DNA of 64,000 nucleotides from Clostridia bacterium (GTDB taxonomy: Bacteria > Bacillota > Clostridia > Christensenellales > SZUA-584): contig JABGQS010000002.1 of the NCBI GenBank assembly GCA_018648645.1, forward strand, positions 1 to 64,000, in the 5' to 3' direction. Below, one piece after another: positions 1 through 64,000 of the stretch. The first letter of the stretch is position 1. Every line of letters starts with the position of its first letter. The notes under the pieces are model-generated. The model was not told where the DNA came from. It searched no databases and saw only the letters and a list, made by a program, of their open reading frames with translations. A program made the translations under genes and the position numbers.

Positions 1-468
1 ACTTGGCAACGCTGTCAAACACACTTTTCAAGAAATGTACTTGATAAAACGCCAAAGAAATACCAAGCAGAACTAAAAAATCACCTAAGAGGCATCTACC
101 TTGCTAAGGATATAGCTGAAGCAAGGAGGTTGTTATCTGAAACACTTGAATTGTTTGAAGCGCTTGCACCAAAAGCAATAACATCACTTGAGGAAGGTTT
201 TGAGGATGTTATGGCTGTCATGAATCTTCCGGAAAAGTATCGAAAAAGATTACGAACAACAAACAGTATCGAACGTCTGAACGAAGAAGTTAGACGTCGT
301 GATCGTGTTATCAGAATCTATCCTAATGAAGCTTCTGTCATCAGACTATTAGGGTCAGTTCTCATAGAACAGGATGAAAAATGGTCATCAAGAAAGTATT
401 TTGATATGGATGATTATTATCAATTCATCAATAATCAACAGATAGCTGCTAACCAATCAGCTGCTTAG
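1..468 (+). CDS. IS256-family (Mutator-type) transposase, C-terminal part, cut by window edge
   Basis: The frame is open from the first base to the TAG at 466-468 and gives about 155 residues, the C-terminal third of an IS256/Mutator DDE transposase (full proteins are about 400 residues). The visible start begins with the family-typical stretch WQRCQTHFSRNVLDK. Around residues 87-101 lies TNSIERLNEEVRRR, the region that holds the third catalytic acidic residue (Glu) of the DDE triad. These enzymes cut and re-insert the element in the cytoplasm. The 5' end lies outside the window, so truncation here is only by the window edge. The terminal end of the element probably lies just downstream. Confidence 0.93.
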   Translation, partial: TWQRCQTHFSRNVLDKTPKKYQAELKNHLRGIYLAKDIAEARRLLSETLELFEALAPKAITSLEEGFEDVMAVMNLPEKYRKRLRTTNSIERLNEEVRRRDRVIRIYPNEASVIRLLGSVLIEQDEKWSSRKYFDMDDYYQFINNQQIAANQSAA

Positions 469-483
469 ATAAATGTAACCGAG

Positions 484-511
484 GAATTTACACACTTATA
501 TGGACTTGACT
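484..511 (+). mobile_element. Probable right terminus of the IS256-family element
   Basis: The short A/T-rich stretch right after the transposase stop, reading GGAATTTACACACTTAT and then GGACTTGAC, resembles the terminal inverted repeats of IS256-family elements. The matching left end is outside the window, so the exact boundary and the target duplication cannot be read. The last bases form a good -35 hexamer (TTGACT at 506-511). Confidence 0.5.
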
Positions 512-534
512 AAAACTTCAGATTACGTTATATA
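506..534 (+). promoter_or_regulatory. Promoter for budA, -35 probably inside the IS end
   Basis: TTGACT at 506-511, a 17-base spacer and TATATA at 529-534 form a plausible sigma-A promoter about 40 bases before the budA start. The -35 lies in the presumed IS terminus and the -10 in the flanking host DNA, the arrangement of a hybrid insertion-sequence promoter. Confidence 0.5.
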
Positions 535-576
535 TATTGTAGATGGTTGGCAAGACAAAGTTGGAGGAAGGATTCC

Positions 577-1362
577 ATGAGAAGAAAAATAATAATGTGG
601 GCGGTGATCTTTGTGTTTAGTATATCTTTGCTGAGCGGGTGCGATGCGCAAAAGGCGAAAGAGGATTCTGCGCTTTACCAGATATCCACGCTGCAGGCGC
701 TTATGGTGGGCGCGTATGACGGGGAGGTTACGTCCGGGCATATGAAGCATTACGGTGACACGGGGCTTGGGACGTTCGATGACCTTGACGGCGAAATGAT
801 CGTTATTGACGGGAAGGTGTATAGAGCGAGCGTGGACGGAAGTGTTGTTGAGGTGGAAGACAGCGAGACGATTCCTTTCGCGAATGTCGCGTTCCTTACG
901 ACTCAGGAGCCAATAGCGCTTTCTTTCGACGGCGGCTATGACGGGCTAAAGGCTGCGCTTGACGAGATGTTCCCGCATCAGAACGTGCCTGAGATGTTTA
1001 GCATCAGCGGTACGTTTACCAATATTGAGTATAGAAGTGTGCCTGAGCAGCATGAGCCTTTTCCTGCTCTGACAGAGGTTGTAAAGCATCAGGCGATTTT
1101 CAAAAAGGAAACTATCAGCGGAACGATTATCGGGTTTAGATTTCCCGCCTTTTTTGATGAGATGAACGTAACGGGATATCATCTTCACTTTATATCTGAC
1201 GACAGGCAGAACGGCGGTCATCTTCTTGATGTCGCTTCGGGGCAGACATGGGTTTTGGCGCAGTCGCTGGATGAGCTTTCGCTGGTTTTCCCGGACAACC
1301 TTAGGGACATTGATATGAGCGGCACAAGCGACAGCGATGTGAAGGCGGTTGAGAGTAAGTAG
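577..1362 (+). CDS. budA: Alpha-acetolactate decarboxylase, lipoprotein form
   Basis: The enzyme decarboxylates 2-acetolactate to acetoin (EC 4.1.1.5), diverting pyruvate carbon away from branched-chain amino acids. The ATG at 577 is preferred over an upstream in-frame start because GGAGGAAGG precedes it. The N-terminus is a lipoprotein signal with lipobox LLSGC, acyl Cys at residue 22. The mature part starts with ALYQISTLQALMVGAYDGE and carries the zinc-binding pattern HLHFISDDRQNGGH (His202, His204, His215) and the DLDGE loop with the conserved Glu. At 261 residues it is family length plus signal. A membrane-anchored, outward-facing version is unusual because most characterised enzymes are cytoplasmic. 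No acetolactate synthase is adjacent. Confidence 0.92.
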   Translation: MRRKIIMWAVIFVFSISLLSGCDAQKAKEDSALYQISTLQALMVGAYDGEVTSGHMKHYGDTGLGTFDDLDGEMIVIDGKVYRASVDGSVVEVEDSETIPFANVAFLTTQEPIALSFDGGYDGLKAALDEMFPHQNVPEMFSISGTFTNIEYRSVPEQHEPFPALTEVVKHQAIFKKETISGTIIGFRFPAFFDEMNVTGYHLHFISDDRQNGGHLLDVASGQTWVLAQSLDELSLVFPDNLRDIDMSGTSDSDVKAVESK

Positions 1363-1396
1363 ACGGATTGATGGGTTGGGGATTTGAGATGAAATG

Positions 1397-1425
1397 AAAA
1401 AGAGCCGTAGACGGCTCTTTTTTTG
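1397..1425 (+). terminator. Rho-independent terminator after budA
   Basis: AGAGCCG, loop TAGA, CGGCTCT, followed by a run of seven or eight T. It lies 35 bases after the budA stop. Confidence 0.85.
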
Positions 1426-1469
1426 TTGATGTTGGTAACTCTTGTTGTAATATATTTTACGCAGCGGTG

Positions 1470-1498
1470 TTTACACATGTGTGTAAGTGTGATATGAT
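1470..1498 (+). promoter_or_regulatory. TetR-gene promoter overlapped by a palindromic operator
   Basis: TTTACA (1470-1475), a 17-base spacer and TATGAT (1493-1498) form a promoter. The palindrome TTACACA-TG-TGTGTAA (1471-1486) covers the -35 box, a usual place for an autorepressing TetR-family operator. Binding by the downstream regulator is inferred from position only. Confidence 0.6.
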
Positions 1499-1572
1499 GA
1501 ATATAAGATAAGTACAAACGTAACGGTTAAATGCGCGTATCTGCGCAAGTGTGTAGGATAATGGAGGGTGTT

Positions 1573-2091
1573 ATGTCTAATAAATCGATGAATGTGATTG
1601 CAGAGGCGTTGATGCGGCAGCTTGGTGAGAGACCGTTTGAGGAGATTTCGATATCGCAGATATGCGAGAATGCGGCGGTTGCAAGAAAGACGTTTTATAA
1701 TAACTTTGGCAGCAAGGAAGCGGTGGTGGAGCACGTTGCGCAGAAGCTGTTGCAGGTTTATCAAGAAATGATCGCTGAGGAGAAAGCGGATTCGCTGAAG
1801 GATATGGCGTATCTGTATTTTCGCTTTGGGGAGAGATTTAGCAAAGTGCTGTCGGTGTTTATAGAGAACAATCTGTTCTATTTGTTTGTGAAGCAGTTTG
1901 ATGAGATGCTGCCGGCGATTAATACGCTGTTGTTTGGAGATAAGATAAACGAAATGGGTGACGAGAATCTGAAGTACGTATTTGCGTTTAACTCGGCCGG
2001 GGTTAACCGATTGCTGGATATATGGATAGAGACGGGGATGGGTAAAACGCCGAGAGAGATGGGCGATATCTATAATTCGATCACGAAATAG
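1573..2091 (+). CDS. TetR/AcrR-family transcriptional regulator
   Basis: 172-residue one-component regulator. The helix-turn-helix is in residues 20-50 (PFEEISISQICENAAVARKT followed by FYNNFGSKE), very typical for TetR proteins. The C-terminal ligand domain is divergent and gives no clue to the ligand. The ATG at 1573 is chosen over one 14 codons upstream because GGAGGG lies 6 bases before it. It is monocistronic, with its own promoter and terminator. The only obvious candidate target is its own promoter, which carries a 16-base palindrome; it may also act on genes elsewhere. Confidence 0.85.
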   Translation: MSNKSMNVIAEALMRQLGERPFEEISISQICENAAVARKTFYNNFGSKEAVVEHVAQKLLQVYQEMIAEEKADSLKDMAYLYFRFGERFSKVLSVFIENNLFYLFVKQFDEMLPAINTLLFGDKINEMGDENLKYVFAFNSAGVNRLLDIWIETGMGKTPREMGDIYNSITK

Positions 2092-2133
2092 CGGAAAACA
2101 AGGTGAGATAGAACATCTATAACAAGCATTATA

Positions 2134-2165
2134 AAAGGGCTAAGCGAGTGCGCAGCCCTTTTTTG
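2134..2165. terminator. Bidirectional terminator between convergent genes
   Basis: AAGGGCT and AGCCCTT arms with a 12-base loop, T-run on the plus strand and A-run before the stem. It can end both the TetR gene (plus) and the isomerase gene (minus). Confidence 0.75.
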
Positions 2166-2206
2166 TTGTTTAAATTATGTTCGCAGTCATCGTTTGCTAC
2201 CTGTTG

Positions 2207-3520
2207 CTATACGCGTACTGCCCGAATACCTTTGAGCAGGCAATAGTCCTCTATCTGTCGGCTTAAGTCGCCGTAGGCTATCGCGAAGTGTTGACCAGCG
2301 TAGTTTTTGACGAGGTCATTAACATCGCCGTCGAGAAGAACGTCGAGCGCCGGCATGTAGCCTTGGCGCTTTTGCGTTGGCTGACCTTGGCCTGTGAAAT
2401 AGACGATGTGGTAGCTGCCGATGTCCTCGACCATGCGCATGACCGTGACGCGCTCGGGACGCATCACGAAACTGTTTTGAATACCTGTGAAGCCGGGGTG
2501 GGGCATGAAGTTGGTGATTTGCGGGTTATCGCCCATTGAGAATGGGAGGAAGCCACACGAGCTTAGCTTTAGCGTGTTGCCTTCGTGGTTCATGGCGTCG
2601 CCGTATGTGACGACATTGCCGGAGAGAAGGTGCAGTATCATCATGGAGACGGTGTTCATCATGTCGCCCTCGCACGAGCCGACTATGCCCATATCGGACA
2701 GCGACGAAACGGGCACGCACGCGACCATGCCGTACTCTTTGCTGAACTCGTACTGGCACTTTACGTTCATGGCAGCAAGACCCTGCTTGTCGCAGATGTC
2801 TTTTAGCGCGAAGCTGAGGTTTGCCGCTTTGTTCAGGAAATCGTCTGATACGTCGTCCGCGATTTTTGCGCGAGCACGCAGCCAGTCGATGGTATTGTCT
2901 CTGTCGGCTTCTGAAACCGCTTCGGCGCGGTTGATTAGCGTGTATGAGTCCATTTGGACGACCTCTGGACCGATGCGGGTGCGAAGCAGCACGTGGTCGA
3001 AAGTGCCTGTGTATATGCTCATGGATGTGTAGCCAACGAGACCGATGCGCGTGCGTTTCATGACGCTCTCGCAAACAGCCGCTTTGGCGAATGAGACCAC
3101 TTCGTCCACAGTCGCGTCATCATCACAGCCGCCCAAGATCGCTTTGTATTTGTAGCCGACTCTGTCCATCACGCCCTTGAACATGGCGAACGAGACGTAT
3201 GAGCCTGTGCTCTCCAAGACACCATCCATTTCGAACATGCCAAAGCCCCAAAGGCACATCGGCAGGTGCTCGACCTCGCGGATGACCGACATGGCGTTTG
3301 GACATTCTATCCATGTGCCCATGAAAATGATGACACCGTCGACATCGGCCTGCAAAAGCGCTTTGCCCGCCGCCTGAGCGTTTATGTGGTTGGTGACCGG
3401 ACCCGGAACAGCGAACACTTCTATGCCGCGCGCGGTTAAGCTGTCCACTGCTGTTTCTGCCATATTGATCGCGTTGTCGTCCACGTAATCCTCGTGGCAG
3501 ATGTTTACAAAGCCTATCAT
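2207..3520 (-). CDS. L-fucose/L-arabinose isomerase-like protein
   Basis: 437 residues with the overall plan of the FucI/AraA isomerase superfamily: an N-terminal Rossmann-like region (MIGFVNICHEDYVDD, with VDGVIIFMGTW), a middle domain and a C-terminal beta domain (EGDMMNTVSMMILHLLSGN; PHPGFTGIQNSFVMRPERVT). Such enzymes interconvert aldoses and ketoses, and several members of this subgroup have no proven substrate. The start at 3520 is chosen over 3532 because GAGG lies 7 bases before it. The cyclase-family gene is 78 bases upstream on the same strand, so the two may be co-transcribed. Exact sugar unknown. Confidence 0.75.
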   Translation of the reverse strand: MIGFVNICHEDYVDDNAINMAETAVDSLTARGIEVFAVPGPVTNHINAQAAGKALLQADVDGVIIFMGTWIECPNAMSVIREVEHLPMCLWGFGMFEMDGVLESTGSYVSFAMFKGVMDRVGYKYKAILGGCDDDATVDEVVSFAKAAVCESVMKRTRIGLVGYTSMSIYTGTFDHVLLRTRIGPEVVQMDSYTLINRAEAVSEADRDNTIDWLRARAKIADDVSDDFLNKAANLSFALKDICDKQGLAAMNVKCQYEFSKEYGMVACVPVSSLSDMGIVGSCEGDMMNTVSMMILHLLSGNVVTYGDAMNHEGNTLKLSSCGFLPFSMGDNPQITNFMPHPGFTGIQNSFVMRPERVTVMRMVEDIGSYHIVYFTGQGQPTQKRQGYMPALDVLLDGDVNDLVKNYAGQHFAIAYGDLSRQIEDYCLLKGIRAVRV

Positions 3521-3598
3521 ATGATACCTCATTTCGAGTTGTGTGATTTCAAGTTTATTATAATACTCGGCTGTGTTTTGAGCAAGATGTACTTTGCG

Positions 3599-4231
3599 TT
3601 AGTCGGTGATTGCTATTGCGCGGGCGGGCGAGCCATCAGCACCGATTAGTTTTAGAGGTAGGGCGCAGAATGTGAATGGGTCGCTATTAAGAGCGGACAG
3701 GTTCACCAAGCCTTCGACTATGAGAATATCGCCACCGAGAAGAGTTTTGTGAACGCGCTGCCAGTCAGCGGCGCAGGGGCATGGCATATCGATGCCAAGA
3801 AGTCCGATTTGTTTGTCGACAAACCACGCTGCGAGCTTTGGCGAAATGCAGGGGCTGTCAGTGAAGTATTGATTTGTATTTAGGTGTTTGTCCCAGCCGG
3901 TTTGGATAATGATGCCCATGCCGGGTTTGATATCACTCTTATAGGGCAGCAGGTGGGCGATGTCGATTGTGCTGCCCCGCGGAAGGTGCGAAAGGTTTGC
4001 CATAACCGCGAGTACTACAAAGCGGGAGGCAGGAATATCGGAAATGCTTTGTGCACCGTCAATCATGTGACTTGGCGCGTCGATGTGCGTGCCTTGATGT
4101 GTGCCAAACGTAACTTTGGATAAGTTAAAACCGTCGGTGGCGATATCGCTGTGAGGGGTTATACTATAAGGCGGATCGCCGGGTGGTGCCAGCGCGCCGT
4201 CCATTATATCTGCTGTCAAGTCGATAATCAT
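3599..4231 (-). CDS. Cyclase-family hydrolase (kynurenine formamidase-like fold)
   Basis: 210-residue member of the cyclase family (PF04199), which holds kynurenine formamidases, isatin hydrolases and several amide or lactone hydrolases. The metal-binding signature is seen as GTHQGTHIDAPSH, with further conserved segments IDMPCPCAADW and HKTLLGGDILIVEGLVNL. The start at 4231 has GGAG at the correct distance; an upstream in-frame ATG at 4252 is less likely. Pairing with an isomerase-like gene suggests a small catabolic unit; tryptophan breakdown is not supported because no other kyn gene is near. Confidence 0.8.
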   Translation of the reverse strand: MIIDLTADIMDGALAPPGDPPYSITPHSDIATDGFNLSKVTFGTHQGTHIDAPSHMIDGAQSISDIPASRFVVLAVMANLSHLPRGSTIDIAHLLPYKSDIKPGMGIIIQTGWDKHLNTNQYFTDSPCISPKLAAWFVDKQIGLLGIDMPCPCAADWQRVHKTLLGGDILIVEGLVNLSALNSDPFTFCALPLKLIGADGSPARAIAITD

Positions 4232-4254
4232 AAGCGCTCCTATTGCTTGCATGC

Positions 4255-4302
4255 AAAAACGGGGTTCGTACTGAATTGTGTCAGTTTCAGTATAAACCCC
4301 GT
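4255..4302 (-). terminator. Terminator for the VWA lipoprotein gene
   Basis: Long hairpin with arms ACGGGGTTCGTACTGAA and TTCAGTATAAACCCCGT. On the minus strand it is followed by TTTTTGC. It lies 31 bases past the stop of the VWA gene. Confidence 0.75.
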
Positions 4303-4333
4303 GCTGTGTTTTCGCAAGCAGGATGCAGGCGTG

Positions 4334-5650
4334 CTAGTTGACTTGCTCGTTTATGAGTCGCACCAGCAGGTCGTTTAAGTATTCTACATCGTAGTCGCCT
4401 ATTGTAGGCTCTATATGCGAGTTTCCAATACCGCTGTGGTCTGTCAGGAAGACGTAAGTTCCGTTTGTGCTGACGCTTAGGAATCGCAGGAGGAACTCTG
4501 TCTCTTTATCCACACCGCTTGACGCTATGGGGATAATCTTGATGCCCATGGCCGCGGCCTGCTCCGTAATTGCTTCGAGATCGCGCAGGGTGGCTCCCGT
4601 GTGATGCGGCGGTGCATCGAGCACCAGAAAGAGCAGCCTTGCCTTGGCATCAGGATTCCAATCGTGCTCTTTGATAGCGCTTTGCATTGCTGCCGTAACC
4701 GCTTCGGGATAATCGCCGCCGCCGTTGGCGCTTTGGCGCTCGATTTGATTGATCACGCTGCCGATGTCGCTTTGGAACGGAAAGGGCTTGACGATATAAT
4801 CATCGCCCTTGTCGCGATAGAAGTTGGCGGACAGGCGAATATCCAGCTCGCCCGCGTTGGCGCTTTGCACTTTGTCGATTACGTTGATGAGTTCTGTCTT
4901 TAGATATTCGAGCTCGTCGCTCATTGAGCCGGTTGTGTCTATCATGAACATGATGTCCACTTGGTTTGACGGCTGCACATAATTGTCAAAATCGAAGTAG
5001 ATGTCTTGATTGTCATCGAAAACGGCTGAAGCCCGGGCATCGTTATATGTTACATGAATGGTCAACTCTGAGCCGAGCTGAGCTTCGCTGAACAGACCGG
5101 GAAACAGATACGCGATTCCTTCGTTGTCCGTTATTGCCTGAAACAGCGTTTCGCCTTGGCTGCTTCGTACCTCTACCTGAGCGTTCTGGACTGGTGTGTC
5201 GCCGCTGAGCACGGTTACTGCGATTCTTGTGAAGTCATCAAAGCCCCAGTATTCTTTCATACCGTACCATTCGTTGTTTTGCATCAGCTCTGTAAAAAAG
5301 CCGAATTCCTCGTTGTCGTTCCACTCGCCTGCTGTGAGCTGACCTGAGATGCTTTGATCGTGCCCACTGCCTTCGGTGTCGGCTGATTCTTTCTCCATCG
5401 CTTCTTCTGCAGCCGGCTCGTCTGCCCAGTCCCCTTCACTTTCGACTGAGTCGTCTGCGAAATCGCCCGCGGGAGCTTCACCCACATCTGCCACGGGGGC
5501 GTCTGCGAGCTCGTCCGAGGACTCGTAGGCCTCTAAATCGCTGCTGCTGTATGAGGAATCCGAGTCTGAGGCTGGTTCGCTTGGAGCACAAGAGGCGAGC
5601 AAGAGGCAAGCCAGTATAAGTACAATTGTTATTGTGATAAGTCGTTTCAT
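4334..5650 (-). CDS. VWA-domain lipoprotein
   Basis: 438 residues. Signal peptide with lipobox LLASC, then a Ser/Asp/Glu/Ala-rich acidic linker to about residue 105 that probably spans the cell wall. Residues 145-215 resemble a carboxypeptidase-regulatory or Ig-like beta domain (VQNAQVEVRSSQGETLF). From about residue 230 a von Willebrand factor A domain begins at VDIMFMIDTTGSMSDELEYL, with a MIDAS of the DTTGSMS type as in hemicentin-like VWA proteins. Likely an extracellular adhesion or metal-dependent binding protein; partner unknown. Start 5650 is preferred over 5656 because GGAGG is only two bases from the latter. Confidence 0.85.
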   Translation of the reverse strand: MKRLITITIVLILACLLLASCAPSEPASDSDSSYSSSDLEAYESSDELADAPVADVGEAPAGDFADDSVESEGDWADEPAAEEAMEKESADTEGSGHDQSISGQLTAGEWNDNEEFGFFTELMQNNEWYGMKEYWGFDDFTRIAVTVLSGDTPVQNAQVEVRSSQGETLFQAITDNEGIAYLFPGLFSEAQLGSELTIHVTYNDARASAVFDDNQDIYFDFDNYVQPSNQVDIMFMIDTTGSMSDELEYLKTELINVIDKVQSANAGELDIRLSANFYRDKGDDYIVKPFPFQSDIGSVINQIERQSANGGGDYPEAVTAAMQSAIKEHDWNPDAKARLLFLVLDAPPHHTGATLRDLEAITEQAAAMGIKIIPIASSGVDKETEFLLRFLSVSTNGTYVFLTDHSGIGNSHIEPTIGDYDVEYLNDLLVRLINEQVN

Positions 5651-5759
5651 TTTCATATCCTCCGAAAGTTGAATTGTCTGTAAATTACTCGTTAGTTTAG
5701 TGCCTATATATACTTAGACGTTGTTCGCAGGCAAAAAGTTTCATTAAAGCGCAATAATC

Positions 5760-5788
5760 TTGACATAAAAAGGCTGAGTCGTTAAGAT
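5760..5788 (+). promoter_or_regulatory. Promoter of the amino-sugar operon
   Basis: TTGACA (5760-5765), 17-base spacer, TAAGAT (5783-5788), followed 35-40 bases later by an AGAGGTGG ribosome site. Confidence 0.7.
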
Positions 5789-5835
5789 ATAAGCAATAAC
5801 CATGATAGATATTCCAATAACAAAGAGGTGGATTT

Positions 5836-6753
5836 TTGAATAAACCCGTTCTTATTATTATGGCTGCCGGGATGGGCAGCAGATACGGAAAGCTAAAACA
5901 GCTTGATCCCGTGGATGAGCATGGTCATATGATTATAGATTATTCGATTTATGACGCGCATTTGGCTGGGTTTGAGACGGTTGTGTTCGTGATTAAGCAG
6001 CAAATGCAAGCGGTGTTTAAGCAGAAGATTGGTGACAGAATCGCAGAAATTATGAATGTGCAGTATGTGTATCAGCAGTTGTCCGACGTGCCGGACGGGT
6101 TCAGCGTACCAAAGGGACGCGAAAAGCCGTGGGGAACAGCGCACGCCGTGATGAGCGCGAGGCATGTTGTGGACAGCCCGTTTGCCGTTATCAACGCGGA
6201 CGACTATTATGGGCAGAGCGCTATAAAGGCGATATATGATTTTCTGGTGAGCGAAAAGGAAGACAACGCGCACGCGATGGTCGGGTATAAAATTGAGAAT
6301 GCATTGACCGAGCACGGGTATGTGTCGCGCGGGATATGCGAAACGGATGAGGACATGAGTCTGGTGACAATAAACGAGCGTACGCATATTGAGCGGCATG
6401 AAGACGGTGCTGTGTATATTGAAGACGGCGTGGCGACTATTATCCCTGCCGGAACTTTTGCATCGCTGAACCTTTGGGGTTTTTCGCTTTCAATGATGGA
6501 CGAGATTGAGCGCGAGTTCGCGATATTCCTGAAAAACGAAGTGGGCAGCAAAGAAACCGCCAGCGAGTTTTATCTGCCCTTTGTGCCCGGAAAACTGGTG
6601 GAGGAAAACAGGGCGAGCGTGAAGGTGCTTGAAACGGACGAGAAGTGGTATGGCGTGACGTATAAGCCCGACATGAACATCGTGAAGCAGGCGCTTAATA
6701 GCATGAGAGAAAACGGAAAGTATCCGGATGTGTTATGGGAGGACAAACATTGA
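5836..6753 (+). CDS. Sugar-1-phosphate nucleotidyltransferase
   Basis: 305 residues. The N-terminal Rossmann motif MAAGMGSRYGKLKQLDPV matches the LxAGxGxRxxxxKQ signature of NTP-transferase enzymes that make NDP-sugars from sugar 1-phosphates. The metal-binding Asp is in INADDYYGQ. The start is TTG at 5836, preceded by AGAGGTGG at 5824-5831. It is the first gene of an operon followed directly by a NahK-like kinase that would supply its HexNAc 1-phosphate. By analogy with GalNAc/GlcNAc salvage clusters the product may be UDP-HexNAc, an inference. Base specificity cannot be read. Confidence 0.82.
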   Translation: MNKPVLIIMAAGMGSRYGKLKQLDPVDEHGHMIIDYSIYDAHLAGFETVVFVIKQQMQAVFKQKIGDRIAEIMNVQYVYQQLSDVPDGFSVPKGREKPWGTAHAVMSARHVVDSPFAVINADDYYGQSAIKAIYDFLVSEKEDNAHAMVGYKIENALTEHGYVSRGICETDEDMSLVTINERTHIERHEDGAVYIEDGVATIIPAGTFASLNLWGFSLSMMDEIEREFAIFLKNEVGSKETASEFYLPFVPGKLVEENRASVKVLETDEKWYGVTYKPDMNIVKQALNSMRENGKYPDVLWEDKH

Positions 6754-7814
6754 TTAGAGTCGCGAGAGATTTCAGGATAAAAGGTAATCCCGTTTCAAGC
6801 GAGTTGTTTGGTAATGGTCATATTAATACGACGTATAAAGTGGATTGTGACAACGGCCGCGAGTATATTATACAGAAGCTGAACACCAACACGTTTAAGG
6901 ACCCGCATATGTTGATGGACAACCTTGCTGCTATCACTTCGCATCTGAAAAAGAGAACCGACAATAAGCGCGAAGTGCTCTCGCTTGTGAAGGCAGAGTC
7001 GGGCGCATCGCACGTGATTGACGAGGACGGCGGTTTTTGGCGGGCGTTTGAGTTTGTGACGGACAGCGTTTGTCTGCAAAGGGCGGAAACGGCGGAGGAT
7101 TTTTATGAGAGCGCGGTGGCGTTCGGGCGGTTCCAAAACCTGTTGATTGATTTCCCCACGCACACGCTTGGCGAGACCATACCCGATTTTCACGATACCG
7201 TGAAGCGGTATGCCGCGTTTAAACAAGCTGTTGAGCAGGACGTTTGCGGCAGGGCGGCGGGAGCGCAAAGAGAAATAGAATTTGTGTTGGAGCGAGAAGA
7301 TTTTGCTTCGATATTTGTGGACTATATTGCGTCGGGGCAAGTGCCGCTGAGAGTAACGCACAACGACGCGAAGCTGAACAACGTTTTGTTTGACAAGAAC
7401 ACGCGAAAAGGGCTTTGTGTGATTGACCTTGATACCGTGATGCCGGGCGTTGTGATGAACGATTTTGGCGACGCGATACGTTTTGGCGCGAGTACTGCCG
7501 CCGAGGATGAGAAGGATCTTGATAAGGTGGAAATGAGCCTTGAGCTGTTTGAAGCGTTTGTAAAGGGATTTTTACACACATGTGGAAGCAGCCTTACACA
7601 GTTGGAGATTGACTTGCTGCCGACCGGAGCGAAGATGATGACTTTAGAGTGCGGGATGAGGTTCCTCGGAGACTATATATCGGGTGACACATATTTTAAT
7701 ATCCATTACGAAACACAGAACCTCGACAGGTTTAGAACGCATTTGAAGCTTGTGTCTGACATGGAGAGCAAGTGGGAAGCCATGCACGAGATAGTGAACA
7801 AGGAGTGCAGATAA
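6750..7814 (+). CDS. N-acetylhexosamine 1-kinase-like phosphotransferase (APH fold)
   Basis: About 354 residues of the aminoglycoside-phosphotransferase/choline-kinase fold. The catalytic loop is VTHNDAKLNNVLFD (HxDxxxxN) and the metal motif is VIDLDTVMPG. FGNGHINTTYKV near the N-terminus and the length resemble NahK, which phosphorylates GlcNAc or GalNAc at C1. TTG at 6750 is preferred: it overlaps the stop of the nucleotidyltransferase and has GGAGG 8 bases before it; an ATG at 6735 is the alternative. Translational coupling with the upstream gene and the sugar-enzyme neighbours support a sugar role rather than antibiotic resistance. Confidence 0.82.
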   Translation: MIRVARDFRIKGNPVSSELFGNGHINTTYKVDCDNGREYIIQKLNTNTFKDPHMLMDNLAAITSHLKKRTDNKREVLSLVKAESGASHVIDEDGGFWRAFEFVTDSVCLQRAETAEDFYESAVAFGRFQNLLIDFPTHTLGETIPDFHDTVKRYAAFKQAVEQDVCGRAAGAQREIEFVLEREDFASIFVDYIASGQVPLRVTHNDAKLNNVLFDKNTRKGLCVIDLDTVMPGVVMNDFGDAIRFGASTAAEDEKDLDKVEMSLELFEAFVKGFLHTCGSSLTQLEIDLLPTGAKMMTLECGMRFLGDYISGDTYFNIHYETQNLDRFRTHLKLVSDMESKWEAMHEIVNKECR

Positions 7815-9187
7815 TGAATGTATATGGTGTTGAAGTAGCCATAAAAAATGTGCCGGTGCTGGACAAGGAGTTTGTGCCTATCGGCAAGTTTAACGAGGCG
7901 TTTTTGAAAACGGCGACAAAGCCTGTTGGCATAGCCGTGGAGCGCAACGATGGGCAGACAGCGGTGTATACCACTTATATTCACGGTACAGCGGACAAGA
8001 AGCAGGCCGATACGTATTATATCGACAGGCTCTGCAAGACGGTGTTGTGGATGAAGGGCGGATATAAGATTTATGTGAGCGGCGATAAGGCGGTTTATGA
8101 GTATCTGAAGCAGACATATGCAAGGGACGGAGCGCGTGCGTTTGACGTTGAAGTTATGGAGCTTGTGTATGAAAAGGGGTTTGTCGTCGAGTATTGCGAG
8201 CAGCTGCCGAAGCAGAATGAAAGCGCGCAGCCGGTTGGGCGGCATCTGGATGGGTGCCGAATTGGGTTTGACGCGGGCGGCAGCGACAGAAAGGTGTCGG
8301 CTGTTATCGACGGAAAATCGGTGTATAGCGAAGAGGTTGTCTGGAGTCCGAAAACCACGACGGACCCCAGCTATCACTATAATGAGATATTGAGCGCTCT
8401 TCGAACAGCGGCGGCGCATATGCCGAGAGTGGACGCGATTGGCGTGTCGTCTGCGGGGATACAAATCAGCAACCACACTATGCATGCGTCACTTTTTATG
8501 AGTGTGCCGCGAGAGCAGTGGGACGAGCATGTAAAGGATATGTATATCAGAGCCGCGAGGCAAGTTGGCGTAGAAAAAGTAGCGGTGGCAAACGATGGCG
8601 ATGTGACCGCGCTTGCCGGAGCGATGAGCCTGAATGCAAACAACATACTCGGCATTGCGATGGGTACGGCAGAAGCAGCAGGGTATGTGGACAGCAGCGG
8701 TAATATCGCAGGCTGGATAAACGAGCTTGCTTTTGTGCCGGTGGACGTGAGCCCCGATGCCATGATGGACGAGTGGGCGGGCGATATCGGATGCGGCGTT
8801 AAGTATTTTTCGCAGGACGGTGTTATCAAGCTGGCGCAAAACGGCGGGCTAGTATTCTGCGACTGCCACACACCTGCCGAGAAACTCAAGATGGTACAGA
8901 AGATGTTGCTGGACGGAAGCAAGCTCGCAGAAAACGTTTACACTTCTATCGGGGTTTATCTTGGGCACACGCTGGCGTTTTATCACGAACTGTATGGGTT
9001 TGAACATGTGCTGCTGCTTGGGCGCGTGATGTCGGGGCGCGGCGGTGATATTATTATTGAGACAGCGAACGAGGTGCTGGATGATGAGTACGCGAGCGTT
9101 GCGAAGCAGATTGCGCTGTCGCTGCCGGACGAGAAGTTCAGGCGGGTTGGGCAAAGCGTTGCGGCGGCGAGTCTGCCGAAGATTTAG
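7814..9187 (+). CDS. ROK-family sugar kinase with an N-terminal extension
   Basis: 457 residues, clearly longer than typical ROK kinases (about 300). The first 150 residues match no domain I recognise. The actin-like ATPase region starts near residue 155 with GCRIGFDAGGSDRKVSAVID; the second half has VANDGDVTALAGAM, with the catalytic-type Asp, and LGIAMGTAEAAGYVD. ROK enzymes phosphorylate hexoses or N-acetyl-hexosamines at C6, or act as repressors; no HTH is seen. The ATG at 7814 overlaps the preceding stop (TAATG). Its position before nagA suggests a GlcNAc or related 6-kinase. Confidence 0.8.
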   Translation: MNVYGVEVAIKNVPVLDKEFVPIGKFNEAFLKTATKPVGIAVERNDGQTAVYTTYIHGTADKKQADTYYIDRLCKTVLWMKGGYKIYVSGDKAVYEYLKQTYARDGARAFDVEVMELVYEKGFVVEYCEQLPKQNESAQPVGRHLDGCRIGFDAGGSDRKVSAVIDGKSVYSEEVVWSPKTTTDPSYHYNEILSALRTAAAHMPRVDAIGVSSAGIQISNHTMHASLFMSVPREQWDEHVKDMYIRAARQVGVEKVAVANDGDVTALAGAMSLNANNILGIAMGTAEAAGYVDSSGNIAGWINELAFVPVDVSPDAMMDEWAGDIGCGVKYFSQDGVIKLAQNGGLVFCDCHTPAEKLKMVQKMLLDGSKLAENVYTSIGVYLGHTLAFYHELYGFEHVLLLGRVMSGRGGDIIIETANEVLDDEYASVAKQIALSLPDEKFRRVGQSVAAASLPKI

Positions 9188-9196
9188 GGTGAAGTT

Positions 9197-10309
9197 ATGG
9201 TTATAAAAAACGCGAAGGTGTTTACAAAAGATAATATATTTGTTGATGCTGATATCCAGTTCGGCGAGAAAATAGAGCGTATCGGAGCGATTGAGCGTAG
9301 CGCTGATATTAACGCGGCGGGTTGTTATGTGATCCCCGGGTTGGTGGAGATACACGCGCACGGTGCTGTGGGGCAGGACGCCAGCGACGGCGATGTGGGT
9401 GGACTGAGAAAAATGGCGAAGTATCTTGCGAGTAACGGGATTACTTCGTTTTGCGCGACGACCATGTCGTTGCCGGAGGAAACGCTGACGGATGCTATGC
9501 ATGTGATACGCGATTATGAGCGGGACAACGATGGCGCGAAATGTGCCGGAGTGCATCTTGAAGGACCGTTTTTGGCGGCTGAGAAGTGCGGTGCGCAGGC
9601 ACCCGAGTATTTGGTTGATCCCGATATCGGGATGTTTGAGCGGCTGAACGAGGCATGCGGCGGTGCGGTGAAAATTGTGGCGGTTGCGCCTGAACTGAAA
9701 GGCAGCGAAGAGTTTATTATACAAACGAGTAAGGTTTGTAGCGTGGCGGTTGCGCACACGGCGGCGGATTATGACACTGCGATGCGCGCTTTTGAGAGCG
9801 GAGCGAGTCATGTTATACATTTGTATAACTGTATGCGCCCCTTTTTGCACAGGGCGCCGGGCGTGGTTGGCGCGGCAAGGGACTGCGGTGCGACTGTTGA
9901 GCTTATTAGCGATGGGTTGCATTTGCATCCGAGCACGATACGCGCTTCGTTTGCGATGTTTGGCGAGCGCGCAATACCGGTCAGCGATTCGGTGAGGTGC
10001 GCGGGCATGCCGGACGGTGAGTATGAGCTCGGCGGACAGCAGGTGTTTGTGCGGGATGGCAAGTCTACGCTGGCGGATGGAACGATTGCCGGCAGCACAA
10101 TTAACTTGATGAGCGCTCTGCGAAATGTTGTTAGTTTTGGAGTGCCTCTGGAGAAGGCTGTTGCTTCGGTGACGAGCGCACCTTCGAAAGTGATTGGAAT
10201 GCAGGACGAGATTGGCAGCATTGAGGTTGGTAAGTGTGCTGATTTTGTTGTGTTGGATAAGGATTTGAATGTTGTGAATGTGATAATTGATGGTAGGGTT
10301 GTGGAGTAG
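9197..10309 (+). CDS. nagA: N-acetylglucosamine-6-phosphate deacetylase
   Basis: 370 residues, family length. It removes acetate from GlcNAc-6-phosphate (EC 3.5.1.25). Metal and substrate motifs are in order: GLVEIHAHG, HLEGPFLAAEKCGAQ (catalytic-site Glu), VAHTAADYD, HLYNCMRP, ISDGLHLHP and SDSVRCAGMPDGEYELGG. It is the last gene of the operon, 9 bases after the ROK gene with a GGTGAAG site. No glucosamine-6-phosphate deaminase (nagB) follows; instead a multi-hairpin repeat does. Confidence 0.93.
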   Translation: MVIKNAKVFTKDNIFVDADIQFGEKIERIGAIERSADINAAGCYVIPGLVEIHAHGAVGQDASDGDVGGLRKMAKYLASNGITSFCATTMSLPEETLTDAMHVIRDYERDNDGAKCAGVHLEGPFLAAEKCGAQAPEYLVDPDIGMFERLNEACGGAVKIVAVAPELKGSEEFIIQTSKVCSVAVAHTAADYDTAMRAFESGASHVIHLYNCMRPFLHRAPGVVGAARDCGATVELISDGLHLHPSTIRASFAMFGERAIPVSDSVRCAGMPDGEYELGGQQVFVRDGKSTLADGTIAGSTINLMSALRNVVSFGVPLEKAVASVTSAPSKVIGMQDEIGSIEVGKCADFVVLDKDLNVVNVIIDGRVVE

Positions 10310-10364
10310 AATGAAGTGAGCCTGTTATTTGAATGATGAGCAGTTTATTAAATTCCTTTGTGAC

Positions 10365-10533
10365 TATGGGAATTTTTTTCTTGTAAAAATTCCCTCTCAA
10401 GCACTAATGTCTTAGTGCTTGATTCACCTTTTAAATACGCCCGTTGGTTGGTTTTGCTGACTGTGGACAGCGACTTAAGGCGTTGCCTTGAAAATCTACG
10501 ATTTTGCTAGAAAATCGAGTAAAACATTTATAC
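10365..10533 (+). repeat. Multi-hairpin intergenic repeat, copy A
   Basis: Five successive inverted repeats: GGGAATTTTT/AAAAATTCCC (10368-10394), CAAGCACTAA/TTAGTGCTTG (10398-10421), GCTG/CAGC (10456-10471), AAGGC/GCCTT (10477-10489) and CGATTTT/AAAATCG (10499-10517), then AGTAAAAC. Between hairpins two and three lies GATTCACCTTTTAAATACGC, nearly identical in the other two copies (54644 and 58849). It starts about 55 bases after the nagA stop. The first hairpin might also act as a terminator. Confidence 0.85.
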
Positions 10534-10540
10534 AGAAAAG

Positions 10541-11284
10541 CTAGGAACTCATCAGCATGCCGCTGTTGACGTTAATGGTCTCGCCCGTGATGCAGCTTGA
10601 CATGTCGGAGGCAAGAAACAGTGCTGCGTTTGCGATGTCTTCGGGAGCGGCGATGCGCCCGAGCGGTGCTTCGTCTGCTGCGAGAGCAACATCCTTTGCG
10701 GCGCTCGCAGGTGTTTTTACGATACCGGGTGATATACAGTTGACGCGCACATTGCCGGGTGCGCCGAGTTTTGCCAGCGATTTGGTGAGACCCAAAATGC
10801 CTGCCTTTGATGCAGCGTAATCGGGACCTGTGCGTATATCGCCCGCCTGCCCCGCAGTTGACGCGAAGATGATAATGCTGCCCCCGGTTTGTGCACTCAT
10901 CGTTTGCAATGCACGGCGCGCATAAAGAAACGTGCCTTTGAGATTGACGTTCATTACGTTGTCCCAATCTTCCATGGAAGTTTCAAATGTATTTGTTGTC
11001 GTATATATACCTGCCGCGCAAACGAGTATATCGATCGTATGTCCGTTTTGGCTGACAATATCAAAAACTCGGTCGACGCCCGCCTCGTCTGAGACATCCT
11101 GCATAATGCAGAGAGATGGGCAATACTGCTCGATTTGCTTTTGCGCAACGATTGTCTCAATATCTTTGATGTCCACGAGGTAAACAGAATCGGCGCCGTT
11201 TTGTGCCAGCATAATCGCGCATGCAAGCCCGATGCTCCCAGCGCCGCCGGTAACCATGACCACTTTGTTTCTCACAAGCTCCAT
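10541..11284 (-). CDS. SDR-family NAD(P)-dependent oxidoreductase
   Basis: 247-residue classical short-chain dehydrogenase. The cofactor motif is VTGGAGSIG at residues 11-19, the CAAG motif is in VCAAGIYTT, and the catalytic set is ASTAG with YAASK (Ser, Tyr, Lys). Family members reduce or oxidise hydroxy or keto groups; substrate unknown. It lies 24 bases after the lactate dehydrogenase-like gene on the same strand, the last gene of the larA-etf operon, so a 2-hydroxy or 2-keto acid related substrate is possible. FabG-like similarity is general. Confidence 0.88.
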   Translation of the reverse strand: MELVRNKVVMVTGGAGSIGLACAIMLAQNGADSVYLVDIKDIETIVAQKQIEQYCPSLCIMQDVSDEAGVDRVFDIVSQNGHTIDILVCAAGIYTTTNTFETSMEDWDNVMNVNLKGTFLYARRALQTMSAQTGGSIIIFASTAGQAGDIRTGPDYAASKAGILGLTKSLAKLGAPGNVRVNCISPGIVKTPASAAKDVALAADEAPLGRIAAPEDIANAALFLASDMSSCITGETINVNSGMLMSS

Positions 11285-11308
11285 TACTTCACTTCCTTTG
11301 TGTCTATT

Positions 11309-12700
11309 CTAGCACACTTTCCCCGGATTAAGTATATTTTTGGGGTCAAAAGTATGTTTGATGCCACGCATTAGCGCGATGGCGTCATCGCCAAGAGACT
11401 CGGCCAGGTAGTGGCTTTTTGCGTGACCTACGCCGTGCTCGCCCGAGATCTGTCCGCCCATTTGTGCGGAGGAGATGTATAGGCTGTCCATGACGGCGGC
11501 GCATCGTTTCTCCCACTCGGATTCGGACAGGCCGTCTTTGCACAAGTATATGTGCAGGTTGCCGTCCCCTGCGTGTCCGAAGCTTCGCAGACGCAGACCG
11601 TGCGAGGTTTCGAGCGTGTCGACCAGCTCCATGAAAGAAGCCAGCTTCGTGCGCGGAACGACCACGTCGCACTCGTCCATGTCGGTTGTTGACGTTTTGA
11701 TGGCTTCGAGAAACGCGCCTCGTGCTTTCCAAATGGATTCTTGGCGCTCCTGCGTGTCGGATATGAACACGTCGTTTGCGCCGCACGACAGGCAGATTTC
11801 TGCGACTTTGTCTATTGTTGTGTCAAGCTCGGTGCGGGTATTGCCGTCGAAGGTAAGCAGCAGATACGCGGGGGCAGATTTGTCCGGGAAGTGCAGACCG
11901 AGGTATTGCTCTGCTGCTTCGATGACCTCGCGCTGCATGAACTCGACCGCAGTCGGGTTGGTTCGCGATTGCAGAATTTTGGGCACGGCGTTAAAGCTTT
12001 TACTTAGGCTGTCAAACGGAACGAGCAGCGAAAGAGAAACGCCGGGCAGCGGGATTAGCTTTAGCGTCAACTCTGTTACGACTGCCAGTGTGCCTTCTGA
12101 GCCGACGAGCAAGTCAATAAGGCTGTAGCCAGAGCTGTTTTTGACGACCTTGCCACCGAGTGTTATTACATTGCCATTTGGCAGAACTGCCGTAAGCCCC
12201 AACACGTAGTCGCGCGTGACGCCGTATTTGATGGCGCGCATACCGCCCGCGTTCGTCATCACGTTGCCACCAATGGTTGCCGATTTTTCGCCGGGTTCTG
12301 GCGGATACATCATGTCGTGCGCGATAGACTGCTCTGCCAATGTCATCAGCAGCACGCCCGGCTGGAGCGTTACGCAGAAGTTGTCGTTGTCGAACTCTAT
12401 GATGTTGTCCATCTGCGCGAGCGACAAAAGAATGCCGCCGTATAGCGCAACCGCACCTCCGCACAGACCAGTGCCCGAGCCTCGCGGTGTGACGGGGATA
12501 CCCCTCTCGTTTGCGTATTTTAGCACTGCCGACACTTGCTCGGTAGATTTTACCTCTACCACTATCTCCGGCATGTGCACGCCGTATATCGTCATTTCGT
12601 CGTGCGAAAAGTCTTCGTGAATGTCGGCGCCTATGAAGGCGCGGTCGGCGATGCTGCGCAGATAATCGATGTCTTGCTCGGCTACTTTGTTATATGGCAT
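11309..12700 (-). CDS. lctD: FAD-linked D-lactate dehydrogenase / glycolate oxidase family subunit
   Basis: 463 residues of the GlcD/VAO family. PCMH-type FAD domain with TPRGSGTGLCGGAV, SATIGGNVMTNAGG and the C-terminal GEHGVGHAKSHYL plus DPKNILNPGK. With adjacent EtfB and ferredoxin-fused EtfA this matches the LctBCD complex of acetogens, which oxidises lactate with NAD+ while reduced ferredoxin drives the uphill step. The start overlaps the end of etfA by 11 bases. The organism's actual 2-hydroxyacid is inferred to be lactate from larA in the same operon. Confidence 0.87.
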   Translation of the reverse strand: MPYNKVAEQDIDYLRSIADRAFIGADIHEDFSHDEMTIYGVHMPEIVVEVKSTEQVSAVLKYANERGIPVTPRGSGTGLCGGAVALYGGILLSLAQMDNIIEFDNDNFCVTLQPGVLLMTLAEQSIAHDMMYPPEPGEKSATIGGNVMTNAGGMRAIKYGVTRDYVLGLTAVLPNGNVITLGGKVVKNSSGYSLIDLLVGSEGTLAVVTELTLKLIPLPGVSLSLLVPFDSLSKSFNAVPKILQSRTNPTAVEFMQREVIEAAEQYLGLHFPDKSAPAYLLLTFDGNTRTELDTTIDKVAEICLSCGANDVFISDTQERQESIWKARGAFLEAIKTSTTDMDECDVVVPRTKLASFMELVDTLETSHGLRLRSFGHAGDGNLHIYLCKDGLSESEWEKRCAAVMDSLYISSAQMGGQISGEHGVGHAKSHYLAESLGDDAIALMRGIKHTFDPKNILNPGKVC

Positions 12701-13880
12701 ATTCGCAGTCTCCCTGTATTTTTTCTATCAGCGACGGCAGTATTTCGTATAGGTCTCCGACAATGCCGATGTGCGCGATTTTGAAAATGGGCGCTGTTTT
12801 ATCCGTGTTGATGGCGATGATTATTTCGGACGCATTCATGCACGCTGCAAATTGTATGGCGCCGGACACGCCGCATGTGATGATTAACTTTGGTTTTACC
12901 GTGCGACCCGAAAGCCCGATTTGGCGTGTGTAGTCTGACCAGCCTTTTTCTACGAGCGGGCGGGTGACTGCAAGCTCTCCGTTAAGCGCGTGTGCGAAAT
13001 CCTCAATCAGCGCGAGGTCGCTCTTGTCTTTTACGCCCTGACCCGCGACAACCAAAACGTCTGCGTCTGTTATGGAAGGCGCTGCATCCTTTGCTATGAC
13101 GCGCAGTACTTCGATTTTTGTGTCGGTCATCTTGTCGGTTACGTCTGCGTATTCGATAGAGCCAAACGGTGCGACCACAGGTGCGCAGTCCATTACCTTG
13201 TAGCGCACGGTTGCGAACTGAGGTCGGTGGTTCTCTGTGATAATCTGTGCCATGATGTTGCCGCCGAACGCCGGGCGGATTTGCACGAGGTCGGTGTTCT
13301 GTTTGATGGTAAGCGTGGTGCAGTCTGCCGTGAGCCCTGTTCTAGAACGGGTGGATACGCGCGGGGCGAGCGAGCGTCCGATGGATGTGCTGCCAACCAG
13401 CACGATCGATGGTTTGAGCGTCGTGATAATGTCTTCGAATACGTTGGTGTATGTGTCGGCGCTGAAGCGAAGCAGTCGTTCGTCGTCGTACACAAAAACA
13501 GTATCGATGCCGTAGGTGAGGAGCATTTGCGCGGTTGACTCTAGGTTGTACCCGATGAGCAGACAGTGCGTTTTCATACCGACCTGTGCCGCCAGCTTTT
13601 TGCCGATGCCGATTAGCTCGAATGTGACGGGGTGAACTTTGCCCTCGAAGTATTCGGCGAACACGAGCACGCCGCGCCATTCGTCTTTGTTGACGCTTTG
13701 TGTATCCTGCGTTATTTGAATCGCTGACCTTGGGCATGCTTCGATACACAGGTTGCACATTTTGCACGCTGCGTTGATTTGTATTGTGTCCTCTGTCTGC
13801 TCAATAGCGTCAAACGGACAGACGGCAATACAGTCGCCGCAAAGGTCACAATTTGAGTTGTCTACGCGAATACTCGCCAT
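12690..13880 (-). CDS. etfA: Electron transfer flavoprotein alpha subunit with N-terminal ferredoxin domain
   Basis: 396 residues. Residues 1-60 form a two-cluster ferredoxin (CDLCGDCIAVCP and CKMCNLCIEACP), absent from plain EtfA proteins. The rest is EtfA, ending with the FAD-binding segment GLSGRTVKPKLIITCGVSGA and AINTDKTAPIFKIAHIGIVGD. The fused clusters are typical of bifurcating or confurcating Etf such as LctC of acetogenic lactate dehydrogenase. It transfers electrons between the dehydrogenase, NAD and ferredoxin in the cytoplasm. Good ribosome site AAGGAGACACAC before the ATG. Confidence 0.92.
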   Translation of the reverse strand: MASIRVDNSNCDLCGDCIAVCPFDAIEQTEDTIQINAACKMCNLCIEACPRSAIQITQDTQSVNKDEWRGVLVFAEYFEGKVHPVTFELIGIGKKLAAQVGMKTHCLLIGYNLESTAQMLLTYGIDTVFVYDDERLLRFSADTYTNVFEDIITTLKPSIVLVGSTSIGRSLAPRVSTRSRTGLTADCTTLTIKQNTDLVQIRPAFGGNIMAQIITENHRPQFATVRYKVMDCAPVVAPFGSIEYADVTDKMTDTKIEVLRVIAKDAAPSITDADVLVVAGQGVKDKSDLALIEDFAHALNGELAVTRPLVEKGWSDYTRQIGLSGRTVKPKLIITCGVSGAIQFAACMNASEIIIAINTDKTAPIFKIAHIGIVGDLYEILPSLIEKIQGDCEYAI

Positions 13881-13894
13881 GTGTGTCTCCTTGT

Positions 13895-14683
13895 TTAGAT
13901 AAACTTTTCGGTCGCCAGAAGATCGTAAAGCAGCTCTGCGCCGTCAACTTGCTCGCAGTCCCACGTTGTGTGGTCGTCTCGGGGCTGCGGCGAAAACACG
14001 CGCTCTACCTGCGTCGGCGAACCGGACAGTCCGTAATTTTCTTCCGATTGGTCGGAAAGGTCATCCAGAGTCAGTACGCTAATCTGTTTATTGCGCGTTT
14101 TCTTTTTGTTGAGGTAGGATGGGAGGCGCGGCGTGTAGATGTCTTTTTCTACCGAAATTAGGCAGGGGTAGCTCATACGCACGACTTCGAGACTGTCTTC
14201 CATGTTCTGCTCGACAACGATTGACTTTTCTTCCATGTGCTCGATTGTTTTGACCCACGCTACATGCGGGATATTAAGATGCTCGGCAATCGCCGGACCG
14301 ACCTGCGCAGTGTCGCCGTCTGTTGTTTGCTTACCGCATATAATGAGATCGAAGCCGCCAAGTTTTGATAACCCTCCGGCGAGCGTGTATGAGGTTGCGA
14401 GCACGTCTGCACCTGCAAAACGAGTGTCGGACAGAATCACGCCCTCGTCGGCGCCCATCATGTACGCTTCTTTAATTATTGCCTGCGCTTGGGGCGGTCC
14501 CATTGTGATTGCGGTAACGTGCGCGCCCACCTGCTGCTTTAAGCGCAACGCGGTTTCGAGCGCATACAGGTCGTACGGGTTCATTTTTGCGCTGATACCG
14601 GCGCGCTGCAACACGCCCGTATCGGGGTCGATATCAACCTGCATTGTACCCGGCACCTGCTTGATGCATACCGCTATCTTCAT
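13895..14683 (-). CDS. etfB: Electron transfer flavoprotein beta subunit
   Basis: 262 residues, family length. Begins MKIAVCIKQVPGT and has NPYDLYALETALRLK, the Etf signature FDLIICGKQTTDGDTAQVGP and VEKDIYTPRLPSYLNKKK. It carries the bifurcating-type flavin and NAD site when paired with ferredoxin-fused EtfA. The start overlaps the stop of larA by four bases (ATGA), so the two are translationally coupled. Confidence 0.93.
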   Translation of the reverse strand: MKIAVCIKQVPGTMQVDIDPDTGVLQRAGISAKMNPYDLYALETALRLKQQVGAHVTAITMGPPQAQAIIKEAYMMGADEGVILSDTRFAGADVLATSYTLAGGLSKLGGFDLIICGKQTTDGDTAQVGPAIAEHLNIPHVAWVKTIEHMEEKSIVVEQNMEDSLEVVRMSYPCLISVEKDIYTPRLPSYLNKKKTRNKQISVLTLDDLSDQSEENYGLSGSPTQVERVFSPQPRDDHTTWDCEQVDGAELLYDLLATEKFI

Positions 14684-15960
14684 TTAGTCTCCTCTATGAT
14701 TACTCCAACGCCGTCCGGGATGACGACGATATCTTCCCTGCTGCCGAGCAGCTCGTCCGCGATTCTGAGCGCCTGCTCGATGGAGGTTGCGTGCGTCATG
14801 TACATGTCTGTGACGAGTTTTGGCTCGACATGACTGCTAACGAGAATGACCGCTTTGCACTTTTGAAGCACACGCGCCAAGATTTGCGCTTCCCATTGGT
14901 CGGGCAGGGTGTTTGACGGGTCGATAGCGCCTATTCGCTGTGCTACGTCGCCAACGCTACTTGATTGCGTGAACCAGTTGTAGAAGCCTTCTCCCCCATG
15001 TCCGTTGATGCAGGATGCGACGACGATAATTACGCCGCCTGGCTTAACGCAGCTTTCGGCAGCTGTCATGGACTTGACTGCTTGGTATATGTTTTGGTCG
15101 AGCGGGTATCCTCCGTTTGAAGTGATGAGCAGGTTTGCGTGGACTGCGCCTACGCTTGCGTGTGCTTTGAGGCTCTCGCAGCCCGTTTCGTGCGCTGTAA
15201 CACTATCGCCCGCAAACGCTGCGGTGATTTTTTTGTTTTCGTCGAGTGTAACATTCAAAATAAATGCAAGCCCGACTTGTTTTGCTGCGTATACCATGTC
15301 GGCGTGCATGGGGTTGTTTTCTATCACGCCGGTGCGCGCGTTTTGGTGCGCGATGAATTTGGCGTTGTGGTTGTACATTATGGTGTCGGCGCTGCAGATG
15401 CCGGGCAGTATACTTTTGCGCCCGCCCGAGTAGCCAGCGAAAAAGTGCGGCTCGATAAAGCCTTCGGCAACGATTAGGTCTGCCCAGTCTACGAGCTTGT
15501 TGATTTTAAGCTCTCCGCCGGAGGGAAGGGTGCCCTTACCCACTATCGCGGAAGCGTCAAACGCATCGTGCACTATGATGTCCTCGTTTTCGCATATCGT
15601 TTCGCCGAAACGTTCGCGCATCTCGCCCGGCGTGGTGGCTCTGTGAAAGCCGGTTGCGATGAGTATTTTGACAGCTATATCGGGATTGTGTTTTCTCACC
15701 TCGCTTAGCAGCAGCGGCATTGTGATACGGCTTGGCACCGGGCGAGTGTGGTCGCTGGTGATTATGAGCACGCTGCGTTTGCCGCGCGCGAGGTTGCAAA
15801 GACGCTCTGATGCGATTGGGCTGCTAAGTGCGTTTGTAACAATCTGCGATTCACTAACGATCCGCTTTTTGTGCGCTTGTGGGGTTAGCACCGCTTTGAT
15901 GCGACGCTCCGCGATGTCCGCGCTCATGAAGTCTTTGTAATATGGAATGTTGATCTTCAT
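14680..15960 (-). CDS. larA: Nickel-pincer lactate racemase family protein
   Basis: 426 residues, the length of LarA. It shows SDHTRPVPSRI, ATGFHRATTPGEM, and the cofactor region EGFIEPHFFAGYSGGRKS with ILPG, which includes the Lys that forms the thioamide link to the nickel pincer nucleotide, then a further His in MYNHNAKF. Racemises D- and L-lactate or another 2-hydroxyacid, so both isomers can enter the stereospecific LctD. The maturation genes larB, larC and larE are not in the window and would have to be elsewhere. First gene of a five-gene operon. Confidence 0.88.
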   Translation of the reverse strand: MKINIPYYKDFMSADIAERRIKAVLTPQAHKKRIVSESQIVTNALSSPIASERLCNLARGKRSVLIITSDHTRPVPSRITMPLLLSEVRKHNPDIAVKILIATGFHRATTPGEMRERFGETICENEDIIVHDAFDASAIVGKGTLPSGGELKINKLVDWADLIVAEGFIEPHFFAGYSGGRKSILPGICSADTIMYNHNAKFIAHQNARTGVIENNPMHADMVYAAKQVGLAFILNVTLDENKKITAAFAGDSVTAHETGCESLKAHASVGAVHANLLITSNGGYPLDQNIYQAVKSMTAAESCVKPGGVIIVVASCINGHGGEGFYNWFTQSSSVGDVAQRIGAIDPSNTLPDQWEAQILARVLQKCKAVILVSSHVEPKLVTDMYMTHATSIEQALRIADELLGSREDIVVIPDGVGVIIEETK

Positions 15961-15978
15961 ACCTAGCCCTCACTTTTC

Positions 15979-16008
15979 GTTATATGCAGTATGTATTTAT
16001 GCCGCCAA
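15979..16008 (-). promoter_or_regulatory. Possible promoter of the larA operon
   Basis: On the minus strand TTGGCG (16008-16003), an 18-base spacer and TATAAC (15984-15979) precede larA. The boxes are imperfect, so this is tentative. Confidence 0.35.
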
Positions 16009-16037
16009 ATGTGTGGCTTTGATTGGTATCTATATAA

Positions 16038-16088
16038 AACGCCATAAGCGGTCTTCCTTGTGCATGGAAGGCGAACACTTATGGCGTT
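16038..16088. terminator. Long two-part hairpin, likely terminator of the DUF3267 gene
   Basis: Outer arms AACGCCATAAG and CTTATGGCGTT enclose an inner stem CTTCC/GGAAG. On the minus strand the stem is followed by TTTATATAG and on the plus strand by ATTATATTTTTT, so it could act in both directions. Confidence 0.6.
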
Positions 16089-16133
16089 ATTATATTTTTT
16101 ATTAATTGCGTTGTCAATGCCGGTGCAACGCGA

Positions 16134-16748
16134 TTACTTGATTTGTTTAAGTATGTATCCCGTAGGTTCTTGCGTTCCTTGCGATGCTTTGTCCTCGAGC
16201 AGGAAGTGTTTGCCGGATGTCTTACGCAGCCTTCCAAAGAACCAAAGGTCTGTAGCGCTGATGGTGAGGCTGAGCGCGGCGGCGATGAGGAAGATTACGT
16301 CGCCAACTGCGATGCTGTATGCCAGCAGCGGCAGGCTGACGAGAATGAACGGAAGAAGAAGCACGAAGCGCATGTGCGAGATACGCACCGGTACCTTTGA
16401 TATGCAGTATGCCGAGCCTTCGCGCAGGACAACGCCGAAGGAGATGTCTTTGCACTTGACGTTGCGCGCGAGGACGAGAAAGAAGCCGCGAAGAAGCTCG
16501 TGCACGAGCAGGTACGCGATGTAGCCGCCGATCAGCCCTACAAACGTCCATATTGTAACGGGGATGCACATGGGCGGGAACAGCAGGCGGATTGCGATGA
16601 ACCCGAGAATGAACACGACGACAAAAAGCAGAATCGAGAACAAGCCGACCCAAAAAGAGGGTTTGCGTTTTTTGTCCGGTTTGGCTGACAGGTTCTCTAC
16701 TACTTCGAATTTAGTTTCATTAAATGTGATGATTTCGTTAATTTCCAT
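16134..16748 (-). CDS. DUF3267-type membrane protein with an altered HExxH motif
   Basis: 204 residues with about four hydrophobic helices (SILLFVVVFILGFIAIRLLF; IWTFVGLIGGYIAYLL; FVLLLPFILVSLPLLAY; the next from DVIFLIAAALS). The DUF3267 family resembles site-2-type zincins, and its signature is usually an HExxH. Here the helix reads LVHELLRGFF, so His and Glu are kept but the second His is Arg. Start 16748 has AGGAGA; an upstream in-frame start at 16784 is unlikely. Function unknown; proteolytic activity would be doubtful. Confidence 0.7.
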   Translation of the reverse strand: MEINEIITFNETKFEVVENLSAKPDKKRKPSFWVGLFSILLFVVVFILGFIAIRLLFPPMCIPVTIWTFVGLIGGYIAYLLVHELLRGFFLVLARNVKCKDISFGVVLREGSAYCISKVPVRISHMRFVLLLPFILVSLPLLAYSIAVGDVIFLIAAALSLTISATDLWFFGRLRKTSGKHFLLEDKASQGTQEPTGYILKQIK

Positions 16749-16878
16749 GAAGGTCTCCTTAGTTAATTTGAGTAATAATATCACGAAATAATCGTTGGTG
16801 CCTGCTTTGCCGTCAATATTAATTGTTTATTCACATGTGCATGTATATCTAATTTAATAGATTTTTTCTTCAAAGTCA

Positions 16879-16907
16879 TTGACTCTCGTTTGCTTTAGGT
16901 GTATTCT
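16879..16907 (+). promoter_or_regulatory. Promoter for the Gfo/Idh/MocA gene
   Basis: TTGACT (16879-16884), 17-base spacer, TATTCT (16902-16907), about 70 bases before the start. Confidence 0.6.
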
Positions 16908-16974
16908 AGAAAAAAAGTTGGAAAAAACATAAGCAATTATCAGAAAAATCAATTAAAAAATGAATAGGAGTGCA

Positions 16975-17937
16975 ATGATGACACAGAAGAAAAAAGAGTT
17001 CAAACTTGCCATGCTTGGAATGGTGGAAGGAAACGCGCATCCGTACTCGTGGAGTGCGATCATCAACGGCGACTATGACAAAAAGGAAATGGAAAACTGC
17101 GGGTACGCAGGAATTTCCGTGTATCTTGGGCAGCAGCCGGCCGAGAAGCTTGGCATTGACGGCGCGAGAGTGACGCACGTTTGGACGGACGACCCGGCCG
17201 ACGCTGAGCAGATTGCAAAAGCGGTGTATTTGGATAACGTAATGGAGAAGGACACCGATTGCATCGGCGAGGTGGACGCGGTTGTAATCTCTACCGACAA
17301 AGGGTTTGAGCATGTGGACCGTGCGCGACCGTTTGTGGAGGCGGGATTGCCCGTGTTTATAGACAAGCCGATGGTGGACAACGAGGAGGACCTGACCACC
17401 TTTAACAATTGGGTGAAGGAAGGGCGACAGATATTAAGCTCGAGCGCAATGAGGTATAGCAAGGGCATTACGCCGTATCATCAGAACACGTATGAAATAG
17501 GTGAAGTACGGTTTGCATGCGTACCGATGGCAAAGAAGTGGGAAACGTATGGCATACATGCGGCAGAGGCGATATATCCGATACTTGGACCGGGATTTGT
17601 GTCGGTAAGAAACACCGGCACGTATGAGCGCAATGTGGTGCACCTAAAGCACGAAGACGGCATTGATGTTGTGATCCCGACGACCAAGGACATGTTTGGC
17701 GCGTTTGGCAATATCATGATATGCGGAACGCAGGGCACGCTGAACCTGCAGTCGCGCGATACGTTTAACACGTTTAAGGCGCAGCTTCAGTCGTTTGTGG
17801 ACTTTTTGCACACCGGCGAGCGACCGTTCCCGTGGTCAGAAACGGTTGAGCTGATGCGGATAATCATCGCGGGCATCAAGAGCCGTGAGCAGGATGGTAA
17901 AGAGATATTCTTGAAGGATGTTGCACCGAAAGTTTAG
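16975..17937 (+). CDS. Gfo/Idh/MocA-family oxidoreductase
   Basis: 321 residues. N-terminal NAD(P)-binding region (KLAMLGMVEGNAHPYSW; DAVVISTDKGFEHVDRARPF) and the family catalytic-type segment VFIDKPMVDN, a DKP variant of the usual EKP. The middle carries HAAEAIYPILGPGFVSV. Members oxidise or reduce sugars, inositols and related polyols; substrate unknown. The start at 16975 has AGGAG five bases before it; an in-frame ATG at 16960 is upstream of that site. Single gene between a promoter and a terminator. Confidence 0.85.
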   Translation: MMTQKKKEFKLAMLGMVEGNAHPYSWSAIINGDYDKKEMENCGYAGISVYLGQQPAEKLGIDGARVTHVWTDDPADAEQIAKAVYLDNVMEKDTDCIGEVDAVVISTDKGFEHVDRARPFVEAGLPVFIDKPMVDNEEDLTTFNNWVKEGRQILSSSAMRYSKGITPYHQNTYEIGEVRFACVPMAKKWETYGIHAAEAIYPILGPGFVSVRNTGTYERNVVHLKHEDGIDVVIPTTKDMFGAFGNIMICGTQGTLNLQSRDTFNTFKAQLQSFVDFLHTGERPFPWSETVELMRIIIAGIKSREQDGKEIFLKDVAPKV

Positions 17938-17960
17938 GGAATTGACACAAGCCAAATTTA

Positions 17961-17998
17961 AAGCCGTTTGCTATCTGAAAAGCAGGCGGCTTTTTTGT
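17961..17998 (+). terminator. Terminator after the Gfo/Idh/MocA gene
   Basis: AAGCCGTTTGCT and AGCAGGCGGCTT arms with an 8-base loop and a run of six T. Confidence 0.8.
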
Positions 17999-18041
17999 GC
18001 AACAAAGGTTGCGAAAACAGCGTGGGAAAACGAAAAAAATA

Positions 18042-18071
18042 TTGACATTTTCGCCTGTTTTAGCGTATACT
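18042..18071 (+). promoter_or_regulatory. Promoter and long leader of trpB
   Basis: TTGACA (18042-18047), 18-base spacer, TATACT (18066-18071). The leader to the start is about 115 bases and contains a short GGGC/GCCC hairpin with four T (18104-18119) and a run of GAGAC/GAGAT pentamers (18119-18148). No T-box AGGGUGG motif is seen. Confidence 0.65.
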
Positions 18072-18192
18072 AGGTATTAACTTCATAAGAATAGCATTTC
18101 GGAGGGCACAGGCCCTTTTGAGACGAGACGAGTTAAGATGAGATGAGATGTTTTTTTTATGGAAAAAAACGAGATTAGAGGAGATTAGAATT

Positions 18193-19563
18193 ATGAAAAA
18201 AGTCCCAAACAGAACATTTTTAACAGAAGACGAGCTGCCTAAGCAATATTATAATATTGCTGCGGACATGCCGAACAAAATTCGGCCTTATTTGCATCCG
18301 GCGACATTTGAACCTGTTGGCCCTGCTGACCTCGCACCACTTTTCCCTATGGCGCTGATTGAGCAGGAAATGGCGACCGACCGTTATATCGACATTCCTA
18401 AAGAGGTTCAGGAAGTGTACGCAACAATGCGCCCTAGCCCGCTGGTGCGCGCGTATCGGCTGGAAAAGGCGCTCGGAACTCCCGCAAAAATCTATTATAA
18501 GTATGAAGGCACGAACCCTTCGGGCAGCCATAAGCTGAACACCGCTGTGCCGCAGGCGTTCTATAACAAGGCAGAGGGTATCAAGAGGATTGCGACAGAA
18601 ACAGGCGCAGGACAATGGGGCACGGCGCTGTCCATCGCGTGCTCGATGTATGATATGGAGTGTGCGGTTTATATGGTGCGCGTTTCTTACGACCAAAAAC
18701 CTTACCGAAAAACATTGATTGAGACATACGGCGCAAGCATATTGCCAAGCCCAAGCAACCAAACCAACGTCGGACGCGCGATTCTGGAAAAAGACCCGAA
18801 TTCGCTCGGCAGCCTTGGCATCGCGATATCCGAAGCAGTCGAAGATGCGGCAACGCACGATGATACACATTATGCATTGGGCAGTGTGCTGAATCATGTT
18901 ATCATTCACCAGTCGATAATCGGGCTTGAAGCCAAGAAGCAGTTTGACAAGGTTGACGATTATCCGGACATCGTGATTGGCTGCAACGGCGGCGGAAGCA
19001 ACTTCTCCGGCCTAGCGTTCCCGTTTGTACACGACAAAATCGTGGACGGAGTGGACACAGAGTTTATCGCGGTAGAACCCGCAGCTTGTCCGAAGCTGAC
19101 CAAGGGACTGTTTGCGTATGACTTTGGCGACACTGCGGGTATGGCACCTGTCACGCCGATGTATTCGCTTGGTCACGACTTTGTTCCGGCCGGAATCCAC
19201 GCGGGCGGTCTGCGTTATCACGGCGATAGTGCACTGCTATCGCAGCTGTTCGATGACGGAATCGTGGGCGCACAGGCGGTGCATCAGACCGAAGTATTCA
19301 AAGCAGCGGTGCAATTTGCCAAAACGGAGAGCATTCTGCCGGCACCTGAATCGGCACACGCGATTCTGGTCGCTATGCAAAAAGCGCTTGAGTGCAAAGA
19401 GTCGGGCGAAGAGAAAACCATCTTCTTCAACCTCTCAGGGCACGGACACTTTGATCTCTCGGCATACGAAGCGTATCTGGGCGGCAATATGCAGGACTTT
19501 GAGTATACGGACGAGATGCTGAAAGCCGGGCTTGCAACAATGCCGAATATTCCGTTCCAATAG
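18193..19563 (+). CDS. trpB: Tryptophan synthase beta chain, TrpB2 type
   Basis: 456 residues, the longer TrpB2 form rather than the approximately 400-residue TrpB1. PLP-binding Lys in EGTNPSGSHKLNTA, catalytic Glu in TETGAGQWGTALS, phosphate loop in GCNGGGSNFSG, and C-terminal NLSGHGHFDLS. Joins indole and serine to make tryptophan. It stands alone with no trpA or other trp genes, as often seen for TrpB2, so it may salvage indole. The start at 18193 has GAGGAGATT. N-terminal extension (about 45 residues before LAPLFP) is normal for TrpB2. Confidence 0.93.
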   Translation: MKKVPNRTFLTEDELPKQYYNIAADMPNKIRPYLHPATFEPVGPADLAPLFPMALIEQEMATDRYIDIPKEVQEVYATMRPSPLVRAYRLEKALGTPAKIYYKYEGTNPSGSHKLNTAVPQAFYNKAEGIKRIATETGAGQWGTALSIACSMYDMECAVYMVRVSYDQKPYRKTLIETYGASILPSPSNQTNVGRAILEKDPNSLGSLGIAISEAVEDAATHDDTHYALGSVLNHVIIHQSIIGLEAKKQFDKVDDYPDIVIGCNGGGSNFSGLAFPFVHDKIVDGVDTEFIAVEPAACPKLTKGLFAYDFGDTAGMAPVTPMYSLGHDFVPAGIHAGGLRYHGDSALLSQLFDDGIVGAQAVHQTEVFKAAVQFAKTESILPAPESAHAILVAMQKALECKESGEEKTIFFNLSGHGHFDLSAYEAYLGGNMQDFEYTDEMLKAGLATMPNIPFQ

Positions 19564-19575
19564 GCTAAAAGAAAT

Positions 19576-19610
19576 AAAGCGGCTGCCGATATGGTGGTCG
19601 CTTTTTTGTT
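19576..19610 (+). terminator. Terminator after trpB
   Basis: AAGCGGCTGCC and GGTGGTCGCTT arms around a short loop, then six T. Confidence 0.75.
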
Positions 19611-19634
19611 ATGGGAATTTGGGGGAAGGGCACG

Positions 19635-19659
19635 CGGGCGAACAATGTTCGCCCCTACA
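19635..19659 (+). repeat. Short palindromic intergenic repeat, copy 1
   Basis: GGGCGAAC-AAT-GTTCGCCC followed by CTACA. The same element, with loop GAT, occurs at 20982-21007 in the same orientation. The two copies bracket the tandem paralogue pair. Confidence 0.75.
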
Positions 19660-19783
19660 AAACACAGCTGCATAGTGTTGTGTTGGGAAAGTTTGTGCGT
19701 GCGTTTTCTTGGTAAAAACAGGGTTTGGGTGTGTGGGTGGAGAAGTATAGAGGGAGCAGGAGATTTTGAGAAAGGAAAAGAAT

Positions 19784-20368
19784 ATGGATGCAGTGAGTGT
19801 AAGCGGCGGCGATGAAAAAGTGTATAGGTTTGATGAGAAAGAGTACAAGAAGAACAATCGGAGAAGTGTGGTTCTGTCTTTATTTTATCAATTATTTGTT
19901 ACTGCGATGTACGCTTTTCTTATTTTTTCCCTATATTCCAATTTGGGATTAAAACCAGAATACTTATTGTTTCTGATTGCCCTTGCTATGCCTATAACGC
20001 GAATTATTTGGACACTTAGAAAGTACTTATGGGCAAAGAAAATGTTTAAGAATGATTTTGTTAGTATCAAAATCAATAATGGCGATATCAAATGTGTTCA
20101 AGTTTATTTTAGGAATGAGCATTGTGACATATACTATCGTATTAGGAGCGTAGATGAGGTAACGAGAAAGAAGTATATAGATGTTAATGGTAATATTGAA
20201 AAAGACTATGTCTATGATAAAGACATATCGATAAAGGATGAGAAACGATTGTATCGCAATGGACAAATTGATGGAACAGAGCAAAGTGAAAATCTAAGGA
20301 TACCATCATACTTTGAGAATATGGATGAGATTTATGAGGTGCTGGAGAAGATGAAGGGGCTGGAGTAG
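19784..20368 (+). CDS. Unknown two-helix membrane protein, paralogue 1
   Basis: 194 residues of no family I recognise. Opens MDAVSVSGGDEKVYRFDEKE, then two hydrophobic helices (about residues 30-55 and 60-80), then a soluble C-terminal domain of about 110 residues ending PSYFENMDEIYEVLEKMKG. The next gene repeats this plan and both end motifs. The domain may be a PH-like or YcxB-like sensor fold by plan only; this is not established. ATG 19784 has AGGAAAAG; an in-frame TTG at 19766 is less likely. It is AT-richer than its neighbours. Confidence 0.65.
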   Translation: MDAVSVSGGDEKVYRFDEKEYKKNNRRSVVLSLFYQLFVTAMYAFLIFSLYSNLGLKPEYLLFLIALAMPITRIIWTLRKYLWAKKMFKNDFVSIKINNGDIKCVQVYFRNEHCDIYYRIRSVDEVTRKKYIDVNGNIEKDYVYDKDISIKDEKRLYRNGQIDGTEQSENLRIPSYFENMDEIYEVLEKMKGLE

Positions 20369-20371
20369 TTT

Positions 20372-20920
20372 ATGGAAACGGTGAGTATGAACGGCGGCGA
20401 CGAAAAAGTGTTTCGGTTTGATATTTGCGCATACAAAAAACGCTATAGATTAAAAGTAATCTTGATCGGTGCATTTTTTCTAACTGTATTAGTTCTGTAC
20501 GCCTATTTTGCTTATAACTACTTTAGTACTCGAAAGCTTGATACGATAGCCTTATTATCCCTGTCCCCCATTCTTATAATACTGATACAGTTTCTTTGGG
20601 AATTAGTAAAATTTCTGCGAGCAAATAAAACACATGAAGAGGATGTCGTTATTGTAGAAACAGAGAATAATAGTATTGTAAGTGTCCGGGTTAGCTTGAA
20701 TAGCTATAGATATAACGAATACTATCATATAAAGAGGATCTCGGAATTAAAACGGAAACCTTACATATATATTGCCGGGAATATACAAGCAGAATTTAAG
20801 CGTAGGAATAGTAAATTGAAGGGCGATACAGTAAAAGTAATGTGTCTGAGGCTTCCCTCCTATTTCGAGTATATGGATGAGATTTATGAAGTGCTGGAGC
20901 GGATGAAGGGGCTGGAGTAG
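20372..20920 (+). CDS. Unknown two-helix membrane protein, paralogue 2
   Basis: 182 residues. N-terminus METVSMNGGDEKVFRFD and C-terminus PSYFEYMDEIYEVLERMKGL match the preceding gene, while the membrane segments (residues 28-50 and 58-80) and central domain have diverged strongly. It starts three bases after the stop of paralogue 1, so the pair is co-translated and arose by tandem duplication. Function unknown; the conserved ends suggest a shared partner or a hetero-oligomer. Confidence 0.65.
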   Translation: METVSMNGGDEKVFRFDICAYKKRYRLKVILIGAFFLTVLVLYAYFAYNYFSTRKLDTIALLSLSPILIILIQFLWELVKFLRANKTHEEDVVIVETENNSIVSVRVSLNSYRYNEYYHIKRISELKRKPYIYIAGNIQAEFKRRNSKLKGDTVKVMCLRLPSYFEYMDEIYEVLERMKGLE

Positions 20921-20981
20921 GATAAGAAGACCCTTTGACTGCGCTCACTACGAAGTGGAATGGGTGACAGGTTGTGGACAA

Positions 20982-21007
20982 GCGGGCGAACGATGTTCGC
21001 CCCTACA
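20982..21007 (+). repeat. Short palindromic intergenic repeat, copy 2
   Basis: GGGCGAAC-GAT-GTTCGCCC followed by CTACA, as at 19635. Just upstream lies another palindrome-poor stretch (20932-20970, CTTTGACTGCGCTCACTACG) of the kind often found dispersed between genes in Clostridia. Confidence 0.75.
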
Positions 21008-21057
21008 TTGTTTTCGGTTGTTGTCGAGTGCGTGGAAAGAGAATATTGTATTCGAAA

Positions 21058-21096
21058 ACACGAGCTCTTGTTATAGAACGAGCGCTCGTGTATTTT
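21058..21096. terminator. Terminator between convergent genes
   Basis: ACACGAGC and GCTCGTGT arms with an 18-base loop that carries a smaller stem, then ATTTTT on the plus strand. Confidence 0.65.
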
Positions 21097-21151
21097 TGGT
21101 GTTGTTGTACCTATGTTACGCTTGATCGATACTAAGGATATGCTGTGCTGA

Positions 21152-22372
21152 CTAACCGAGATTGTCAAAGTCGAGCGTGTCGAGCCAAAGCAGATACTCT
21201 TCGCTGAGCTGCGCTTTTGTCAGATCGAGAATGCTCATGATTACCTCGTCGGCAGTTTTTTGGTTTTGCTGCTCGAAGGTTTTGTTTAGTGTGCTGTCGT
21301 GGAAAGGCTTTTTGCCCGCTTCGTAGAATAATTTCATCAGCGTGTCGTGCCCGTAGGTTTCGCTGATGTATCGGACAATCATATAGCTCGTGTTGTAATA
21401 GTTTCTGATTTGCTGCGAGGATAGATCGCTGCCCAAATCGGTCGATTCGAGGAATTCTATTGTGAACGATACGTTTTTCTTAGATAAATCCGAAAGCGTA
21501 GATGAGAACTCGAGACCGTAGAACGAGGAGCCGTCGTACATGGCGATGCCTTCGAGCATCCAAACGGGCAGGTTGTTGTTACATATTCGAATGGAGATGT
21601 GGTGCACGAGCTCGTGCTGGACTACGCCCGGGTAACCTGCGTACTCCTTTGGATGACCTGTAAATATCTTTAGCGATTCGTCCGGCTCGGACCAGCCGGT
21701 AAACAGCCATGGGTTTGCCGGTATGCAGCGCTGTCGCAGCATTTCGCGATCGAAGAACAGCTTCATCTCGTAATCGTCGAGTGGCTTTAGTTCGTAAATA
21801 CCGTCGAGATTATCAAAAGCAGCATCCAGCATTTGTACAAACTCAGCAACTCTAGTTTCACCCTCCATATATTTCACAACAAATCTGTCGGTTTCAAACT
21901 CCTCAAAATGGTAGCCGTAGTCCATCCATTTGCCGTGCTCGAATTTAAAAAGCAGCGGGTATTCGATGTCGAAGCTCTCAGAGAATGCGCGGTGCTTTTG
22001 CCTGATGGTGACGACACCCGTTAGCTCGTCAAGCATCCGGGTTGAGAGAATCTGCAAGGACACATCGCTAATAGCCGAATCGATCATGTTCTCGAACCAT
22101 CGCTCCTGCTCGTTGTAGAAGAACTGGTTGTTTCTTGTTATGACGCTCATGTATAGGTCGTAATCCTGCGTTTGAATAGCAGTCAGTCTATCTTCCAGAA
22201 TAGCAACAATTGCCTTCTCAAAAGAGGTGTCCTCGTCATCTGACGATACAGCGGGTGTTGATTCTTTTGGGGGCTTGGTTTCGACTACGGTTGTGGTGTC
22301 TACCGGGCTGCAGCCGATAACTATAACGATAATTATGATTATCGATATCAAAAATCGCAACTTGCTATTCAT
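21152..22372 (-). CDS. Gluzincin-type metallopeptidase lipoprotein
   Basis: 406 residues. Signal peptide with a long Ile/Val-rich core and lipobox VIGC (Cys21), then a Pro/Ser/Thr/Asp linker to about residue 50. Residues 51-165 resemble an NTF2/SnoaL-like domain. The zinc site is HELVHH (His253, Glu254, His257) with the third ligand Glu274 in WMLEGIAMYDG, the peptidase-MA-like arrangement. Likely a cell-surface peptidase or peptidase-like protein of unknown target. Monocistronic. Confidence in the fold is high, in substrate none. Confidence 0.82.
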   Translation of the reverse strand: MNSKLRFLISIIIIIVIVIGCSPVDTTTVVETKPPKESTPAVSSDDEDTSFEKAIVAILEDRLTAIQTQDYDLYMSVITRNNQFFYNEQERWFENMIDSAISDVSLQILSTRMLDELTGVVTIRQKHRAFSESFDIEYPLLFKFEHGKWMDYGYHFEEFETDRFVVKYMEGETRVAEFVQMLDAAFDNLDGIYELKPLDDYEMKLFFDREMLRQRCIPANPWLFTGWSEPDESLKIFTGHPKEYAGYPGVVQHELVHHISIRICNNNLPVWMLEGIAMYDGSSFYGLEFSSTLSDLSKKNVSFTIEFLESTDLGSDLSSQQIRNYYNTSYMIVRYISETYGHDTLMKLFYEAGKKPFHDSTLNKTFEQQNQKTADEVIMSILDLTKAQLSEEYLLWLDTLDFDNLG

Positions 22373-22453
22373 TGTCGTCTCCTCTGCCTCGCTGTTCTAT
22401 AGTCGATAAAAAACATCTAAAATTCATCAAGAATCTGCGCTTGTGCCGGTTGC

Positions 22454-23908
22454 TTAGTTGGGGCCAAAGGCACGTTGCTCCAACGCTTTGTACTGCTCGT
22501 ACTTGTTTGCGTAGTAGTCGCGCTTGGCGCTGTTCGGCTCGTAGATTTTAGCGATGGAAACTTTGCCGGACGCAACCGCTTCGTTCGCATAGACGCCGCT
22601 GCCCATGCCCGCGAGCATCGCTGCGCCGCTGCACGCGACTTCGTGAGAGCGCAGTATTTTGACGCGGGTGTTGGTGACGTCTGCGATAATCTCGCACCAC
22701 GCGGACGAGCTTGCTCCGCCGCCAAAAACACGCAGCTCGGTTGTGCCTTCCATAACCTCTAGGTTTTCCTCTATCTGCATCGCTATGCCTTCGAAAAGCG
22801 CACGCACGAAATCCTGCCTTGTGGTGTTGAGGTGGATGCCGCTGTACATGCCGGACGAGTTGTAGTGCAGATTGGGCGAGCCGTTGCCCACAAAGTGCGG
22901 GTAGAAGCTGAGCTCGGTTTTATAGTCGTCGGCGTTTTCTACCATGTCGCTCATCTGCTCGAATGTGTAGTCCTCGAAGAAGGTTTCTTTCAGCCAGCGC
23001 ATGCACGCCGCCGCTGTGCCGAGCACGCCTTCGGTGAACCACGTGTTCTCGAACAGGAATGAGAAGGATGGTATGCGCATGTCTGAGTCTTTGTGAGGGG
23101 AGCTCCAGCGCTTGCCGATTGCCGTTGCTGTGCCGAGCGAGATGGTCGCTATCCCTTCGTCGATGCCAGCGCCGAACGCTGCACATTTTTGGTCTTGACC
23201 ACCGACGGTGACCACCACGTTATCCGGCAACCCAAGCTCTGTTGCAACGCTTTTCATAATGGTGCCGACTGCCGTTGCGCTGTATGCCAGATTGGGCAGC
23301 TTGTTTTTGTCCACGCCGAATTTGTCGATGATGCCATTGTCCCAAGTTTGGGCGACTATATCGTACATCATTGTGCCGCCTGCGAGCGTGTGGTCGGTGA
23401 CCGGCACTCCGCAAAGCTTTGCCACCACGAAATCGTGCGGCAGCAGCAGTTTGTACGCTTTGTCGTAAACATCCGGTTCGTTTTGCATCAGCCACATGAT
23501 TTTGGGCAGGGTGTAGAACGCTTTGGTACTTTTGCCCGTTATATCGTACATTTGCTGCTCGGAGTATTGCTGCTGAATCTGCGCAATCTGCTCCTCTGCC
23601 CGCCCATCCAGCCATGAGAAAGCGTTGCGAATCGGGTTGAAGTTGTTGTCTACCGGCACGTATGATATGCCTTGCGAGCTTATAGAGATACCGCGCACTC
23701 TGCCGCCGCTGACCTGCGACATCGACTCGACGATGGTTTGCTTTGTAAGCGACCACCACAAATTCGCGTCCTGCTCTATCGCCTTGCTGGACAAGTTGAT
23801 GAGCGGATATGCTTTGTAGCTTTTCCCGAGCTCGTTTAAATCCGTATCGTAGACCATGCTGCGAATGCCCATTGTGCCGAGGTCTATACCAATTAGCAAT
23901 TCTTTCAT
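22454..23908 (-). CDS. FGGY-family carbohydrate kinase (xylulokinase-like)
   Basis: 484 residues, family length. ATP-binding start GIDLGTMGIRSMVYD, sugar-binding SWLDGRAEEQI, VTVGGQDQKCAAFGAG, and the C-terminal adenosine motif GGGASSSAWCEIIADVTNT. These kinases phosphorylate xylulose, ribulose, glycerol, fuculose or similar; the substrate is not readable. Last gene of a tight minus-strand operon (gaps of 9, 22 and 17 bases) after ceramidase-fold, NagA-like and PIG-L-like genes, so its sugar is probably a polyol or ketose released in that pathway. Confidence 0.88.
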   Translation of the reverse strand: MKELLIGIDLGTMGIRSMVYDTDLNELGKSYKAYPLINLSSKAIEQDANLWWSLTKQTIVESMSQVSGGRVRGISISSQGISYVPVDNNFNPIRNAFSWLDGRAEEQIAQIQQQYSEQQMYDITGKSTKAFYTLPKIMWLMQNEPDVYDKAYKLLLPHDFVVAKLCGVPVTDHTLAGGTMMYDIVAQTWDNGIIDKFGVDKNKLPNLAYSATAVGTIMKSVATELGLPDNVVVTVGGQDQKCAAFGAGIDEGIATISLGTATAIGKRWSSPHKDSDMRIPSFSFLFENTWFTEGVLGTAAACMRWLKETFFEDYTFEQMSDMVENADDYKTELSFYPHFVGNGSPNLHYNSSGMYSGIHLNTTRQDFVRALFEGIAMQIEENLEVMEGTTELRVFGGGASSSAWCEIIADVTNTRVKILRSHEVACSGAAMLAGMGSGVYANEAVASGKVSIAKIYEPNSAKRDYYANKYEQYKALEQRAFGPN

Positions 23909-23925
23909 GTGTGCTCTCCCTATGA

Positions 23926-24768
23926 TTAATCTTCTTCGTATAAGTCGCTTGCGCGGATTTTTGAGTAGTCTACGTGTGCTGTCAGCGGGTCGGTGTTGTC
24001 GGCGTATTTTGTGACCGGGAAACCGTCGTGCGTTTCAGGGTAGTAGCGCATGTAGCCTTCTGCGAAGTTGACTTTGGCGGAAGTGCCATACGCGCCGAAT
24101 ATTGCTTCCATGGTTTTGATGGACACGTCTTTGGTGTGTGCTTGGGACGCGAACTGCTCGACAGCCTTTAGCTTGCGCGCTGCCACGGGCGTGATGTCTA
24201 CGTATATGTCGCTTTTGAGACCTTGATAGTTTAGACAGTCTCGGTTGAACGACTGAACTTTGGAGAAGTAAATCTGCTTGACGTGATGCGCGTCGATGCC
24301 GTCGAGGTTTTTGACGAACTCGCCCGCGCGGAGCACCGCCGACATCGCCATCGCTGACGCCATTTCGTGACAACCTGCATACGGGCCTCCCGAGAAATGA
24401 TCCATCACGACTACATCCGGTTTCTCTTCTGCAACGAGCATCGAAATGCGCGTGATGATCTGCGGATCGGGCACGGTCAGGTTGTCCTCTTCGTCGAAGC
24501 AGATGACTTTTTGGATGCCGAGGATGTCTGCCGCGCGCTGCATTTCCTGCTTTTTGGCTTCTATCAACTCTTCGTGTCCGGCATTAATTATGGATTTGTC
24601 AGGGTTCTCTTTCCTTTGTTCTTCTACGTATTTGTTGGGGTGGATGCGCGCGCCGTGAGAAATGATGATTGCAACGACGTCGTCGCCTTTGTCTACGTGC
24701 ATTGCCAGTGCACCGCCGCAGTCTGCGATGATGTCCGCAGGGTGTGCATAGATTGCCATTACTTTCAT
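23926..24768 (-). CDS. PIG-L/LmbE-family deacetylase-like protein with HPAD motif
   Basis: 280 residues. PIG-L zinc deacetylases remove acetyl from GlcNAc-like groups and start with AHPDDE. Here the N-terminus reads AIYAHPADIIADCGGALA, so the first Asp, the general base in MshB-type enzymes, is Ala, while the metal-binding His and second Asp are kept. A later conserved segment is VVMDHFSGGPYAGCHEMASA. The DDE change marks a distinct subgroup with altered or lost chemistry. Sits between a NagA-like and an FGGY gene in one operon. Confidence 0.8.
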   Translation of the reverse strand: MKVMAIYAHPADIIADCGGALAMHVDKGDDVVAIIISHGARIHPNKYVEEQRKENPDKSIINAGHEELIEAKKQEMQRAADILGIQKVICFDEEDNLTVPDPQIITRISMLVAEEKPDVVVMDHFSGGPYAGCHEMASAMAMSAVLRAGEFVKNLDGIDAHHVKQIYFSKVQSFNRDCLNYQGLKSDIYVDITPVAARKLKAVEQFASQAHTKDVSIKTMEAIFGAYGTSAKVNFAEGYMRYYPETHDGFPVTKYADNTDPLTAHVDYSKIRASDLYEED

Positions 24769-24790
24769 AATTTTTCTCCCTGTTTAATTA

Positions 24791-25915
24791 TTATTTTTTT
24801 TGAACTCCGTCGAGGATTACTTGCGAAACGTTAATCATGTCGTCCACGATTACAAGATTCGCTTTTTTGCCTTTGGAGATGCTGCCGATTTCGCTGCTCA
24901 GATCGAGCAACTTTGCCGGGTTGAGTGAGCCGAACTTGAACACGTCGCAGATCCCGGCGCCTGTGTGCTTCATCATGTTTTGGCATGCTGTGGCGACGGT
25001 TAGCGCGCTGCCCGCGAGGTCGCCGTTATCGTCGAAGCGCAAGTCGGGCGCGTCGCTTTGCCCATCGCTGCCAAACTCGGTCGAGTCGGAAATAAGTATA
25101 ATTTTGTCCTTGCCTTTGGTTTTGAGCGCAAGGCGAAGGTTGTATTCGTTTACGTGCACTGCTCTGGAGTCTACGATAAGCTCTGCGTAAATATCGTCGC
25201 ATAGCATGACCGCTTCGTCAGGACCGGCGCCTTTTACGCCGAGCATAGTCGAAATACTTGCCGTTGCGTTGTGGTGGTGCGTTTGCAGCCGTAAACCGTG
25301 CGGCAGGAAGCGGTAAATCTGCTCGGGCAGAGCCTGCGAATGCGCAAGCGCGAAGATGACTCCCGGTGCTTTTGCGTCCTGCACAAATTGGTCTATACCA
25401 CTCAGCTCGGGCGAGAGACACCAGACTTTGACGTATCCGCGCCCTGCGTCGATCAGGCGGCTGTACTGCGCTTTGTCTATCGCGCCTTTATACTTGCTGT
25501 TCTTGGCGTCGCCGCCGTATTTTGGGTTGAGATACGGTCCTTCCATGTATATGCCTTTGACGATGCTGCCGCGCTCTATCTCATCTATAAGCACCTGTGT
25601 GCCGCTTAGAAGCTGTTCGAGCGACAGGTTGTTGTACATCGTTGCGAGCATGGTGGTTGTGCCGTTTTGCAAAAAGAACTCGGCAGCCTCGCTTGGGTTC
25701 TTGTGAAACCAGTATCCGCCGCCGCCGTGAGCATGGATGTCTACCAGCCCGGGCGCGGTGTATTTACCCTGCGCGTCGATAACCTTTGACTCGCTTGGCA
25801 CAGAAACATCGCTGCGCTCGCCAAAATCGGCGATGAGTCCGCCATCCAGCAAAACCACGCCGTCCCATATCAGGTTGTCGGGAAGAACAATTTTTGTGTT
25901 TGTAATCGCTATCAT
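24791..25915 (-). CDS. NagA-like amidohydrolase
   Basis: 374 residues of the amidohydrolase superfamily closest in plan to N-acetylglucosamine-6-phosphate deacetylase. Motifs: GLVDIHAHGGGG, YMEGPYLNPKYGG, ALAHSQALPE, QTHHHNATA and LISDSTEFG. It differs much from the plain nagA at 9197, for example TEFG in place of the usual GMPDG region, so the N-acyl sugar or other amide is probably different. Between the ceramidase-fold and PIG-L genes with gaps under 25 bases; GGAGCGAGCA ribosome site. Confidence 0.82.
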   Translation of the reverse strand: MIAITNTKIVLPDNLIWDGVVLLDGGLIADFGERSDVSVPSESKVIDAQGKYTAPGLVDIHAHGGGGYWFHKNPSEAAEFFLQNGTTTMLATMYNNLSLEQLLSGTQVLIDEIERGSIVKGIYMEGPYLNPKYGGDAKNSKYKGAIDKAQYSRLIDAGRGYVKVWCLSPELSGIDQFVQDAKAPGVIFALAHSQALPEQIYRFLPHGLRLQTHHHNATASISTMLGVKGAGPDEAVMLCDDIYAELIVDSRAVHVNEYNLRLALKTKGKDKIILISDSTEFGSDGQSDAPDLRFDDNGDLAGSALTVATACQNMMKHTGAGICDVFKFGSLNPAKLLDLSSEIGSISKGKKANLVIVDDMINVSQVILDGVQKK

Positions 25916-25924
25916 TGCTCGCTC

Positions 25925-27232
25925 CTACTTTTCCGTTAACATGTCGATAATCGTCTCGACCATATCGTAACCAAACGAAGGATCCAGCAACGATGCGCCG
26001 GTCTCGTACCCGCCGAGCGCGTAGCTCTCTTTTGTGCAGACATAGCCCGGAAGACAGCCACCCGCGAGAGTCGTCACAAACGTGTTTGCATACGGTGAGC
26101 GGTTTTTGATCTCGAGCGCGAAATCTACGAAAACTTCGCCCGGCATGCTGACTATGCGATGCTCGCCGATGGACAGCACCTGCAGCTCTGCCGGGTCTTC
26201 CTCGTTTAGCAGCCGCAAATCGCCCTTTGCGTTCGCTTTCGTAAGCCCGAGAAAATCTTCTGCACCAAGGTGTTTTAGGTTTGCGTTCTGCACATCGAGG
26301 TATGGCGCATCCGCAGCTTTCATATCCTCGTATATTTTGCCGAATTTGGCTACGTCCGCTTTAAGCTGATCCATTGGCGGAATGTGTCTTGTTTTGATTT
26401 TCATTGTTTCTGATTGTGCATCAATTTTCATATCTGTTGAGAACTGCGCCGACTCTATCGCTTTTTGTGCGGCTTTGCCGATCTGCTCACCTATACGCTT
26501 TGCTTCGTTAAAATCCTGACCTTGACGGAAATAGCGCGAGCTTTGATTGCCCGAAGCGCCTTGAGCATAGCAAAGCGAAGCCTGTGGATACTTCTCTTTG
26601 AGATACGTGCGCGTGTATCCCGGGAAGTCGGCTGTGACGACAGTGCTGTCCTCGTGTATAACCGTCGGGTGAAGCGCGTAGTTGACATATATGCCGCGCA
26701 CAACGTCGTTCATATCAGCGACCGCTATTGTGCAGACGTCGGTGTCTGCCGGACCTTTGGGGTCTCGCCTGTTGCCGCCGATGCCTTGCTCCGGTCCGCA
26801 GTATCCTTTTGTGACCGCGACCTGCGCATCGAACGCGCCGCTCTTTGCCTGCACAATCGCCGAAACGAGTTTATTAAGCAGCTCGTTCACATAGCCCATG
26901 TCCTCGTTGTCGTAGAGCGTTTCGTCATCTATGCCGCCCGCCGCCCAAGGACCGCTGTGCGTGTGCTCGCAGCTGATCATGATGGATTCAGGTGCAATTC
27001 CGCACTCGGCGAAAACGCGGTCTCGCACCGCCGTGACGTATTTTTTTGAGAAGAACAGTAGATCCATCGCGACTACTGCGATTTCTTTGACTCCGTCGGT
27101 GAGGTAGATACAGCATGCGCAAAGCGGGTCGTGCACACCTGTGTTGTGCCGTGGATAGTGCGGATAGCCGCCCAACGGCAGACCTTGCTTTGGCGAAATG
27201 TCTCGGATTTCTACTCCTGCTTTGATGCTCAT
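25925..27232 (-). CDS. Neutral/alkaline ceramidase-fold hydrolase (N-terminal domain type)
   Basis: 435 residues, matching only the catalytic N-terminal domain of neutral ceramidases (PF04734) and lacking the C-terminal Ig-like domain. Zinc-site segments SCEHTHSGPWA and NYALHPTVI are visible. The region where ceramidases carry the nucleophilic Ser (GDVSPN) reads AQGASGNQSSRYFR, so ceramide hydrolysis is uncertain. No signal peptide, so cytoplasmic. Such cytoplasmic proteins occur in sugar-catabolic clusters with unknown function. First gene of the tight four-gene group, preceded by a 119-base gap. Confidence 0.78.
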   Translation of the reverse strand: MSIKAGVEIRDISPKQGLPLGGYPHYPRHNTGVHDPLCACCIYLTDGVKEIAVVAMDLLFFSKKYVTAVRDRVFAECGIAPESIMISCEHTHSGPWAAGGIDDETLYDNEDMGYVNELLNKLVSAIVQAKSGAFDAQVAVTKGYCGPEQGIGGNRRDPKGPADTDVCTIAVADMNDVVRGIYVNYALHPTVIHEDSTVVTADFPGYTRTYLKEKYPQASLCYAQGASGNQSSRYFRQGQDFNEAKRIGEQIGKAAQKAIESAQFSTDMKIDAQSETMKIKTRHIPPMDQLKADVAKFGKIYEDMKAADAPYLDVQNANLKHLGAEDFLGLTKANAKGDLRLLNEEDPAELQVLSIGEHRIVSMPGEVFVDFALEIKNRSPYANTFVTTLAGGCLPGYVCTKESYALGGYETGASLLDPSFGYDMVETIIDMLTEK

Positions 27233-27351
27233 ATGTAAACTCCTTTGTTTATTAGATTTCTTCTATAAAATAATTTGGCTTGCTTGCGAAAAGATTATAC
27301 CACGATGCCTGCCTTGCGACAAATGTTTTGTCAGCAGACTTTAAATTGCCT

Positions 27352-29499
27352 CTATGTTTTGTATTTTATGTATATCGGACTGGACCACGCCATGTTGCCG
27401 TCCGCTTGGGTAACCTTGACCCAATATGCGTTGACGCCCTTTTCTATGTTGCCGTCGGTGAAGCTGAATGCTGCTTGCTTGCTGCTCTGTGCCAGCGCGA
27501 AGTCGATCTGGACTTGCTGGTTGATGCCGCCCGCCTGCTTGATGATTTTACGCCCGGTCAGCTCGCTCATTTTGATGGTGAAGGACGTTTGCGGCGAGGA
27601 GAAGGTCAGCGTTGTGTCGTTGTCGTAATCAAGAGCCAGCTCAATTCCGTCGATGTCGCCCGACGTGTTTGACTTCCATGTAACGAGCTGGTTGGACATT
27701 TGCGTGACACCTTCGTCCGCTTGATTGAACGCGACCGCTTTGCAGCCCGCGATTCTGCCGCCCTGCACCGACAGGCTTCCGTCCCACTTGACTTTCTTGG
27801 GTCTGCTTTTTGACCGCACGCCGCTCCAGAGGATGCGGACGATGTTTTTGTTTTTTGGCTGTGCATCGGCGTATGAGTAAATCGTTTTGGTGTTTCTCAT
27901 GATTTCGATGTCCATTATGTCGCCCGTTGCAAGCGCCTCGATGTCGAGAGTCGGCGGGAAATTCTGAAAAATCTCGTCGCCCATCATCGCTGTTCCGCTG
28001 GTTACTTTGAGTATCATGCGCTCGCCTGTAGTGCCATAGGTGTGCCGCGAATTGAACGCCTCCCAAAGCGATTCTCGTGTAAGCTCGTCCGCATAGACAC
28101 CGGTGTATCCGCCGATGACATCGAAGGACGCGAGGCTGCGCGATGTTTGCCGCGTGGGGTATGACAGCCCCGGTCTGCACGTATGGTCGTCGCTTGCCGC
28201 GATGACGCCGAGTTTTAAACCCTTATCAAGCGCGTCTTTGAAGAACCACTCGAATGTGCCGTGGTGTGAGTGGATCTCGAGCAGGTGAACCAAATCTTTG
28301 CTGCACATATCTAGGTTGCCGTATCGCCCTCCAACGTGCGGCACCGCCATCACATCTTCGCGACCTTTGAACTGCTTCCAAAGCTCTGTGATCGGGCTGC
28401 GGTCGCTCCCGTCGGTGTTTTCCATGCCGATTTGCCAGTGATAGCTTCTGTGTATCAGTTGGTCGTCATATAAATAATAGATGTTGTAATCGCCGCCCGC
28501 CGGGGTTGTGCCCGACCACTCGTAACCGAGGAACGTAACGAATTGGCTCGGCTTGTGATATTGTTTGACCTTTTTGCAGACGTCTGCCCACAGCTCGTCC
28601 GTGACTTGAAAATCGTTGCCCTGCCACGCGCAAAAGTCGAGCCACGCGCAGTCGCGCCCGAACGAAAAGTATTCATCCAGCGTGCCAGTGCCGACCGTGC
28701 GTTTTGTCTGCCCGTGCATATCGCCCCAATAAAGCGTTTTGTCCGGCGCGTCTTCTGTACACACGATTGGGTTGCTTACTGCGTGCAGTCCGCTATGCTC
28801 GTCAATAACCTCGAAGTAGAATGTGCCTTGCCGTGCTAGCGAAGCGGTGATGCGACCGATTCCGTTATTTACGATGACGCTGCGTGCTTGTCCTTCCAGC
28901 ATAACCGCTGCGTCGGCGGTGTATAATTTGGCGATATTACCGAAGCTGTCGATTGCGCGTACCAGAACATCGAAGGGGTCGCCAATAATCACGCTTGACG
29001 GCACAACGATTTGAAGCGCATCGGCGTAACCGCCAGTAATTTTGATGTACGGCTGGTCGTCTGTCTCGACGAAGTTTCCGCTGCCTGCGCAGTCGACCAA
29101 CACCTTGAACAGATGCTCGGTTTCGGCAAAGGTTTGGATGCGGTAGCCTGCGCCCTCGCCGGAGGGACTGCCGTATTGCACATGGATTTTGTCGCCGGGA
29201 GACAGCGAGCCGTCTGAAACTTTGATGCTGATGCAGCTTTTGAAGGGGCGGATGTATCGGTTGGGGACGTAGCTTGCGGTGACCTTTGCGGCAACATCTG
29301 CGCTGACCTTGACGAAGCCCGATTGGTTCGGGTCGTCAAATTGTGGTATCGCCGAGTCGCAGACGTCTCTGCGCGCGATCAGAATTTCTCCGCTGTCGTC
29401 CACGCCGTAAGCGCCAGTCTCGTAAGCGATAGTGAAGCACCCGGATGACCCCGCCGTCATTTCTTTGATATTGATATTTGCTTTGCCCACTTTTTGCAT
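27352..29499 (-). CDS. DUF3604 protein (PHP-like metal hydrolase fold)
   Basis: 715 residues, cytoplasmic. Residues 1-235 are beta-rich. From about 240 a PHP-like metal site unfolds: YWGDMHGQTKRT, DFCAWQGND, VPHVGGRYGN, LEIHSHHGTFEW and IAASDDHTCRPGLS. The C-terminal 200 residues are beta-sandwich and end AYWVKVTQADGNMAWSSPIY. This matches the DUF3604 family, poorly characterised but often beside sugar and sulfatase genes. It heads the 22.4-29.5 kb cluster; GGAGACAACT ribosome site. Substrate unknown, probably a phosphoester or similar group. Confidence 0.8.
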   Translation of the reverse strand: MQKVGKANINIKEMTAGSSGCFTIAYETGAYGVDDSGEILIARRDVCDSAIPQFDDPNQSGFVKVSADVAAKVTASYVPNRYIRPFKSCISIKVSDGSLSPGDKIHVQYGSPSGEGAGYRIQTFAETEHLFKVLVDCAGSGNFVETDDQPYIKITGGYADALQIVVPSSVIIGDPFDVLVRAIDSFGNIAKLYTADAAVMLEGQARSVIVNNGIGRITASLARQGTFYFEVIDEHSGLHAVSNPIVCTEDAPDKTLYWGDMHGQTKRTVGTGTLDEYFSFGRDCAWLDFCAWQGNDFQVTDELWADVCKKVKQYHKPSQFVTFLGYEWSGTTPAGGDYNIYYLYDDQLIHRSYHWQIGMENTDGSDRSPITELWKQFKGREDVMAVPHVGGRYGNLDMCSKDLVHLLEIHSHHGTFEWFFKDALDKGLKLGVIAASDDHTCRPGLSYPTRQTSRSLASFDVIGGYTGVYADELTRESLWEAFNSRHTYGTTGERMILKVTSGTAMMGDEIFQNFPPTLDIEALATGDIMDIEIMRNTKTIYSYADAQPKNKNIVRILWSGVRSKSRPKKVKWDGSLSVQGGRIAGCKAVAFNQADEGVTQMSNQLVTWKSNTSGDIDGIELALDYDNDTTLTFSSPQTSFTIKMSELTGRKIIKQAGGINQQVQIDFALAQSSKQAAFSFTDGNIEKGVNAYWVKVTQADGNMAWSSPIYIKYKT

Positions 29500-29526
29500 A
29501 GTTGTCTCCTTTGCGCTAAATCGAAT

Positions 29527-30108
29527 TTATTTTGTCTTGCTGTACAGCATAACGTGCGTATAGTCGTTTATTGCGATACGAACTATCAGCTCTTTCACGT
29601 CCCGAATTATTGTATATCCCTCTTTTTTGTATAGCTTGATTGCACCGCTGTTTTTTGCCAGCACTGCGAGCAGATAGTGTTTGAATTGCGTTTGGGCATA
29701 TACATGATTCATCAGCTTCGTTGCGATGCCGCGACGTCTGTGGCCACTGTCTACACAAAGAAAGTCGATGTATCCTTCGTCATCCGCTTTGGCGAACGGT
29801 TTGCCGAAAAGCGACTTAAAGAAACGATAGTTTATTGCGCCGAGGATGCTGCCAAACTGTGATTTGCATACCGATTTGCTGAAACACATCGCGCTGCTTT
29901 GCGAATTTGAGCAGGTTATGAGACCGGCAACATCTTCGCCATCGAGATACGCGTATGCGAACTGCGGCAGAAACGCGTCGCCGAACACGACTTGCAATTT
30001 TTTCATATTCTTGCCTTTTTTGTCGATCATATCGAAGAAGCTCTCGCCAAACACTGTGACAAATCGCTGCTTTTGCTCAAGGCTCAGCTCGCTTAGTTTA
30101 ACAATCAT
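29527..30108 (-). CDS. GNAT-family N-acetyltransferase
   Basis: 193 residues. The acetyl-CoA site is seen as IDFLCVDSGHRRRGIATKLMNHV (pyrophosphate loop RRRGIAT), followed by NSGAIKLYKKEGYTI, the usual C-terminal GNAT segment. Target unknown. The start overlaps the stop of the RNA methyltransferase gene by four bases (ATGA), so the two are translationally coupled. It ends 27 bases before DUF3604. Confidence 0.85.
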   Translation of the reverse strand: MIVKLSELSLEQKQRFVTVFGESFFDMIDKKGKNMKKLQVVFGDAFLPQFAYAYLDGEDVAGLITCSNSQSSAMCFSKSVCKSQFGSILGAINYRFFKSLFGKPFAKADDEGYIDFLCVDSGHRRRGIATKLMNHVYAQTQFKHYLLAVLAKNSGAIKLYKKEGYTIIRDVKELIVRIAINDYTHVMLYSKTK

Positions 30109-31157
30109 AATATCTCCTTTTTCGCAATGCTGATGTCTCTTTTTATTGACGCGTCTACTCTGTGTTCAAACTGGTTATATATGTCCTCGTCAAGCACAGT
30201 TAGACCAGCCTTGCTCAGCAAATCGTTTGCCTTTGTTTTGCTGATGACGTTTGTGTTGTAGGAGATGACGAGCACACCGCCGCGCTTCAAAACATCGCGC
30301 CAAGCGGGAAGGCTGGCTGAAAGCAACTGCTCGGGGTTGCGGGTGAAGCCTTTGCTTTGCCGTTGCTGTTTGCTGGAGTGCTGTATGCCGTACGGCAAAT
30401 CGACAACGATTATATCGAAGTAGTTTTTCTTGTAATAAAAGTTTGTAAGAGCAGAGTCGCCATCTACGATCTCGAGCTTTTGAGTGTTGCCATCTGCGAA
30501 ATCCTGCTTGTGTGCAAATTCGAAGTGTGATGCTTTACCGATTTGTTTTTTGGTTTGCTTTGATGTTATCGTTCTTTTTTGCGTGGTGTGTTTGTACTTC
30601 TCGCGCTCGAGGTATTTTTTGAAGAATATGCCGATTTCGTTCGTGTATTTTGTCGATATCTCTATGCCGTATACATCGAAGCCGCGCGTAAGTCCGCAGA
30701 ACAGCGTTGTTCCTTTACCTGCCATCGGGTCGAGCAGACGCAGGTTCGTATCGTTGGTCGTGCTGCACGTTTGGGCGGCGACGTTAATCATCATTTTGGT
30801 GAAGGTTTCGTTGGTTTTGCCTTGATACTTGAGGATCGTTGTTATTTTATCATCGAAGTATTGTGGACTTAAGTTCTCTATAGGCAGCAAGTATGTGTCG
30901 CCGTCTATTTCGACAACCTCGAAAATCACAAAAGCAAAAGACAAGTTGTACAGCAGAGCAATTTCATGCCGGGACAGTTTACTCTCGCAGGTAAATGCAG
31001 CGCAGACAACGCCTTTTATGTTCTCGATAGCTGGCGAGCTGCACTTGCTATCAAAGCCCGATGCAGTGATCGTCAGCTCGGCAACAGAGAGTTTTTGCGA
31101 TTCCATATAGTAAACTCTGTTGTGTCCGGGGCTTAATTGTATTGCGTATTTGCTCAT
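30105..31157 (-). CDS. Trm11/THUMP-like RNA N2-methyltransferase
   Basis: 350 residues. A SAM-binding Rossmann domain begins near residue 145 with LLDPMAGKGTTLFCGL, followed by VYGIEISTKYTNE and the catalytic motif IVVDLPYGIQHS, a DLPYG variant of the (N/D)PPY motif. N-terminal residues 1-130 are a non-catalytic domain (YAIQLSPGHNRVYY). The set fits G10/Trm11-type tRNA guanosine N2-methyltransferases or a close family. The internal start at 31157 is chosen over 31226 because AAGAAGCA precedes it and homologues start MSKYAIQLSPG-like. Lys-rich insert near residues 195-215. Confidence 0.72.
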   Translation of the reverse strand: MSKYAIQLSPGHNRVYYMESQKLSVAELTITASGFDSKCSSPAIENIKGVVCAAFTCESKLSRHEIALLYNLSFAFVIFEVVEIDGDTYLLPIENLSPQYFDDKITTILKYQGKTNETFTKMMINVAAQTCSTTNDTNLRLLDPMAGKGTTLFCGLTRGFDVYGIEISTKYTNEIGIFFKKYLEREKYKHTTQKRTITSKQTKKQIGKASHFEFAHKQDFADGNTQKLEIVDGDSALTNFYYKKNYFDIIVVDLPYGIQHSSKQQRQSKGFTRNPEQLLSASLPAWRDVLKRGGVLVISYNTNVISKTKANDLLSKAGLTVLDEDIYNQFEHRVDASIKRDISIAKKEIL

Positions 31158-31215
31158 ATTGCTTCTTTCTTTGGTGTTTTGTATATTATACCATTTTGGG
31201 CGCTTATTCTCCACA

Positions 31216-31255
31216 TAAAAAAGCAAGAGAAACCGATATTAGTTTCCCTTGCTTT
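31216..31255 (-). terminator. Terminator for the HpcH/HpaI aldolase gene
   Basis: Arms AAGCAAGAGAAAC and GTTTCCCTTGCTT with one mismatch. On the minus strand it is followed by a T-rich tail (TTTTTTATG). Confidence 0.75.
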
Positions 31256-31272
31256 GCTGTTTAGTCGTAGTG

Positions 31273-32055
31273 TTATTTTCTGCTGTCGGTGATTGCGTTA
31301 AACTTCTCAATGCTGTCCCTATAGTAGCTCCCCAGACCCACGAGGTCTACCGCGATGTTGAGGAAGTTGTACCCCATGTCTATGAGGTCTCCGCAGTTGT
31401 CCCACGAGCAGACAACGCCCGCCATTTTGCCGTGCTTGGCAGCGAGCTTTGGAATTTGCTCGTACAGGTCGAGAACCTCTCTATTGGTGGTAAAGTTGCC
31501 GATGTCGCCGACGCTCTGGCTGTAGTCACCCGGCCCGTATAGTAGCATGTCGATGCCGTCGAGCGCGCAAATTCTCTCGATATCGGGCACTACTTCTATG
31601 TCTTCGATCATGACGACTACCTTCTTTTCGCTGTTGGCGTGGTCTATGTAATCGTTAAGGCCGGTCGTGAGGTAGTCTGAATCTGCGCCGATACTGTTCA
31701 ATGGACGCAGACCGATTGGCGCAAACCGTGTGATTTTCTGAATCTCCTTCGCGTCTTCATAGCTCATGCAGTGCGGAATAATAATGCCTGTGGCGTCAAG
31801 CTCTATCGGCTTGATGAGTTGGCTGTAGCTGCCGCGCTCTGTGCGAATCAGTATGTCGGTGTCGTGTGCTTTTGCGGCGAGAATCATGGTCTCGATTTTG
31901 CTCCAGTCGTTGGCCGTGTGCTCGTTGCATATCCAAAGGCAGTCGAACCCGCTGATGCACGCAAGCTCTACAAGACGATGGTCGTTGCTGTGCAGCATGG
32001 CGCATTTTACCACTTCTCCGCTTTGCATCTTGGGCCACATTTTGCTTTTTCTCAT
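31273..32055 (-). CDS. HpcH/HpaI-family aldolase or citrate-lyase-beta-like protein
   Basis: 260 residues. TIM-barrel class II aldolase with the metal Glu in MIEDIEVVPDIERI and the metal Asp in LLYGPGDYSQSVG. The N-terminal half has MWPKMQSGEVVKCAML and WICNEHTANDW. Family enzymes cleave 2-keto-4-hydroxy acids to pyruvate and an aldehyde. Strong GGAGGA site at the ATG 32055. A second, more distant member is at 56778. Close to the 22-29 kb sugar cluster but with its own terminator, so a link is only positional. Confidence 0.83.
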   Translation of the reverse strand: MRKSKMWPKMQSGEVVKCAMLHSNDHRLVELACISGFDCLWICNEHTANDWSKIETMILAAKAHDTDILIRTERGSYSQLIKPIELDATGIIIPHCMSYEDAKEIQKITRFAPIGLRPLNSIGADSDYLTTGLNDYIDHANSEKKVVVMIEDIEVVPDIERICALDGIDMLLYGPGDYSQSVGDIGNFTTNREVLDLYEQIPKLAAKHGKMAGVVCSWDNCGDLIDMGYNFLNIAVDLVGLGSYYRDSIEKFNAITDSRK

Positions 32056-32144
32056 GTTGTCCTCCGGTTATATTTTTAGATTGATTGGGTTGGCGTGTTT
32101 TAAGTTCATGCGCATTATACCACCTAAGGGGAGGAAGTGCCATA

Positions 32145-32182
32145 ATAAAAAAGCAAGAGCGGATTGTTTATGCCGCTCTTGC
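32145..32182 (-). terminator. Terminator for the ABC exporter operon
   Basis: Perfect arms GCAAGAGCGG and CCGCTCTTGC with a 10-base loop, then a T-run on the minus strand. Confidence 0.85.
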
Positions 32183-32206
32183 TGTGATGCTGGTGTTAAT
32201 TGATAT

Positions 32207-34240
32207 TTAAACGTCCGTGTTTCCTGTGAACTGACTGTTATAAAGGTCGGCGTAGAAGCCGTTCATCGCCATCAGCGCTTTGTGGTTGCCTTGCTCGATG
32301 ACTTCGCCCTCGTTCATGACGAGGATGGTGGACGCGTCGCGGATGGTCGAGAGCCTGTGCGCGATGACGAAGTTGGTTCGCCCTTTCATCAACTCGATCA
32401 TGGCGCTTTGGATGTATTCCTCTGTGCGCGTGTCTACGCTGCTTGTGGCTTCGTCAAGAATGAGCACGGGTGGGTCTGCGAGCAGTGCGCGCGCGATGGT
32501 CAGCAGCTGCTTCTGCCCTTGCGAGATGTTGGACGCTTCCTCGTTGAGCACTGTGTCGTAGCCGTCGGGCAGCGTTCTGATGAAGTGGTCTGCGTGCGCC
32601 ATCTTTGCAGCGCGAACGACGTCTTCCTTGTTAGCGTTGTCGTTGCCGTAGCGTATGTTTTGCTCTATAGTGCCGCCAAACAGCCAAGTGTCCTGGAGCA
32701 CCATGCCGAACTCTTTGCGCAGGTTCTCTCTTGGCACTGTGGTTATGTCTACACCGTCCACTGTGATACGGCCGCTGTCCACTTCGTAGAAGCGCATCAG
32801 CAGGTTGACGAGCGTCGTTTTGCCCGCGCCCGTGGGGCCGACAATTGCGACAACGTCGCCCGGCGCAACCGAGAGGTTCATGTCCTTGATGATTGTGATA
32901 CCCGGGTCGTAGCCGAATTTGACGTGCTCGAACGTGACTGCGCCTTTCGGACTGTCGATATAGTTTTCTGTAGAGTCTGCGCTCATTTCGTCTTCGTCTA
33001 GAATCTCGAACACGCGCTCTGCCGCCGCTACTGTCGATTGCATTACGTTGGCAATCTGCGCTGTTTGCGCTATCGGCTGCGAGAACGTGCGTGAATATTG
33101 TATGAATGCCTGGACACCGCCGATGGTCATTCTGCCGTTGATTACCATCACACCGCCAATTACGCATACGCATACGTATGAGAAGTTGTTGATGAGCGTC
33201 ATAAGCGGCATCATGATGCCCGAGAGGAACTGCGCCTTCCAGCCGACGCCATACAATCGCTCGTTCGTTTCGTCGAAGGTTGCCACGCTGGAAGCTTCTT
33301 TACCAAACGCTTTGACGACCATGTGTCCTGAGTACATTTCCTCGACGTGACCGTTGATGTTGCCGATTTCTTTCTGCTGCTGCTTAAAGTATTTCTGTGA
33401 GCGCTTCACAATAAGCTGAATGAGCACGAAGCTGATTGGGAGCACGAGCAGCACGACCAGCGTGATTATCCACGATATCGTGAACATCATGACTGAAATA
33501 CCGATAATCAGCGTGACTGCGGAAAACACTTGCGTTACGCCTTGCTGTAATGTGGACGAAACTGTGTCGATATCGTTGGTGACGCGCGATAGAATTTCGC
33601 CGTGCGTGCGACCGTCGAAGTATTTAAGCGGGAGACGAGAGAGCTTTGCCTCTACCTCTTTTCGCATGTCGTACACAACCGTCTGCGACGTTTTTGCCAT
33701 CACAAACTGCATCACAAAGTTAAGCACTGCGCTTAGTACGTATAGTATCAGCACCAGCCATATGATACGCGCGATGGCTTTGAAATCGATCTGCAGCGTG
33801 CTTGCCGCTTCCATATCTGTCATTGCCTGTTGCAGCACTGCCAGCTGGTCAGCATTGTTCATATCGACGTTTGCCATCACGAGGCTTTGGGCTTCGCTTT
33901 CGCTAAGCTCGCCGGATCTAAGCTCTGTTACAACGTCTTCGGGCAGTATTTCTGTCAGCCCTTCCATCGCCTGCGCTTGCGCAAACGTCGGCGCAAACAG
34001 CTCTGTCGTTGCTGTACCTAATAGCTTTGGTCCGAATATCGAGAACACTGCGCCGCCTATCGCCATGATGATGACGATTACGAGCGCGATTTTGTGGCGA
34101 CCGAGATACGTCATCAGTCGCTTGAGACCGCCTTTGAAGTCTTTGGCTTTCTCGACGTGGCCACCGCCCATGTGTCCGCCTGGGCCTCTGCCCGGTCCGC
34201 TTCTCTGTGGAGTTTTTCTCGTTTCTGTGTTATCACTCAT
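32207..34240 (-). CDS. ABC exporter half-transporter (heterodimer subunit, longer partner)
   Basis: 677 residues: long Gly/Arg/His-rich N-terminal tail, six-helix membrane domain (TM1 near IALVIVIIMAIGGAVFSIFG), then ATPase with Walker A GPTGAGKTT, a signature NISQGQKQ (the usual SGGQ is SQGQ) and Walker B LILDEATSSVD. A large insert between TM1 and TM2 (about residues 80-150) has acidic helical sequence. It is the partner of the gene starting at 35964; the pair is coupled by an ATGA overlap. Likely exports drugs or amphiphiles as a heterodimer. Confidence 0.88.
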   Translation of the reverse strand: MSDNTETRKTPQRSGPGRGPGGHMGGGHVEKAKDFKGGLKRLMTYLGRHKIALVIVIIMAIGGAVFSIFGPKLLGTATTELFAPTFAQAQAMEGLTEILPEDVVTELRSGELSESEAQSLVMANVDMNNADQLAVLQQAMTDMEAASTLQIDFKAIARIIWLVLILYVLSAVLNFVMQFVMAKTSQTVVYDMRKEVEAKLSRLPLKYFDGRTHGEILSRVTNDIDTVSSTLQQGVTQVFSAVTLIIGISVMMFTISWIITLVVLLVLPISFVLIQLIVKRSQKYFKQQQKEIGNINGHVEEMYSGHMVVKAFGKEASSVATFDETNERLYGVGWKAQFLSGIMMPLMTLINNFSYVCVCVIGGVMVINGRMTIGGVQAFIQYSRTFSQPIAQTAQIANVMQSTVAAAERVFEILDEDEMSADSTENYIDSPKGAVTFEHVKFGYDPGITIIKDMNLSVAPGDVVAIVGPTGAGKTTLVNLLMRFYEVDSGRITVDGVDITTVPRENLRKEFGMVLQDTWLFGGTIEQNIRYGNDNANKEDVVRAAKMAHADHFIRTLPDGYDTVLNEEASNISQGQKQLLTIARALLADPPVLILDEATSSVDTRTEEYIQSAMIELMKGRTNFVIAHRLSTIRDASTILVMNEGEVIEQGNHKALMAMNGFYADLYNSQFTGNTDV

Positions 34241-35964
34241 GCCATTTCCTCCAACGAGAGCTGTGACTTAACTATCTCTTTATATGTTGTGCACGTTTTG
34301 AGTAATTCTTTGTGCTTGCCTTGACCGACCACTTTGCCGTCGTCGAGCACTATTATGCGCTCTGCGTTCATGACTGTGCTGACCCGCTGGGCTACTATGA
34401 ACACTGTGGCGTCTTTCATTTCACCTTTCATCGCGCGACGCAGCTTCGCGTCCGTCTTGAAGTCTAGCGCGGAAAAGCTGTCGTCAAATATGTATACCTC
34501 CGGCTTTCGCACCAGCGCACGTGCTATGCAGAGCCGCTGCTTTTGTCCGCCTGAGTAGTTTGTGCCGCCTTGCGCGACTGCCGACTCTATGCCGTCCAGC
34601 AGCTCGTCAACAAATTCGCTCGCCTGCGCCGTTTGCAGAGCTTCGCGAACTTGCTCGTCCGAAGCGTCTTCCTTGCCGTATCGCACGTTCTTTGCGATTG
34701 TGCCGCTCATTAGGTTGATTTTCTGCGGGACGTAACCGATTCTCTCGCGAAGTGCAAGCTGCGGAAAATCTTTAACGTCTACGCCGTCCACGAGAACCTG
34801 ACCTTTGGTGACGTCATAAAACCGCGGAATCAGTTTGACGAGCGTCGATTTGCCCGAGCCCGTTCCGCCGATTATCGCGGTGACTTCGCCCGGCTTTGCG
34901 GTGAGTGAAATACCCTTTATTGCAGGCTCTTGAGCGCCAAAGTAGCTGAAACTGACATCTTTGAACTCGACACAGCCTTTGCACGTCGTTTCGGGGATTA
35001 TGTCCGTTTTATCTACAATGCTGATGTCCATGTCGAGGATTTCGTTGACACGCTCTGCCGAAGCCGAAGCACGCGGCAGCATAACGAAAAGCATGGTGGA
35101 CATGACAATTGCGAACATTACTTGCATCACGTATTGCTGGAACGCCATCAAGTCGCCAACGTTCGTTTGCCCCGCGCCTACGCGCAAACCGCCGAACCAA
35201 ACGACGGCAACCATAGAAACGCTGAACAGCATCATGATGGTCGGCATCAAAACGCCCATCCACCTATATGCCGCGATTGATGTGTTGGTCAAGTCTTTGT
35301 TTGCACCGTCGAAGCGTTTTGTCTCGTATTTGTTTTTGTTGAACGCGCGGATAACGCGAATGCCTGTGAGCCCTTCGCGCAGAACCAGGTTCACTCTGTC
35401 AATTTTCTTTTGGATAGATTTGAACAAAGGCAGCACTCGCAGCGCGATGACCAATATTACAATGACCATTACGCCGATTGCGGCGCCGACCAGCCACGTG
35501 AGCCCGGCGTCTGTGCGCAATGCCATTACAATACCGCCGATTGCCATGATGGGAGCGGCGAGCAGCATGGAGAGTATCATCACAAGCACGTTTTGAATTT
35601 GTGTGACGTCGTTGGTGGAGCGCGTGACCAGCGAGGCTGTGCCGATTTTGTCGAACTCGCGAAGTGAGTAGCTCTCTACCTTAGCGAAAATGTCGCGGCG
35701 CAAGTCTCGCGCAAAACCGACTGCAGTCCGTGTTGCGAAAAGTCGCCCGACTATGGTGCTGACTGTTACGATCAACGTGAAGCCAAGCATAATAAGCCCT
35801 GTTTGTATAATGAGCGCGATGTCTTGACCGACGACTCCTTTGTTGACGATGTCTGCCATCAATGTCGGCAGGTACAGTTGACTTAGCGTTTGAACCGTTG
35901 TTAAAACAACAACTATCAGCGCCTGCCATTTGTATGGTTTTAAAAATCTGAAAAGTTTTCTCAT
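34237..35964 (-). CDS. ABC exporter half-transporter (heterodimer subunit, shorter partner)
   Basis: 575 residues. Six-helix membrane domain and ATPase with Walker A GGTGSGKST, signature NYSGGQKQR and Walker B VYIFDDSFSALD. The Walker B ends in Asp-Asp where the catalytic Glu is expected (IFDDSFS), a typical non-canonical site of heterodimeric exporters such as BmrCD and LmrCD. Ends GTCXXYK-like region then SLEEMA, overlapping the partner start. Begins directly after the TetR gene (28 bases), so all three form one operon. Confidence 0.88.
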   Translation of the reverse strand: MRKLFRFLKPYKWQALIVVVLTTVQTLSQLYLPTLMADIVNKGVVGQDIALIIQTGLIMLGFTLIVTVSTIVGRLFATRTAVGFARDLRRDIFAKVESYSLREFDKIGTASLVTRSTNDVTQIQNVLVMILSMLLAAPIMAIGGIVMALRTDAGLTWLVGAAIGVMVIVILVIALRVLPLFKSIQKKIDRVNLVLREGLTGIRVIRAFNKNKYETKRFDGANKDLTNTSIAAYRWMGVLMPTIMMLFSVSMVAVVWFGGLRVGAGQTNVGDLMAFQQYVMQVMFAIVMSTMLFVMLPRASASAERVNEILDMDISIVDKTDIIPETTCKGCVEFKDVSFSYFGAQEPAIKGISLTAKPGEVTAIIGGTGSGKSTLVKLIPRFYDVTKGQVLVDGVDVKDFPQLALRERIGYVPQKINLMSGTIAKNVRYGKEDASDEQVREALQTAQASEFVDELLDGIESAVAQGGTNYSGGQKQRLCIARALVRKPEVYIFDDSFSALDFKTDAKLRRAMKGEMKDATVFIVAQRVSTVMNAERIIVLDDGKVVGQGKHKELLKTCTTYKEIVKSQLSLEEMA

Positions 35965-35992
35965 ACTGTGTCCTTTCTCTTTCTTTGGTGAT

Positions 35993-36559
35993 TTATCCTT
36001 TTAGCACGGCGATCACTTGGTCGATCATCCATGAGAAATATGCTTTGTCATTCTTGAACCCATCGCTGGAAAAAGTGTCTTTCATAAAAAATCCTGTGAT
36101 GTTCGTAATAAAGAATGTTGTCGCGTTTTTTGGCTGCGCTTTTAGGCGCCCGAGTTTGCTCATTTCCTCGAAGTAGTTGCTAAGCGAACCTTTTGCGCCG
36201 TGCTCGTGCTCACGCACGTGCAGCTTTGACTCGGAGCCGCGCATCTTGTCTTTGAACACCATTTTTAGCATGGGCAGATTTTGCTGATACGTCTTCATCA
36301 TAGTGTTTGCAATATAGGTAAGGTCGGTTTGCAAATCGTATTGTACATCGTTTTGCAGATATTCTTTTAGCTTGTACGGGTGCATACAGGAGTGTACCGT
36401 TTGCTCGAACAGATTGCGCTTGGTCTCAAAATGACGAAACAGTGTAACTTCGCTGATACCTGCGAGCTGCGAAATTTCTTTTGTTGTTGTGCCTGCAAAA
36501 CCATTCTTTTCGAACAGCTCTCTGGCGGCTGCTATTATTTTTTCTTTCGTATTACCCAT
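35993..36559 (-). CDS. TetR-family repressor of the ABC exporter operon
   Basis: 188 residues. Helix-turn-helix GFAGTTTKEISQLAGISEVT with the next segment LFRHFETKRNLFEQT, classic TetR. Start 36559 has GGAG at a good distance; a TTG start at 36571 is less likely. It is the first gene of the operon and has a TGTAAGTA palindrome in its promoter. The ligand domain gives no name. Likely represses the operon until a substrate of the pump binds (family inference). Confidence 0.87.
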   Translation of the reverse strand: MGNTKEKIIAAARELFEKNGFAGTTTKEISQLAGISEVTLFRHFETKRNLFEQTVHSCMHPYKLKEYLQNDVQYDLQTDLTYIANTMMKTYQQNLPMLKMVFKDKMRGSESKLHVREHEHGAKGSLSNYFEEMSKLGRLKAQPKNATTFFITNITGFFMKDTFSSDGFKNDKAYFSWMIDQVIAVLKG

Positions 36560-36580
36560 CACTATCTCCAAATATGTTTA

Positions 36581-36598
36581 TGTAAGTACTTACTTACA
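36581..36598. promoter_or_regulatory. Palindromic operator for TetR repressor
   Basis: TGTAAGTA-CT-TACTTACA is a perfect inverted repeat with a two-base centre, about 20 bases before the TetR start. The TATAAT box at 36598-36603 touches it, so a bound repressor would block the promoter. Confidence 0.7.
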
Positions 36599-36624
36599 TT
36601 ATAGTAAACATAGGGGTCTGTCAA
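36598..36624 (-). promoter_or_regulatory. Promoter of the TetR-ABC exporter operon
   Basis: On the minus strand TTGACA (36624-36619) and TATAAT (36603-36598) with a 15-base spacer, shorter than optimum, so activity may be weak or need correction by bound protein. Confidence 0.5.
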
Positions 36625-36773
36625 CCATTGCAGTCGCTCGTTAATGATTCGTTCATATTTTTGCGCTTGCGACGAATTACTTGCTATCTGCCCCCTTTAT
36701 AATAAGACGATTCAAACCAATAAATATTGCATAATATGTGGGAATAAACTAGAATAGGCAGTGGGGTGGCCAA

Positions 36774-37460
36774 GTGGATTTCTTAATGGATTACATAATG
36801 ATGTATTTCAATATGATCGTGCGAGTTCTGGTGATGATAGTGTTTTATTTAGTTTCGGCCATTGTCAGCGAACGCATACAGCGCGCTTACAACGACTTTG
36901 CTTTGGGGAAAACGCAAAGCGGAGCTGCGGGGTGCGAAGCAGCGAGAAGCATACTGCATAAAAACAATATACTCGATATTGCAGTCCTGCCCAAAACCGG
37001 ATTTTTCTCGGACAGTTATAGCCGTATAGGCAAGCGTATCACCCTAAGCGAGAAAATCTATGGCGGCAGCTCGATTACCGCATCCGCAATTGCGGCGCAG
37101 AAAACTGCACACGCTGTTGTTGTGTCAAAAAAGTTTTCACTCATGTCGTTGCTCATTATGCTAAAACCGATTGCCAGAATTGTAACGCCTATGTACATTC
37201 CGCTGTTGCTTGTCAGCACAATCATTAATATTGTTATTGATAGCGATGTTATGCTCTACGTTTTCATTGCTATACTTGTGCTTCAGGTAATTACGCTGCC
37301 TGTGGTGTTTTATGCAAGCAAAATCGCTTTAAGAGAGCTTAAGGAAACCGATATTCTGAATGAGGAAGAGCGCTATGGTGCAAAAAAGGTTCTGCGCAGT
37401 TTATCTTTTACCCATATTTCCACTATTATAATTACGCTAATTTACGTGATCCGTTTCTAA
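36774..37460 (+). CDS. YugP-like zinc-metallopeptidase-family membrane protein with degraded active site
   Basis: 228 residues with the plan of the YugP family (PF04298): N-terminal helix, cytoplasmic segment, then two or three C-terminal helices (ARIVTPMYIPLLLVSTIINI; MLYVFIAILVLQVITLPVVF). The family catalytic helix normally reads AAHEVGHAIQ; here the matching place is IAAQKTAHAVVVSKK, so HE is QK while the second His survives. GTG at 36774 has a GGGGTGG site 5-10 bases before. Single gene; function likely non-proteolytic. Confidence 0.7.
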   Translation: MDFLMDYIMMYFNMIVRVLVMIVFYLVSAIVSERIQRAYNDFALGKTQSGAAGCEAARSILHKNNILDIAVLPKTGFFSDSYSRIGKRITLSEKIYGGSSITASAIAAQKTAHAVVVSKKFSLMSLLIMLKPIARIVTPMYIPLLLVSTIINIVIDSDVMLYVFIAILVLQVITLPVVFYASKIALRELKETDILNEEERYGAKKVLRSLSFTHISTIIITLIYVIRF

Positions 37461-37527
37461 ATAAGTAAATTATTCTCAATATGTGTGAAAGAAAAACACA
37501 TTGATAGTCTTTTGTAACATTTTCTTA

Positions 37528-37556
37528 TTGTAACTAATGCGTCTTGGCATTATAAT
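37528..37556 (+). promoter_or_regulatory. Promoter of transketolase gene
   Basis: TTGTAA (37528-37533), 17-base spacer, TATAAT (37551-37556), about 85 bases before the start. Confidence 0.6.
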
Positions 37557-37641
37557 GAGTAGTTGGGTGAGTGTTTTCGCGCTGCCCGCAAAAGATGATT
37601 ATATTTATACGGGAGACCGTAATTTTTTTAGGAGGAAGTAT

Positions 37642-39624
37642 ATGAATAAATCAGACAAGTTATCAATCAACACAATTAGGATTTTGTCCGCAGAGGCAAT
37701 CCAAAAAGCAAGCAGCGGGCATCCGGGGCTGCCGCTGGGCGCTGCACCGATGGCGTATACGCTTTGGGCAGAGCACTTGAAGCACAACCCGAAGAACCCA
37801 TCTTGGGCAGACAGAGACAGGTTTGTTCTCTCGGCAGGGCACGGCTCGGCGATGCTGTACTCGCTGATGCACCTGTTTGGCTACGACTGCAGTATCGATG
37901 ATATCAAGAATTTCCGTCAGCTGGGGAGCAAGACGGCGGGACATCCTGAGCACGGGTATATCGACGGGATTGAGACGACAACAGGACCGCTTGGGCAAGG
38001 CATCGCAAACGCAGTTGGGCTGGCTATGGCAGAAGCGCATTTGGCAGCGATGTTCAACAAACCCGGATACGACGTGGTTGACCATTACACATATGTGCTT
38101 TCGGGCGACGGATGTTTGATGGAGGGCGTCGCATCTGAGGCGTGCTCACTTGCCGGAACGCAAAAGCTTGGTAAGCTGATACTGCTGTATGACAGAAACA
38201 AGATTACTATCGAAGGCGAAACGGACTTTGCGTTTGACGAAGACGTTGCAAAGCGTTATGAAGCGTATGGATGGCAGACGATTACTGTGGAGGACGGCAA
38301 CGAAGACACAGCGTCCATCAGCGCCGCGATTGCAAAAGCAAAAGCGGAGACAGGCAAACCGTCTATCATCATTATCAAAACTGATATCGGATATGGTTGT
38401 CCGCCTGTGCAAGGCTGTGCGAGCTGTCACGGCGCGCCGCTTGGCGACGAGAATATCGCGATTATGAAAGAGACGCTCGGCTGGGACTACGAAGGTAAAT
38501 TCTATGTGCCGGACGAAGTGAAGGACGCAGCGAAGACGCGTCAGGAAAGCTACGACAAAACCGAAGCAGAGTGGATTGCGATGTTTGCGGAGTATCGAAG
38601 CAAGCATGCTGACATGGCTGCGCTTTGGGACACGTGCTTTGGCGACGTTGACGAAGCACTCCTGAATGACAAAGCGATGTATGAGTTTGACGGCAAGATG
38701 GCGACACGTAACAGCTCGAACATCGTGCTTAACAGGCTGTCGGTAAAGCTTCCGCAATTGTTTGGCGGAAGTGCAGATCTCGGCCCGGCTAACAAGTCGG
38801 TGCTTAATGATTCGGGATATTTTGCGCCCGACTGCAGAGAAGGCAAGAACATACATTACGGAATACGCGAGTTTGGCATGTCGGCGATTGCAAACGGCAT
38901 GTATCTGCACGGCGGAATTATACCGTACGTTGCGACGTTCTTCGTGTTTACCGATTACTTGAAGAACGCGCTGAGAATGTCTGCGTTGATGGAGCTGCCT
39001 GTTATCTATGTGATGACGCACGACAGCATCGGCGTTGGCGAAGACGGCCCGACACATCAGCCGATTGAGCAGCTTGCGGGACTACGCGCAACACCAAACA
39101 CGTTTGTGTGGCGTCCGGCGGACTCTAAGGAAACGGCAGCGGCGTATCTAAGTGCGCTGAGCGCAAAAGGACCGAGCGTTATTGCACTAAGCAGACAAGA
39201 CTTGCCGCTGTATGACGGCACGGGCGACAAAGCACTAAAGGGCGCGTATGTATTGAAAGACTTTGGCGACAATCCGCAGATTCTCTTCATCGGCACGGGC
39301 AGCGAAGTTGAGCTGTGCATGAACGCGGCAGAGAAGCTGTACGAAGAAGGCGTGAGTGCAAGGGTGGTTTCGATGCCTTGTATGGATGTGTTTGAAATGC
39401 AGTTGGACGCGTACAAGGAAAGCGTGATACCGAGCAGCATAGAGAAGCGCATTGTTGTGGAAGCCGGGTCCTCGTTTGGCTGGGCGAAGTATTATGGTGC
39501 AAAGGGCGATGTTGTGGCAATTGACACGTTTGGCACATCGGCACCGGCGGCAAAGGTTTTTGAGAAGTATGGATTTACGCTTGATAACGTGATGAGCAAA
39601 GCGAAGGCTGTGCTAGCTAAGTAA
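37642..39624 (+). CDS. tkt: Transketolase
   Basis: 660 residues, full length. Transfers two-carbon units between sugar phosphates with ThDP, linking the pentose phosphate pathway with glycolysis. Visible motifs: [18 protein letters not shown], ThDP-binding [15 protein letters not shown] and [12 protein letters not shown], catalytic Glu and pyrimidine region [17 protein letters not shown], and [19 protein letters not shown]. The start at 37642 has AGGAGG; the in-frame region upstream is leader. Monocistronic. Confidence 0.97.
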
Positions 39625-39644
39625 GCGAGTATTAAACAAAGTAA

Positions 39645-39679
39645 AAGCAGGAGCGCTATTATCGGCGCTCCTGCTTTTG
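39645..39679. terminator. Terminator after tkt (bidirectional)
   Basis: GCAGGAGCG and CGCTCCTGC arms with an 8-base loop; plus-strand TTTTG and minus-strand TTTTAC tails between convergent genes. Confidence 0.78.
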
Positions 39680-39699
39680 TATGCCCATTTATGTTTGAA

Positions 39700-40443
39700 T
39701 TATAGAAAGCACTCCAGCTCTACCCACGTTCTGTTTTTCTTAGAGCTTTTGCTTGAGACTTCCCGCAGCACTATTCTGCCGTGTTTTCGGACAGAGATTA
39801 CGCTGCCTTGCGATACTTCTTTGCCGGGCTTGCTCTGCAAAACGTGATCGATAAACACAACTTCGCTTTTCACAAGTTCACTCGCTTTTTGTCGCGATAT
39901 GCTTAGCCCTAGCGCAAGAACGCTGTCTAGGCGAAGCGATGCTAACGTCGATTTTCGTATGGTACCGGCGGGATGAGCATAGTCGATGTCCGAAATCGCA
40001 ATGCTGACGCTGACGTGTGCTCTGCCAATGTCGGTTAGGTTGGCAAGTATGTATTCTGATTTGTGACTGAGTACAAAAACGTATGCGCACATGTCACCAA
40101 TGAGTATGTCGCCGATCATACTCCTGTTTTGCCCAAGGGCGAGCAATGCGCCGAGTACGTTGCGATGGGTAAGATATTTTAGCTCTTGCTTATAGAAAAC
40201 TATCTTTAGGGTATAAATTGGGAATTTGTCGTCATCCCAGCTTTGCCTCTCGCCCAAGCGGAACATGCGGCGCTCGGCGTTGTAATGTCCGCCACTTGCG
40301 TCGTGGTCTATACCACTTTTGCTTAGCGCAGCAATAAGTGTTGATTGTTCCAGCGGAGTCAGGAAGTCGGTGTAAATCCGTCTGCCCGATTGCGCTTGTG
40401 CTATTAAATCGGTTGCTCGCGGTAAATAGTCGTTTTGCTTCAT
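39700..40443 (-). CDS. S4-domain RNA-binding protein, YlmH-like
   Basis: About 247 residues. N-terminal YlmH-type region (LTPLEQSTLIAAL; PIYTLKIVFYKQELKYLTHR; NVLGALLALGQNRSMIGDI), then an S4 RNA-binding domain with LGLSISRQKASELVKSEVVF and SKPGKEVSQGSVISVRKHG. In Firmicutes YlmH helps rescue stalled ribosomes or supports cell division gene clusters; here no division genes are adjacent. Start 40443 is chosen by homology (MKQND), with a weak ribosome site; ATG at 40491 is the alternative. Confidence 0.82.
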   Translation of the reverse strand: MKQNDYLPRATDLIAQAQSGRRIYTDFLTPLEQSTLIAALSKSGIDHDASGGHYNAERRMFRLGERQSWDDDKFPIYTLKIVFYKQELKYLTHRNVLGALLALGQNRSMIGDILIGDMCAYVFVLSHKSEYILANLTDIGRAHVSVSIAISDIDYAHPAGTIRKSTLASLRLDSVLALGLSISRQKASELVKSEVVFIDHVLQSKPGKEVSQGSVISVRKHGRIVLREVSSKSSKKNRTWVELECFL

Positions 40444-40512
40444 GAGGTTAATTTTATACCAGCGCATAAAAATACGCAAATAGACTTTCATCTCGATTTA
40501 TACGCTGTAATA

Positions 40513-40541
40513 TTGGCATAGGTATGATAGAATATTATAGT
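40513..40541 (+). promoter_or_regulatory. Promoter for the 4-OT gene
   Basis: TTGGCA (40513-40518), 17-base spacer, TATAGT (40536-40541), 28 bases before the 4-OT start with an AGGAGGAG ribosome site between. Confidence 0.6.
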
Positions 40542-40568
40542 TAGAATTATGTTTTAGGAGGAGAAACT

Positions 40569-40757
40569 ATGCCAAACGTAACAATTTCTATGACACCACA
40601 GGAGAAAGAGAAGAAGGCACAGATGGCGAAGGCTGTAACAGAAGAATTAAGCCGCATCAGTGGTATTGCCAGCGATCACTTTGTGATTATGTTTAACGAG
40701 ATGCCAAGAGAGAGCATTGCTGTGGGCGGGGTGCTGCTGAGCGAGCTTCATAAGTAG
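40569..40757 (+). CDS. 4-oxalocrotonate tautomerase-family enzyme
   Basis: 62 residues, the exact length of 4-OT monomers. After Met removal Pro1 (MPNVTISM) becomes the catalytic base; the conserved ending is HFVIMFNEMPRESIAVGGVL. The hexamer-type fold isomerises unsaturated keto acids, although most small clostridial members have no known physiological substrate. Strong ribosome site AGGAGGAG. Monocistronic, with no aromatic pathway nearby. Confidence 0.9.
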   Translation: MPNVTISMTPQEKEKKAQMAKAVTEELSRISGIASDHFVIMFNEMPRESIAVGGVLLSELHK

Positions 40758-40789
40758 AAAAGCAATTCCGAATGATTTAAGAGCTGCTG

Positions 40790-41575
40790 TTATTTGAGAA
40801 GCGCTTTGATTTTGTCGAGGTTATCAAGAGCTGCCTGCTCGCCGATTTTCAGCATTTCCTCGGCGTATTTGAAGCTGTAGGGCATATAATCATTTAGGCG
40901 CGGCTTTAGCATGATGTCGCTGTATTGCTCGCAAAGCTCGGCATTGACGTTGATGCTGAGTTTGTACGCTGTCATCACGACATCACGGCGCTTTGTGCTC
41001 TGTGTACCGTCTGCCTGTGCAGAGTTTAAGTGGATGCCGACGACCTTTTCTGCGCCCATTTCGCGCACGGTTTGGGTGGGTACGACGCGAAGTATCCCGC
41101 CGTCCACGTATGTTTTACCGTCGATTTTTACCGGCTGAAAAACACCCGGAATCGCGCAGCTTGCCGACAGCGCTTTGCTCACGTTGCCGGTATTAAGACG
41201 CGTTGGCTTGCCCTTCTTTAAATCGACCGCAACCGCGCAAAACGGTTTGTCGAGCTGGTCGAACGTTTTGCCTTCTAGATAGTAATCCGCCATTCTTTCG
41301 AGAATTTGCGCGCTCATGTACGAAACCCACGTCCTAGGAGGAAGCAGATTCTTTTTCCTGATAGTCAGCACATAGTCGTACATATCCCGCCAAGGAACGC
41401 CAAGCGCATAGACCGCGCCCGCCATGGACCCGACCGACGTGCCTGCTATGAAATCGAAATCGATGTTGTTTTGTTGGAACACTTTGATTGCGCCGATGTG
41501 CGCGATGCCGCGTGTGCCGCCGCCGCCAAATGCGATGCCGCTTTTTTTGGTTTTACCGAATCCAAGTATCGCCAT
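40790..41575 (-). CDS. Patatin-like phospholipase, RssA/YlbK type
   Basis: 261 residues. Oxyanion hole and nucleophile: IAFGGGGTRGIAHIGAIK and GTSVGSMAGAVYALG (Ser of GxSxG), and the catalytic Asp in TYVDGGILRVVP. Cytoplasmic serine hydrolase with a Ser-Asp dyad acting on lipids. AGGAG site before the ATG 41575. It ends 32 bases from the end of the convergent 4-OT gene. Confidence 0.9.
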   Translation of the reverse strand: MAILGFGKTKKSGIAFGGGGTRGIAHIGAIKVFQQNNIDFDFIAGTSVGSMAGAVYALGVPWRDMYDYVLTIRKKNLLPPRTWVSYMSAQILERMADYYLEGKTFDQLDKPFCAVAVDLKKGKPTRLNTGNVSKALSASCAIPGVFQPVKIDGKTYVDGGILRVVPTQTVREMGAEKVVGIHLNSAQADGTQSTKRRDVVMTAYKLSINVNAELCEQYSDIMLKPRLNDYMPYSFKYAEEMLKIGEQAALDNLDKIKALLK

Positions 41576-41601
41576 GCTGAAACTCCTAAAATAATAAATC
41601 T

Positions 41602-41871
41602 CTATACTCTGTGCATTGCGTCGAAGATTTCTTCGCGCATGATGCGCACGTCCATGCTCATCTTCTTGCCCTGCGCGCTAAGCGTGTCGCTAAGCTCGTT
41701 AAACGGGGTTTTGCTGCCAGAGAGATCCACCAGCATGATCATCGCGAAATAGTCTTGCAGCACCGTTTGGCTGATGTCGAGTACATTGACTTCGTGCTCT
41801 GCAAGCTGTGCCGTCACACCGGCTATGATACCCGTCTTGTCTTTTCCTGTTACCGTTACAATGGCTTTCAT
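41602..41871 (-). CDS. ACT-domain protein (UPF0237 family)
   Basis: 89 residues, a single ACT domain: KAIVTVTGKDKTGIIAGVTA and EHEVNVLDISQTVLQDYFAM match the small UPF0237 proteins that are ligand-binding regulatory modules, often with amino acids. No second domain. Good site AGGTGGAAG. It lies 26 bases upstream of the patatin gene on the same strand, so the two may be co-transcribed. Confidence 0.92.
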   Translation of the reverse strand: MKAIVTVTGKDKTGIIAGVTAQLAEHEVNVLDISQTVLQDYFAMIMLVDLSGSKTPFNELSDTLSAQGKKMSMDVRIMREEIFDAMHRV

Positions 41872-41936
41872 ATATCTTCCACCTTTATATTCGTTATGCT
41901 GTATTATACATGGTTTTGCAAGATTAATCCAGTATT

Positions 41937-41970
41937 ATGAAAAGGCTGCCGATAGTATCTCGACAGCTTT
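41937..41970 (-). terminator. Terminator for the ANTAR regulator gene
   Basis: AAAGCTGTCGA and TCGGCAGCCTTT arms, then TTTTCAT on the minus strand. Confidence 0.6.
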
Positions 41971-42018
41971 CGTGTTTTGCGATTTAGCCGTATCTTTGGC
42001 ATGAGTTCGGATGCGCTG

Positions 42019-42600
42019 CTAGTTCTGTGAATGCGCCAGCTCAATAATCTTCTGCGAAATGTCTTTCATGGACACTCGCGAGTCCATGCTCATTTTCTGA
42101 ATTCTGCGATATGCTTCGGCTTCGCTAATGCTCTTTGCTTGCATCAGTATGCCTTTGGCTCGATCGATGATTTTGCGCTCTTCCATTCCGCGCTTTAGCT
42201 TCTTGAGCTCTTTGCTGAGCTTTTGCACACGACGTCGGCTTTGTATCACTGTGTCGATAGTGCTGAGAAGCGCGATTCTGTTGATCGGCTTTTGGTGCAG
42301 CGTGATATCGTAGTCTTCAATCTGCCCGATGCAAAGTTTTCTTTGCTCGTTCTTAATGAGCAAAATTACACTGCATATGTTCTCGTCGCCGATGATTGCC
42401 GCTGTCTCGAGTCCTGTCATGTCCGGCATATCATAGTTGATAAGCAATATGTCGGGAGTACCTTGGCGCACTCGTCTCAGCACCTCGCTCGAAGATGTGC
42501 ATATGTCTACAGAATATCCATTACGCTGCAACGCATATTTAATTTTTTGCGCAGCTTGCACATTGTGCAGTGCCACTGTGATTCGAGTGTTTTCTGTCAT
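42019..42600 (-). CDS. ANTAR-domain response regulator
   Basis: 193 residues. Residues 6-120 form a receiver-like domain (TPDILLINYDMPDMTGLETA, with the phospho-accepting-type Asp and the Lys of HQKPINR), then a coiled coil (VQKLSKELKKLKRGMEERKI), then the RNA-binding ANTAR domain from IIDRAKGILMQAKSISEAEA to the end. ANTAR proteins bind paired small RNA hairpins in leaders and prevent termination. No histidine kinase is adjacent. Start 42600 has GGAG at a good distance; TTG 42612 overlaps it. The gene itself has a hairpin with a T tail in its leader. Confidence 0.92.
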   Translation of the reverse strand: MTENTRITVALHNVQAAQKIKYALQRNGYSVDICTSSSEVLRRVRQGTPDILLINYDMPDMTGLETAAIIGDENICSVILLIKNEQRKLCIGQIEDYDITLHQKPINRIALLSTIDTVIQSRRRVQKLSKELKKLKRGMEERKIIDRAKGILMQAKSISEAEAYRRIQKMSMDSRVSMKDISQKIIELAHSQN

Positions 42601-42684
42601 TGCCGGCTCCAACGTCGCAGGTTAAGTTCTTGTTAGCGACCCCTATTGTACTTCATTATATTGCAGTATTGCCTACTCTACAAT

Positions 42685-42728
42685 AAAAAGACGCTTGCCA
42701 AAGGAGAATTCTCTCCAAAACAAACGCC
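42685..42728 (-). terminator. Terminator-like hairpin in leader of ANTAR gene
   Basis: On the minus strand GGCGTTTG and CAAGCGTC form the outer arms with G-U wobble, an inner GGAGA/TCTCC stem sits between, and five T follow. It lies between a possible promoter and the ANTAR ATG, so it may be a leader terminator rather than the end of prs, whose stop is 160 bases away. Either reading is possible. Confidence 0.55.
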
Positions 42729-42752
42729 ATCGTTTCTAATTAGTATATGTAC

Positions 42753-42781
42753 ATTATATCATACAAATTACAGAATGTAAG
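42753..42781 (-). promoter_or_regulatory. Possible promoter of ANTAR regulator gene
   Basis: On the minus strand CTTACA (42781-42776), 17-base spacer, TATAAT (42758-42753). The -35 matches at four of six positions. The transcript would include the hairpin at 42685-42728. Confidence 0.5.
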
Positions 42782-42891
42782 TGTCTTTTGCAACAATTCA
42801 ATCTATATCATTCATAATTCGGTTTATTATAGGCATATATGCTTAATTTCTAGCTAAATACGAATAATCCGTAATTCGCTCTTGCAAAATT

Positions 42892-43920
42892 TTATATCTC
42901 GTCGACTACTTTCTTGGGCACCTGTGTTGAGAACAGCGTACTGACCGATTCTTTGGCGTGTATGCGCCCAACCACTTCGGCAAACAGCGGTGCAACCGAT
43001 ACCGATTTGAATTTGTCGCTCTGCATCGTGTACGGGTTTTTCACGCTGTCTGTTCCAATCAGCATCTCGATTGGGCTCTCTTCGATAGCCTTCATGCCCT
43101 TTTCGCGCAGGATTGCGTGGCTTAGGCAGGCGATGATACGCTTTGCACCCTTTGCCTGCAGCGCATTTGCAATTTCGATCAGCGTGCCGCCCGATACCGA
43201 GAAGTCGTCCACGATCATGCAGTTCTTGCCTTTGACATCGCCGATGATGTCGAGGATCTTGGCTTTCTCGTCGTGGGCAGTGCGCGTCTTGTCACCGATG
43301 GCAACGGGAACGCCGAGGTAGTCTGCATATCTGCGCGCTGTTTTGGCGTAGCCCGCATCGGGAGACACTACGCAGATGTTGTCCATGATGGTTAGACCCT
43401 TGACGTATTCGCACATAATGGGCATGGATAAAAGATGGTCCACAGGTTTTTTGAAAAAACCTTGGACCTGTGCACTGTGTAAATCCATTGTGACGATTCT
43501 GTCTGCGCCCGCGAGCTCGATGCTCTCTGCGCAGACGCGTGCCCGAATGGACACACGAGGCTCGTCCTTTTTGTCGCCCTTGGCATAGCTGAAATATGGT
43601 ATGATTGCGGTTACTGAATTGGCGCTTGCTCGTTTTAGCGCGTCCATCCAAAAGAGGATTTCAACGAACTCGTCGTTTGGATACATGCCGATTGGCTGGA
43701 CTACGTAGACATCTTTGTTTCGCACTGTTTCTTTGATTCGAAGGAATATGTTGCCGTCGGAAAAGTTTATTACTTCTGAGTCACCAAGCTCTGTGCCAAG
43801 ATACTTGCACATCTTTTTACTAAAGCCGATACCCGATGACCCCGAGAATATCTTAATGTCTCCGCTCGTGGAATTCAATTTTTTACCCCGATTCTTCGTC
43901 TTAATTGATTTGTCTGACAT
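42892..43920 (-). CDS. prs: Ribose-phosphate pyrophosphokinase (PRPP synthetase)
   Basis: 342 residues. Makes PRPP from ribose 5-phosphate and ATP for nucleotide, His and Trp synthesis. Seen: KIFSGSSGIGFSKKMCKYLG, YFSYAKGDKKDEPRVSIRA, TMDLHSAQVQGFFKKPVDHL, SPDAGYAKTARRYAD and the PRPP-loop MIVDDFSVSGGTLIEIANAL. The loop and a 20-residue Lys-rich N-terminal tail differ from the canonical Firmicutes Prs (DDMIDTAGT), so this may be a divergent second copy. Start 43920 has AGGGACG; 43935 is the alternative. Confidence 0.92.
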   Translation of the reverse strand: MSDKSIKTKNRGKKLNSTSGDIKIFSGSSGIGFSKKMCKYLGTELGDSEVINFSDGNIFLRIKETVRNKDVYVVQPIGMYPNDEFVEILFWMDALKRASANSVTAIIPYFSYAKGDKKDEPRVSIRARVCAESIELAGADRIVTMDLHSAQVQGFFKKPVDHLLSMPIMCEYVKGLTIMDNICVVSPDAGYAKTARRYADYLGVPVAIGDKTRTAHDEKAKILDIIGDVKGKNCMIVDDFSVSGGTLIEIANALQAKGAKRIIACLSHAILREKGMKAIEESPIEMLIGTDSVKNPYTMQSDKFKSVSVAPLFAEVVGRIHAKESVSTLFSTQVPKKVVDEI

Positions 43921-44095
43921 AATCGTCCCTTGCACCCGGCACGGCAGCTATGCCATGCGCTCGATAGAAACTGTTTCTTATTACGAAGTTATTGTAACAT
44001 TAAAGCCGAGTACAATCAATACGTATACGAATAATAATAGCGCCAAAAATTTAAAGTTCGTGAATTGTCCATACAAGCACAATACTTCTGTCATA

Positions 44096-44917
44096 TTATC
44101 GCGCAGTAACCCCTAGCGCGCTCATGCTCCGTGCGAGATATTTACCGCCGCGCCGCTCTTGCCCAATCTCTACAGCCGTTTTTGCGTATCCGTGAAAGTC
44201 GCTGCCGCTTGTGACGAACAGCCCACCAGATTTGGCGAAGCTTAGAAGCTCTCTGCACTGCCCGTTCGTGTGCGCAGGGTGGTATGCCTCGATGCCCCAA
44301 AACCCGAACTCGGTTAGCCTGCCTGAAAGCTCGTTCCACACTGTGCCCGAAATTAGCCCCGGGTGTGCGAGTACCGTTTTACCGCCAGCGTCGTTGATTA
44401 GCTGCGCCGCTTCTCTGATATCGACCTTGCCGCGCGCGACAAAGCATTTCGCGTTTTGGTTGAGATATTGCGCGAACGCTTGCTTGGTGCTGTTGACGTG
44501 TCCTTTTTTGATGAGCACCTCTGCAAAGTGCGGGCGCCCGAGAACGTCGCCTTTGCACGCGTCCAGCACGTCTTGCATCGTCATCTCTATGCCGTTGTCG
44601 CGAAACTTTTCTACCATTGCTTCAGCGCGTTTTCGTCTGCTTTGGGATTGCGAATTAACATGGGCAAGCAGCGCTGTGTTTTGCCAGTCGACATCCAGCC
44701 CGAGAACATGCACCTCGCCGTGAAAGGCGGCTGAAAGCTCTATCCCCGCGATGACCTTGATGTCTCGCTCGTCAGCGACATCGCCATAGCCGCGGCACTC
44801 GTCGTGGTCTGTTATCGCGACAGCACTAAGCCCGCACTGCTTGGCCTGCTCTACAACCTGCCGCGGGGTCAATACGCCGTCCGAGTATGTTGTGTGTACG
44901 TGCAAATCCAGCTTCAT
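44096..44917 (-). CDS. PHP-domain phosphoesterase (RNase AM/TrpH-like)
   Basis: 273 residues. PHP metal motifs DLHVHTTYSDG, AITDHDECRG, AGIELSA, LAHPGL, EAYHP and SGSDFHG. This arrangement matches the YciV/TrpH group that hydrolyses nucleoside 3',5'-bisphosphates and trims short RNA ends. The start overlaps the end of FlK-like gene 1 by four bases. Last gene of a possible seven-gene unit. Confidence 0.88.
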   Translation of the reverse strand: MKLDLHVHTTYSDGVLTPRQVVEQAKQCGLSAVAITDHDECRGYGDVADERDIKVIAGIELSAAFHGEVHVLGLDVDWQNTALLAHVNSQSQSRRKRAEAMVEKFRDNGIEMTMQDVLDACKGDVLGRPHFAEVLIKKGHVNSTKQAFAQYLNQNAKCFVARGKVDIREAAQLINDAGGKTVLAHPGLISGTVWNELSGRLTEFGFWGIEAYHPAHTNGQCRELLSFAKSGGLFVTSGSDFHGYAKTAVEIGQERRGGKYLARSMSALGVTAR

Positions 44918-45312
44918 GCGTCCGCCTTCTCGTATGTTTTTTTGGAAAACTTGCCCTTTTCGATTATAAATCTGTCGTGCTCCGCTTCGCCGATTTTCTC
45001 ATTCTCGTCGAAGGCTTCTATTTTGAAACTAACGCGTCGTCTGTCTATGTCGACAAGCGTTGCATTTGCCCAAACCTTCATGCCCACAGGCGTTGCCGCG
45101 AGATGCTTTAGATTCACTATGGTGCCAACAGCAGAATACCCTTTCGGAAGGTGTTGTTCAATTATCTTGAATGATGCTAACTCAACAAGTGCGGTTAATG
45201 ACGGTGTTGAGTAAACCTTGGGTAGGCTCGCATTGAGTGCGTTTGCCGTGTCCTCTTGTTTGACCGTGTGCTCAAGTTTAGCCGTCATGCCAACTTTTAT
45301 ATCAAACTCCAT
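44914..45312 (-). CDS. FlK-like hot-dog thioesterase, paralogue 1
   Basis: 132 residues. The hot-dog fold with the FlK-type catalytic set: Thr and Glu in VYSTPSLTALVELASFK and His in VNLKHLAATPVGMKVWANA. FlK itself is the fluoroacetyl-CoA thioesterase of Streptomyces; clostridial relatives act on unknown acyl-CoAs. Ends with a Lys-rich tail. Neighbour to paralogue 2 with a 9-base gap. Likely a CoA-ester clean-up enzyme. Confidence 0.85.
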   Translation of the reverse strand: MEFDIKVGMTAKLEHTVKQEDTANALNASLPKVYSTPSLTALVELASFKIIEQHLPKGYSAVGTIVNLKHLAATPVGMKVWANATLVDIDRRRVSFKIEAFDENEKIGEAEHDRFIIEKGKFSKKTYEKADA

Positions 45313-45321
45313 GTGTCTCCT

Positions 45322-45717
45322 TTATTTTGCTTTTGTATTTGCCTTGTCTGCAAACTTCTGCTCGTCTATTATGAAGCGCTCGTGCACTGCCGTGCCTATC
45401 AGCTCGGTTTCGTCATGAGCCTCTATTGTAAACGTTAGCTTTTTTCTGTCGATTTCACAGAGCGTTGCTTTCGCCCAAACCTTGATGCCCACCGGAGTTG
45501 CCGCGAGGTGTTTTGCGTTTATGGCAGTGCCGACGGTGGACCGACCTTTCGCCAGGACAGGCTGCACCGCCGTGTATGCGGCGTTTTCCATAAGCGCTAT
45601 CATGCGCGGAGTTGCGAAAACCTCTGCACGACCGCTGCCGAGGGCTTTTGCGGTGTCTTTGTCCTGCACGATTTGTTCGCTTTTTGCGCTGAGATTGAGT
45701 TTTAAGTTAGAGTCCAT
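45322..45717 (-). CDS. FlK-like hot-dog thioesterase, paralogue 2
   Basis: 131 residues, a tandem duplicate of the next gene: VFATPRMIALMENAAYTA keeps Thr and Glu, and NAKHLAATPVGIKVWAKA keeps His. The two share the architecture throughout, for example DRRRVSFKIEA versus DRKKLTFTIEA. Tandem copies raise the possibility of a heterodimer, since hot-dog enzymes work as dimers. Good ribosome site AAAGGAGACAAT. Confidence 0.85.
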   Translation of the reverse strand: MDSNLKLNLSAKSEQIVQDKDTAKALGSGRAEVFATPRMIALMENAAYTAVQPVLAKGRSTVGTAINAKHLAATPVGIKVWAKATLCEIDRKKLTFTIEAHDETELIGTAVHERFIIDEQKFADKANTKAK

Positions 45718-45729
45718 TATTGTCTCCTT

Positions 45730-46248
45730 TTAGCTGAACGTGTTTTTGACACGGTGCGATTTAAAGAGCGCGATAATGAACGCTACTGCTATGCCAAGTA
45801 TCGGCAGTAAGCCAAACGCAATAGCGAAACCAAAGAACACTCCATCGAATGCCGCGAACCCATCCGTCGTTTGTGTGTACATGTCGGTCATAATATAGAA
45901 ATAGTATAGACCAAATCCAACTAAATACACAACCGATTGTATAACAAATAAAGTTCGAAATACTATCCTCTTGCGGTAGAAGAATATGATGCACAGCAAC
46001 GTTAACACGAATAATACTGCTATGATTGCGATTGCGATAGGCGAGAATATAAAGTCAAATACGCTGAACGGATTTGTATCCAAAGACGCGTACACGTTGC
46101 TTCTCATCATGTAAGTTCCTATAAGGCGAAATACGGGGACGAGAATTACCAGCTGGACAATGCCGGCAAGCGAGTTGAAAATGTGAATCTGGAACAGCAC
46201 AAGCCATCCGCCGAGTCCTTGTAGTTCTTTTCTTTCGATTTCGTTCAT
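45730..46248 (-). CDS. DUF2569-family membrane protein, paralogue 2
   Basis: 172 residues, four hydrophobic helices (FNSLAGIVQLVILVPVF; SPIAIAIIAVLFVLTLLCII; LFVIQSVVYLVGFGLYYF; VFFGFAIAFGLLPILGIAVA). The DUF2569 family hallmark LGGWL is near the N-terminus (LQGLGGWLVLFQI) and the ending is FKSHRVKNTFS. Function unknown. GGGAGGAAACACA site. Paired with a homologue 36 bases upstream. Confidence 0.8.
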   Translation of the reverse strand: MNEIERKELQGLGGWLVLFQIHIFNSLAGIVQLVILVPVFRLIGTYMMRSNVYASLDTNPFSVFDFIFSPIAIAIIAVLFVLTLLCIIFFYRKRIVFRTLFVIQSVVYLVGFGLYYFYIMTDMYTQTTDGFAAFDGVFFGFAIAFGLLPILGIAVAFIIALFKSHRVKNTFS

Positions 46249-46284
46249 TGTGTTTCCTCCCGATTAATTATTTGAACCATTATA

Positions 46285-46776
46285 TCAGCTAAACGTGTTT
46301 TTGACACGCTTGGATTTAAACAGGGCGATGACGAGCGCAATGTTGGGCAATATCGCGACATGCATTGAAGCCGTGAAGATAATACGTAAGGCTACATTTA
46401 GAAACCAGCTATCTTCGTCGAAGAAGCCAAACATGCTATCCAAGCCTTGCGTGTAGAATATTATCATGCACAGTATCATTACCGCCGACTCTATAACGAA
46501 CACGGTGCGAAACGCCATTTTTCGTTTGTAGAAAAGCAACATGCAGACGATCAGCAGCACAAAAGAGATTGCAATAATAGCGATAAAGTATGGCATGAAG
46601 TCGATATGCAAAACATCAAATAAGTAGAAGATGGGGGATCTAATATAATAAGCGACCATCAGCGGCAGAATAATGAACGCTGCGCCGTAGTTTGCAGCAC
46701 CGTATATGATGTATATCTGAAAAAGCGTTAGCCAACCGCCCAGTCCCCTAAGCTCTTTTCTCTCAATCTCGTTCAT
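46285..46776 (-). CDS. DUF2569-family membrane protein, paralogue 1
   Basis: 163 residues, opening MNEIERKELRGLGGWLTLFQ, almost identical to paralogue 2 for the first 20 residues, and ending FKSKRVKNTFS. The helices in between have diverged more. The two form a tandem pair in a chain of genes with small gaps (27 bases after the GNAT gene). Function unknown. Confidence 0.8.
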   Translation of the reverse strand: MNEIERKELRGLGGWLTLFQIYIIYGAANYGAAFIILPLMVAYYIRSPIFYLFDVLHIDFMPYFIAIIAISFVLLIVCMLLFYKRKMAFRTVFVIESAVMILCMIIFYTQGLDSMFGFFDEDSWFLNVALRIIFTASMHVAILPNIALVIALFKSKRVKNTFS

Positions 46777-46803
46777 ACATTGTCTCCTTCGTGTTGTTAT
46801 TAA

Positions 46804-47268
46804 TTATTCGCTTTTGCAACAGGAAGACGGATAGATTACCTCGTCCTTGAGCACGCTCATAGCGAAGTGGGGGATGCCCGACTCGGTAAACTCTTCACAG
46901 TGAGAAGTGAACCCGAACTTTTTATAGAAGTCTATAAGGTACGACTGCGCGTGAATGTCGATTTTCTGCGCGCCCATGCTGAACGTTTTGAAGAGCAGCA
47001 GACGCAGCGCGAGGTCGCCAATCTTTTGACCTCTAAACTGCTTGCGCACGGCCAGCCTGCCTATGCGAAAGAGGGGTTCGTCGTACCAGATGCGCCCAAT
47101 TGCCGCGGGGACTTCGTCTACGTATACGATTAAGTGAAGCGCTCTCTCGTCAAGACCGTCGTATTCTTCTTCTCCGGGGCAATTTTGCTCGCCGACAAAG
47201 ACTTCGTCCCGAATGAGGAGGATGTCGCTTGTGTCTTGGTTGCCGGGTATAAATGCGCTGGTGATCAT
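46804..47268 (-). CDS. GNAT-family N-acetyltransferase (PanM/ElaA-like)
   Basis: 154 residues. N-terminal IRDEVFVGEQNCPGEEEYDGLDE is typical of the ElaA group, and the acetyl-CoA loop is IGRLAVRKQFRGQKIGDLAL. C-terminal YLIDFYKKFGFTSHCEEFTE ends the fold. The true start is 47268 with AGGAGAGCC before it; a longer in-frame reading to 48162 runs through the PBP gene and is not real. The last residues SCCKSE carry two Cys. Confidence 0.87.
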   Translation of the reverse strand: MITSAFIPGNQDTSDILLIRDEVFVGEQNCPGEEEYDGLDERALHLIVYVDEVPAAIGRIWYDEPLFRIGRLAVRKQFRGQKIGDLALRLLLFKTFSMGAQKIDIHAQSYLIDFYKKFGFTSHCEEFTESGIPHFAMSVLKDEVIYPSSCCKSE

Positions 47269-47285
47269 TATGGCTCTCCTTTTGC

Positions 47286-49313
47286 TTATGGGTTTAGCAG
47301 CTTCTTTGCGATGTCGAACTTGACTGCGCCTTCCTCTGCCGCCGTGTCTACCATGACTATGACAAGACGCGGGTAGTAGCCGTCTGTCCAGTATCCTGCG
47401 AACCACGAGATTTCGCGCGATTTGTCGTTGCCGATTTCGGCTGTGCCTGTTTTGCCCGCGATGTCGACACCGCTGATTTTTACGTACTGCCCTGTGCCGC
47501 TTTTTACGACTTTGCGCAGCAGCGGCAGCAGCACATCGAGGCTTGCTTGCGACACGGCGTTTTCTATCCAAACCTGCGCGTCGTTTTGCTGCAAAATGTT
47601 GTAAGCCAGTCCGTCCGTTTGGCAAATTTGCTCTACCAATATTGGCGCAAGCATGTCGCCGCTGCCGTTTGCAAAAGCGGTGTACATGGACGTTAGCTGC
47701 AAGGGTGTCAGCAAAATCTCGCCTTGACCGTAGCCCATGTCGGCAATCAATCGCCTGTCGAGCTCTCGCGTGACGAGGTTGGCTTTTTTGAGCGGGAGGT
47801 CGAACGGCGCTGCCTGCTCCATGCCGATACGCCGCAGGTAGTTGATGAAGTCGTCTTGGTCGAGCGACAATGCAGCAAACGCAAAGAATATGTTGTCTGA
47901 GTGCACGATCGCGTTCTCTAGCTTTAACGGCGAGCCCGAGTCGTCCACGCGCGTGATTGGCTCCCAGTACCAGCCGGATTCGTTTGGCATCCATTGGTTG
48001 TTTATGATTTTGCCCGGAAAAACAGTGAATTGCGTAATCGCACCTCTTTGGAGCGCGGCTGTTGCCGTGAACGGCTTGAACACGCTGCCGGGCGGATACA
48101 GCCCTTGCGTTGCGCGGCTGAACAGCGGCTCTTTGCTCTCGGGCGCGTTGAAGTATTGCCATGTTTGCTCTGACAGGCCGAACGAGAATAGGTTGTTGTC
48201 GTATGACGGGTATGACGCCATCGCCTCTATATAACCCGTTGACGCGTCCATCACGATAGCTACGCCCGTTTCACCAAGCTCGAGATCAAGGTGCTCGCTC
48301 AGTGCGTCGAACGCTGCCGCCTGCAGCATAGGGTTGATTGTAAGGCGCAGGTCTTTGCCTTCATCGCACGGGTCGAGGTAGAGCGTGCGCAGCTGCTTGC
48401 CCCATTTGTCTTCGATGAATACGATTTTTCCGTCCGTGCCGCGCAGCTCGCTTTCGAACGAAGCCTCGAGACCGGACAGACCCGCTCTATCAGAAATGCT
48501 GTAGCCTTCGGGCAGGTTATCTTCGCTGTAAAAGCCGGTGTAGCCGAGCATGTGCGCCGCGTACTCGCCCATCGGATAGTCGCGGATGGGGGTGTACATT
48601 TCGTCATCGATGCCTAGACCGGTTATGGAGAGTATCGTTTCCTTTTGCGCGTCTGTCAGCGCGCGGGCAAAGAACTCACCAAGCACGACAATCTGCGTCT
48701 CGTTAACAAGTGCTTCGTTAAACATTTCCAAAATTTCTGTATTGCTTAAACCGACAATCGGACCAACAGCTTGTGATACTGCTGTGATGTCGATGACTTT
48801 GCTTGTGTCCATATACACAGTGTCGGCGAACGAGTTGCCCGCGAGTATGCTTCCGTCCGCCGCGAATATCTCGCCGCGCTGAGCGTATATGGTGCGCACT
48901 TTTACGGTGGCGCCTTCGCTCATGTCGGGGAAGATTAGCGAGTAGTCCCAAAGCACCATAACTTCGCCCTCGATGAAACCGGTCCGCAGCGTGAACCGGT
49001 TGGTAAAGTCGCCGTAATCGCTCGTTGTATAGGTTGCGAGGTATGTGAAAACGCCGTCAGCGTTAGGCGCGGACAGCGAGTCTATTGTGATTTGCGTGAC
49101 ACCGAGACCTGAAAATATCGCTTCGTACTTTTGCACAAAGGTGTCGCGGTCTATGTTTACGATGGGAGAGGTCAGCTCGTACATGGCGTCGTAGTCGAGT
49201 GCCATCAAGCTGTTTAGGTATGGCATGATGTCTATGGTTGGCGCTTGCTCGACCTCGCAGCCGACCAGCGCAAACACGAGTATTATGCAAATGATGATTA
49301 GTAGGTAGCGCAT
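47286..49313 (-). CDS. Class B penicillin-binding protein of PBP2a (MecA) type, lipoprotein
   Basis: 675 residues. N-terminus MRYLLIIICIILVFALVGCE is a lipoprotein signal with Cys19; residues 25-140 form the NTF2-like MecA-N domain; the PBP dimer domain follows; the transpeptidase has SxxK in PPGSVFKP (Ser410, Lys413), SDN in IVHSDNIFFAF (Ser472) and KTGT (Lys621). Crosslinks peptidoglycan outside the membrane. PBP2a-like enzymes of low beta-lactam affinity share the NTF2-like domain, so intrinsic tolerance is possible but cannot be read. The start 49313 has GGAGGG; 49370 is unlikely. Confidence 0.9.
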   Translation of the reverse strand: MRYLLIIICIILVFALVGCEVEQAPTIDIMPYLNSLMALDYDAMYELTSPIVNIDRDTFVQKYEAIFSGLGVTQITIDSLSAPNADGVFTYLATYTTSDYGDFTNRFTLRTGFIEGEVMVLWDYSLIFPDMSEGATVKVRTIYAQRGEIFAADGSILAGNSFADTVYMDTSKVIDITAVSQAVGPIVGLSNTEILEMFNEALVNETQIVVLGEFFARALTDAQKETILSITGLGIDDEMYTPIRDYPMGEYAAHMLGYTGFYSEDNLPEGYSISDRAGLSGLEASFESELRGTDGKIVFIEDKWGKQLRTLYLDPCDEGKDLRLTINPMLQAAAFDALSEHLDLELGETGVAIVMDASTGYIEAMASYPSYDNNLFSFGLSEQTWQYFNAPESKEPLFSRATQGLYPPGSVFKPFTATAALQRGAITQFTVFPGKIINNQWMPNESGWYWEPITRVDDSGSPLKLENAIVHSDNIFFAFAALSLDQDDFINYLRRIGMEQAAPFDLPLKKANLVTRELDRRLIADMGYGQGEILLTPLQLTSMYTAFANGSGDMLAPILVEQICQTDGLAYNILQQNDAQVWIENAVSQASLDVLLPLLRKVVKSGTGQYVKISGVDIAGKTGTAEIGNDKSREISWFAGYWTDGYYPRLVIVMVDTAAEEGAVKFDIAKKLLNP

Positions 49314-49366
49314 GTGTTTCCCTCCGCTGTTTATTATACTATGGGGGGTGGGGTGTTGTACAGAAA

Positions 49367-49400
49367 ACAAAAAAGCAAACGAAGAATAACCTTCGTCTGC
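49367..49400 (-). terminator. Terminator after the YwlE-like gene
   Basis: GCAAACGAAG and CTTCGTCTGC arms with a 6-base loop and one mismatch, then seven T on the minus strand. It separates the phosphatase gene from the PBP gene. Confidence 0.8.
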
Positions 49401-49420
49401 TTATAAATACGTCTATTTGA

Positions 49421-49891
49421 TTATTGCTTTTCCAGTTTCGCGATTACTTTTTCTATCGCATCGCGAAGCTGATCGCGTGTTTCTCTGTAGTCTTCTATCG
49501 GGTCGCGGTATGGGTCGATGATGTCGTATCCTTCTTCTCCCGGGTACCCTGTTATGCCCGCGGCGTAGCCTAGAAGCGTGTGCATCTTGTGCTCTTCTTC
49601 GGGTGCCATTGCTTCCATCTCTTCGATGTGCTTGGCTTCCATCGCGAAGATGATATCTGCCCACACGGCAAGGTCTTTGTCGAACTGCGACGATTTGTGC
49701 TTTTCGATATCAAGCCCAATCTCGTCCATTACTTCGATTGCTTCATCTGTTGCAGGGTCTCCTTCACATGCGAATGTGCCGGCCGATTTGAATTTGAAGT
49801 CCATGGTACTTGCGTCTCCTATATCCTCCGCAATCTCTTCTGCCATGGCGCTTCTGCATGTGTTGCCTGTACACACAAAAAGAACGTTCAT
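49421..49891 (-). CDS. Low-molecular-weight protein phosphatase, YwlE-like
   Basis: 156 residues. P-loop VCTGNTCRSAMAEEI with the catalytic Cys7 and the Asp in IIDPYRDPIEDYRETRD. The Thr in CTGNTCR is the residue that makes B. subtilis YwlE specific for phospho-arginine rather than phospho-tyrosine, so an arginine phosphatase is the best guess; no McsB kinase is in the window. Gap of 14 bases from the TsaC/Sua5 gene, the ywlC-ywlE neighbourhood of Bacillus. Confidence 0.87.
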   Translation of the reverse strand: MNVLFVCTGNTCRSAMAEEIAEDIGDASTMDFKFKSAGTFACEGDPATDEAIEVMDEIGLDIEKHKSSQFDKDLAVWADIIFAMEAKHIEEMEAMAPEEEHKMHTLLGYAAGITGYPGEEGYDIIDPYRDPIEDYRETRDQLRDAIEKVIAKLEKQ

Positions 49892-49905
49892 TTAAGTGCT
49901 GCCTC

Positions 49906-50931
49906 CTATACTTTCACTATATTGTATGCTGCTGCTTTATATATGCGGTTCATCACCGCAAATCCAATTCCTACTCTCGGCAAGGCTTCGAAATATATAC
50001 TCGTGTAACCTTTTTCGTCTGCGTCGCGAAGAAGCGAGTATAAAACCTTTGCTGCCTGCTCGGGGCTGTGGATGCTGCCTGTTATAACCAAGTCACGCGG
50101 TCCGTAATACTTCTTGTTTTCTCGGCTTGCCATCACCAGTGGTTTGTCGCCCGCCTTTATATCCTTATCATACAGATATTTGATGGATTCTGCAACTGAA
50201 ATATGATTTCCTTCGATTACGGTAACTGCCGCCTTTGGCGCGTAGTGGCGATATTTCATACCGGGAGAAGCGGGCTTCAGCTCCTCTGCTGCCTCAAACG
50301 CCTGCGCGTGGTCTACTTTGCCGATAATTTGCTCTATCATTTGCTGAGTGACTGCGCCCGGACGCAGAATTGTCGGGGGGCTGCTTGTCATGTCTATAAC
50401 GGTAGATTCTACGCCGATGCTGGACTCACCTGCATCCAGAACCAAAATCTTATCTCCAAGGTCGCTTTGTACGTGCGCTGCGAGCGTTGGGCTGGGGGCA
50501 CCCGATTTGTTGGCGCTTGGCGCGGCAATTGGAACGCCGGCTGCCGAGATTAAGCTTAGCGCGGCGTCGCAGTCGGGCATGCGCACACCGACTGTGGCAA
50601 GACCCGCCGTGACTACGCTTGGCAAGCCTGTCGCTTCCATCACCAGCGAGAGAGGCCCCGGCCAAAACGCGTCTGCGAGGTCTTTTGCTTTGTCGGTGAA
50701 AACCGCGATTTGCTCCGCCATCGTCATGCCGTTGACGTGAACGATGATGGGGTTGTCTTGCGGTCTGCCCTTGGCGGTGAATATGCGCGACACAGCATCG
50801 GCACTAAGCGCGTTTGCCCCTAGACCGTATACCGTCTCGGTCGGGAACGCAACAAGACCGCCGTCGGTTATTACACCAGCCGCCCTGTCGATATTTTCTT
50901 TGTAGTTTCTGTCATCCAAATACAGTATCAT
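49906..50931 (-). CDS. L-threonylcarbamoyladenylate synthase (Sua5/TsaC with Sua5 domain)
   Basis: 341 residues, the long Sua5 type. Makes threonylcarbamoyl-AMP, the first step of t6A37 tRNA modification. N-terminal YrdC domain: GGLVAFPTETVYGLGANALS, KGRPQDNPIIVHV, VGVRMPDCDAALSLISAAG and APSANKSGAPSPT; C-terminal Sua5 domain from about residue 225 (SPGMKYRHYAPKA). Weak ribosome site at 50931. Upstream of the YwlE-like gene. Confidence 0.93.
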   Translation of the reverse strand: MILYLDDRNYKENIDRAAGVITDGGLVAFPTETVYGLGANALSADAVSRIFTAKGRPQDNPIIVHVNGMTMAEQIAVFTDKAKDLADAFWPGPLSLVMEATGLPSVVTAGLATVGVRMPDCDAALSLISAAGVPIAAPSANKSGAPSPTLAAHVQSDLGDKILVLDAGESSIGVESTVIDMTSSPPTILRPGAVTQQMIEQIIGKVDHAQAFEAAEELKPASPGMKYRHYAPKAAVTVIEGNHISVAESIKYLYDKDIKAGDKPLVMASRENKKYYGPRDLVITGSIHSPEQAAKVLYSLLRDADEKGYTSIYFEALPRVGIGFAVMNRIYKAAAYNIVKV

Positions 50932-51033
50932 TGCACACTCCGTGTGTTTTCATCGTCTTATATCTCTAGTGCAGTTCTCAATGACTGCACAGCAAACCTC
51001 TTATGCGCTGCAATCATATCAATTCTCCGTGTG

Positions 51034-51771
51034 TTACAAATTCACAAGCTCTAGATCGCCGACAGCGCCGCATTTTTCGCCGACGATTGCCAGCGCGCCG
51101 ACCACGCCGCTTATTTTATATATGGTGTCGAGCGCGGCCTCAATGTCATCCGCGGTCTTGATATCGTTGCCGAGGCGCGTTGCGCACGCGTCTGCCAAGC
51201 ACGCGTCGTAACTGACAACCACCGCCGCGTCCGCTTTGCCAAAGCTGGTTGAGTGCCCGACAGTGCCCGAAGATGTGCAAATGGCAATCGGGTCGTATGC
51301 GTCTACCGTGATGCCGAGCTTCATGGACAGGCTGCTCTGCCCCGCGAATATTGCGATAGTGGTCAGCCCTTTTGTGGTCAGCCAAACGTCGCCGCCGTTC
51401 TCGATAATGACCTGCTTTGATGTTGTGAGCAAACGGCTGCCGACCTCTTTTGCGAACGCGCCCGCTACCGCCGCCATAGGACCGACGCCCGCTTTTACCC
51501 CCGCAAGGCACATATCCTGCACGACGGCAGGAGCGTCAAAACCGGGGTCTATCGGCGTAAGACCGGTTCCAAAATCCTCGTGCTTGGCGATGTACTCGTC
51601 TAGCGTTTGCCGAAGCTGACGCACAATACCGTAAGCCCGCTCGCTTTGGTCGCTCTCCGCGCTGATTTGAAGCTCCGTTTCCATGAAGCGAGTGCGCCAA
51701 GTGAAAAGCTGCGTTTTGACGAGGTTGCGATATTCGTTTCGGTTCTCGAAGCTATCGTAAGACTTCTTCAA
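51034..51771 (-). CDS. COG2122 (UPF0280) protein, ApbE-superfamily, sulfide assimilation
   Basis: 245 residues. Typical UPF0280 features: an N-terminal YRNLVKTQLFTWRTRFMETE stretch, GLTPIDPGFDAPAVVQDMCL, AGVKAGVGPMAAVAGAFA and VIIENGGDVWL. In Methanosarcina a COG2122 protein improves sulfide use for homocysteine synthesis. Start is uncertain: TTG 51771 overlaps the NIL-ferredoxin gene by 20 bases and no clear ribosome site is seen. Third gene of the homocysteine operon. Confidence 0.83.
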   Translation of the reverse strand: MKKSYDSFENRNEYRNLVKTQLFTWRTRFMETELQISAESDQSERAYGIVRQLRQTLDEYIAKHEDFGTGLTPIDPGFDAPAVVQDMCLAGVKAGVGPMAAVAGAFAKEVGSRLLTTSKQVIIENGGDVWLTTKGLTTIAIFAGQSSLSMKLGITVDAYDPIAICTSSGTVGHSTSFGKADAAVVVSYDACLADACATRLGNDIKTADDIEAALDTIYKISGVVGALAIVGEKCGAVGDLELVNL

Positions 51772-52168
51772 AGTTCTTTATCGCACGTGCCGGGCACGCG
51801 CTTATACAATGTCCACAAAGCACACATTTGTCCATGTCAAACTCGAGTTCCCACGAGCCGGTATTCATGACCAATGCGCCTGACGGGCACACTGCCGTGC
51901 ACGCGCCGCAGTGCATACACTTCTCTTCATAGCGAATAACGCTGTTGGTGTATACCTTTATCGAGATATCCTGCCCTTCTAAGTAGTCGATACCCTTTGC
52001 TATGTCGTCGTCTGTCCCTGTTACCTCCAGAATCATTTTGCCTTTGTTGCCTTGGGAGATGGACGCTTTCAGTATATTGAGTGAGAGGCCCTGCTTTACC
52101 AGTTTCGTTATGATCGGCTCTTCTGTGTGCTCGGGTGGGAAGAGAAGCCCCAATTTCATTTTACTCAT
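51752..52168 (-). CDS. NIL-domain ferredoxin, homocysteine synthesis partner
   Basis: 138 residues. N-terminal NIL domain (residues 4-75: KLGLLFPPEHTEEPIITKLV, GTDDDIAKGIDYLEGQDIS), then a two-cluster ferredoxin with CMHCGACTAVCPSGAL and CVLCGHCISACPARAI. The same fusion partners the COG1900 protein in Methanosarcina, where the two are needed to make homocysteine from aspartate semialdehyde and sulfide. It starts one base before the end of the COG1900 gene with a GGAGGTGAAA site. Confidence 0.9.
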   Translation of the reverse strand: MSKMKLGLLFPPEHTEEPIITKLVKQGLSLNILKASISQGNKGKMILEVTGTDDDIAKGIDYLEGQDISIKVYTNSVIRYEEKCMHCGACTAVCPSGALVMNTGSWELEFDMDKCVLCGHCISACPARAIKNFEEVLR

Positions 52169-52169
52169 G

Positions 52170-53327
52170 TTATTTCACCTCCGCGTTGAGACCTTTGAAC
52201 TGTGCGTTATATGGCAGGGTTGCAACCGGCTGCGTCATGATGAACTCGCCCGAAAGAATCTTGCCCTGCAGCTCGACCGCAATCTTGCGCGCTTTGAACA
52301 AGCTCGAGAGCGGTGCGGTTTTGACCTTTTTGCCGCCAATGTCGACCTGCCCTGAGCGCAGCTGTGCATACGACACGCGCTTGATGTTCTCTCTTGCGCT
52401 GGTGCTGACGCCGTAATCCTGCACGTGTGTGTAAAGATGCGCGTTATCCACCGCAAGGTCTGCCATCATGTCCTCGTCTATGACGGGGATTGGCACGCCC
52501 ATGCCGACGTACAGCGTTGTGCCGTAGCCCTCGAACGTTGCCGCTTTGATGTACTCGCTGCTCATGCCCTTAAGGTCGCCGATGACGCTCAGCGTGTATC
52601 CGGCGTAGTGCATATCGCCGTTATCTAGCTCGCTTGCCTTGTTGACTGCCTGCGTGCCTTCGAACGCGACGTAGCCTTCGCCGCCGCACAGAAGTATCTT
52701 GGTACCTATGCCGATTGTGCGCAGCTTGGGGTCTTTAAGAAGCGGGGACATTTCGCCCGATGTGCTATAGGTGATGTTGCCCATGTTGGGCAGCAGCGTG
52801 CCCATGTAGGTACGCTTTAGCGTGTCTGTGGCGTTGGTTGCCGCAGAGTAGTTTTGGTATGCGTTGCGCGGGTTGAACATGTACGCTTGGTTAAGGTCGC
52901 TTAGCGTGAGCTTTGTTCGTACCTCTTCGCCCGTGTAGCAGTCTGTGCCGTCCGAGGTTGCATGAAGCTCTATCTCTTTACCTGCAATCAAGTCTTCGAT
53001 AACGTGTGCGCCTCCGTACTCGATGCCTTTGTGTTTGCTCGGCTGAGTTGCGCCGATGTATGTATCTACCGCGGCAAGTCCGCCGTATGCGGACACGTCG
53101 TTTAGCGTGATCTCGCCCATGCGGATTGGCGGGTCGGTGTGCCCGAAGTTTAGCATTGCGCCCGAGCTGCACATGGCGCCAAACGTTGCCGCTGTAACCA
53201 CGTCGATTTTTTTCGCGCACTCAGCAACGCCCTGCTCTGCCGCCATCGCGACCGCCTGCTCTGCCGTGAACACCACCGCTTTGCCTTGTTTGATTTTCTC
53301 GTTAATTTCGCTTATCGTTTTTGCCAT
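52170..53327 (-). CDS. COG1900 (DUF39/HcyBio) homocysteine biosynthesis enzyme
   Basis: 385 residues without CBS domains. Conserved cysteines appear in GAMCSSGAMLNFGHTDPP and GTDCYTGEE, the two Cys positions essential in methanogen homologues. Other segments: YGGLAAVDTYIGATQPSKHK and FNPRNAYQNY. Forms homocysteine from aspartate semialdehyde and sulfide with the NIL-ferredoxin, replacing the O-acetylhomoserine route. First gene of a three-gene operon; GGAGGAGTAACC site. Confidence 0.9.
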   Translation of the reverse strand: MAKTISEINEKIKQGKAVVFTAEQAVAMAAEQGVAECAKKIDVVTAATFGAMCSSGAMLNFGHTDPPIRMGEITLNDVSAYGGLAAVDTYIGATQPSKHKGIEYGGAHVIEDLIAGKEIELHATSDGTDCYTGEEVRTKLTLSDLNQAYMFNPRNAYQNYSAATNATDTLKRTYMGTLLPNMGNITYSTSGEMSPLLKDPKLRTIGIGTKILLCGGEGYVAFEGTQAVNKASELDNGDMHYAGYTLSVIGDLKGMSSEYIKAATFEGYGTTLYVGMGVPIPVIDEDMMADLAVDNAHLYTHVQDYGVSTSARENIKRVSYAQLRSGQVDIGGKKVKTAPLSSLFKARKIAVELQGKILSGEFIMTQPVATLPYNAQFKGLNAEVK

Positions 53328-53485
53328 GGTTACTCCTCCAAATTCGATGATATGCTCTGCTTTGTTAGTAGTGTTATTTTACACTTTTTTGGCGCGAAGG
53401 ACAAGGTGTAAGTGGTAGTTTGCGGTTTTGTTGTGGATAATAGCGGGTATTTGATAAACGCAGACAGTCTTGCACGCATATCGTA

Positions 53486-53514
53486 TTGCAATTTTTATGC
53501 TCGACCGATATAAT
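53486..53514 (+). promoter_or_regulatory. Promoter for ychF
   Basis: TTGCAA (53486-53491), 17-base spacer, TATAAT (53509-53514), about 30 bases before the start. Confidence 0.65.
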
Positions 53515-53544
53515 AAATTTAAATACTATTAAGTGAGGGAAAGA

Positions 53545-54630
53545 ATGAAACTAGGTATTGTAGGACTGCCGAACGTGGGCAAAAGCTCGTTGTTTAACGC
53601 GTTGACGGACGGCGGAGCGCCAAGCGAGAACTATCCGTTTTGCACGATTGACCCGAACGTTGGGGTGGTGAGCGTGCCGGACGCGCGGATGGATTTTTTG
53701 GCAAGTTTATATAACCCGGCGAAGTTTACGCCGGCTGTGATAGAGTTTGTGGATATCGCGGGGCTCGTGAAGGGCGCTAGCAAAGGCGAGGGGCTAGGGA
53801 ACAAGTTTCTCTCGCACATACGCGAGGTGGACGCTATATTGCACGTGGTAAGGTGTTTTGAGAACGACGACGTGACGCACGTGGACGGGAGTGTTGACAG
53901 CGCGCGCGACGCGGAGACGATTAACTTTGAGCTAATATTTGCAGATATCGAAGCGGTGGAAAAGCGATATAACAAGTCTGAGAAGTATATAAAGACGGGC
54001 GATAAGAAGTACAAACAGGAGTGCGACGCGCTGACGAAGATAAAGGAGCAATTGGAGCAGGGTGTGTTTGTATCGGGGATGGACCTTAGTGACAGCGAGA
54101 AAGAGCTGATTGGAGATATGTTTTTGCTGACCGACAAGCCGATGCTCTACGCCGCGAACGTGTCGGAGGATATGGCGGTCGACCAACACCAAGTGGACGC
54201 GCTGACAAAAATCGCCGCTGCACAAAACGCGTTGGTGATGGTGGTGAGCGCCAAGATTGAGGAAGAGCTTAGCACGCTAGACGCGGATGAGCGGCAAATG
54301 TTTTTGGACGAGCTGGGGATTGCGCAGAGCGGGCTGGAGAAGCTGATACAGAAAAGCTATGAGCTATTGAATCTCATCAGCTATTTGACGGCGGGCGAGA
54401 AAGAAGTAAGGGCGTGGACTATAACCAAAGGCACCAAGGCGCCGGGCGCAGCAGGCAAGATACATACCGATTTTGAGCGCGGGTTTATACGCGCGGAGAT
54501 TGTGGCGTTCGATGACCTCAAGGAGTGCGGCGATATGGCGAGCGCGAAGGCAAAGGGTTTGGTGCGCCAAGAGGGCAAAGAGTATGTGATGAAGGACGGG
54601 GATGTTACGCTGTTTAAGTTTAACGTGTAA
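53545..54630 (+). CDS. ychF: YchF/OLA1-family ribosome-associated ATPase
   Basis: 361 residues, family length. G1 motif GLPNVGKSSLFNALT, G3-type DIAGLVKGASKGEGLGN, KTG-type G4 replaced by YAANVSEDM as in YchF (ATP rather than GTP preference), and a C-terminal TGS domain with EVRAWTITKGTKAPGAAGKI. The ATG 53545 is chosen because GAGGGA sits just before it; GTG at 53533 overlaps that site. Cytoplasmic, linked to translation and stress. Confidence 0.96.
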   Translation: MKLGIVGLPNVGKSSLFNALTDGGAPSENYPFCTIDPNVGVVSVPDARMDFLASLYNPAKFTPAVIEFVDIAGLVKGASKGEGLGNKFLSHIREVDAILHVVRCFENDDVTHVDGSVDSARDAETINFELIFADIEAVEKRYNKSEKYIKTGDKKYKQECDALTKIKEQLEQGVFVSGMDLSDSEKELIGDMFLLTDKPMLYAANVSEDMAVDQHQVDALTKIAAAQNALVMVVSAKIEEELSTLDADERQMFLDELGIAQSGLEKLIQKSYELLNLISYLTAGEKEVRAWTITKGTKAPGAAGKIHTDFERGFIRAEIVAFDDLKECGDMASAKAKGLVRQEGKEYVMKDGDVTLFKFNV

Positions 54631-54643
54631 AGTGGTTAACGAA

Positions 54644-54795
54644 GGAAACTTTTATCTTGAAAAAGTTTCCTCTCAGGCATAAATGCCTGATTCACCTTTA
54701 AAATGCGCTTTTTGATATACGCTGACTAAGGTCAGCGATTAGGGCTCTGCCCTAAAAACCTGCAATTTTTTCGTCAAAAAATTGAGTAAAACTTT
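54644..54795 (+). repeat. Multi-hairpin intergenic repeat, copy B
   Basis: Five inverted repeats: GGAAACTTTT/AAAAGTTTCC (54644-54670), TCAGGCAT/ATGCCTGA (54673-54690), GCTGAC/GTCAGC (54721-54736), AGGGC/GCCCT (54741-54753), CAATTTTTT/AAAAAATTG (54763-54784), then AGTAAAACTTT. GATTCACCTTTAAAATGCGC is shared with the other copies. It starts 13 bases after the ychF stop. Arms differ from copy A but remain complementary. Confidence 0.87.
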
Positions 54796-54903
54796 ATTAT
54801 AGAGTAGTACATGGGAAACTTTCGGAGCAACACGTATCATAGTGTGATATTATATATTAAATTCGAAATCATAAATAACTTAATAAATTAACTGGAGGCG
54901 GAC

Positions 54904-55908
54904 ATGAAAGCGTTTATTGTTGGTGGAACGGGGTTTATCGGGTATCACAGCACGCTGGAGTTTTTGGAGAACGGGCATAAGGTGAGCTCGCTGTCGCTGG
55001 ATGACATTGACCTAGGCGATTGGTATCCCAAAGAAGTGAAGGTGCATTACGGCGATGTGTTTGAAATGGGCGAGGGCGAGATGGCGAAGCTGTTTAAAGG
55101 ACACGACGTGCTGGTGTATGCGGTGGGACCCGACGACAGGTTTGTGCCGGAAGCACCGGCGTATCCATACTTTTATGAGCGGCTGGTCACGCACCCGACG
55201 AGGTTGGCGAAGGCGGCGAAAAAAGCGGGCGTTAAGAAGTTCGTGCTGCTGAACTCGTACTTTGCGTATTATCACAGGCTGCACCCTGAGAAGAAGCTGC
55301 CCCATAAGCACCCGTACATCAAGTGCCGGGTGGAGCAGGCGGATGCGATTATCGAAGCGGGCGGCGAGACAATGGCCGTGAGCGTGCTGGAGCTGCCGTA
55401 TATCTTTGGCGCAATGCCGGAGCGCGTGCCGCTTTGGAAGGACGTGCTGCTCGATATGCTGATTCCTATGAAAACGGTGCTGTACCCCAAAGGCGGCTCT
55501 ACAATGATTACGGTGGAGAACGTGGCCAAGGCGGTGTACGGCGCGGCGGAGTATGGCAAGCACGGCAAAAAGTATCCAATTGGCGACAAAAACATCGATT
55601 GGAACAGTATGCTGGAAGTGATGCTCGGCGCGTTGGGTAAATCAAAGAAAATCGTGAATATACCGTGTTTTTTGGTGGCGCTGTATGGCATGAAGCACAA
55701 ACGCGATTATGCCAAAGAAGGCAAGGAGATGGGGCTGGATCCTGTCAAGCTGATGCACGATATACAGTGTCAGTATCTATATTATGATGCTGACGAGCTG
55801 TCGAGAAACGAGCTGAAGTATGGCAGCGGCGGTATCAGCGCGTCGATTGTGAAGATGATTAACCGGTGTCTTGAGGAGTATGAGAAAGAGGGCAATCCGG
55901 TTAAATAG
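54904..55908 (+). CDS. NAD-dependent epimerase/dehydratase family protein
   Basis: 334 residues, extended SDR with N-terminal nucleotide loop AFIVGGTGFIGYHSTLEFL. The usual YxxxK is hard to place: NSYFAYYHRLHPEKKLP holds Tyr residues and a PHKHPYIKCRVEQAD stretch may supply the active-site Tyr and Lys (YIKCR). C-terminal domain has YPIGDKNIDWN. Substrate unknown, could be a sugar nucleotide or a non-enzymatic family member. GGAGGCGGAC site. Confidence 0.8.
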   Translation: MKAFIVGGTGFIGYHSTLEFLENGHKVSSLSLDDIDLGDWYPKEVKVHYGDVFEMGEGEMAKLFKGHDVLVYAVGPDDRFVPEAPAYPYFYERLVTHPTRLAKAAKKAGVKKFVLLNSYFAYYHRLHPEKKLPHKHPYIKCRVEQADAIIEAGGETMAVSVLELPYIFGAMPERVPLWKDVLLDMLIPMKTVLYPKGGSTMITVENVAKAVYGAAEYGKHGKKYPIGDKNIDWNSMLEVMLGALGKSKKIVNIPCFLVALYGMKHKRDYAKEGKEMGLDPVKLMHDIQCQYLYYDADELSRNELKYGSGGISASIVKMINRCLEEYEKEGNPVK

Positions 55909-55928
55909 GTATTAGAAAATACTCATTT

Positions 55929-55958
55929 GAGAGGCTGGCAAATGTCAGTCTCTTTTTA
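55929..55958 (+). terminator. Terminator, first copy of a duplicated hairpin
   Basis: GAGAGGCTG and CAGTCTCT arms with loop GCAAATGT and one G-U pair, then TTTTTA. The same 29-base unit, with one base changed, recurs at 56621-56651. Confidence 0.8.
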
Positions 55959-56061
55959 TTGGTTTAAGCCATCAGTGTACTTATTTTACTTTTTACTTAT
56001 ATTTTACTTGACTTACTTCTTTACTTGTTGTATGCTTATAGTAATAAACAGTGGAGGTGAA

Positions 56062-56583
56062 ATGATGTTAGGCAACTTTATTGCTCGGGTAGACGAAGAT
56101 GTAATAAACAAGTTTGAGATAGCTCTGAATCTTAGCAAAGAGAATAGAAACGATGTTTTCGAAAGCTTCATGAATAATTATATTGCTTCGGTTTTCTCAA
56201 AAATATCAAAGGAGCATAGCTCAACAACGACGAAAGGACTTCCGAATATGAAAAACACATCTTATGACTATGGAAAAGCGAAAAGAAAAATCCCAAAATG
56301 GGCGGCTAATTCCAATCAATATAACCACAGAATTCTAAGAGCTTTTTTTCAAATCGAAAAAGACATGGGGTTTGTTCCCTATTCTGTACTAGAAAAAAGG
56401 TGTGCTGATAATGACTCTCATCCTGATATTAATGTACCAACGTTTAGAAGTAATTTTGATCAAATGAAAGTTGATAATTCAAAATCACACGGGAAAGTTT
56501 TTGAGGTTAAGTACGGCAATGTTGAGCTTTGGGATTATACAAAGGAAAGAGTTTTGGAATATAAAAATGACTTTGTGCGATAA
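56062..56583 (+). CDS. Unknown 173-residue protein with a possible ribbon-helix-helix N-terminus
   Basis: 173 residues of no family I know. The N-terminal FIARVDEDVINKFEIALNLS followed by KENRNDVFESFMNNYI resembles a ribbon-helix-helix DNA-binding start (beta strand and two helices), similar to antitoxins and plasmid control proteins. The C-terminal half (RILRAFFQIEKDMGFVPYSV) looks like a helical domain seen in some accessory replication proteins. Start 56062 has GGAGGTG; upstream in-frame readings are not convincing. AT-rich and flanked by duplicated terminators, signs of a later arrival. Confidence 0.62.
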   Translation: MMLGNFIARVDEDVINKFEIALNLSKENRNDVFESFMNNYIASVFSKISKEHSSTTTKGLPNMKNTSYDYGKAKRKIPKWAANSNQYNHRILRAFFQIEKDMGFVPYSVLEKRCADNDSHPDINVPTFRSNFDQMKVDNSKSHGKVFEVKYGNVELWDYTKERVLEYKNDFVR

Positions 56584-56620
56584 TATTTTTTATCCGATAA
56601 TATGGAAAACGAGTAGTATC

Positions 56621-56651
56621 GAGAGGCTGGCAAATATCAGTCTCTTTTTTA
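56621..56651 (+). terminator. Terminator, second copy of a duplicated hairpin
   Basis: GAGAGGCTG and CAGTCTCT arms with loop GCAAATAT and TTTTTT, 692 bases after copy one. Ends the 173-residue gene. Confidence 0.8.
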
Positions 56652-56685
56652 TGGTGAAAAAGTGCAAAACAAGCAAATATTTTGG

Positions 56686-56714
56686 TTGTATTCGCATAGC
56701 GGCGGTGGTATACT
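56686..56714 (+). promoter_or_regulatory. Promoter for the aldolase at 56778
   Basis: TTGTAT (56686-56691), 17-base spacer, TATACT (56709-56714). Confidence 0.6.
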
Positions 56715-56777
56715 CCAAACCATCAAGAGACTTTTCGTCTAACAAATCCTATTTTATAATTTAAAAGGAGAGCTGAT

Positions 56778-57557
56778 ATGAACGGTGAGCAACTCAAGAA
56801 GAAAATGAAGAGTGATGGGTATATTTATGGCACGCATATTGTGGCGTTTGAGAACGCTATGGTGACGCAATGGTACGCGGAAAAGATGGATTTTGCGTTT
56901 ATCTGTCAGGAGCACATGCCGCTGACGAGAGAGCAGACCAGCACGCTGTGTACGCTGTTTAAGTCGTACGATGTGTCGCCCATGGTGCGCATTCCGTACC
57001 CCGACAAGAACTTGGCTGTGGTGGCGGTGGAAGGTGGAGCGGAGGGCGTTGTTGTGCCGTATGTCGAGAGCGTTTCGCAGATTGAGGACATCATCAGCGC
57101 TTTGAAGTATCGACCTATCAAAGGCAAGTATTTGGACGATATGCTGGCGGGGCAAAAGCAGCCGACGCAAAAGCTGGTCGATTATATGGCGAACCTCAAC
57201 AAAGACCTTTATGTGGTTGCGGGGATAGAAAGCGTGCCGGCTATGGAGAACCTCGACGAGTTTCTTGACTGTGAGGACGTTTACGCCATTTTTCTTGGCC
57301 CGCATGACATCACTTGCTCTATGGGTATACCGGGCGAGTATGACAACCCCTTGTTTATTGAAAAAGTGTGTGACACGATTCGTCGATGCAGAGCTGCGGG
57401 CAAGCCTGTTGGTGCGCACGTCGATTATAGCCTTGAGCGGTGCAAGCCGTTCCTTGAAGCGGGCGCTAATTATATACTGAACAGCGCGAACGTGACCAAG
57501 GCGATACCGAGCTTGGAAGCGGACTTTGAGATGATTAGGCAGACGTACGAGAAGTAG
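56778..57557 (+). CDS. HpcH/HpaI-family aldolase, second paralogue
   Basis: 259 residues. The metal Glu is in VVAGIESVPAMENLDEFL and the metal Asp in AIFLGPHDITCSMG; VVPYVESVSQIEDI precedes them. Cleaves 2-keto-4-hydroxy acids in characterised relatives; substrate unknown here. It is clearly divergent from the 31273 protein but of the same family. AAGGAGAGC site. Ends 94 bases before the permease-like gene. Confidence 0.83.
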   Translation: MNGEQLKKKMKSDGYIYGTHIVAFENAMVTQWYAEKMDFAFICQEHMPLTREQTSTLCTLFKSYDVSPMVRIPYPDKNLAVVAVEGGAEGVVVPYVESVSQIEDIISALKYRPIKGKYLDDMLAGQKQPTQKLVDYMANLNKDLYVVAGIESVPAMENLDEFLDCEDVYAIFLGPHDITCSMGIPGEYDNPLFIEKVCDTIRRCRAAGKPVGAHVDYSLERCKPFLEAGANYILNSANVTKAIPSLEADFEMIRQTYEK

Positions 57558-57581
57558 GTGTTTATGGTAAGCAACTAAACT

Positions 57582-57610
57582 TGCAAACCAAAAGCATTTT
57601 CGGTATTATT
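57582..57610 (+). promoter_or_regulatory. Promoter for permease-like gene
   Basis: TTGCAA (57582-57587), 17-base spacer, TATTAT (57605-57610). Confidence 0.55.
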
Positions 57611-57651
57611 GGCATGATATATAAAAATAACTAAAAAAATGCGAGGTGAAT

Positions 57652-58800
57652 TTGAGCACTCTATTTTCGTTAATACTACTATTCTCAGCAAATGCGGCAC
57701 TTTCTCTTATCCCTGCTTTTGTTGCTAGAAAAAGAGGCTATAGCTTTGTTAAGTTTTACTTTTTAAGCTTTTTTGTATCTTTTATTGTAGTGCTGCTTGT
57801 CATTTACAACAACCCCAACAAAAGCGAAATAGCTTTGGCTCAAGAACCAAAGCCGGAAAAGAGTCCCAGTGAGTTTGTTAGCAAATACTTGAGTTTGATT
57901 ATACTGCTTGCAGTTCTCTTGCTTTCGTTGTTGATGGTGTCTTTTTCAGACTTTTTCGATCGCATGACCTTTATAAGACTCATGAGAAACAGCGTTACTT
58001 TAATACTGGTTGCTTTTGCGGTTGTAATAACGGCGAGGGCGAAAGGCGTCGATTTTTCAATATTTGCCGTATTCCAATTCGGCGCAATCGCCGTCTATTA
58101 CGTTTTAACCGTATCGAACTCACTACCGCTCAGTATCGCTGTGGCTGTTATTGCATGCGCCCTGATAGGAGCTATAAACGGAGTCTTCATAGTATTGTTA
58201 AAACTGCCGTCAATAATTGTTACAATTGTTACTTCTTCAATATTAGCTTTGCCTGCTTCGCTGATATGGTTCAAACATAATAAATGGCTTGAGCTTACCG
58301 AAGGCACGTTTTTAGATGATTTCTCCTTTGCGCCCGCAGCAATAATTATGATTGCTTTGGGTTTTATTGTTTCCTTTGCATTCGTGTATTTTACAAAACT
58401 GAAAGTGCCATTTAGCGAAAGGAAACACTCCAAAAGCGCTTCATACTTCGTTTCATACATAATAAGCTCACTTTTCGGTTGCATAGCGGGTATATATTTG
58501 CTGTTTCGTGCAGCCTTTGGTGTAATCGGCGAGAGCTACCCAGTTTATATATTGCTGATATTCGGAGCAGTTGCCTCGACCAAGCTGGTGGACAATAAGT
58601 ATTTTTCTGTCCCATACGCTTTTCTCACAGCGCTTGTATATAGCGTTTTTCAAATGTCATGTTTTTGGCTGGGAGTAGCATCACACTTTATAATCATTTT
58701 CCAATTCATAATAGCTGCAGGGTTCGTAATCACGGCTTTCTTTGCTAATCGAATCATGGCTAAGCAAATGTTCCTGCTTAAGGAAAACCGTAGGTTTTGA
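57652..58800 (+). CDS. Orphan ABC sugar-permease-like (RbsC fold) membrane protein
   Basis: 382 residues, about ten hydrophobic helices. Residues 125-205 carry a faint RbsC/BPD_transp_2 pattern: RAKGVDFSIFAVFQFGAIAV, IACALIGAINGVFIVLLKLP and SIIVTIVTSSILALPASL. Unlike real permeases there is no ATPase or binding protein gene beside it, and the first 60 residues contain two helices that look different. TTG 57652 is chosen as start with GAGGTG before it; GTG 57646 is inside that site. AT-rich. Function not assigned. Confidence 0.6.
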   Translation: MSTLFSLILLFSANAALSLIPAFVARKRGYSFVKFYFLSFFVSFIVVLLVIYNNPNKSEIALAQEPKPEKSPSEFVSKYLSLIILLAVLLLSLLMVSFSDFFDRMTFIRLMRNSVTLILVAFAVVITARAKGVDFSIFAVFQFGAIAVYYVLTVSNSLPLSIAVAVIACALIGAINGVFIVLLKLPSIIVTIVTSSILALPASLIWFKHNKWLELTEGTFLDDFSFAPAAIIMIALGFIVSFAFVYFTKLKVPFSERKHSKSASYFVSYIISSLFGCIAGIYLLFRAAFGVIGESYPVYILLIFGAVASTKLVDNKYFSVPYAFLTALVYSVFQMSCFWLGVASHFIIIFQFIIAAGFVITAFFANRIMAKQMFLLKENRRF

Positions 58801-58848
58801 TATGGTTCGAGGAACTTACGAGAAGTAAGATATTCTGGCTAAAATAAA

Positions 58849-58986
58849 AGGGGACTTCTTTTCTTTTAAAGTTCCCTTTTTGATATTAACTAGTGCCCGA
58901 TTCACCTTCCAAAATGCGCTCGAAGCGTTCTTAGGGCGCTGCCCTAAAACCCGCAATTTTTTGTAAAAAATTGAGTAAAACTTTTG
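58849..58986 (+). repeat. Multi-hairpin intergenic repeat, copy C
   Basis: Starts 48 bases after the permease-like stop: GGGGACTT.../AAAGTTCCC imperfect first hairpin (58850-58875), GATTCACCTTCCAAAATGCGC core, AGGGC/GCCCT (58933-58945), CAATTTTTT/AAAAAATTG (58954-58973), then AGTAAAACTTTTG. The second hairpin is reduced (CTAGTGCCCGATT) and the third (GCTGAC type) missing. It abuts the end of the MttB gene, transcribed from the other strand. Confidence 0.82.
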
Positions 58987-58993
58987 TATCTGT

Positions 58994-60397
58994 TTACGAT
59001 AATCTTTTGTATATGTCAGCGAAGTAGCGTTTGATGCTCTCTTGCGTGTTGCCCGGAACCGGCGAGACGAAGTCACTCGTCAGCGCTTGCACGCGCGCGT
59101 GCGCTTTTTCCAGTATCGATTGGCTGACCTCGTAACCGCCCGTTACGTCCATCAGCTCGCTTTGGTAGAAACCGTCGCTGCGCAGCATCTCGATTGTCAG
59201 GTCGTCCATCAGATAGTTGCCGCCCGCGCCGGTGTCTGCGATGCTTTGGTAACCGCGCTCTATGCGCTCCATGCTGACGCCCTTGCTGAGAAACTCGGAT
59301 ATGCGCTGCCATTCTTGCTGGATTATCATCATTTCGCTGGACAGCCCGTTTGCGTTGTAGCAGCTGCCTAGACCCGCAAGGATGTCTGCACCGGACGTCA
59401 CTGCGCCCAGCATGAACAGCATGGTTTCTGCGCCGCTCTGCATGTCATAGCGATGTCCGAGTGTGCCGCCCATCTCTGCGCTGCAAGGCATGTTATAGCT
59501 ATCGGCGAGCTCGACCAACGCCGTTTTCCACAACGCTTTGTCTACTGTATAGTACATATCGTGCGCGGTTCGCATGTCGCTGACCGACGGACCGCCCGCG
59601 TACAGAAACTTGTTGCCGGGATTCAAAATCTGGCTCATTGCGCCGATGAAGATAATCTCTGCATTGCTTTGCAGGAGCGAGCCTTCTACGCTGTATGGCG
59701 ATGTTGTGCCCGCCATCGGACAGACCGTGGGGATTACCGCTATGTTGCGCTTTGTGCATTCCTTTAATATGTTGCAGTTGATGTCGACGAGTGCCAATGG
59801 CGAGAGTGACGGAACCGCCGCGCTTATCAGCTCGCCCACAGCCACGCCGTGCTGCTTGCCCAGCATTTGCGCCATATCCACCCACGCGAAAAAGTCGCGG
59901 TCGCTTGTCGGGTATACGGCGTAGTGCTTTGTGTGATGGAGCAAGTGCGTCTCTAGCGAGCGCCATGTGGACGTTGCGTCGGCGAACTCTACCACAGGAA
60001 AATCCATGCGGCTCATGCCGTATACGTCGTCGTTAAGCTGGTTTAGTATGGTGTTAACTCGCACGTCTTCCATGCCCGGCATGCGCGGCTGCTGCGTCTC
60101 GTAGTCTATGATGAATGGGTCGATGACGATGCCGATGATGTGCTGTTTGCCGCCGCCAATTGTGTACTCATTGCCCGTCATTCCTTTGACAGTGTAGCTA
60201 GAAGGCACGGTGCTCAGAAGCTCAGCAAGAAGCGCGCGCGGAATTCTGACGTTGTCGCGCTCAATCACTGCGCCCGCCTTTGCTGCAGCGCTTATAATCT
60301 CTTCGTCGTCAACGGTAAAACCTATGTTTTCGATTATGTCTTCGGTCAGCGTTTTAATGCGCTCGATTTTAGCTTCGTCCAATACTTGTATTTTCAT
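58994..60397 (-). CDS. MttB-family (trimethylamine methyltransferase-like) protein without pyrrolysine
   Basis: 467 residues. The TIM-barrel of MttB-like methyltransferases: SRMDFPVVEFADATSTWRSL, VCPMAGTTSPYSVEGSLLQS, AGGPSVSDMRTAHDMYYT and GSCYNANGLSSEMMIIQQEW. There is no in-frame UAG, so it is one of the non-Pyl group that demethylates glycine betaine, proline betaine, carnitine or other quaternary amines. No corrinoid protein, MtgA-like or activator gene lies nearby. Start 60397 has AAAGGTGACT. Residue 300-330 include the catalytic His region. Confidence 0.82.
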   Translation of the reverse strand: MKIQVLDEAKIERIKTLTEDIIENIGFTVDDEEIISAAAKAGAVIERDNVRIPRALLAELLSTVPSSYTVKGMTGNEYTIGGGKQHIIGIVIDPFIIDYETQQPRMPGMEDVRVNTILNQLNDDVYGMSRMDFPVVEFADATSTWRSLETHLLHHTKHYAVYPTSDRDFFAWVDMAQMLGKQHGVAVGELISAAVPSLSPLALVDINCNILKECTKRNIAVIPTVCPMAGTTSPYSVEGSLLQSNAEIIFIGAMSQILNPGNKFLYAGGPSVSDMRTAHDMYYTVDKALWKTALVELADSYNMPCSAEMGGTLGHRYDMQSGAETMLFMLGAVTSGADILAGLGSCYNANGLSSEMMIIQQEWQRISEFLSKGVSMERIERGYQSIADTGAGGNYLMDDLTIEMLRSDGFYQSELMDVTGGYEVSQSILEKAHARVQALTSDFVSPVPGNTQESIKRYFADIYKRLS

Positions 60398-60472
60398 AGC
60401 AGTCACCTTTCAACGTGCGTTTTGTCGTTTGATACGCTCATTATAGTTGCGAGGGGCGTAATAGTAAATATG

Positions 60473-60510
60473 AAAACTCGCCATCTTGGTTGCCAAATAT
60501 GACGAGTTTT
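60473..60510 (-). terminator. Terminator for the flavodiiron gene
   Basis: Arms AAAACTCG and CGAGTTTT with an inner CAT/ATG pair, loop of about 15 bases, then TTTTCAT on the minus strand. Confidence 0.55.
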
Positions 60511-60553
60511 ATAAGTTGTGTTGGTATGGGTTTGCCGTGAGCGGCAAGGGCTT

Positions 60554-61741
60554 TTACATTTTTGCGATTTTTACGCCGTATTCGATTGCGTCGCTCTGTT
60601 GAGCCTCGTCCGGTTTCCACTGGTTTCGCAAACTCTCTTCCATCGTCTCAAAGCCGGCGCTTTGCAGTATCTCCCTTAGAATCTTTGTGGATTCGCCGCT
60701 CCAGCCGTAGCAGCCAAAGGAAGCGGCCTTTTTGTTTTTGAACTTCATTTGCTTCATCAAGTGAACAAAGCCTGCGATAGAGTGCAGGGTCGTGTTGTTG
60801 ACTGTGGGCGATCCGATAACAACTGTTTTTGATTTGAACACTTCGGTAATGACGTCGTTACGGTCGGTTTTTGCCAAGTTGTACACCTTTACTACAACTG
60901 TCGGGTCTTGCTGCTCTATACCCTCAGTGATTCTTTCGGCAAGCTTTTTTGTGCCTCCCCACATGGTGTCATAGATAATCGTGATTTGGTTTTCTTGGTA
61001 GTCTTTTGACCAATCGAGATACTTGCTCACAATTTGCATTGGGTTGTCTCTCCAAATGACACCGTGGCTTGTTGCGATGATGTCGATTGTGAGCCCTAAT
61101 CCAATAACCTCGTCCAGCTTTTTACGCAAAACCGGATTGAATGGCGTGAGGATGTTGGCGAAGTATTTTATCGCTTCGCTCATCAACTCGCACTGGTCAA
61201 CCAAATCGTTGAACAATTTCTCGCTTGCGTAGTGCTGTCCAAAGGCGTCGTTGCTAAATAGTATGTTGTCGCCGGTTAGGTACGTCGCCATGCTGTCCGG
61301 CCAGTGAAGCATCGTCATCTCTACAAAAACGAGCGATTTGCCGTTGCCGATATCCAGCGTGTCTCCTGTTTTTACAACGTGAAAATCCCAATCGCAATGG
61401 TACTGCCCTTTTAGCGATTTGACAGCGTTTGCTGTGCAGTATATCGGGGTGTTTGGGATTTTTTCCATCAGCTCGGGCAGGCCGCCGCTGTGGTCTTCCT
61501 CGCCGTGGTTCGCAATGATATAGTCAATGGTGTTTAGGTCAATCTCTGATGCGAGGTTCTCTACGAACTCTGCAGAGAAAGGACGCCACACCGTATCGAT
61601 GAGCACGGTTTTCTCTTCTTCTACCAAATAAGAATTGTATGAGGAACCGTTGTCCGTAGAATACTCTTCTCCATGAAATCGTCGCAGTTCCCAATCAACT
61701 TTTCCTACCCAGCTAACGTTGTTCTTAATCTTCTTTCTCAT
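60554..61741 (-). CDS. Flavodiiron protein (FprA-type A flavoprotein)
   Basis: 395 residues. Diiron metallo-beta-lactamase-like domain with NHGEEDHSGGLPE (HxExDH), LHWPDSMATYLTGDNILFSND and ATSHGVIWRDNP; C-terminal flavodoxin domain with IIYDTMWGGTKKLAERITEG and SPTVNNTTLHSIAGFV. Reduces O2 to water or NO in anaerobes, with electrons from rubredoxin or a flavin partner not found here. AAAGGAGATAGAATT site. A single gene in its own unit. Confidence 0.95.
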   Translation of the reverse strand: MRKKIKNNVSWVGKVDWELRRFHGEEYSTDNGSSYNSYLVEEEKTVLIDTVWRPFSAEFVENLASEIDLNTIDYIIANHGEEDHSGGLPELMEKIPNTPIYCTANAVKSLKGQYHCDWDFHVVKTGDTLDIGNGKSLVFVEMTMLHWPDSMATYLTGDNILFSNDAFGQHYASEKLFNDLVDQCELMSEAIKYFANILTPFNPVLRKKLDEVIGLGLTIDIIATSHGVIWRDNPMQIVSKYLDWSKDYQENQITIIYDTMWGGTKKLAERITEGIEQQDPTVVVKVYNLAKTDRNDVITEVFKSKTVVIGSPTVNNTTLHSIAGFVHLMKQMKFKNKKAASFGCYGWSGESTKILREILQSAGFETMEESLRNQWKPDEAQQSDAIEYGVKIAKM

Positions 61742-61816
61742 AATTCTATCTCCTTTGTATGTATGCTATATTATATTTCAAACTAAACTAGTCTGACTAT
61801 TGCCTAATGTAAATTG

Positions 61817-61876
61817 TTATCGCAAGTTCTCTTCGACCACCTTTTGCAATATGTCCATGCCTTTGGCAATCCGGCG
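61817..61876 (-). pseudogene. Remnant of an aminotransferase C-terminus
   Basis: Reading the minus strand just after the lipoprotein stop gives RRIAKGMDILQKVVEENLR and then a stop. The intact aminotransferase at 63466 ends GMDILKAVVQENM. The two DNA stretches (61826-61866 and 63475-63517) share the run CAATATGTCCATGCCTT and neighbouring bases. Only about 20 codons remain, so it is a fossil or a partial duplication, not a gene. Confidence 0.6.
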
Positions 61877-61877
61877 G

Positions 61878-62777
61878 TTACTCGCCGAGCTTTACTTCAA
61901 TTTCCAACGGTTCGTAGATCAGCTCTCCCGATTCGGTGTATGGCACTAACTCTATTGTCATGTCCTTTGTGCTGTCGAGCGCAGGAAACGGTACGTTGTC
62001 ATATCCCGTGATGTCCGGGTATATCCAAAAGTTGCAGTCATGATACCATGCAAAATAGCCGTCCTGGTGGATAATGATGTCGAAGTAGTAAGTCGTGAAC
62101 GCTTTGACTGAAGTATCAGTCGTCTTTGTGTTAAGCATCAAAGTGTCTTGCGAGAAATCCAATGAAAAAATCTCGATAGACAGCGTATCGTTTGCCGCGC
62201 CCAGAGCGCCTTCGTCAAAGGATATGATATTGTCTTGCGTTGGTATCTGTGTCTCCGCCGCGTCCCGCTCTAGCTGCGTGACTGTCAACCAAAGCAATTC
62301 TACCGTATTTCCGGCATCATCGTACAAGCTGCCAGCGCCGCCGATAGTACCGCGCACGTATACCAGCTCGCGGTTCGCAAGCACCGGGACTTCGCCGGGA
62401 AACTCGAGTACTGTGTACGATTCGAATTGACCTCCGTTTGTGTATGCTTCTGCGTAGTACACAGAGATTCCGTCAAGCTGCTGCAGTTCGCTGACGATCA
62501 TGAATGGACTGCCGTATTCGCTTCCTGCAAACGCGTCCGGGTCGGCAAAAACAGCGGGCGCGTGCGCAAAGCTGTATGCTCCCATCTCTGTATTTGCGGT
62601 CGGCTGCTCGGTTGGCTGCTCCGTCGGCTGCTCGGTCGGCTGCTCGGTCGGCTGCTCAGTCGGCTGCTCGGTCGGGGTGTTGTCAGGTGGCTCGCCCAAA
62701 GTCGTGTCGCTTATTCCGCATGCTGCCAGCGAAAAACAAATAACCAGAATGATGATAATCAGTAAAGTTCTTTTCAT
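61878..62777 (-). CDS. Lipoprotein with (TEQP)n repeat linker, unknown function
   Basis: 299 residues. Signal peptide and lipobox SLAAC (Cys20), a linker with six TEQP units at residues 35-58, and a beta-rich C-terminal domain with several Tyr and Trp (ISVYYAEAYTNGGQFESYTV; YFAWYHDCNFWIYPDITGY). The linker likely spans the cell wall. Strong AAGGAGGGC site. Domain not recognised. Confidence 0.75.
   Translation of the reverse strand: MKRTLLIIIILVICFSLAACGISDTTLGEPPDNTPTEQPTEQPTEQPTEQPTEQPTEQPTANTEMGAYSFAHAPAVFADPDAFAGSEYGSPFMIVSELQQLDGISVYYAEAYTNGGQFESYTVLEFPGEVPVLANRELVYVRGTIGGAGSLYDDAGNTVELLWLTVTQLERDAAETQIPTQDNIISFDEGALGAANDTLSIEIFSLDFSQDTLMLNTKTTDTSVKAFTTYYFDIIIHQDGYFAWYHDCNFWIYPDITGYDNVPFPALDSTKDMTIELVPYTESGELIYEPLEIEVKLGE
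62599..62674 (-). repeat. 12-base tandem repeat encoding TEQP
   Basis: Six near-identical 12-base units (GTCGGCTGCTCG on the plus strand), in frame, each encoding Thr-Glu-Gln-Pro. Unit number may vary between strains by slippage. Confidence 0.9.
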
Positions 62778-62809
62778 GTTAAAGCCCTCCTTTTTGGTTA
62801 AACTTTTAA

Positions 62810-63439
62810 TTACGGTGTTATACTCTTTTCGGCAAACCCTAGCCTCAATTTTTTACTCGTGTAGATGATTGTAGTCACACTAACTGCAATCATTGCGGCT
62901 TCAACGATAAAACCAGATATAATCGGTGTTAAGGAGTTCAAATCAACGTAGTTAAGAAGCAAATCAATTATGATTGGTGAAAATAAAAACATATATGGTA
63001 TTAGTATCTGCTCCTGGCTTTTCTTGCTTCTTCGATTAAGCAGAAAAAGTGCTGACCATACAACCAGTATTGATAAATATAATATGATTTCGACTATGAC
63101 GATGAAAATAGTCGCAATAGACGAACTTTCATAAATCACGTTCAGTATTGCACTTTGTGTCATTAATAGTGGCAGCGATAGCGCCAGTATTAAAAAAACG
63201 ACCTTTGGCTTGGGCTTTTCCCAAAAAAGAAATAAAGCAGCTGCTCCGGAATAAAGAAAAATTATTGAAAGCGTGCCTAAAAAACTACTCGCAAATACCT
63301 TGCTCCATATCGTTTCATAATTTCTAGACATAAAATTCCAATAAATAGATTGATATAATCTAAAAAGTATTACGTAAGCACAAGCTGCAATGAGAAACCA
63401 GCAAAGTATTTTTTTAGCTGTTATAATTCTATTGGACAT
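62810..63439 (-). CDS. Unknown membrane protein with about six helices
   Basis: 209 residues with hydrophobic segments throughout (ILCWFLIAACAYVILFRLY; FLGTLSIIFLYSGAAALFLF; VVFLILALSLPLL; IFIVIVEIILYLSILVVWSA; ILIPYMFLFSPIIIDLLL). No family recognised. Start 63439 has TAGGAGAAAAC; an open reading upstream to 63670 runs over the aminotransferase gene and is not real. It is AT-rich and lies between two copies of an aminotransferase end. Confidence 0.65.
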   Translation of the reverse strand: MSNRIITAKKILCWFLIAACAYVILFRLYQSIYWNFMSRNYETIWSKVFASSFLGTLSIIFLYSGAAALFLFWEKPKPKVVFLILALSLPLLMTQSAILNVIYESSSIATIFIVIVEIILYLSILVVWSALFLLNRRSKKSQEQILIPYMFLFSPIIIDLLLNYVDLNSLTPIISGFIVEAAMIAVSVTTIIYTSKKLRLGFAEKSITP

Positions 63440-63465
63440 GTTTTCTCCTACCGAACTTCGGGAAG

Positions 63466-64000
63466 CTACATATTCTCCTGCACAACCGCTTTCAATATGT
63501 CCATGCCTTCGTCTATTTGCGACAGCGATGCCATAGAGAAGTTTAGGCGCATTGTGCTTTTGCCGCTGCCATCGGGATAAAAGTGGGTGCCCGGCACGAA
63601 TGCTACGCCGCGCTCTACCGCGTTTTCGAAAATTGGCATGGCGTCGGCGCCGTTTGGCAGGTCTAGCCATATGAAGAGTCCGCCGTCGGGGACGGTGTAT
63701 TTAATGCTGTCCGGGAAGCTCTTAAGCTTGGCCAGCATGGCATCGCGCTTGGCTTTGTAGACAGCGTTGATTTTGGCGATGTGTTTGTGGAGCTTTCCTG
63801 AGTTTACATAAGCCGTCACGATTTCTTGCGATAGGTTGCTGGTGTGCAGGTCTTCGCCCTGTTTGCAGACGTTGTATTTGGCAATTACGCGCGGGTCGGC
63901 AATTGCTGCGCCGACGCGAAGGCCGGGCGATATAATCTTCGAGAAGCTCATGAGGTAGATTACGTTGTCGGTTTTGTCAAAGCTTTTGATGGGCGGCACA
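63466..64000 (-). CDS. Aminotransferase class I/II (PLP-dependent), C-terminal part
   Basis: The frame is open to the window edge, so only the last 178 residues are visible. PLP-binding Lys in LMSFSKIISPGLRVGA, then the Arg-bearing end STMRLNFSMASLSQIDEGMD. This pattern fits AraT/2-aminoadipate (LysN-like) transaminases or the aminotransferase domain of MocR regulators; the N-terminus outside would decide. GTHFYPDGSGKST is typical of this group. Cytoplasmic; substrate not readable. Confidence 0.85.
   Translation of the reverse strand, partial: VPPIKSFDKTDNVIYLMSFSKIISPGLRVGAAIADPRVIAKYNVCKQGEDLHTSNLSQEIVTAYVNSGKLHKHIAKINAVYKAKRDAMLAKLKSFPDSIKYTVPDGGLFIWLDLPNGADAMPIFENAVERGVAFVPGTHFYPDGSGKSTMRLNFSMASLSQIDEGMDILKAVVQENM

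Follow-up and report, generated by a model that had tools for sequence, protein, structure and literature searches.

The stretch of DNA analysed here (64,000 nt, hereafter the window) carries on its minus strand, at 22454-29499, a cluster of five genes encoding an FGGY sugar kinase, a PIG-L-fold protein, a NagA-like amidohydrolase, a ceramidase-fold amidase and a DUF3604 protein. The question that this locus raises is whether the five genes serve one catabolic pathway and, if so, on what kind of compound that pathway acts. Our literature search did not find the gene combination, and DUF3604 was mentioned only in unrelated work. A sequence-only reading had suggested one coherent set that could strip acyl and phosphate groups from an imported N-acylated glyco- or inositol-type compound and phosphorylate the polyol. 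Based on residue comparisons and a survey of gene neighbourhoods in about 300 genomes of the same order, we arrive at another view, namely that four of the genes resemble a single operon, which would (with a probability of roughly 0.55) take an imported amino sugar with an N-acyl group, or an amino-polyol closely related to it, through deacylation, deamination and then ketose phosphorylation.

Organization of the locus

Open reading frames and Pfam matches agree on the five minus-strand genes and on the families that had been assigned to them, all five proteins scoring above the curated Pfam cut-offs (FGGY_N/FGGY_C, PIG-L, Amidohydro_1, Ceramidase_alk and DUF3604; Table 1). The idea of a single unit fits only four of them: the FGGY, PIG-L, NagA-like and ceramidase-fold genes are separated by only 17, 22 and 9 bases, respectively, whereas 119 bases, holding a strong extended -10 promoter-like site, separate the ceramidase-fold gene from DUF3604. 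The latter gene lies nearer to a GNAT acetyltransferase gene (a gap of only 27 bases) and is in apparent series with this gene and a methyltransferase gene upstream. Judged from spacing and promoter-like site, the four genes look like one operon, predicted to be co-transcribed, and DUF3604 is probably a separately expressed neighbour that belongs to a separate transcription unit. The cluster itself contains neither a NagB-like gene nor an importer.

Table 1. Genes and promoter-like site of the cluster, and other relevant genes in the window.
Feature	Position	Strand	Remarks
FGGY sugar kinase (484 aa)	22454..23908	-	FGGY_N/FGGY_C; subfamily near, yet below, xylulokinase
PIG-L-fold protein (280 aa)	23926..24768	-	PF02585, 62.2 bits; HPAD instead of HPDD
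NagA-like amidohydrolase (374 aa)	24791..25915	-	Amidohydro_1; TIGR00221, 174 bits; clade apart from true NagA
Ceramidase-fold amidase (435 aa)	25925..27232	-	PF04734, 48.6 bits (cut-off 32.1); gene 1 of the putative four-gene operon
Promoter-like site TTGTCG-17-TATAAT with TG extension	27294..27322	-	10/12 matches; upstream of the ceramidase-fold gene
DUF3604 protein (715 aa)	27352..29499	-	PF12228, 59.9 bits; neighbour, probably separate transcription unit
GNAT acetyltransferase	29527..30108	-	PF00583; neighbour, upstream of DUF3604
RNA/DNA methyltransferase-like gene	30105..31226	-	start probably 31160; promoter-like site 31213-31185; neighbour
HpcH/HpaI aldolase	31273..32055	-	PF03328; promoter-like site 32143-32114; terminator-like stem 31255-31220; neighbour
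Fucose/arabinose isomerase-like protein	2207..3532	-	only sub-threshold Pfam matches

Conserved gene associations within the order

Two gene modules recur in the surveyed genomes. Module A consists of a NagA-like gene together with a ceramidase-fold gene and/or a divergent NagB-like gene, and was found in G016 (twice), G498, G584 and G094 (twice), and also at a paralogous locus in the genome of the window itself (G000). Members of the NagA-like clade directly adjoin ceramidase-fold genes on contigs C20 and C14 of G016 and C3 of G498, and they adjoin, or lie near, NagB-like genes on G000 C19, G094 C91 and C5, G498 C3 and G584 C14; the neighbours of another NagA-like paralogue, on G000 C42, are quite different. 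Module B consists of the window's FGGY subfamily and a creatininase, often accompanied by a ribose-type ABC importer (G094 twice, G034 and G498). Like the window, G094 combines parts of both modules, its two FGGY kinases of the window's subfamily being encoded within NagA-like clusters. Ribose-type ABC permease and binding-protein genes are present in the G094 and G498 clusters; on G094 C91 both were assigned by Pfam, and the other ABC genes were read from their translations.

The expectation that the five families co-occur elsewhere was thus borne out for the ceramidase-fold, NagA-like and FGGY families, be it in shuffled combinations, whereas PIG-L takes part in none of the genomes searched and DUF3604 is linked only indirectly, two clostridial orthologues lying with other FGGY and creatininase genes. 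Because their homologues recur together in independent genomes of the order, the three former genes are supported as a coherent catabolic unit, and the earlier idea of such a unit survives to that extent.

Properties of the encoded proteins

With neutral ceramidase (PF04734; structures 2zws and 4wgk) the window's ceramidase-fold protein shares the N-terminal catalytic domain but not the C-terminal one (435 aa versus 646, the alignment ending at residue 462 of 2zws) and, unlike neutral ceramidase, the protein has no visible signal peptide and sits in a sugar operon. A profile alignment to the Pseudomonas enzyme (2zws) places ASGNQS on AGNLS and reveals that all positions that we take to be the Zn ligands, as well as that of the presumed Ser nucleophile, are kept. 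The altered nucleophile that had been ascribed to the window protein is found in its homologues instead (GDVN, GDVG etc.), including those that adjoin NagA-like genes, and the role of the latter may therefore differ. The homologues in G036, G062, G069 and G087 have none of the other cluster families nearby, and a single-protein scan of the genome contigs with the ceramidase-fold protein gave no match.

In the case of the NagA-like protein, the best NCBIfam match is nagA (TIGR00221), at 174.4 bits and below the curated equivalog cut-off of 225.65, and the protein belongs to a 7-member clade that is separate from 12 true NagA proteins (support 100/100). Alignment with these 12 shows that the metal ligands and the catalytic Asp are kept (HxH, E of EGP, H, H and D of (S/T)D) and confirms that the GMPDG lid is absent. 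Near the phosphate-binding Arg of NagA (HREPG) there is a Lys in the window protein and an Arg in 4 of the 7 members, while 2 of the 7 have lost it, the register being uncertain by one residue; a conserved His (HV motif) is kept in most members. A supposed loss of the phosphate Arg was dropped after the same alignment. The profile of the NagB-like proteins, which are matched by no Pfam model, finds only glucosamine-6-phosphate deaminases in the PDB, and their TGGTP phosphate loop is replaced by LPNPxP. As in the canonical NagA-NagB system, an amidohydrolase-fold deacetylase is paired with a NagB-fold deaminase-isomerase (in the relatives, and at C19), but the NagA-like protein falls outside the NagA clade and the NagB-like protein is distant from NagB, and neither lid nor phosphate loop is retained. 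Where the canonical system has a GlcNAc kinase or PTS, this one has a ketose-type FGGY kinase, and it further includes ceramidase-fold or creatininase proteins.

The kinase has two FGGY domains over its full length and is ketose-kinase-like, in common with xylulokinase and other FGGY kinases (5vm1). Nevertheless, it stays below the XylB equivalog cut-off (TIGR01312, 344.4 bits versus 380.25) and its subfamily associates with creatininase rather than with xylose isomerase: the homologues in G094 (two) and G498 (41-49% identity) and in G034 (35%) all adjoin a creatininase gene. A search of the window's own genome for creatininase gave no match, an empty answer that carries little weight.

For the PIG-L-fold protein the reported HPAD was confirmed in place of HPDD with its catalytic first Asp, and paralogues have HPGD or HPAD. 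The best PDB sequence match of the subfamily profile is the 4-oxalomesaconate hydratase GalB (5cgz; 1.3e-16, versus 2.7e-14 for BshB), which shares the PIG-L fold and, with the residue roles that we assume for 5cgz, H-x-A-D instead of HPDD; yet identity to GalB is only ~22% and no aromatic-ring-cleavage genes lie nearby. In Foldseek, GalB and deacetylases are tied, and the model is poor (pLDDT 59), so that fold matches show the family only. The PIG-L protein is unlikely to be a deacetylase of the classical kind. A link via relatives was considered and rejected, its own-genome paralogues on C2 and C13 and a homologue in G420 having no common partners.

The AlphaFold2 model of the DUF3604 protein (pLDDT 88) comprises an Ig-like N-terminal part, a PHP-fold metal domain (~254-510) and a C-terminal beta domain, and the Z-score of 20.1 to 2anu (196 residues, 2.9 A) and 3e38 (225 residues, 3.2 A) places the metal domain in the PHP fold. 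This domain is shared with the CehA/McbA carbamate hydrolases and the TM0559/BVU_3505 PHP phosphoesterases, but the protein has HGQ instead of HxH (as in 17 of 17 orthologues), has the Ig-like and C-terminal beta domains in addition, and scores 32.4 bits against a cut-off of 80 with the CehA/McbA model NF038032. Orthologues (33-61% identity) occur in many phyla. DUF3604 was discarded as an anchor for the cluster, as none of 29 related loci has a ceramidase-fold, NagA-like or PIG-L neighbour. For DUF3604 and HPxD PIG-L proteins, proximity alone is insufficient for pathway assignment.

A putative amino-sugar pathway and its alternatives

The partners that recur with these genes (NagB-like, ribose-type ABC, creatininase) suggest amino-sugar chemistry, and not sphingoid or inositol phosphates; a phosphatase role is not required, except possibly for the PHP-fold DUF3604 protein. 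In the putative pathway, N-acyl groups would be removed by either or both of the ceramidase-fold Zn/Ser amidase and the NagA-like metal amidohydrolase, the amino sugar would be converted to a ketose by a NagB-like deaminase-isomerase encoded elsewhere in the genome beside a NagA-like paralogue (C19), and the ketose would be phosphorylated by the FGGY kinase and pass into sugar-phosphate metabolism. The operon may be a combination, particular to this genome, of a deacylase/deaminase module with an FGGY kinase module, both of which recur in the order. More tentatively, and with distinctly lower confidence, we suggest that deacylation and deamination act on the unphosphorylated sugar, with ketose phosphorylation by the FGGY kinase last and with ceramidase-fold and creatininase amidases able to stand in for one another at the first step, a proposal based on the missing lid of the NagA-like protein and the missing phosphate loop of its NagB-like partner. 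If true, the step order would be opposite to that of known GlcNAc catabolism, and single-domain bacterial ceramidase-fold proteins, the NagA-like clade and the NagB-like proteins of sugar operons would gain their first testable context.

The order of steps could also be the classical one, with phosphorylation first, by the FGGY or some other kinase, and with the NagA-like protein as deacetylase of an N-acyl amino-sugar phosphate. The Lys/Arg near the position of the phosphate-binding Arg and the His of the HV motif, kept in most members, would fit such a route, and because of the former an unphosphorylated substrate is no more than a tentative reading. Known FGGY kinases use ketoses, polyols or aldonates, though, and this, together with the loss of lid and phosphate loop, makes phosphorylated intermediates improbable. 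We similarly consider it unlikely that the genes encode salvage hydrolases without mutual relation, brought together by chance or in a single lineage, which have a common promoter yet serve separate pathways (for instance amino-sugar salvage, pentulose phosphorylation or detoxification). It is true that all four genes together were encountered in no other genome found, that neither PIG-L (in any genome searched) nor DUF3604 shows linkage to the remaining genes, and that the closest family genomes (G001-G004) gave no matches to the ceramidase-fold, NagA-like, FGGY and DUF3604 queries at the thresholds used; nevertheless, chance is very unlikely to have paired ceramidase-fold, NagA-like, NagB-like and FGGY genes as often as is seen in G016, G094, G498 and G584.

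It is equally doubtful that all five genes constitute one pathway, with DUF3604 stripping a carbamate, ester or phosphate from the substrate. A sequence scan found no terminator between the DUF3604 and ceramidase-fold genes, and two DUF3604 orthologues in distant Clostridia (L041 and L044) lie beside other FGGY and creatininase genes, i.e. the family pair of module B. Against this, the L041 kinase is just 26% identical to that of the window, the closest DUF3604 orthologues (58-61%, L031-L033) have no ceramidase-fold, NagA-like or PIG-L gene nearby, those of archaea and Chloroflexi are found among unrelated genes, and the four genes have their own promoter-like site. The preferred reading is that of a four-gene amino-sugar operon with a separately expressed PHP-fold hydrolase as neighbour, which is only possibly part of the pathway.

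The fucose/arabinose isomerase-like protein of the window is 54% identical, over 438 aa, to the product of a gene within a G094 NagA-like/FGGY cluster and 48% to that of a gene in the vicinity of the FGGY/creatininase pair of G034, and the HpcH/HpaI aldolase has a 44% paralogue beside the NagA-like gene on C42. Separately, genes for a true NagA, a ROK and an APH-type kinase are located at 5836-10309.

Recurrence of the cluster genes in other genomes

The five minus-strand open reading frames are present where the sequence-only reading placed them. The window covers the initial 64 kb of contig C12, and the genome it belongs to (G000; other genomes of the same order also carry G numbers) totals 2.67 Mb in 77 contigs. 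Matches over the Pfam cut-offs were obtained for FGGY_N/FGGY_C, PIG-L, Amidohydro_1, Ceramidase_alk and DUF3604, and none of the five proteins reached an equivalog cut-off in the NCBIfam comparison, the closest models being XylB for the kinase (344 vs 380 bits) and NagA for the amidohydrolase (174 vs 226 bits).

Relatives of the NagA-like protein are encoded in G000 (C19, 50% identity to the window query; C42, 38%), G094 (C5, 47%; C91, 37%), G016 (C20, 45%; C14, 41%), G498 (C3, 44%) and G584 (C14, 42%; C8, a broken copy). In a tree that left out the G498 and G584 sequences, seven NagA-like proteins form their own clade relative to 12 true NagA proteins (support 100/100); these seven keep the metal ligands and lack the GMPDG lid and the KKGAQ-type and FNGM/FNAM-type motifs. 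A ceramidase-fold gene directly adjoins the NagA-like gene in G016 C20 (as two ORFs), G016 C14 and G498 C3, i.e. at 3 of 8 non-window loci, for which rough hand arithmetic, assuming ~3 ceramidase-fold genes per 2000, gives a chance probability of ~1e-6. A NagB-like gene adjoins it or lies near it in G000 C19, G094 C91, G094 C5, G498 C3 and G584 C14. The NagB-like proteins matched no Pfam family, and their profile retrieved solely glucosamine-6-phosphate deaminases from the PDB (4.7e-6); the DE motif and the first two residues (GH) of GHIAF are kept, with LPNPxP in place of the TGGTP loop.

The broken copy (G584 C8, 7400-8371) is interrupted by several in-frame stops, the intact relative being on C14. 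The third NagA-like gene of G000 (C42) has as neighbours a pair of class-III aminotransferase genes, genes for an Amidohydro_2 protein and an SDR, and one for an HpaI aldolase that is 44% identical to the HpaI aldolase of the window.

The FGGY kinases nearest to that of the window (G094 C91, 49%; G498 C24, 43%; G094 C5, 41%; G034, 35%) are all adjoined by a creatininase gene, with ribose-type ABC genes at the G094 and G498 loci and SIS, TIM-family and DeoR-like genes in G034 and G094 C5. The NagA-like/NagB-like and FGGY/creatininase modules are joined in G094 and lie on separate contigs in G498. The predicted operon of the window combines the two in yet another way, with a ceramidase-fold gene in the place that creatininase holds in relatives; a search of G000 found no creatininase. 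Window positions 2207-3532 are 54% identical to a fucose/arabinose isomerase-like gene of the G094 C91 cluster.

DUF3604 and transcription units

DUF3604 occurs as a single copy in G000, and a scan of 247 further genomes of the order gave one distant match. A pattern scan yielded 29 related loci (~17 full-length, 33-61% identity) from Clostridia, Bathyarchaeota, Heimdallarchaeota, Chloroflexi, SAR324 and Spirochaetes, with ceramidase-fold, NagA-like or PIG-L relatives nearby at none of the 29. FGGY genes are found near DUF3604 at L032 (8.6 kb off), L041, L044 and the more distant locus L029, and creatininase and DeoC-family aldolase genes also at L041 and L044. At L044 (Oscillibacter valericigenes, 12195-12755) the FGGY gene, which has DUF3604 on one side and creatininase on the other, encodes the N-terminal domain alone (186 aa). 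The AlphaFold2 model of DUF3604 (pLDDT 88) has a PHP domain (Z 20.1 vs TM0559 and BVU_3505), in which motif 1 reads HGQ, not HxH, in 17/17 aligned proteins.

The FGGY, PIG-L, NagA-like and ceramidase-fold genes are separated by 17, 22 and 9 bases, and the last from DUF3604 by 119. Three of four promoter-like sites (consensus matches only, 10/12 positions, 21000-32400) lie directly upstream of genes, with TG preceding the -10. The simplest reading is three predicted units, i.e. aldolase, methyltransferase-GNAT-DUF3604 and ceramidase-NagA-like-PIG-L-FGGY; transcription could also read through from DUF3604 into the four-gene unit.

Predicted transcription signals around the cluster
Feature	Position	Strand	Remarks
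Promoter-like site	32143-32114	-	Upstream of HpaI aldolase, TG extension
Terminator-like stem	31255-31220	-	3' of aldolase, 15 pairs and T run
Promoter-like site	31213-31185	-	Upstream of methyltransferase, TG extension
Promoter-like site	27322-27294	-	Upstream of ceramidase-fold gene, TG extension

The cluster is unusual, as had been proposed, and coherent at least partly. In the genomes searched the ceramidase-fold, NagA-like and FGGY genes co-occur elsewhere, PIG-L does not, nor does DUF3604 with three of the other four. DUF3604, and probably PIG-L, should not be counted as equal members.

Catalytic residues and predicted pathway

The ceramidase-fold zinc positions (His, His, Glu, Tyr) are kept wherever readable. 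Profile alignment to 2zws placed Ser at the position of the ceramidase nucleophile (Ser274, precursor numbering) in 1 of 10 proteins, that of the window, contradicting the altered nucleophile ascribed to it earlier. A tandem ceramidase-fold pair in G000 (C11, 8265-10928) has no such Ser and is flanked by ksgA-like and ftsH-like genes.

In MshB-type deacetylases the catalytic base is the first Asp of HPDD. The window PIG-L protein has HPAD, its paralogues HPGD and HPAD, and its best profile match, GalB, likewise has no first Asp; in the structure comparison, made with a weak model, the folds tie. Five lipoprotein-like genes with a common motif like EEYTKGVxLDxxYPEDDMP (G000 C13, 1109-9566) adjoin an HPAD PIG-L gene.

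Since deacylases, a NagB-like deaminase, sugar importers and a ketose kinase recur, the predicted role is best read as N-acylated amino sugar catabolism, to which the earlier guess of a sphingoid or inositol substrate should move. The loss of the NagB phosphate loop, together with the ketose-type kinase, suggests that phosphorylation would come last, although, with Lys/Arg retained near the NagA phosphate site, it may come earlier.

Other genes in the window

At 5836-10309, separately from the NagA-like gene, consecutive genes for an NTP transferase, an APH-type kinase, a ROK protein and a GMPDG-bearing true NagA look like an ordinary amino-sugar salvage operon. Consecutive LarA-like, two electron-transfer-flavoprotein-like and GlcD-type FAD oxidase genes (11309-15960; oxidase by Pfam) resemble lactate racemase plus electron-bifurcating lactate dehydrogenase, and a trimethylamine methyltransferase-like gene of the MTTB family lies at 58994-60406.
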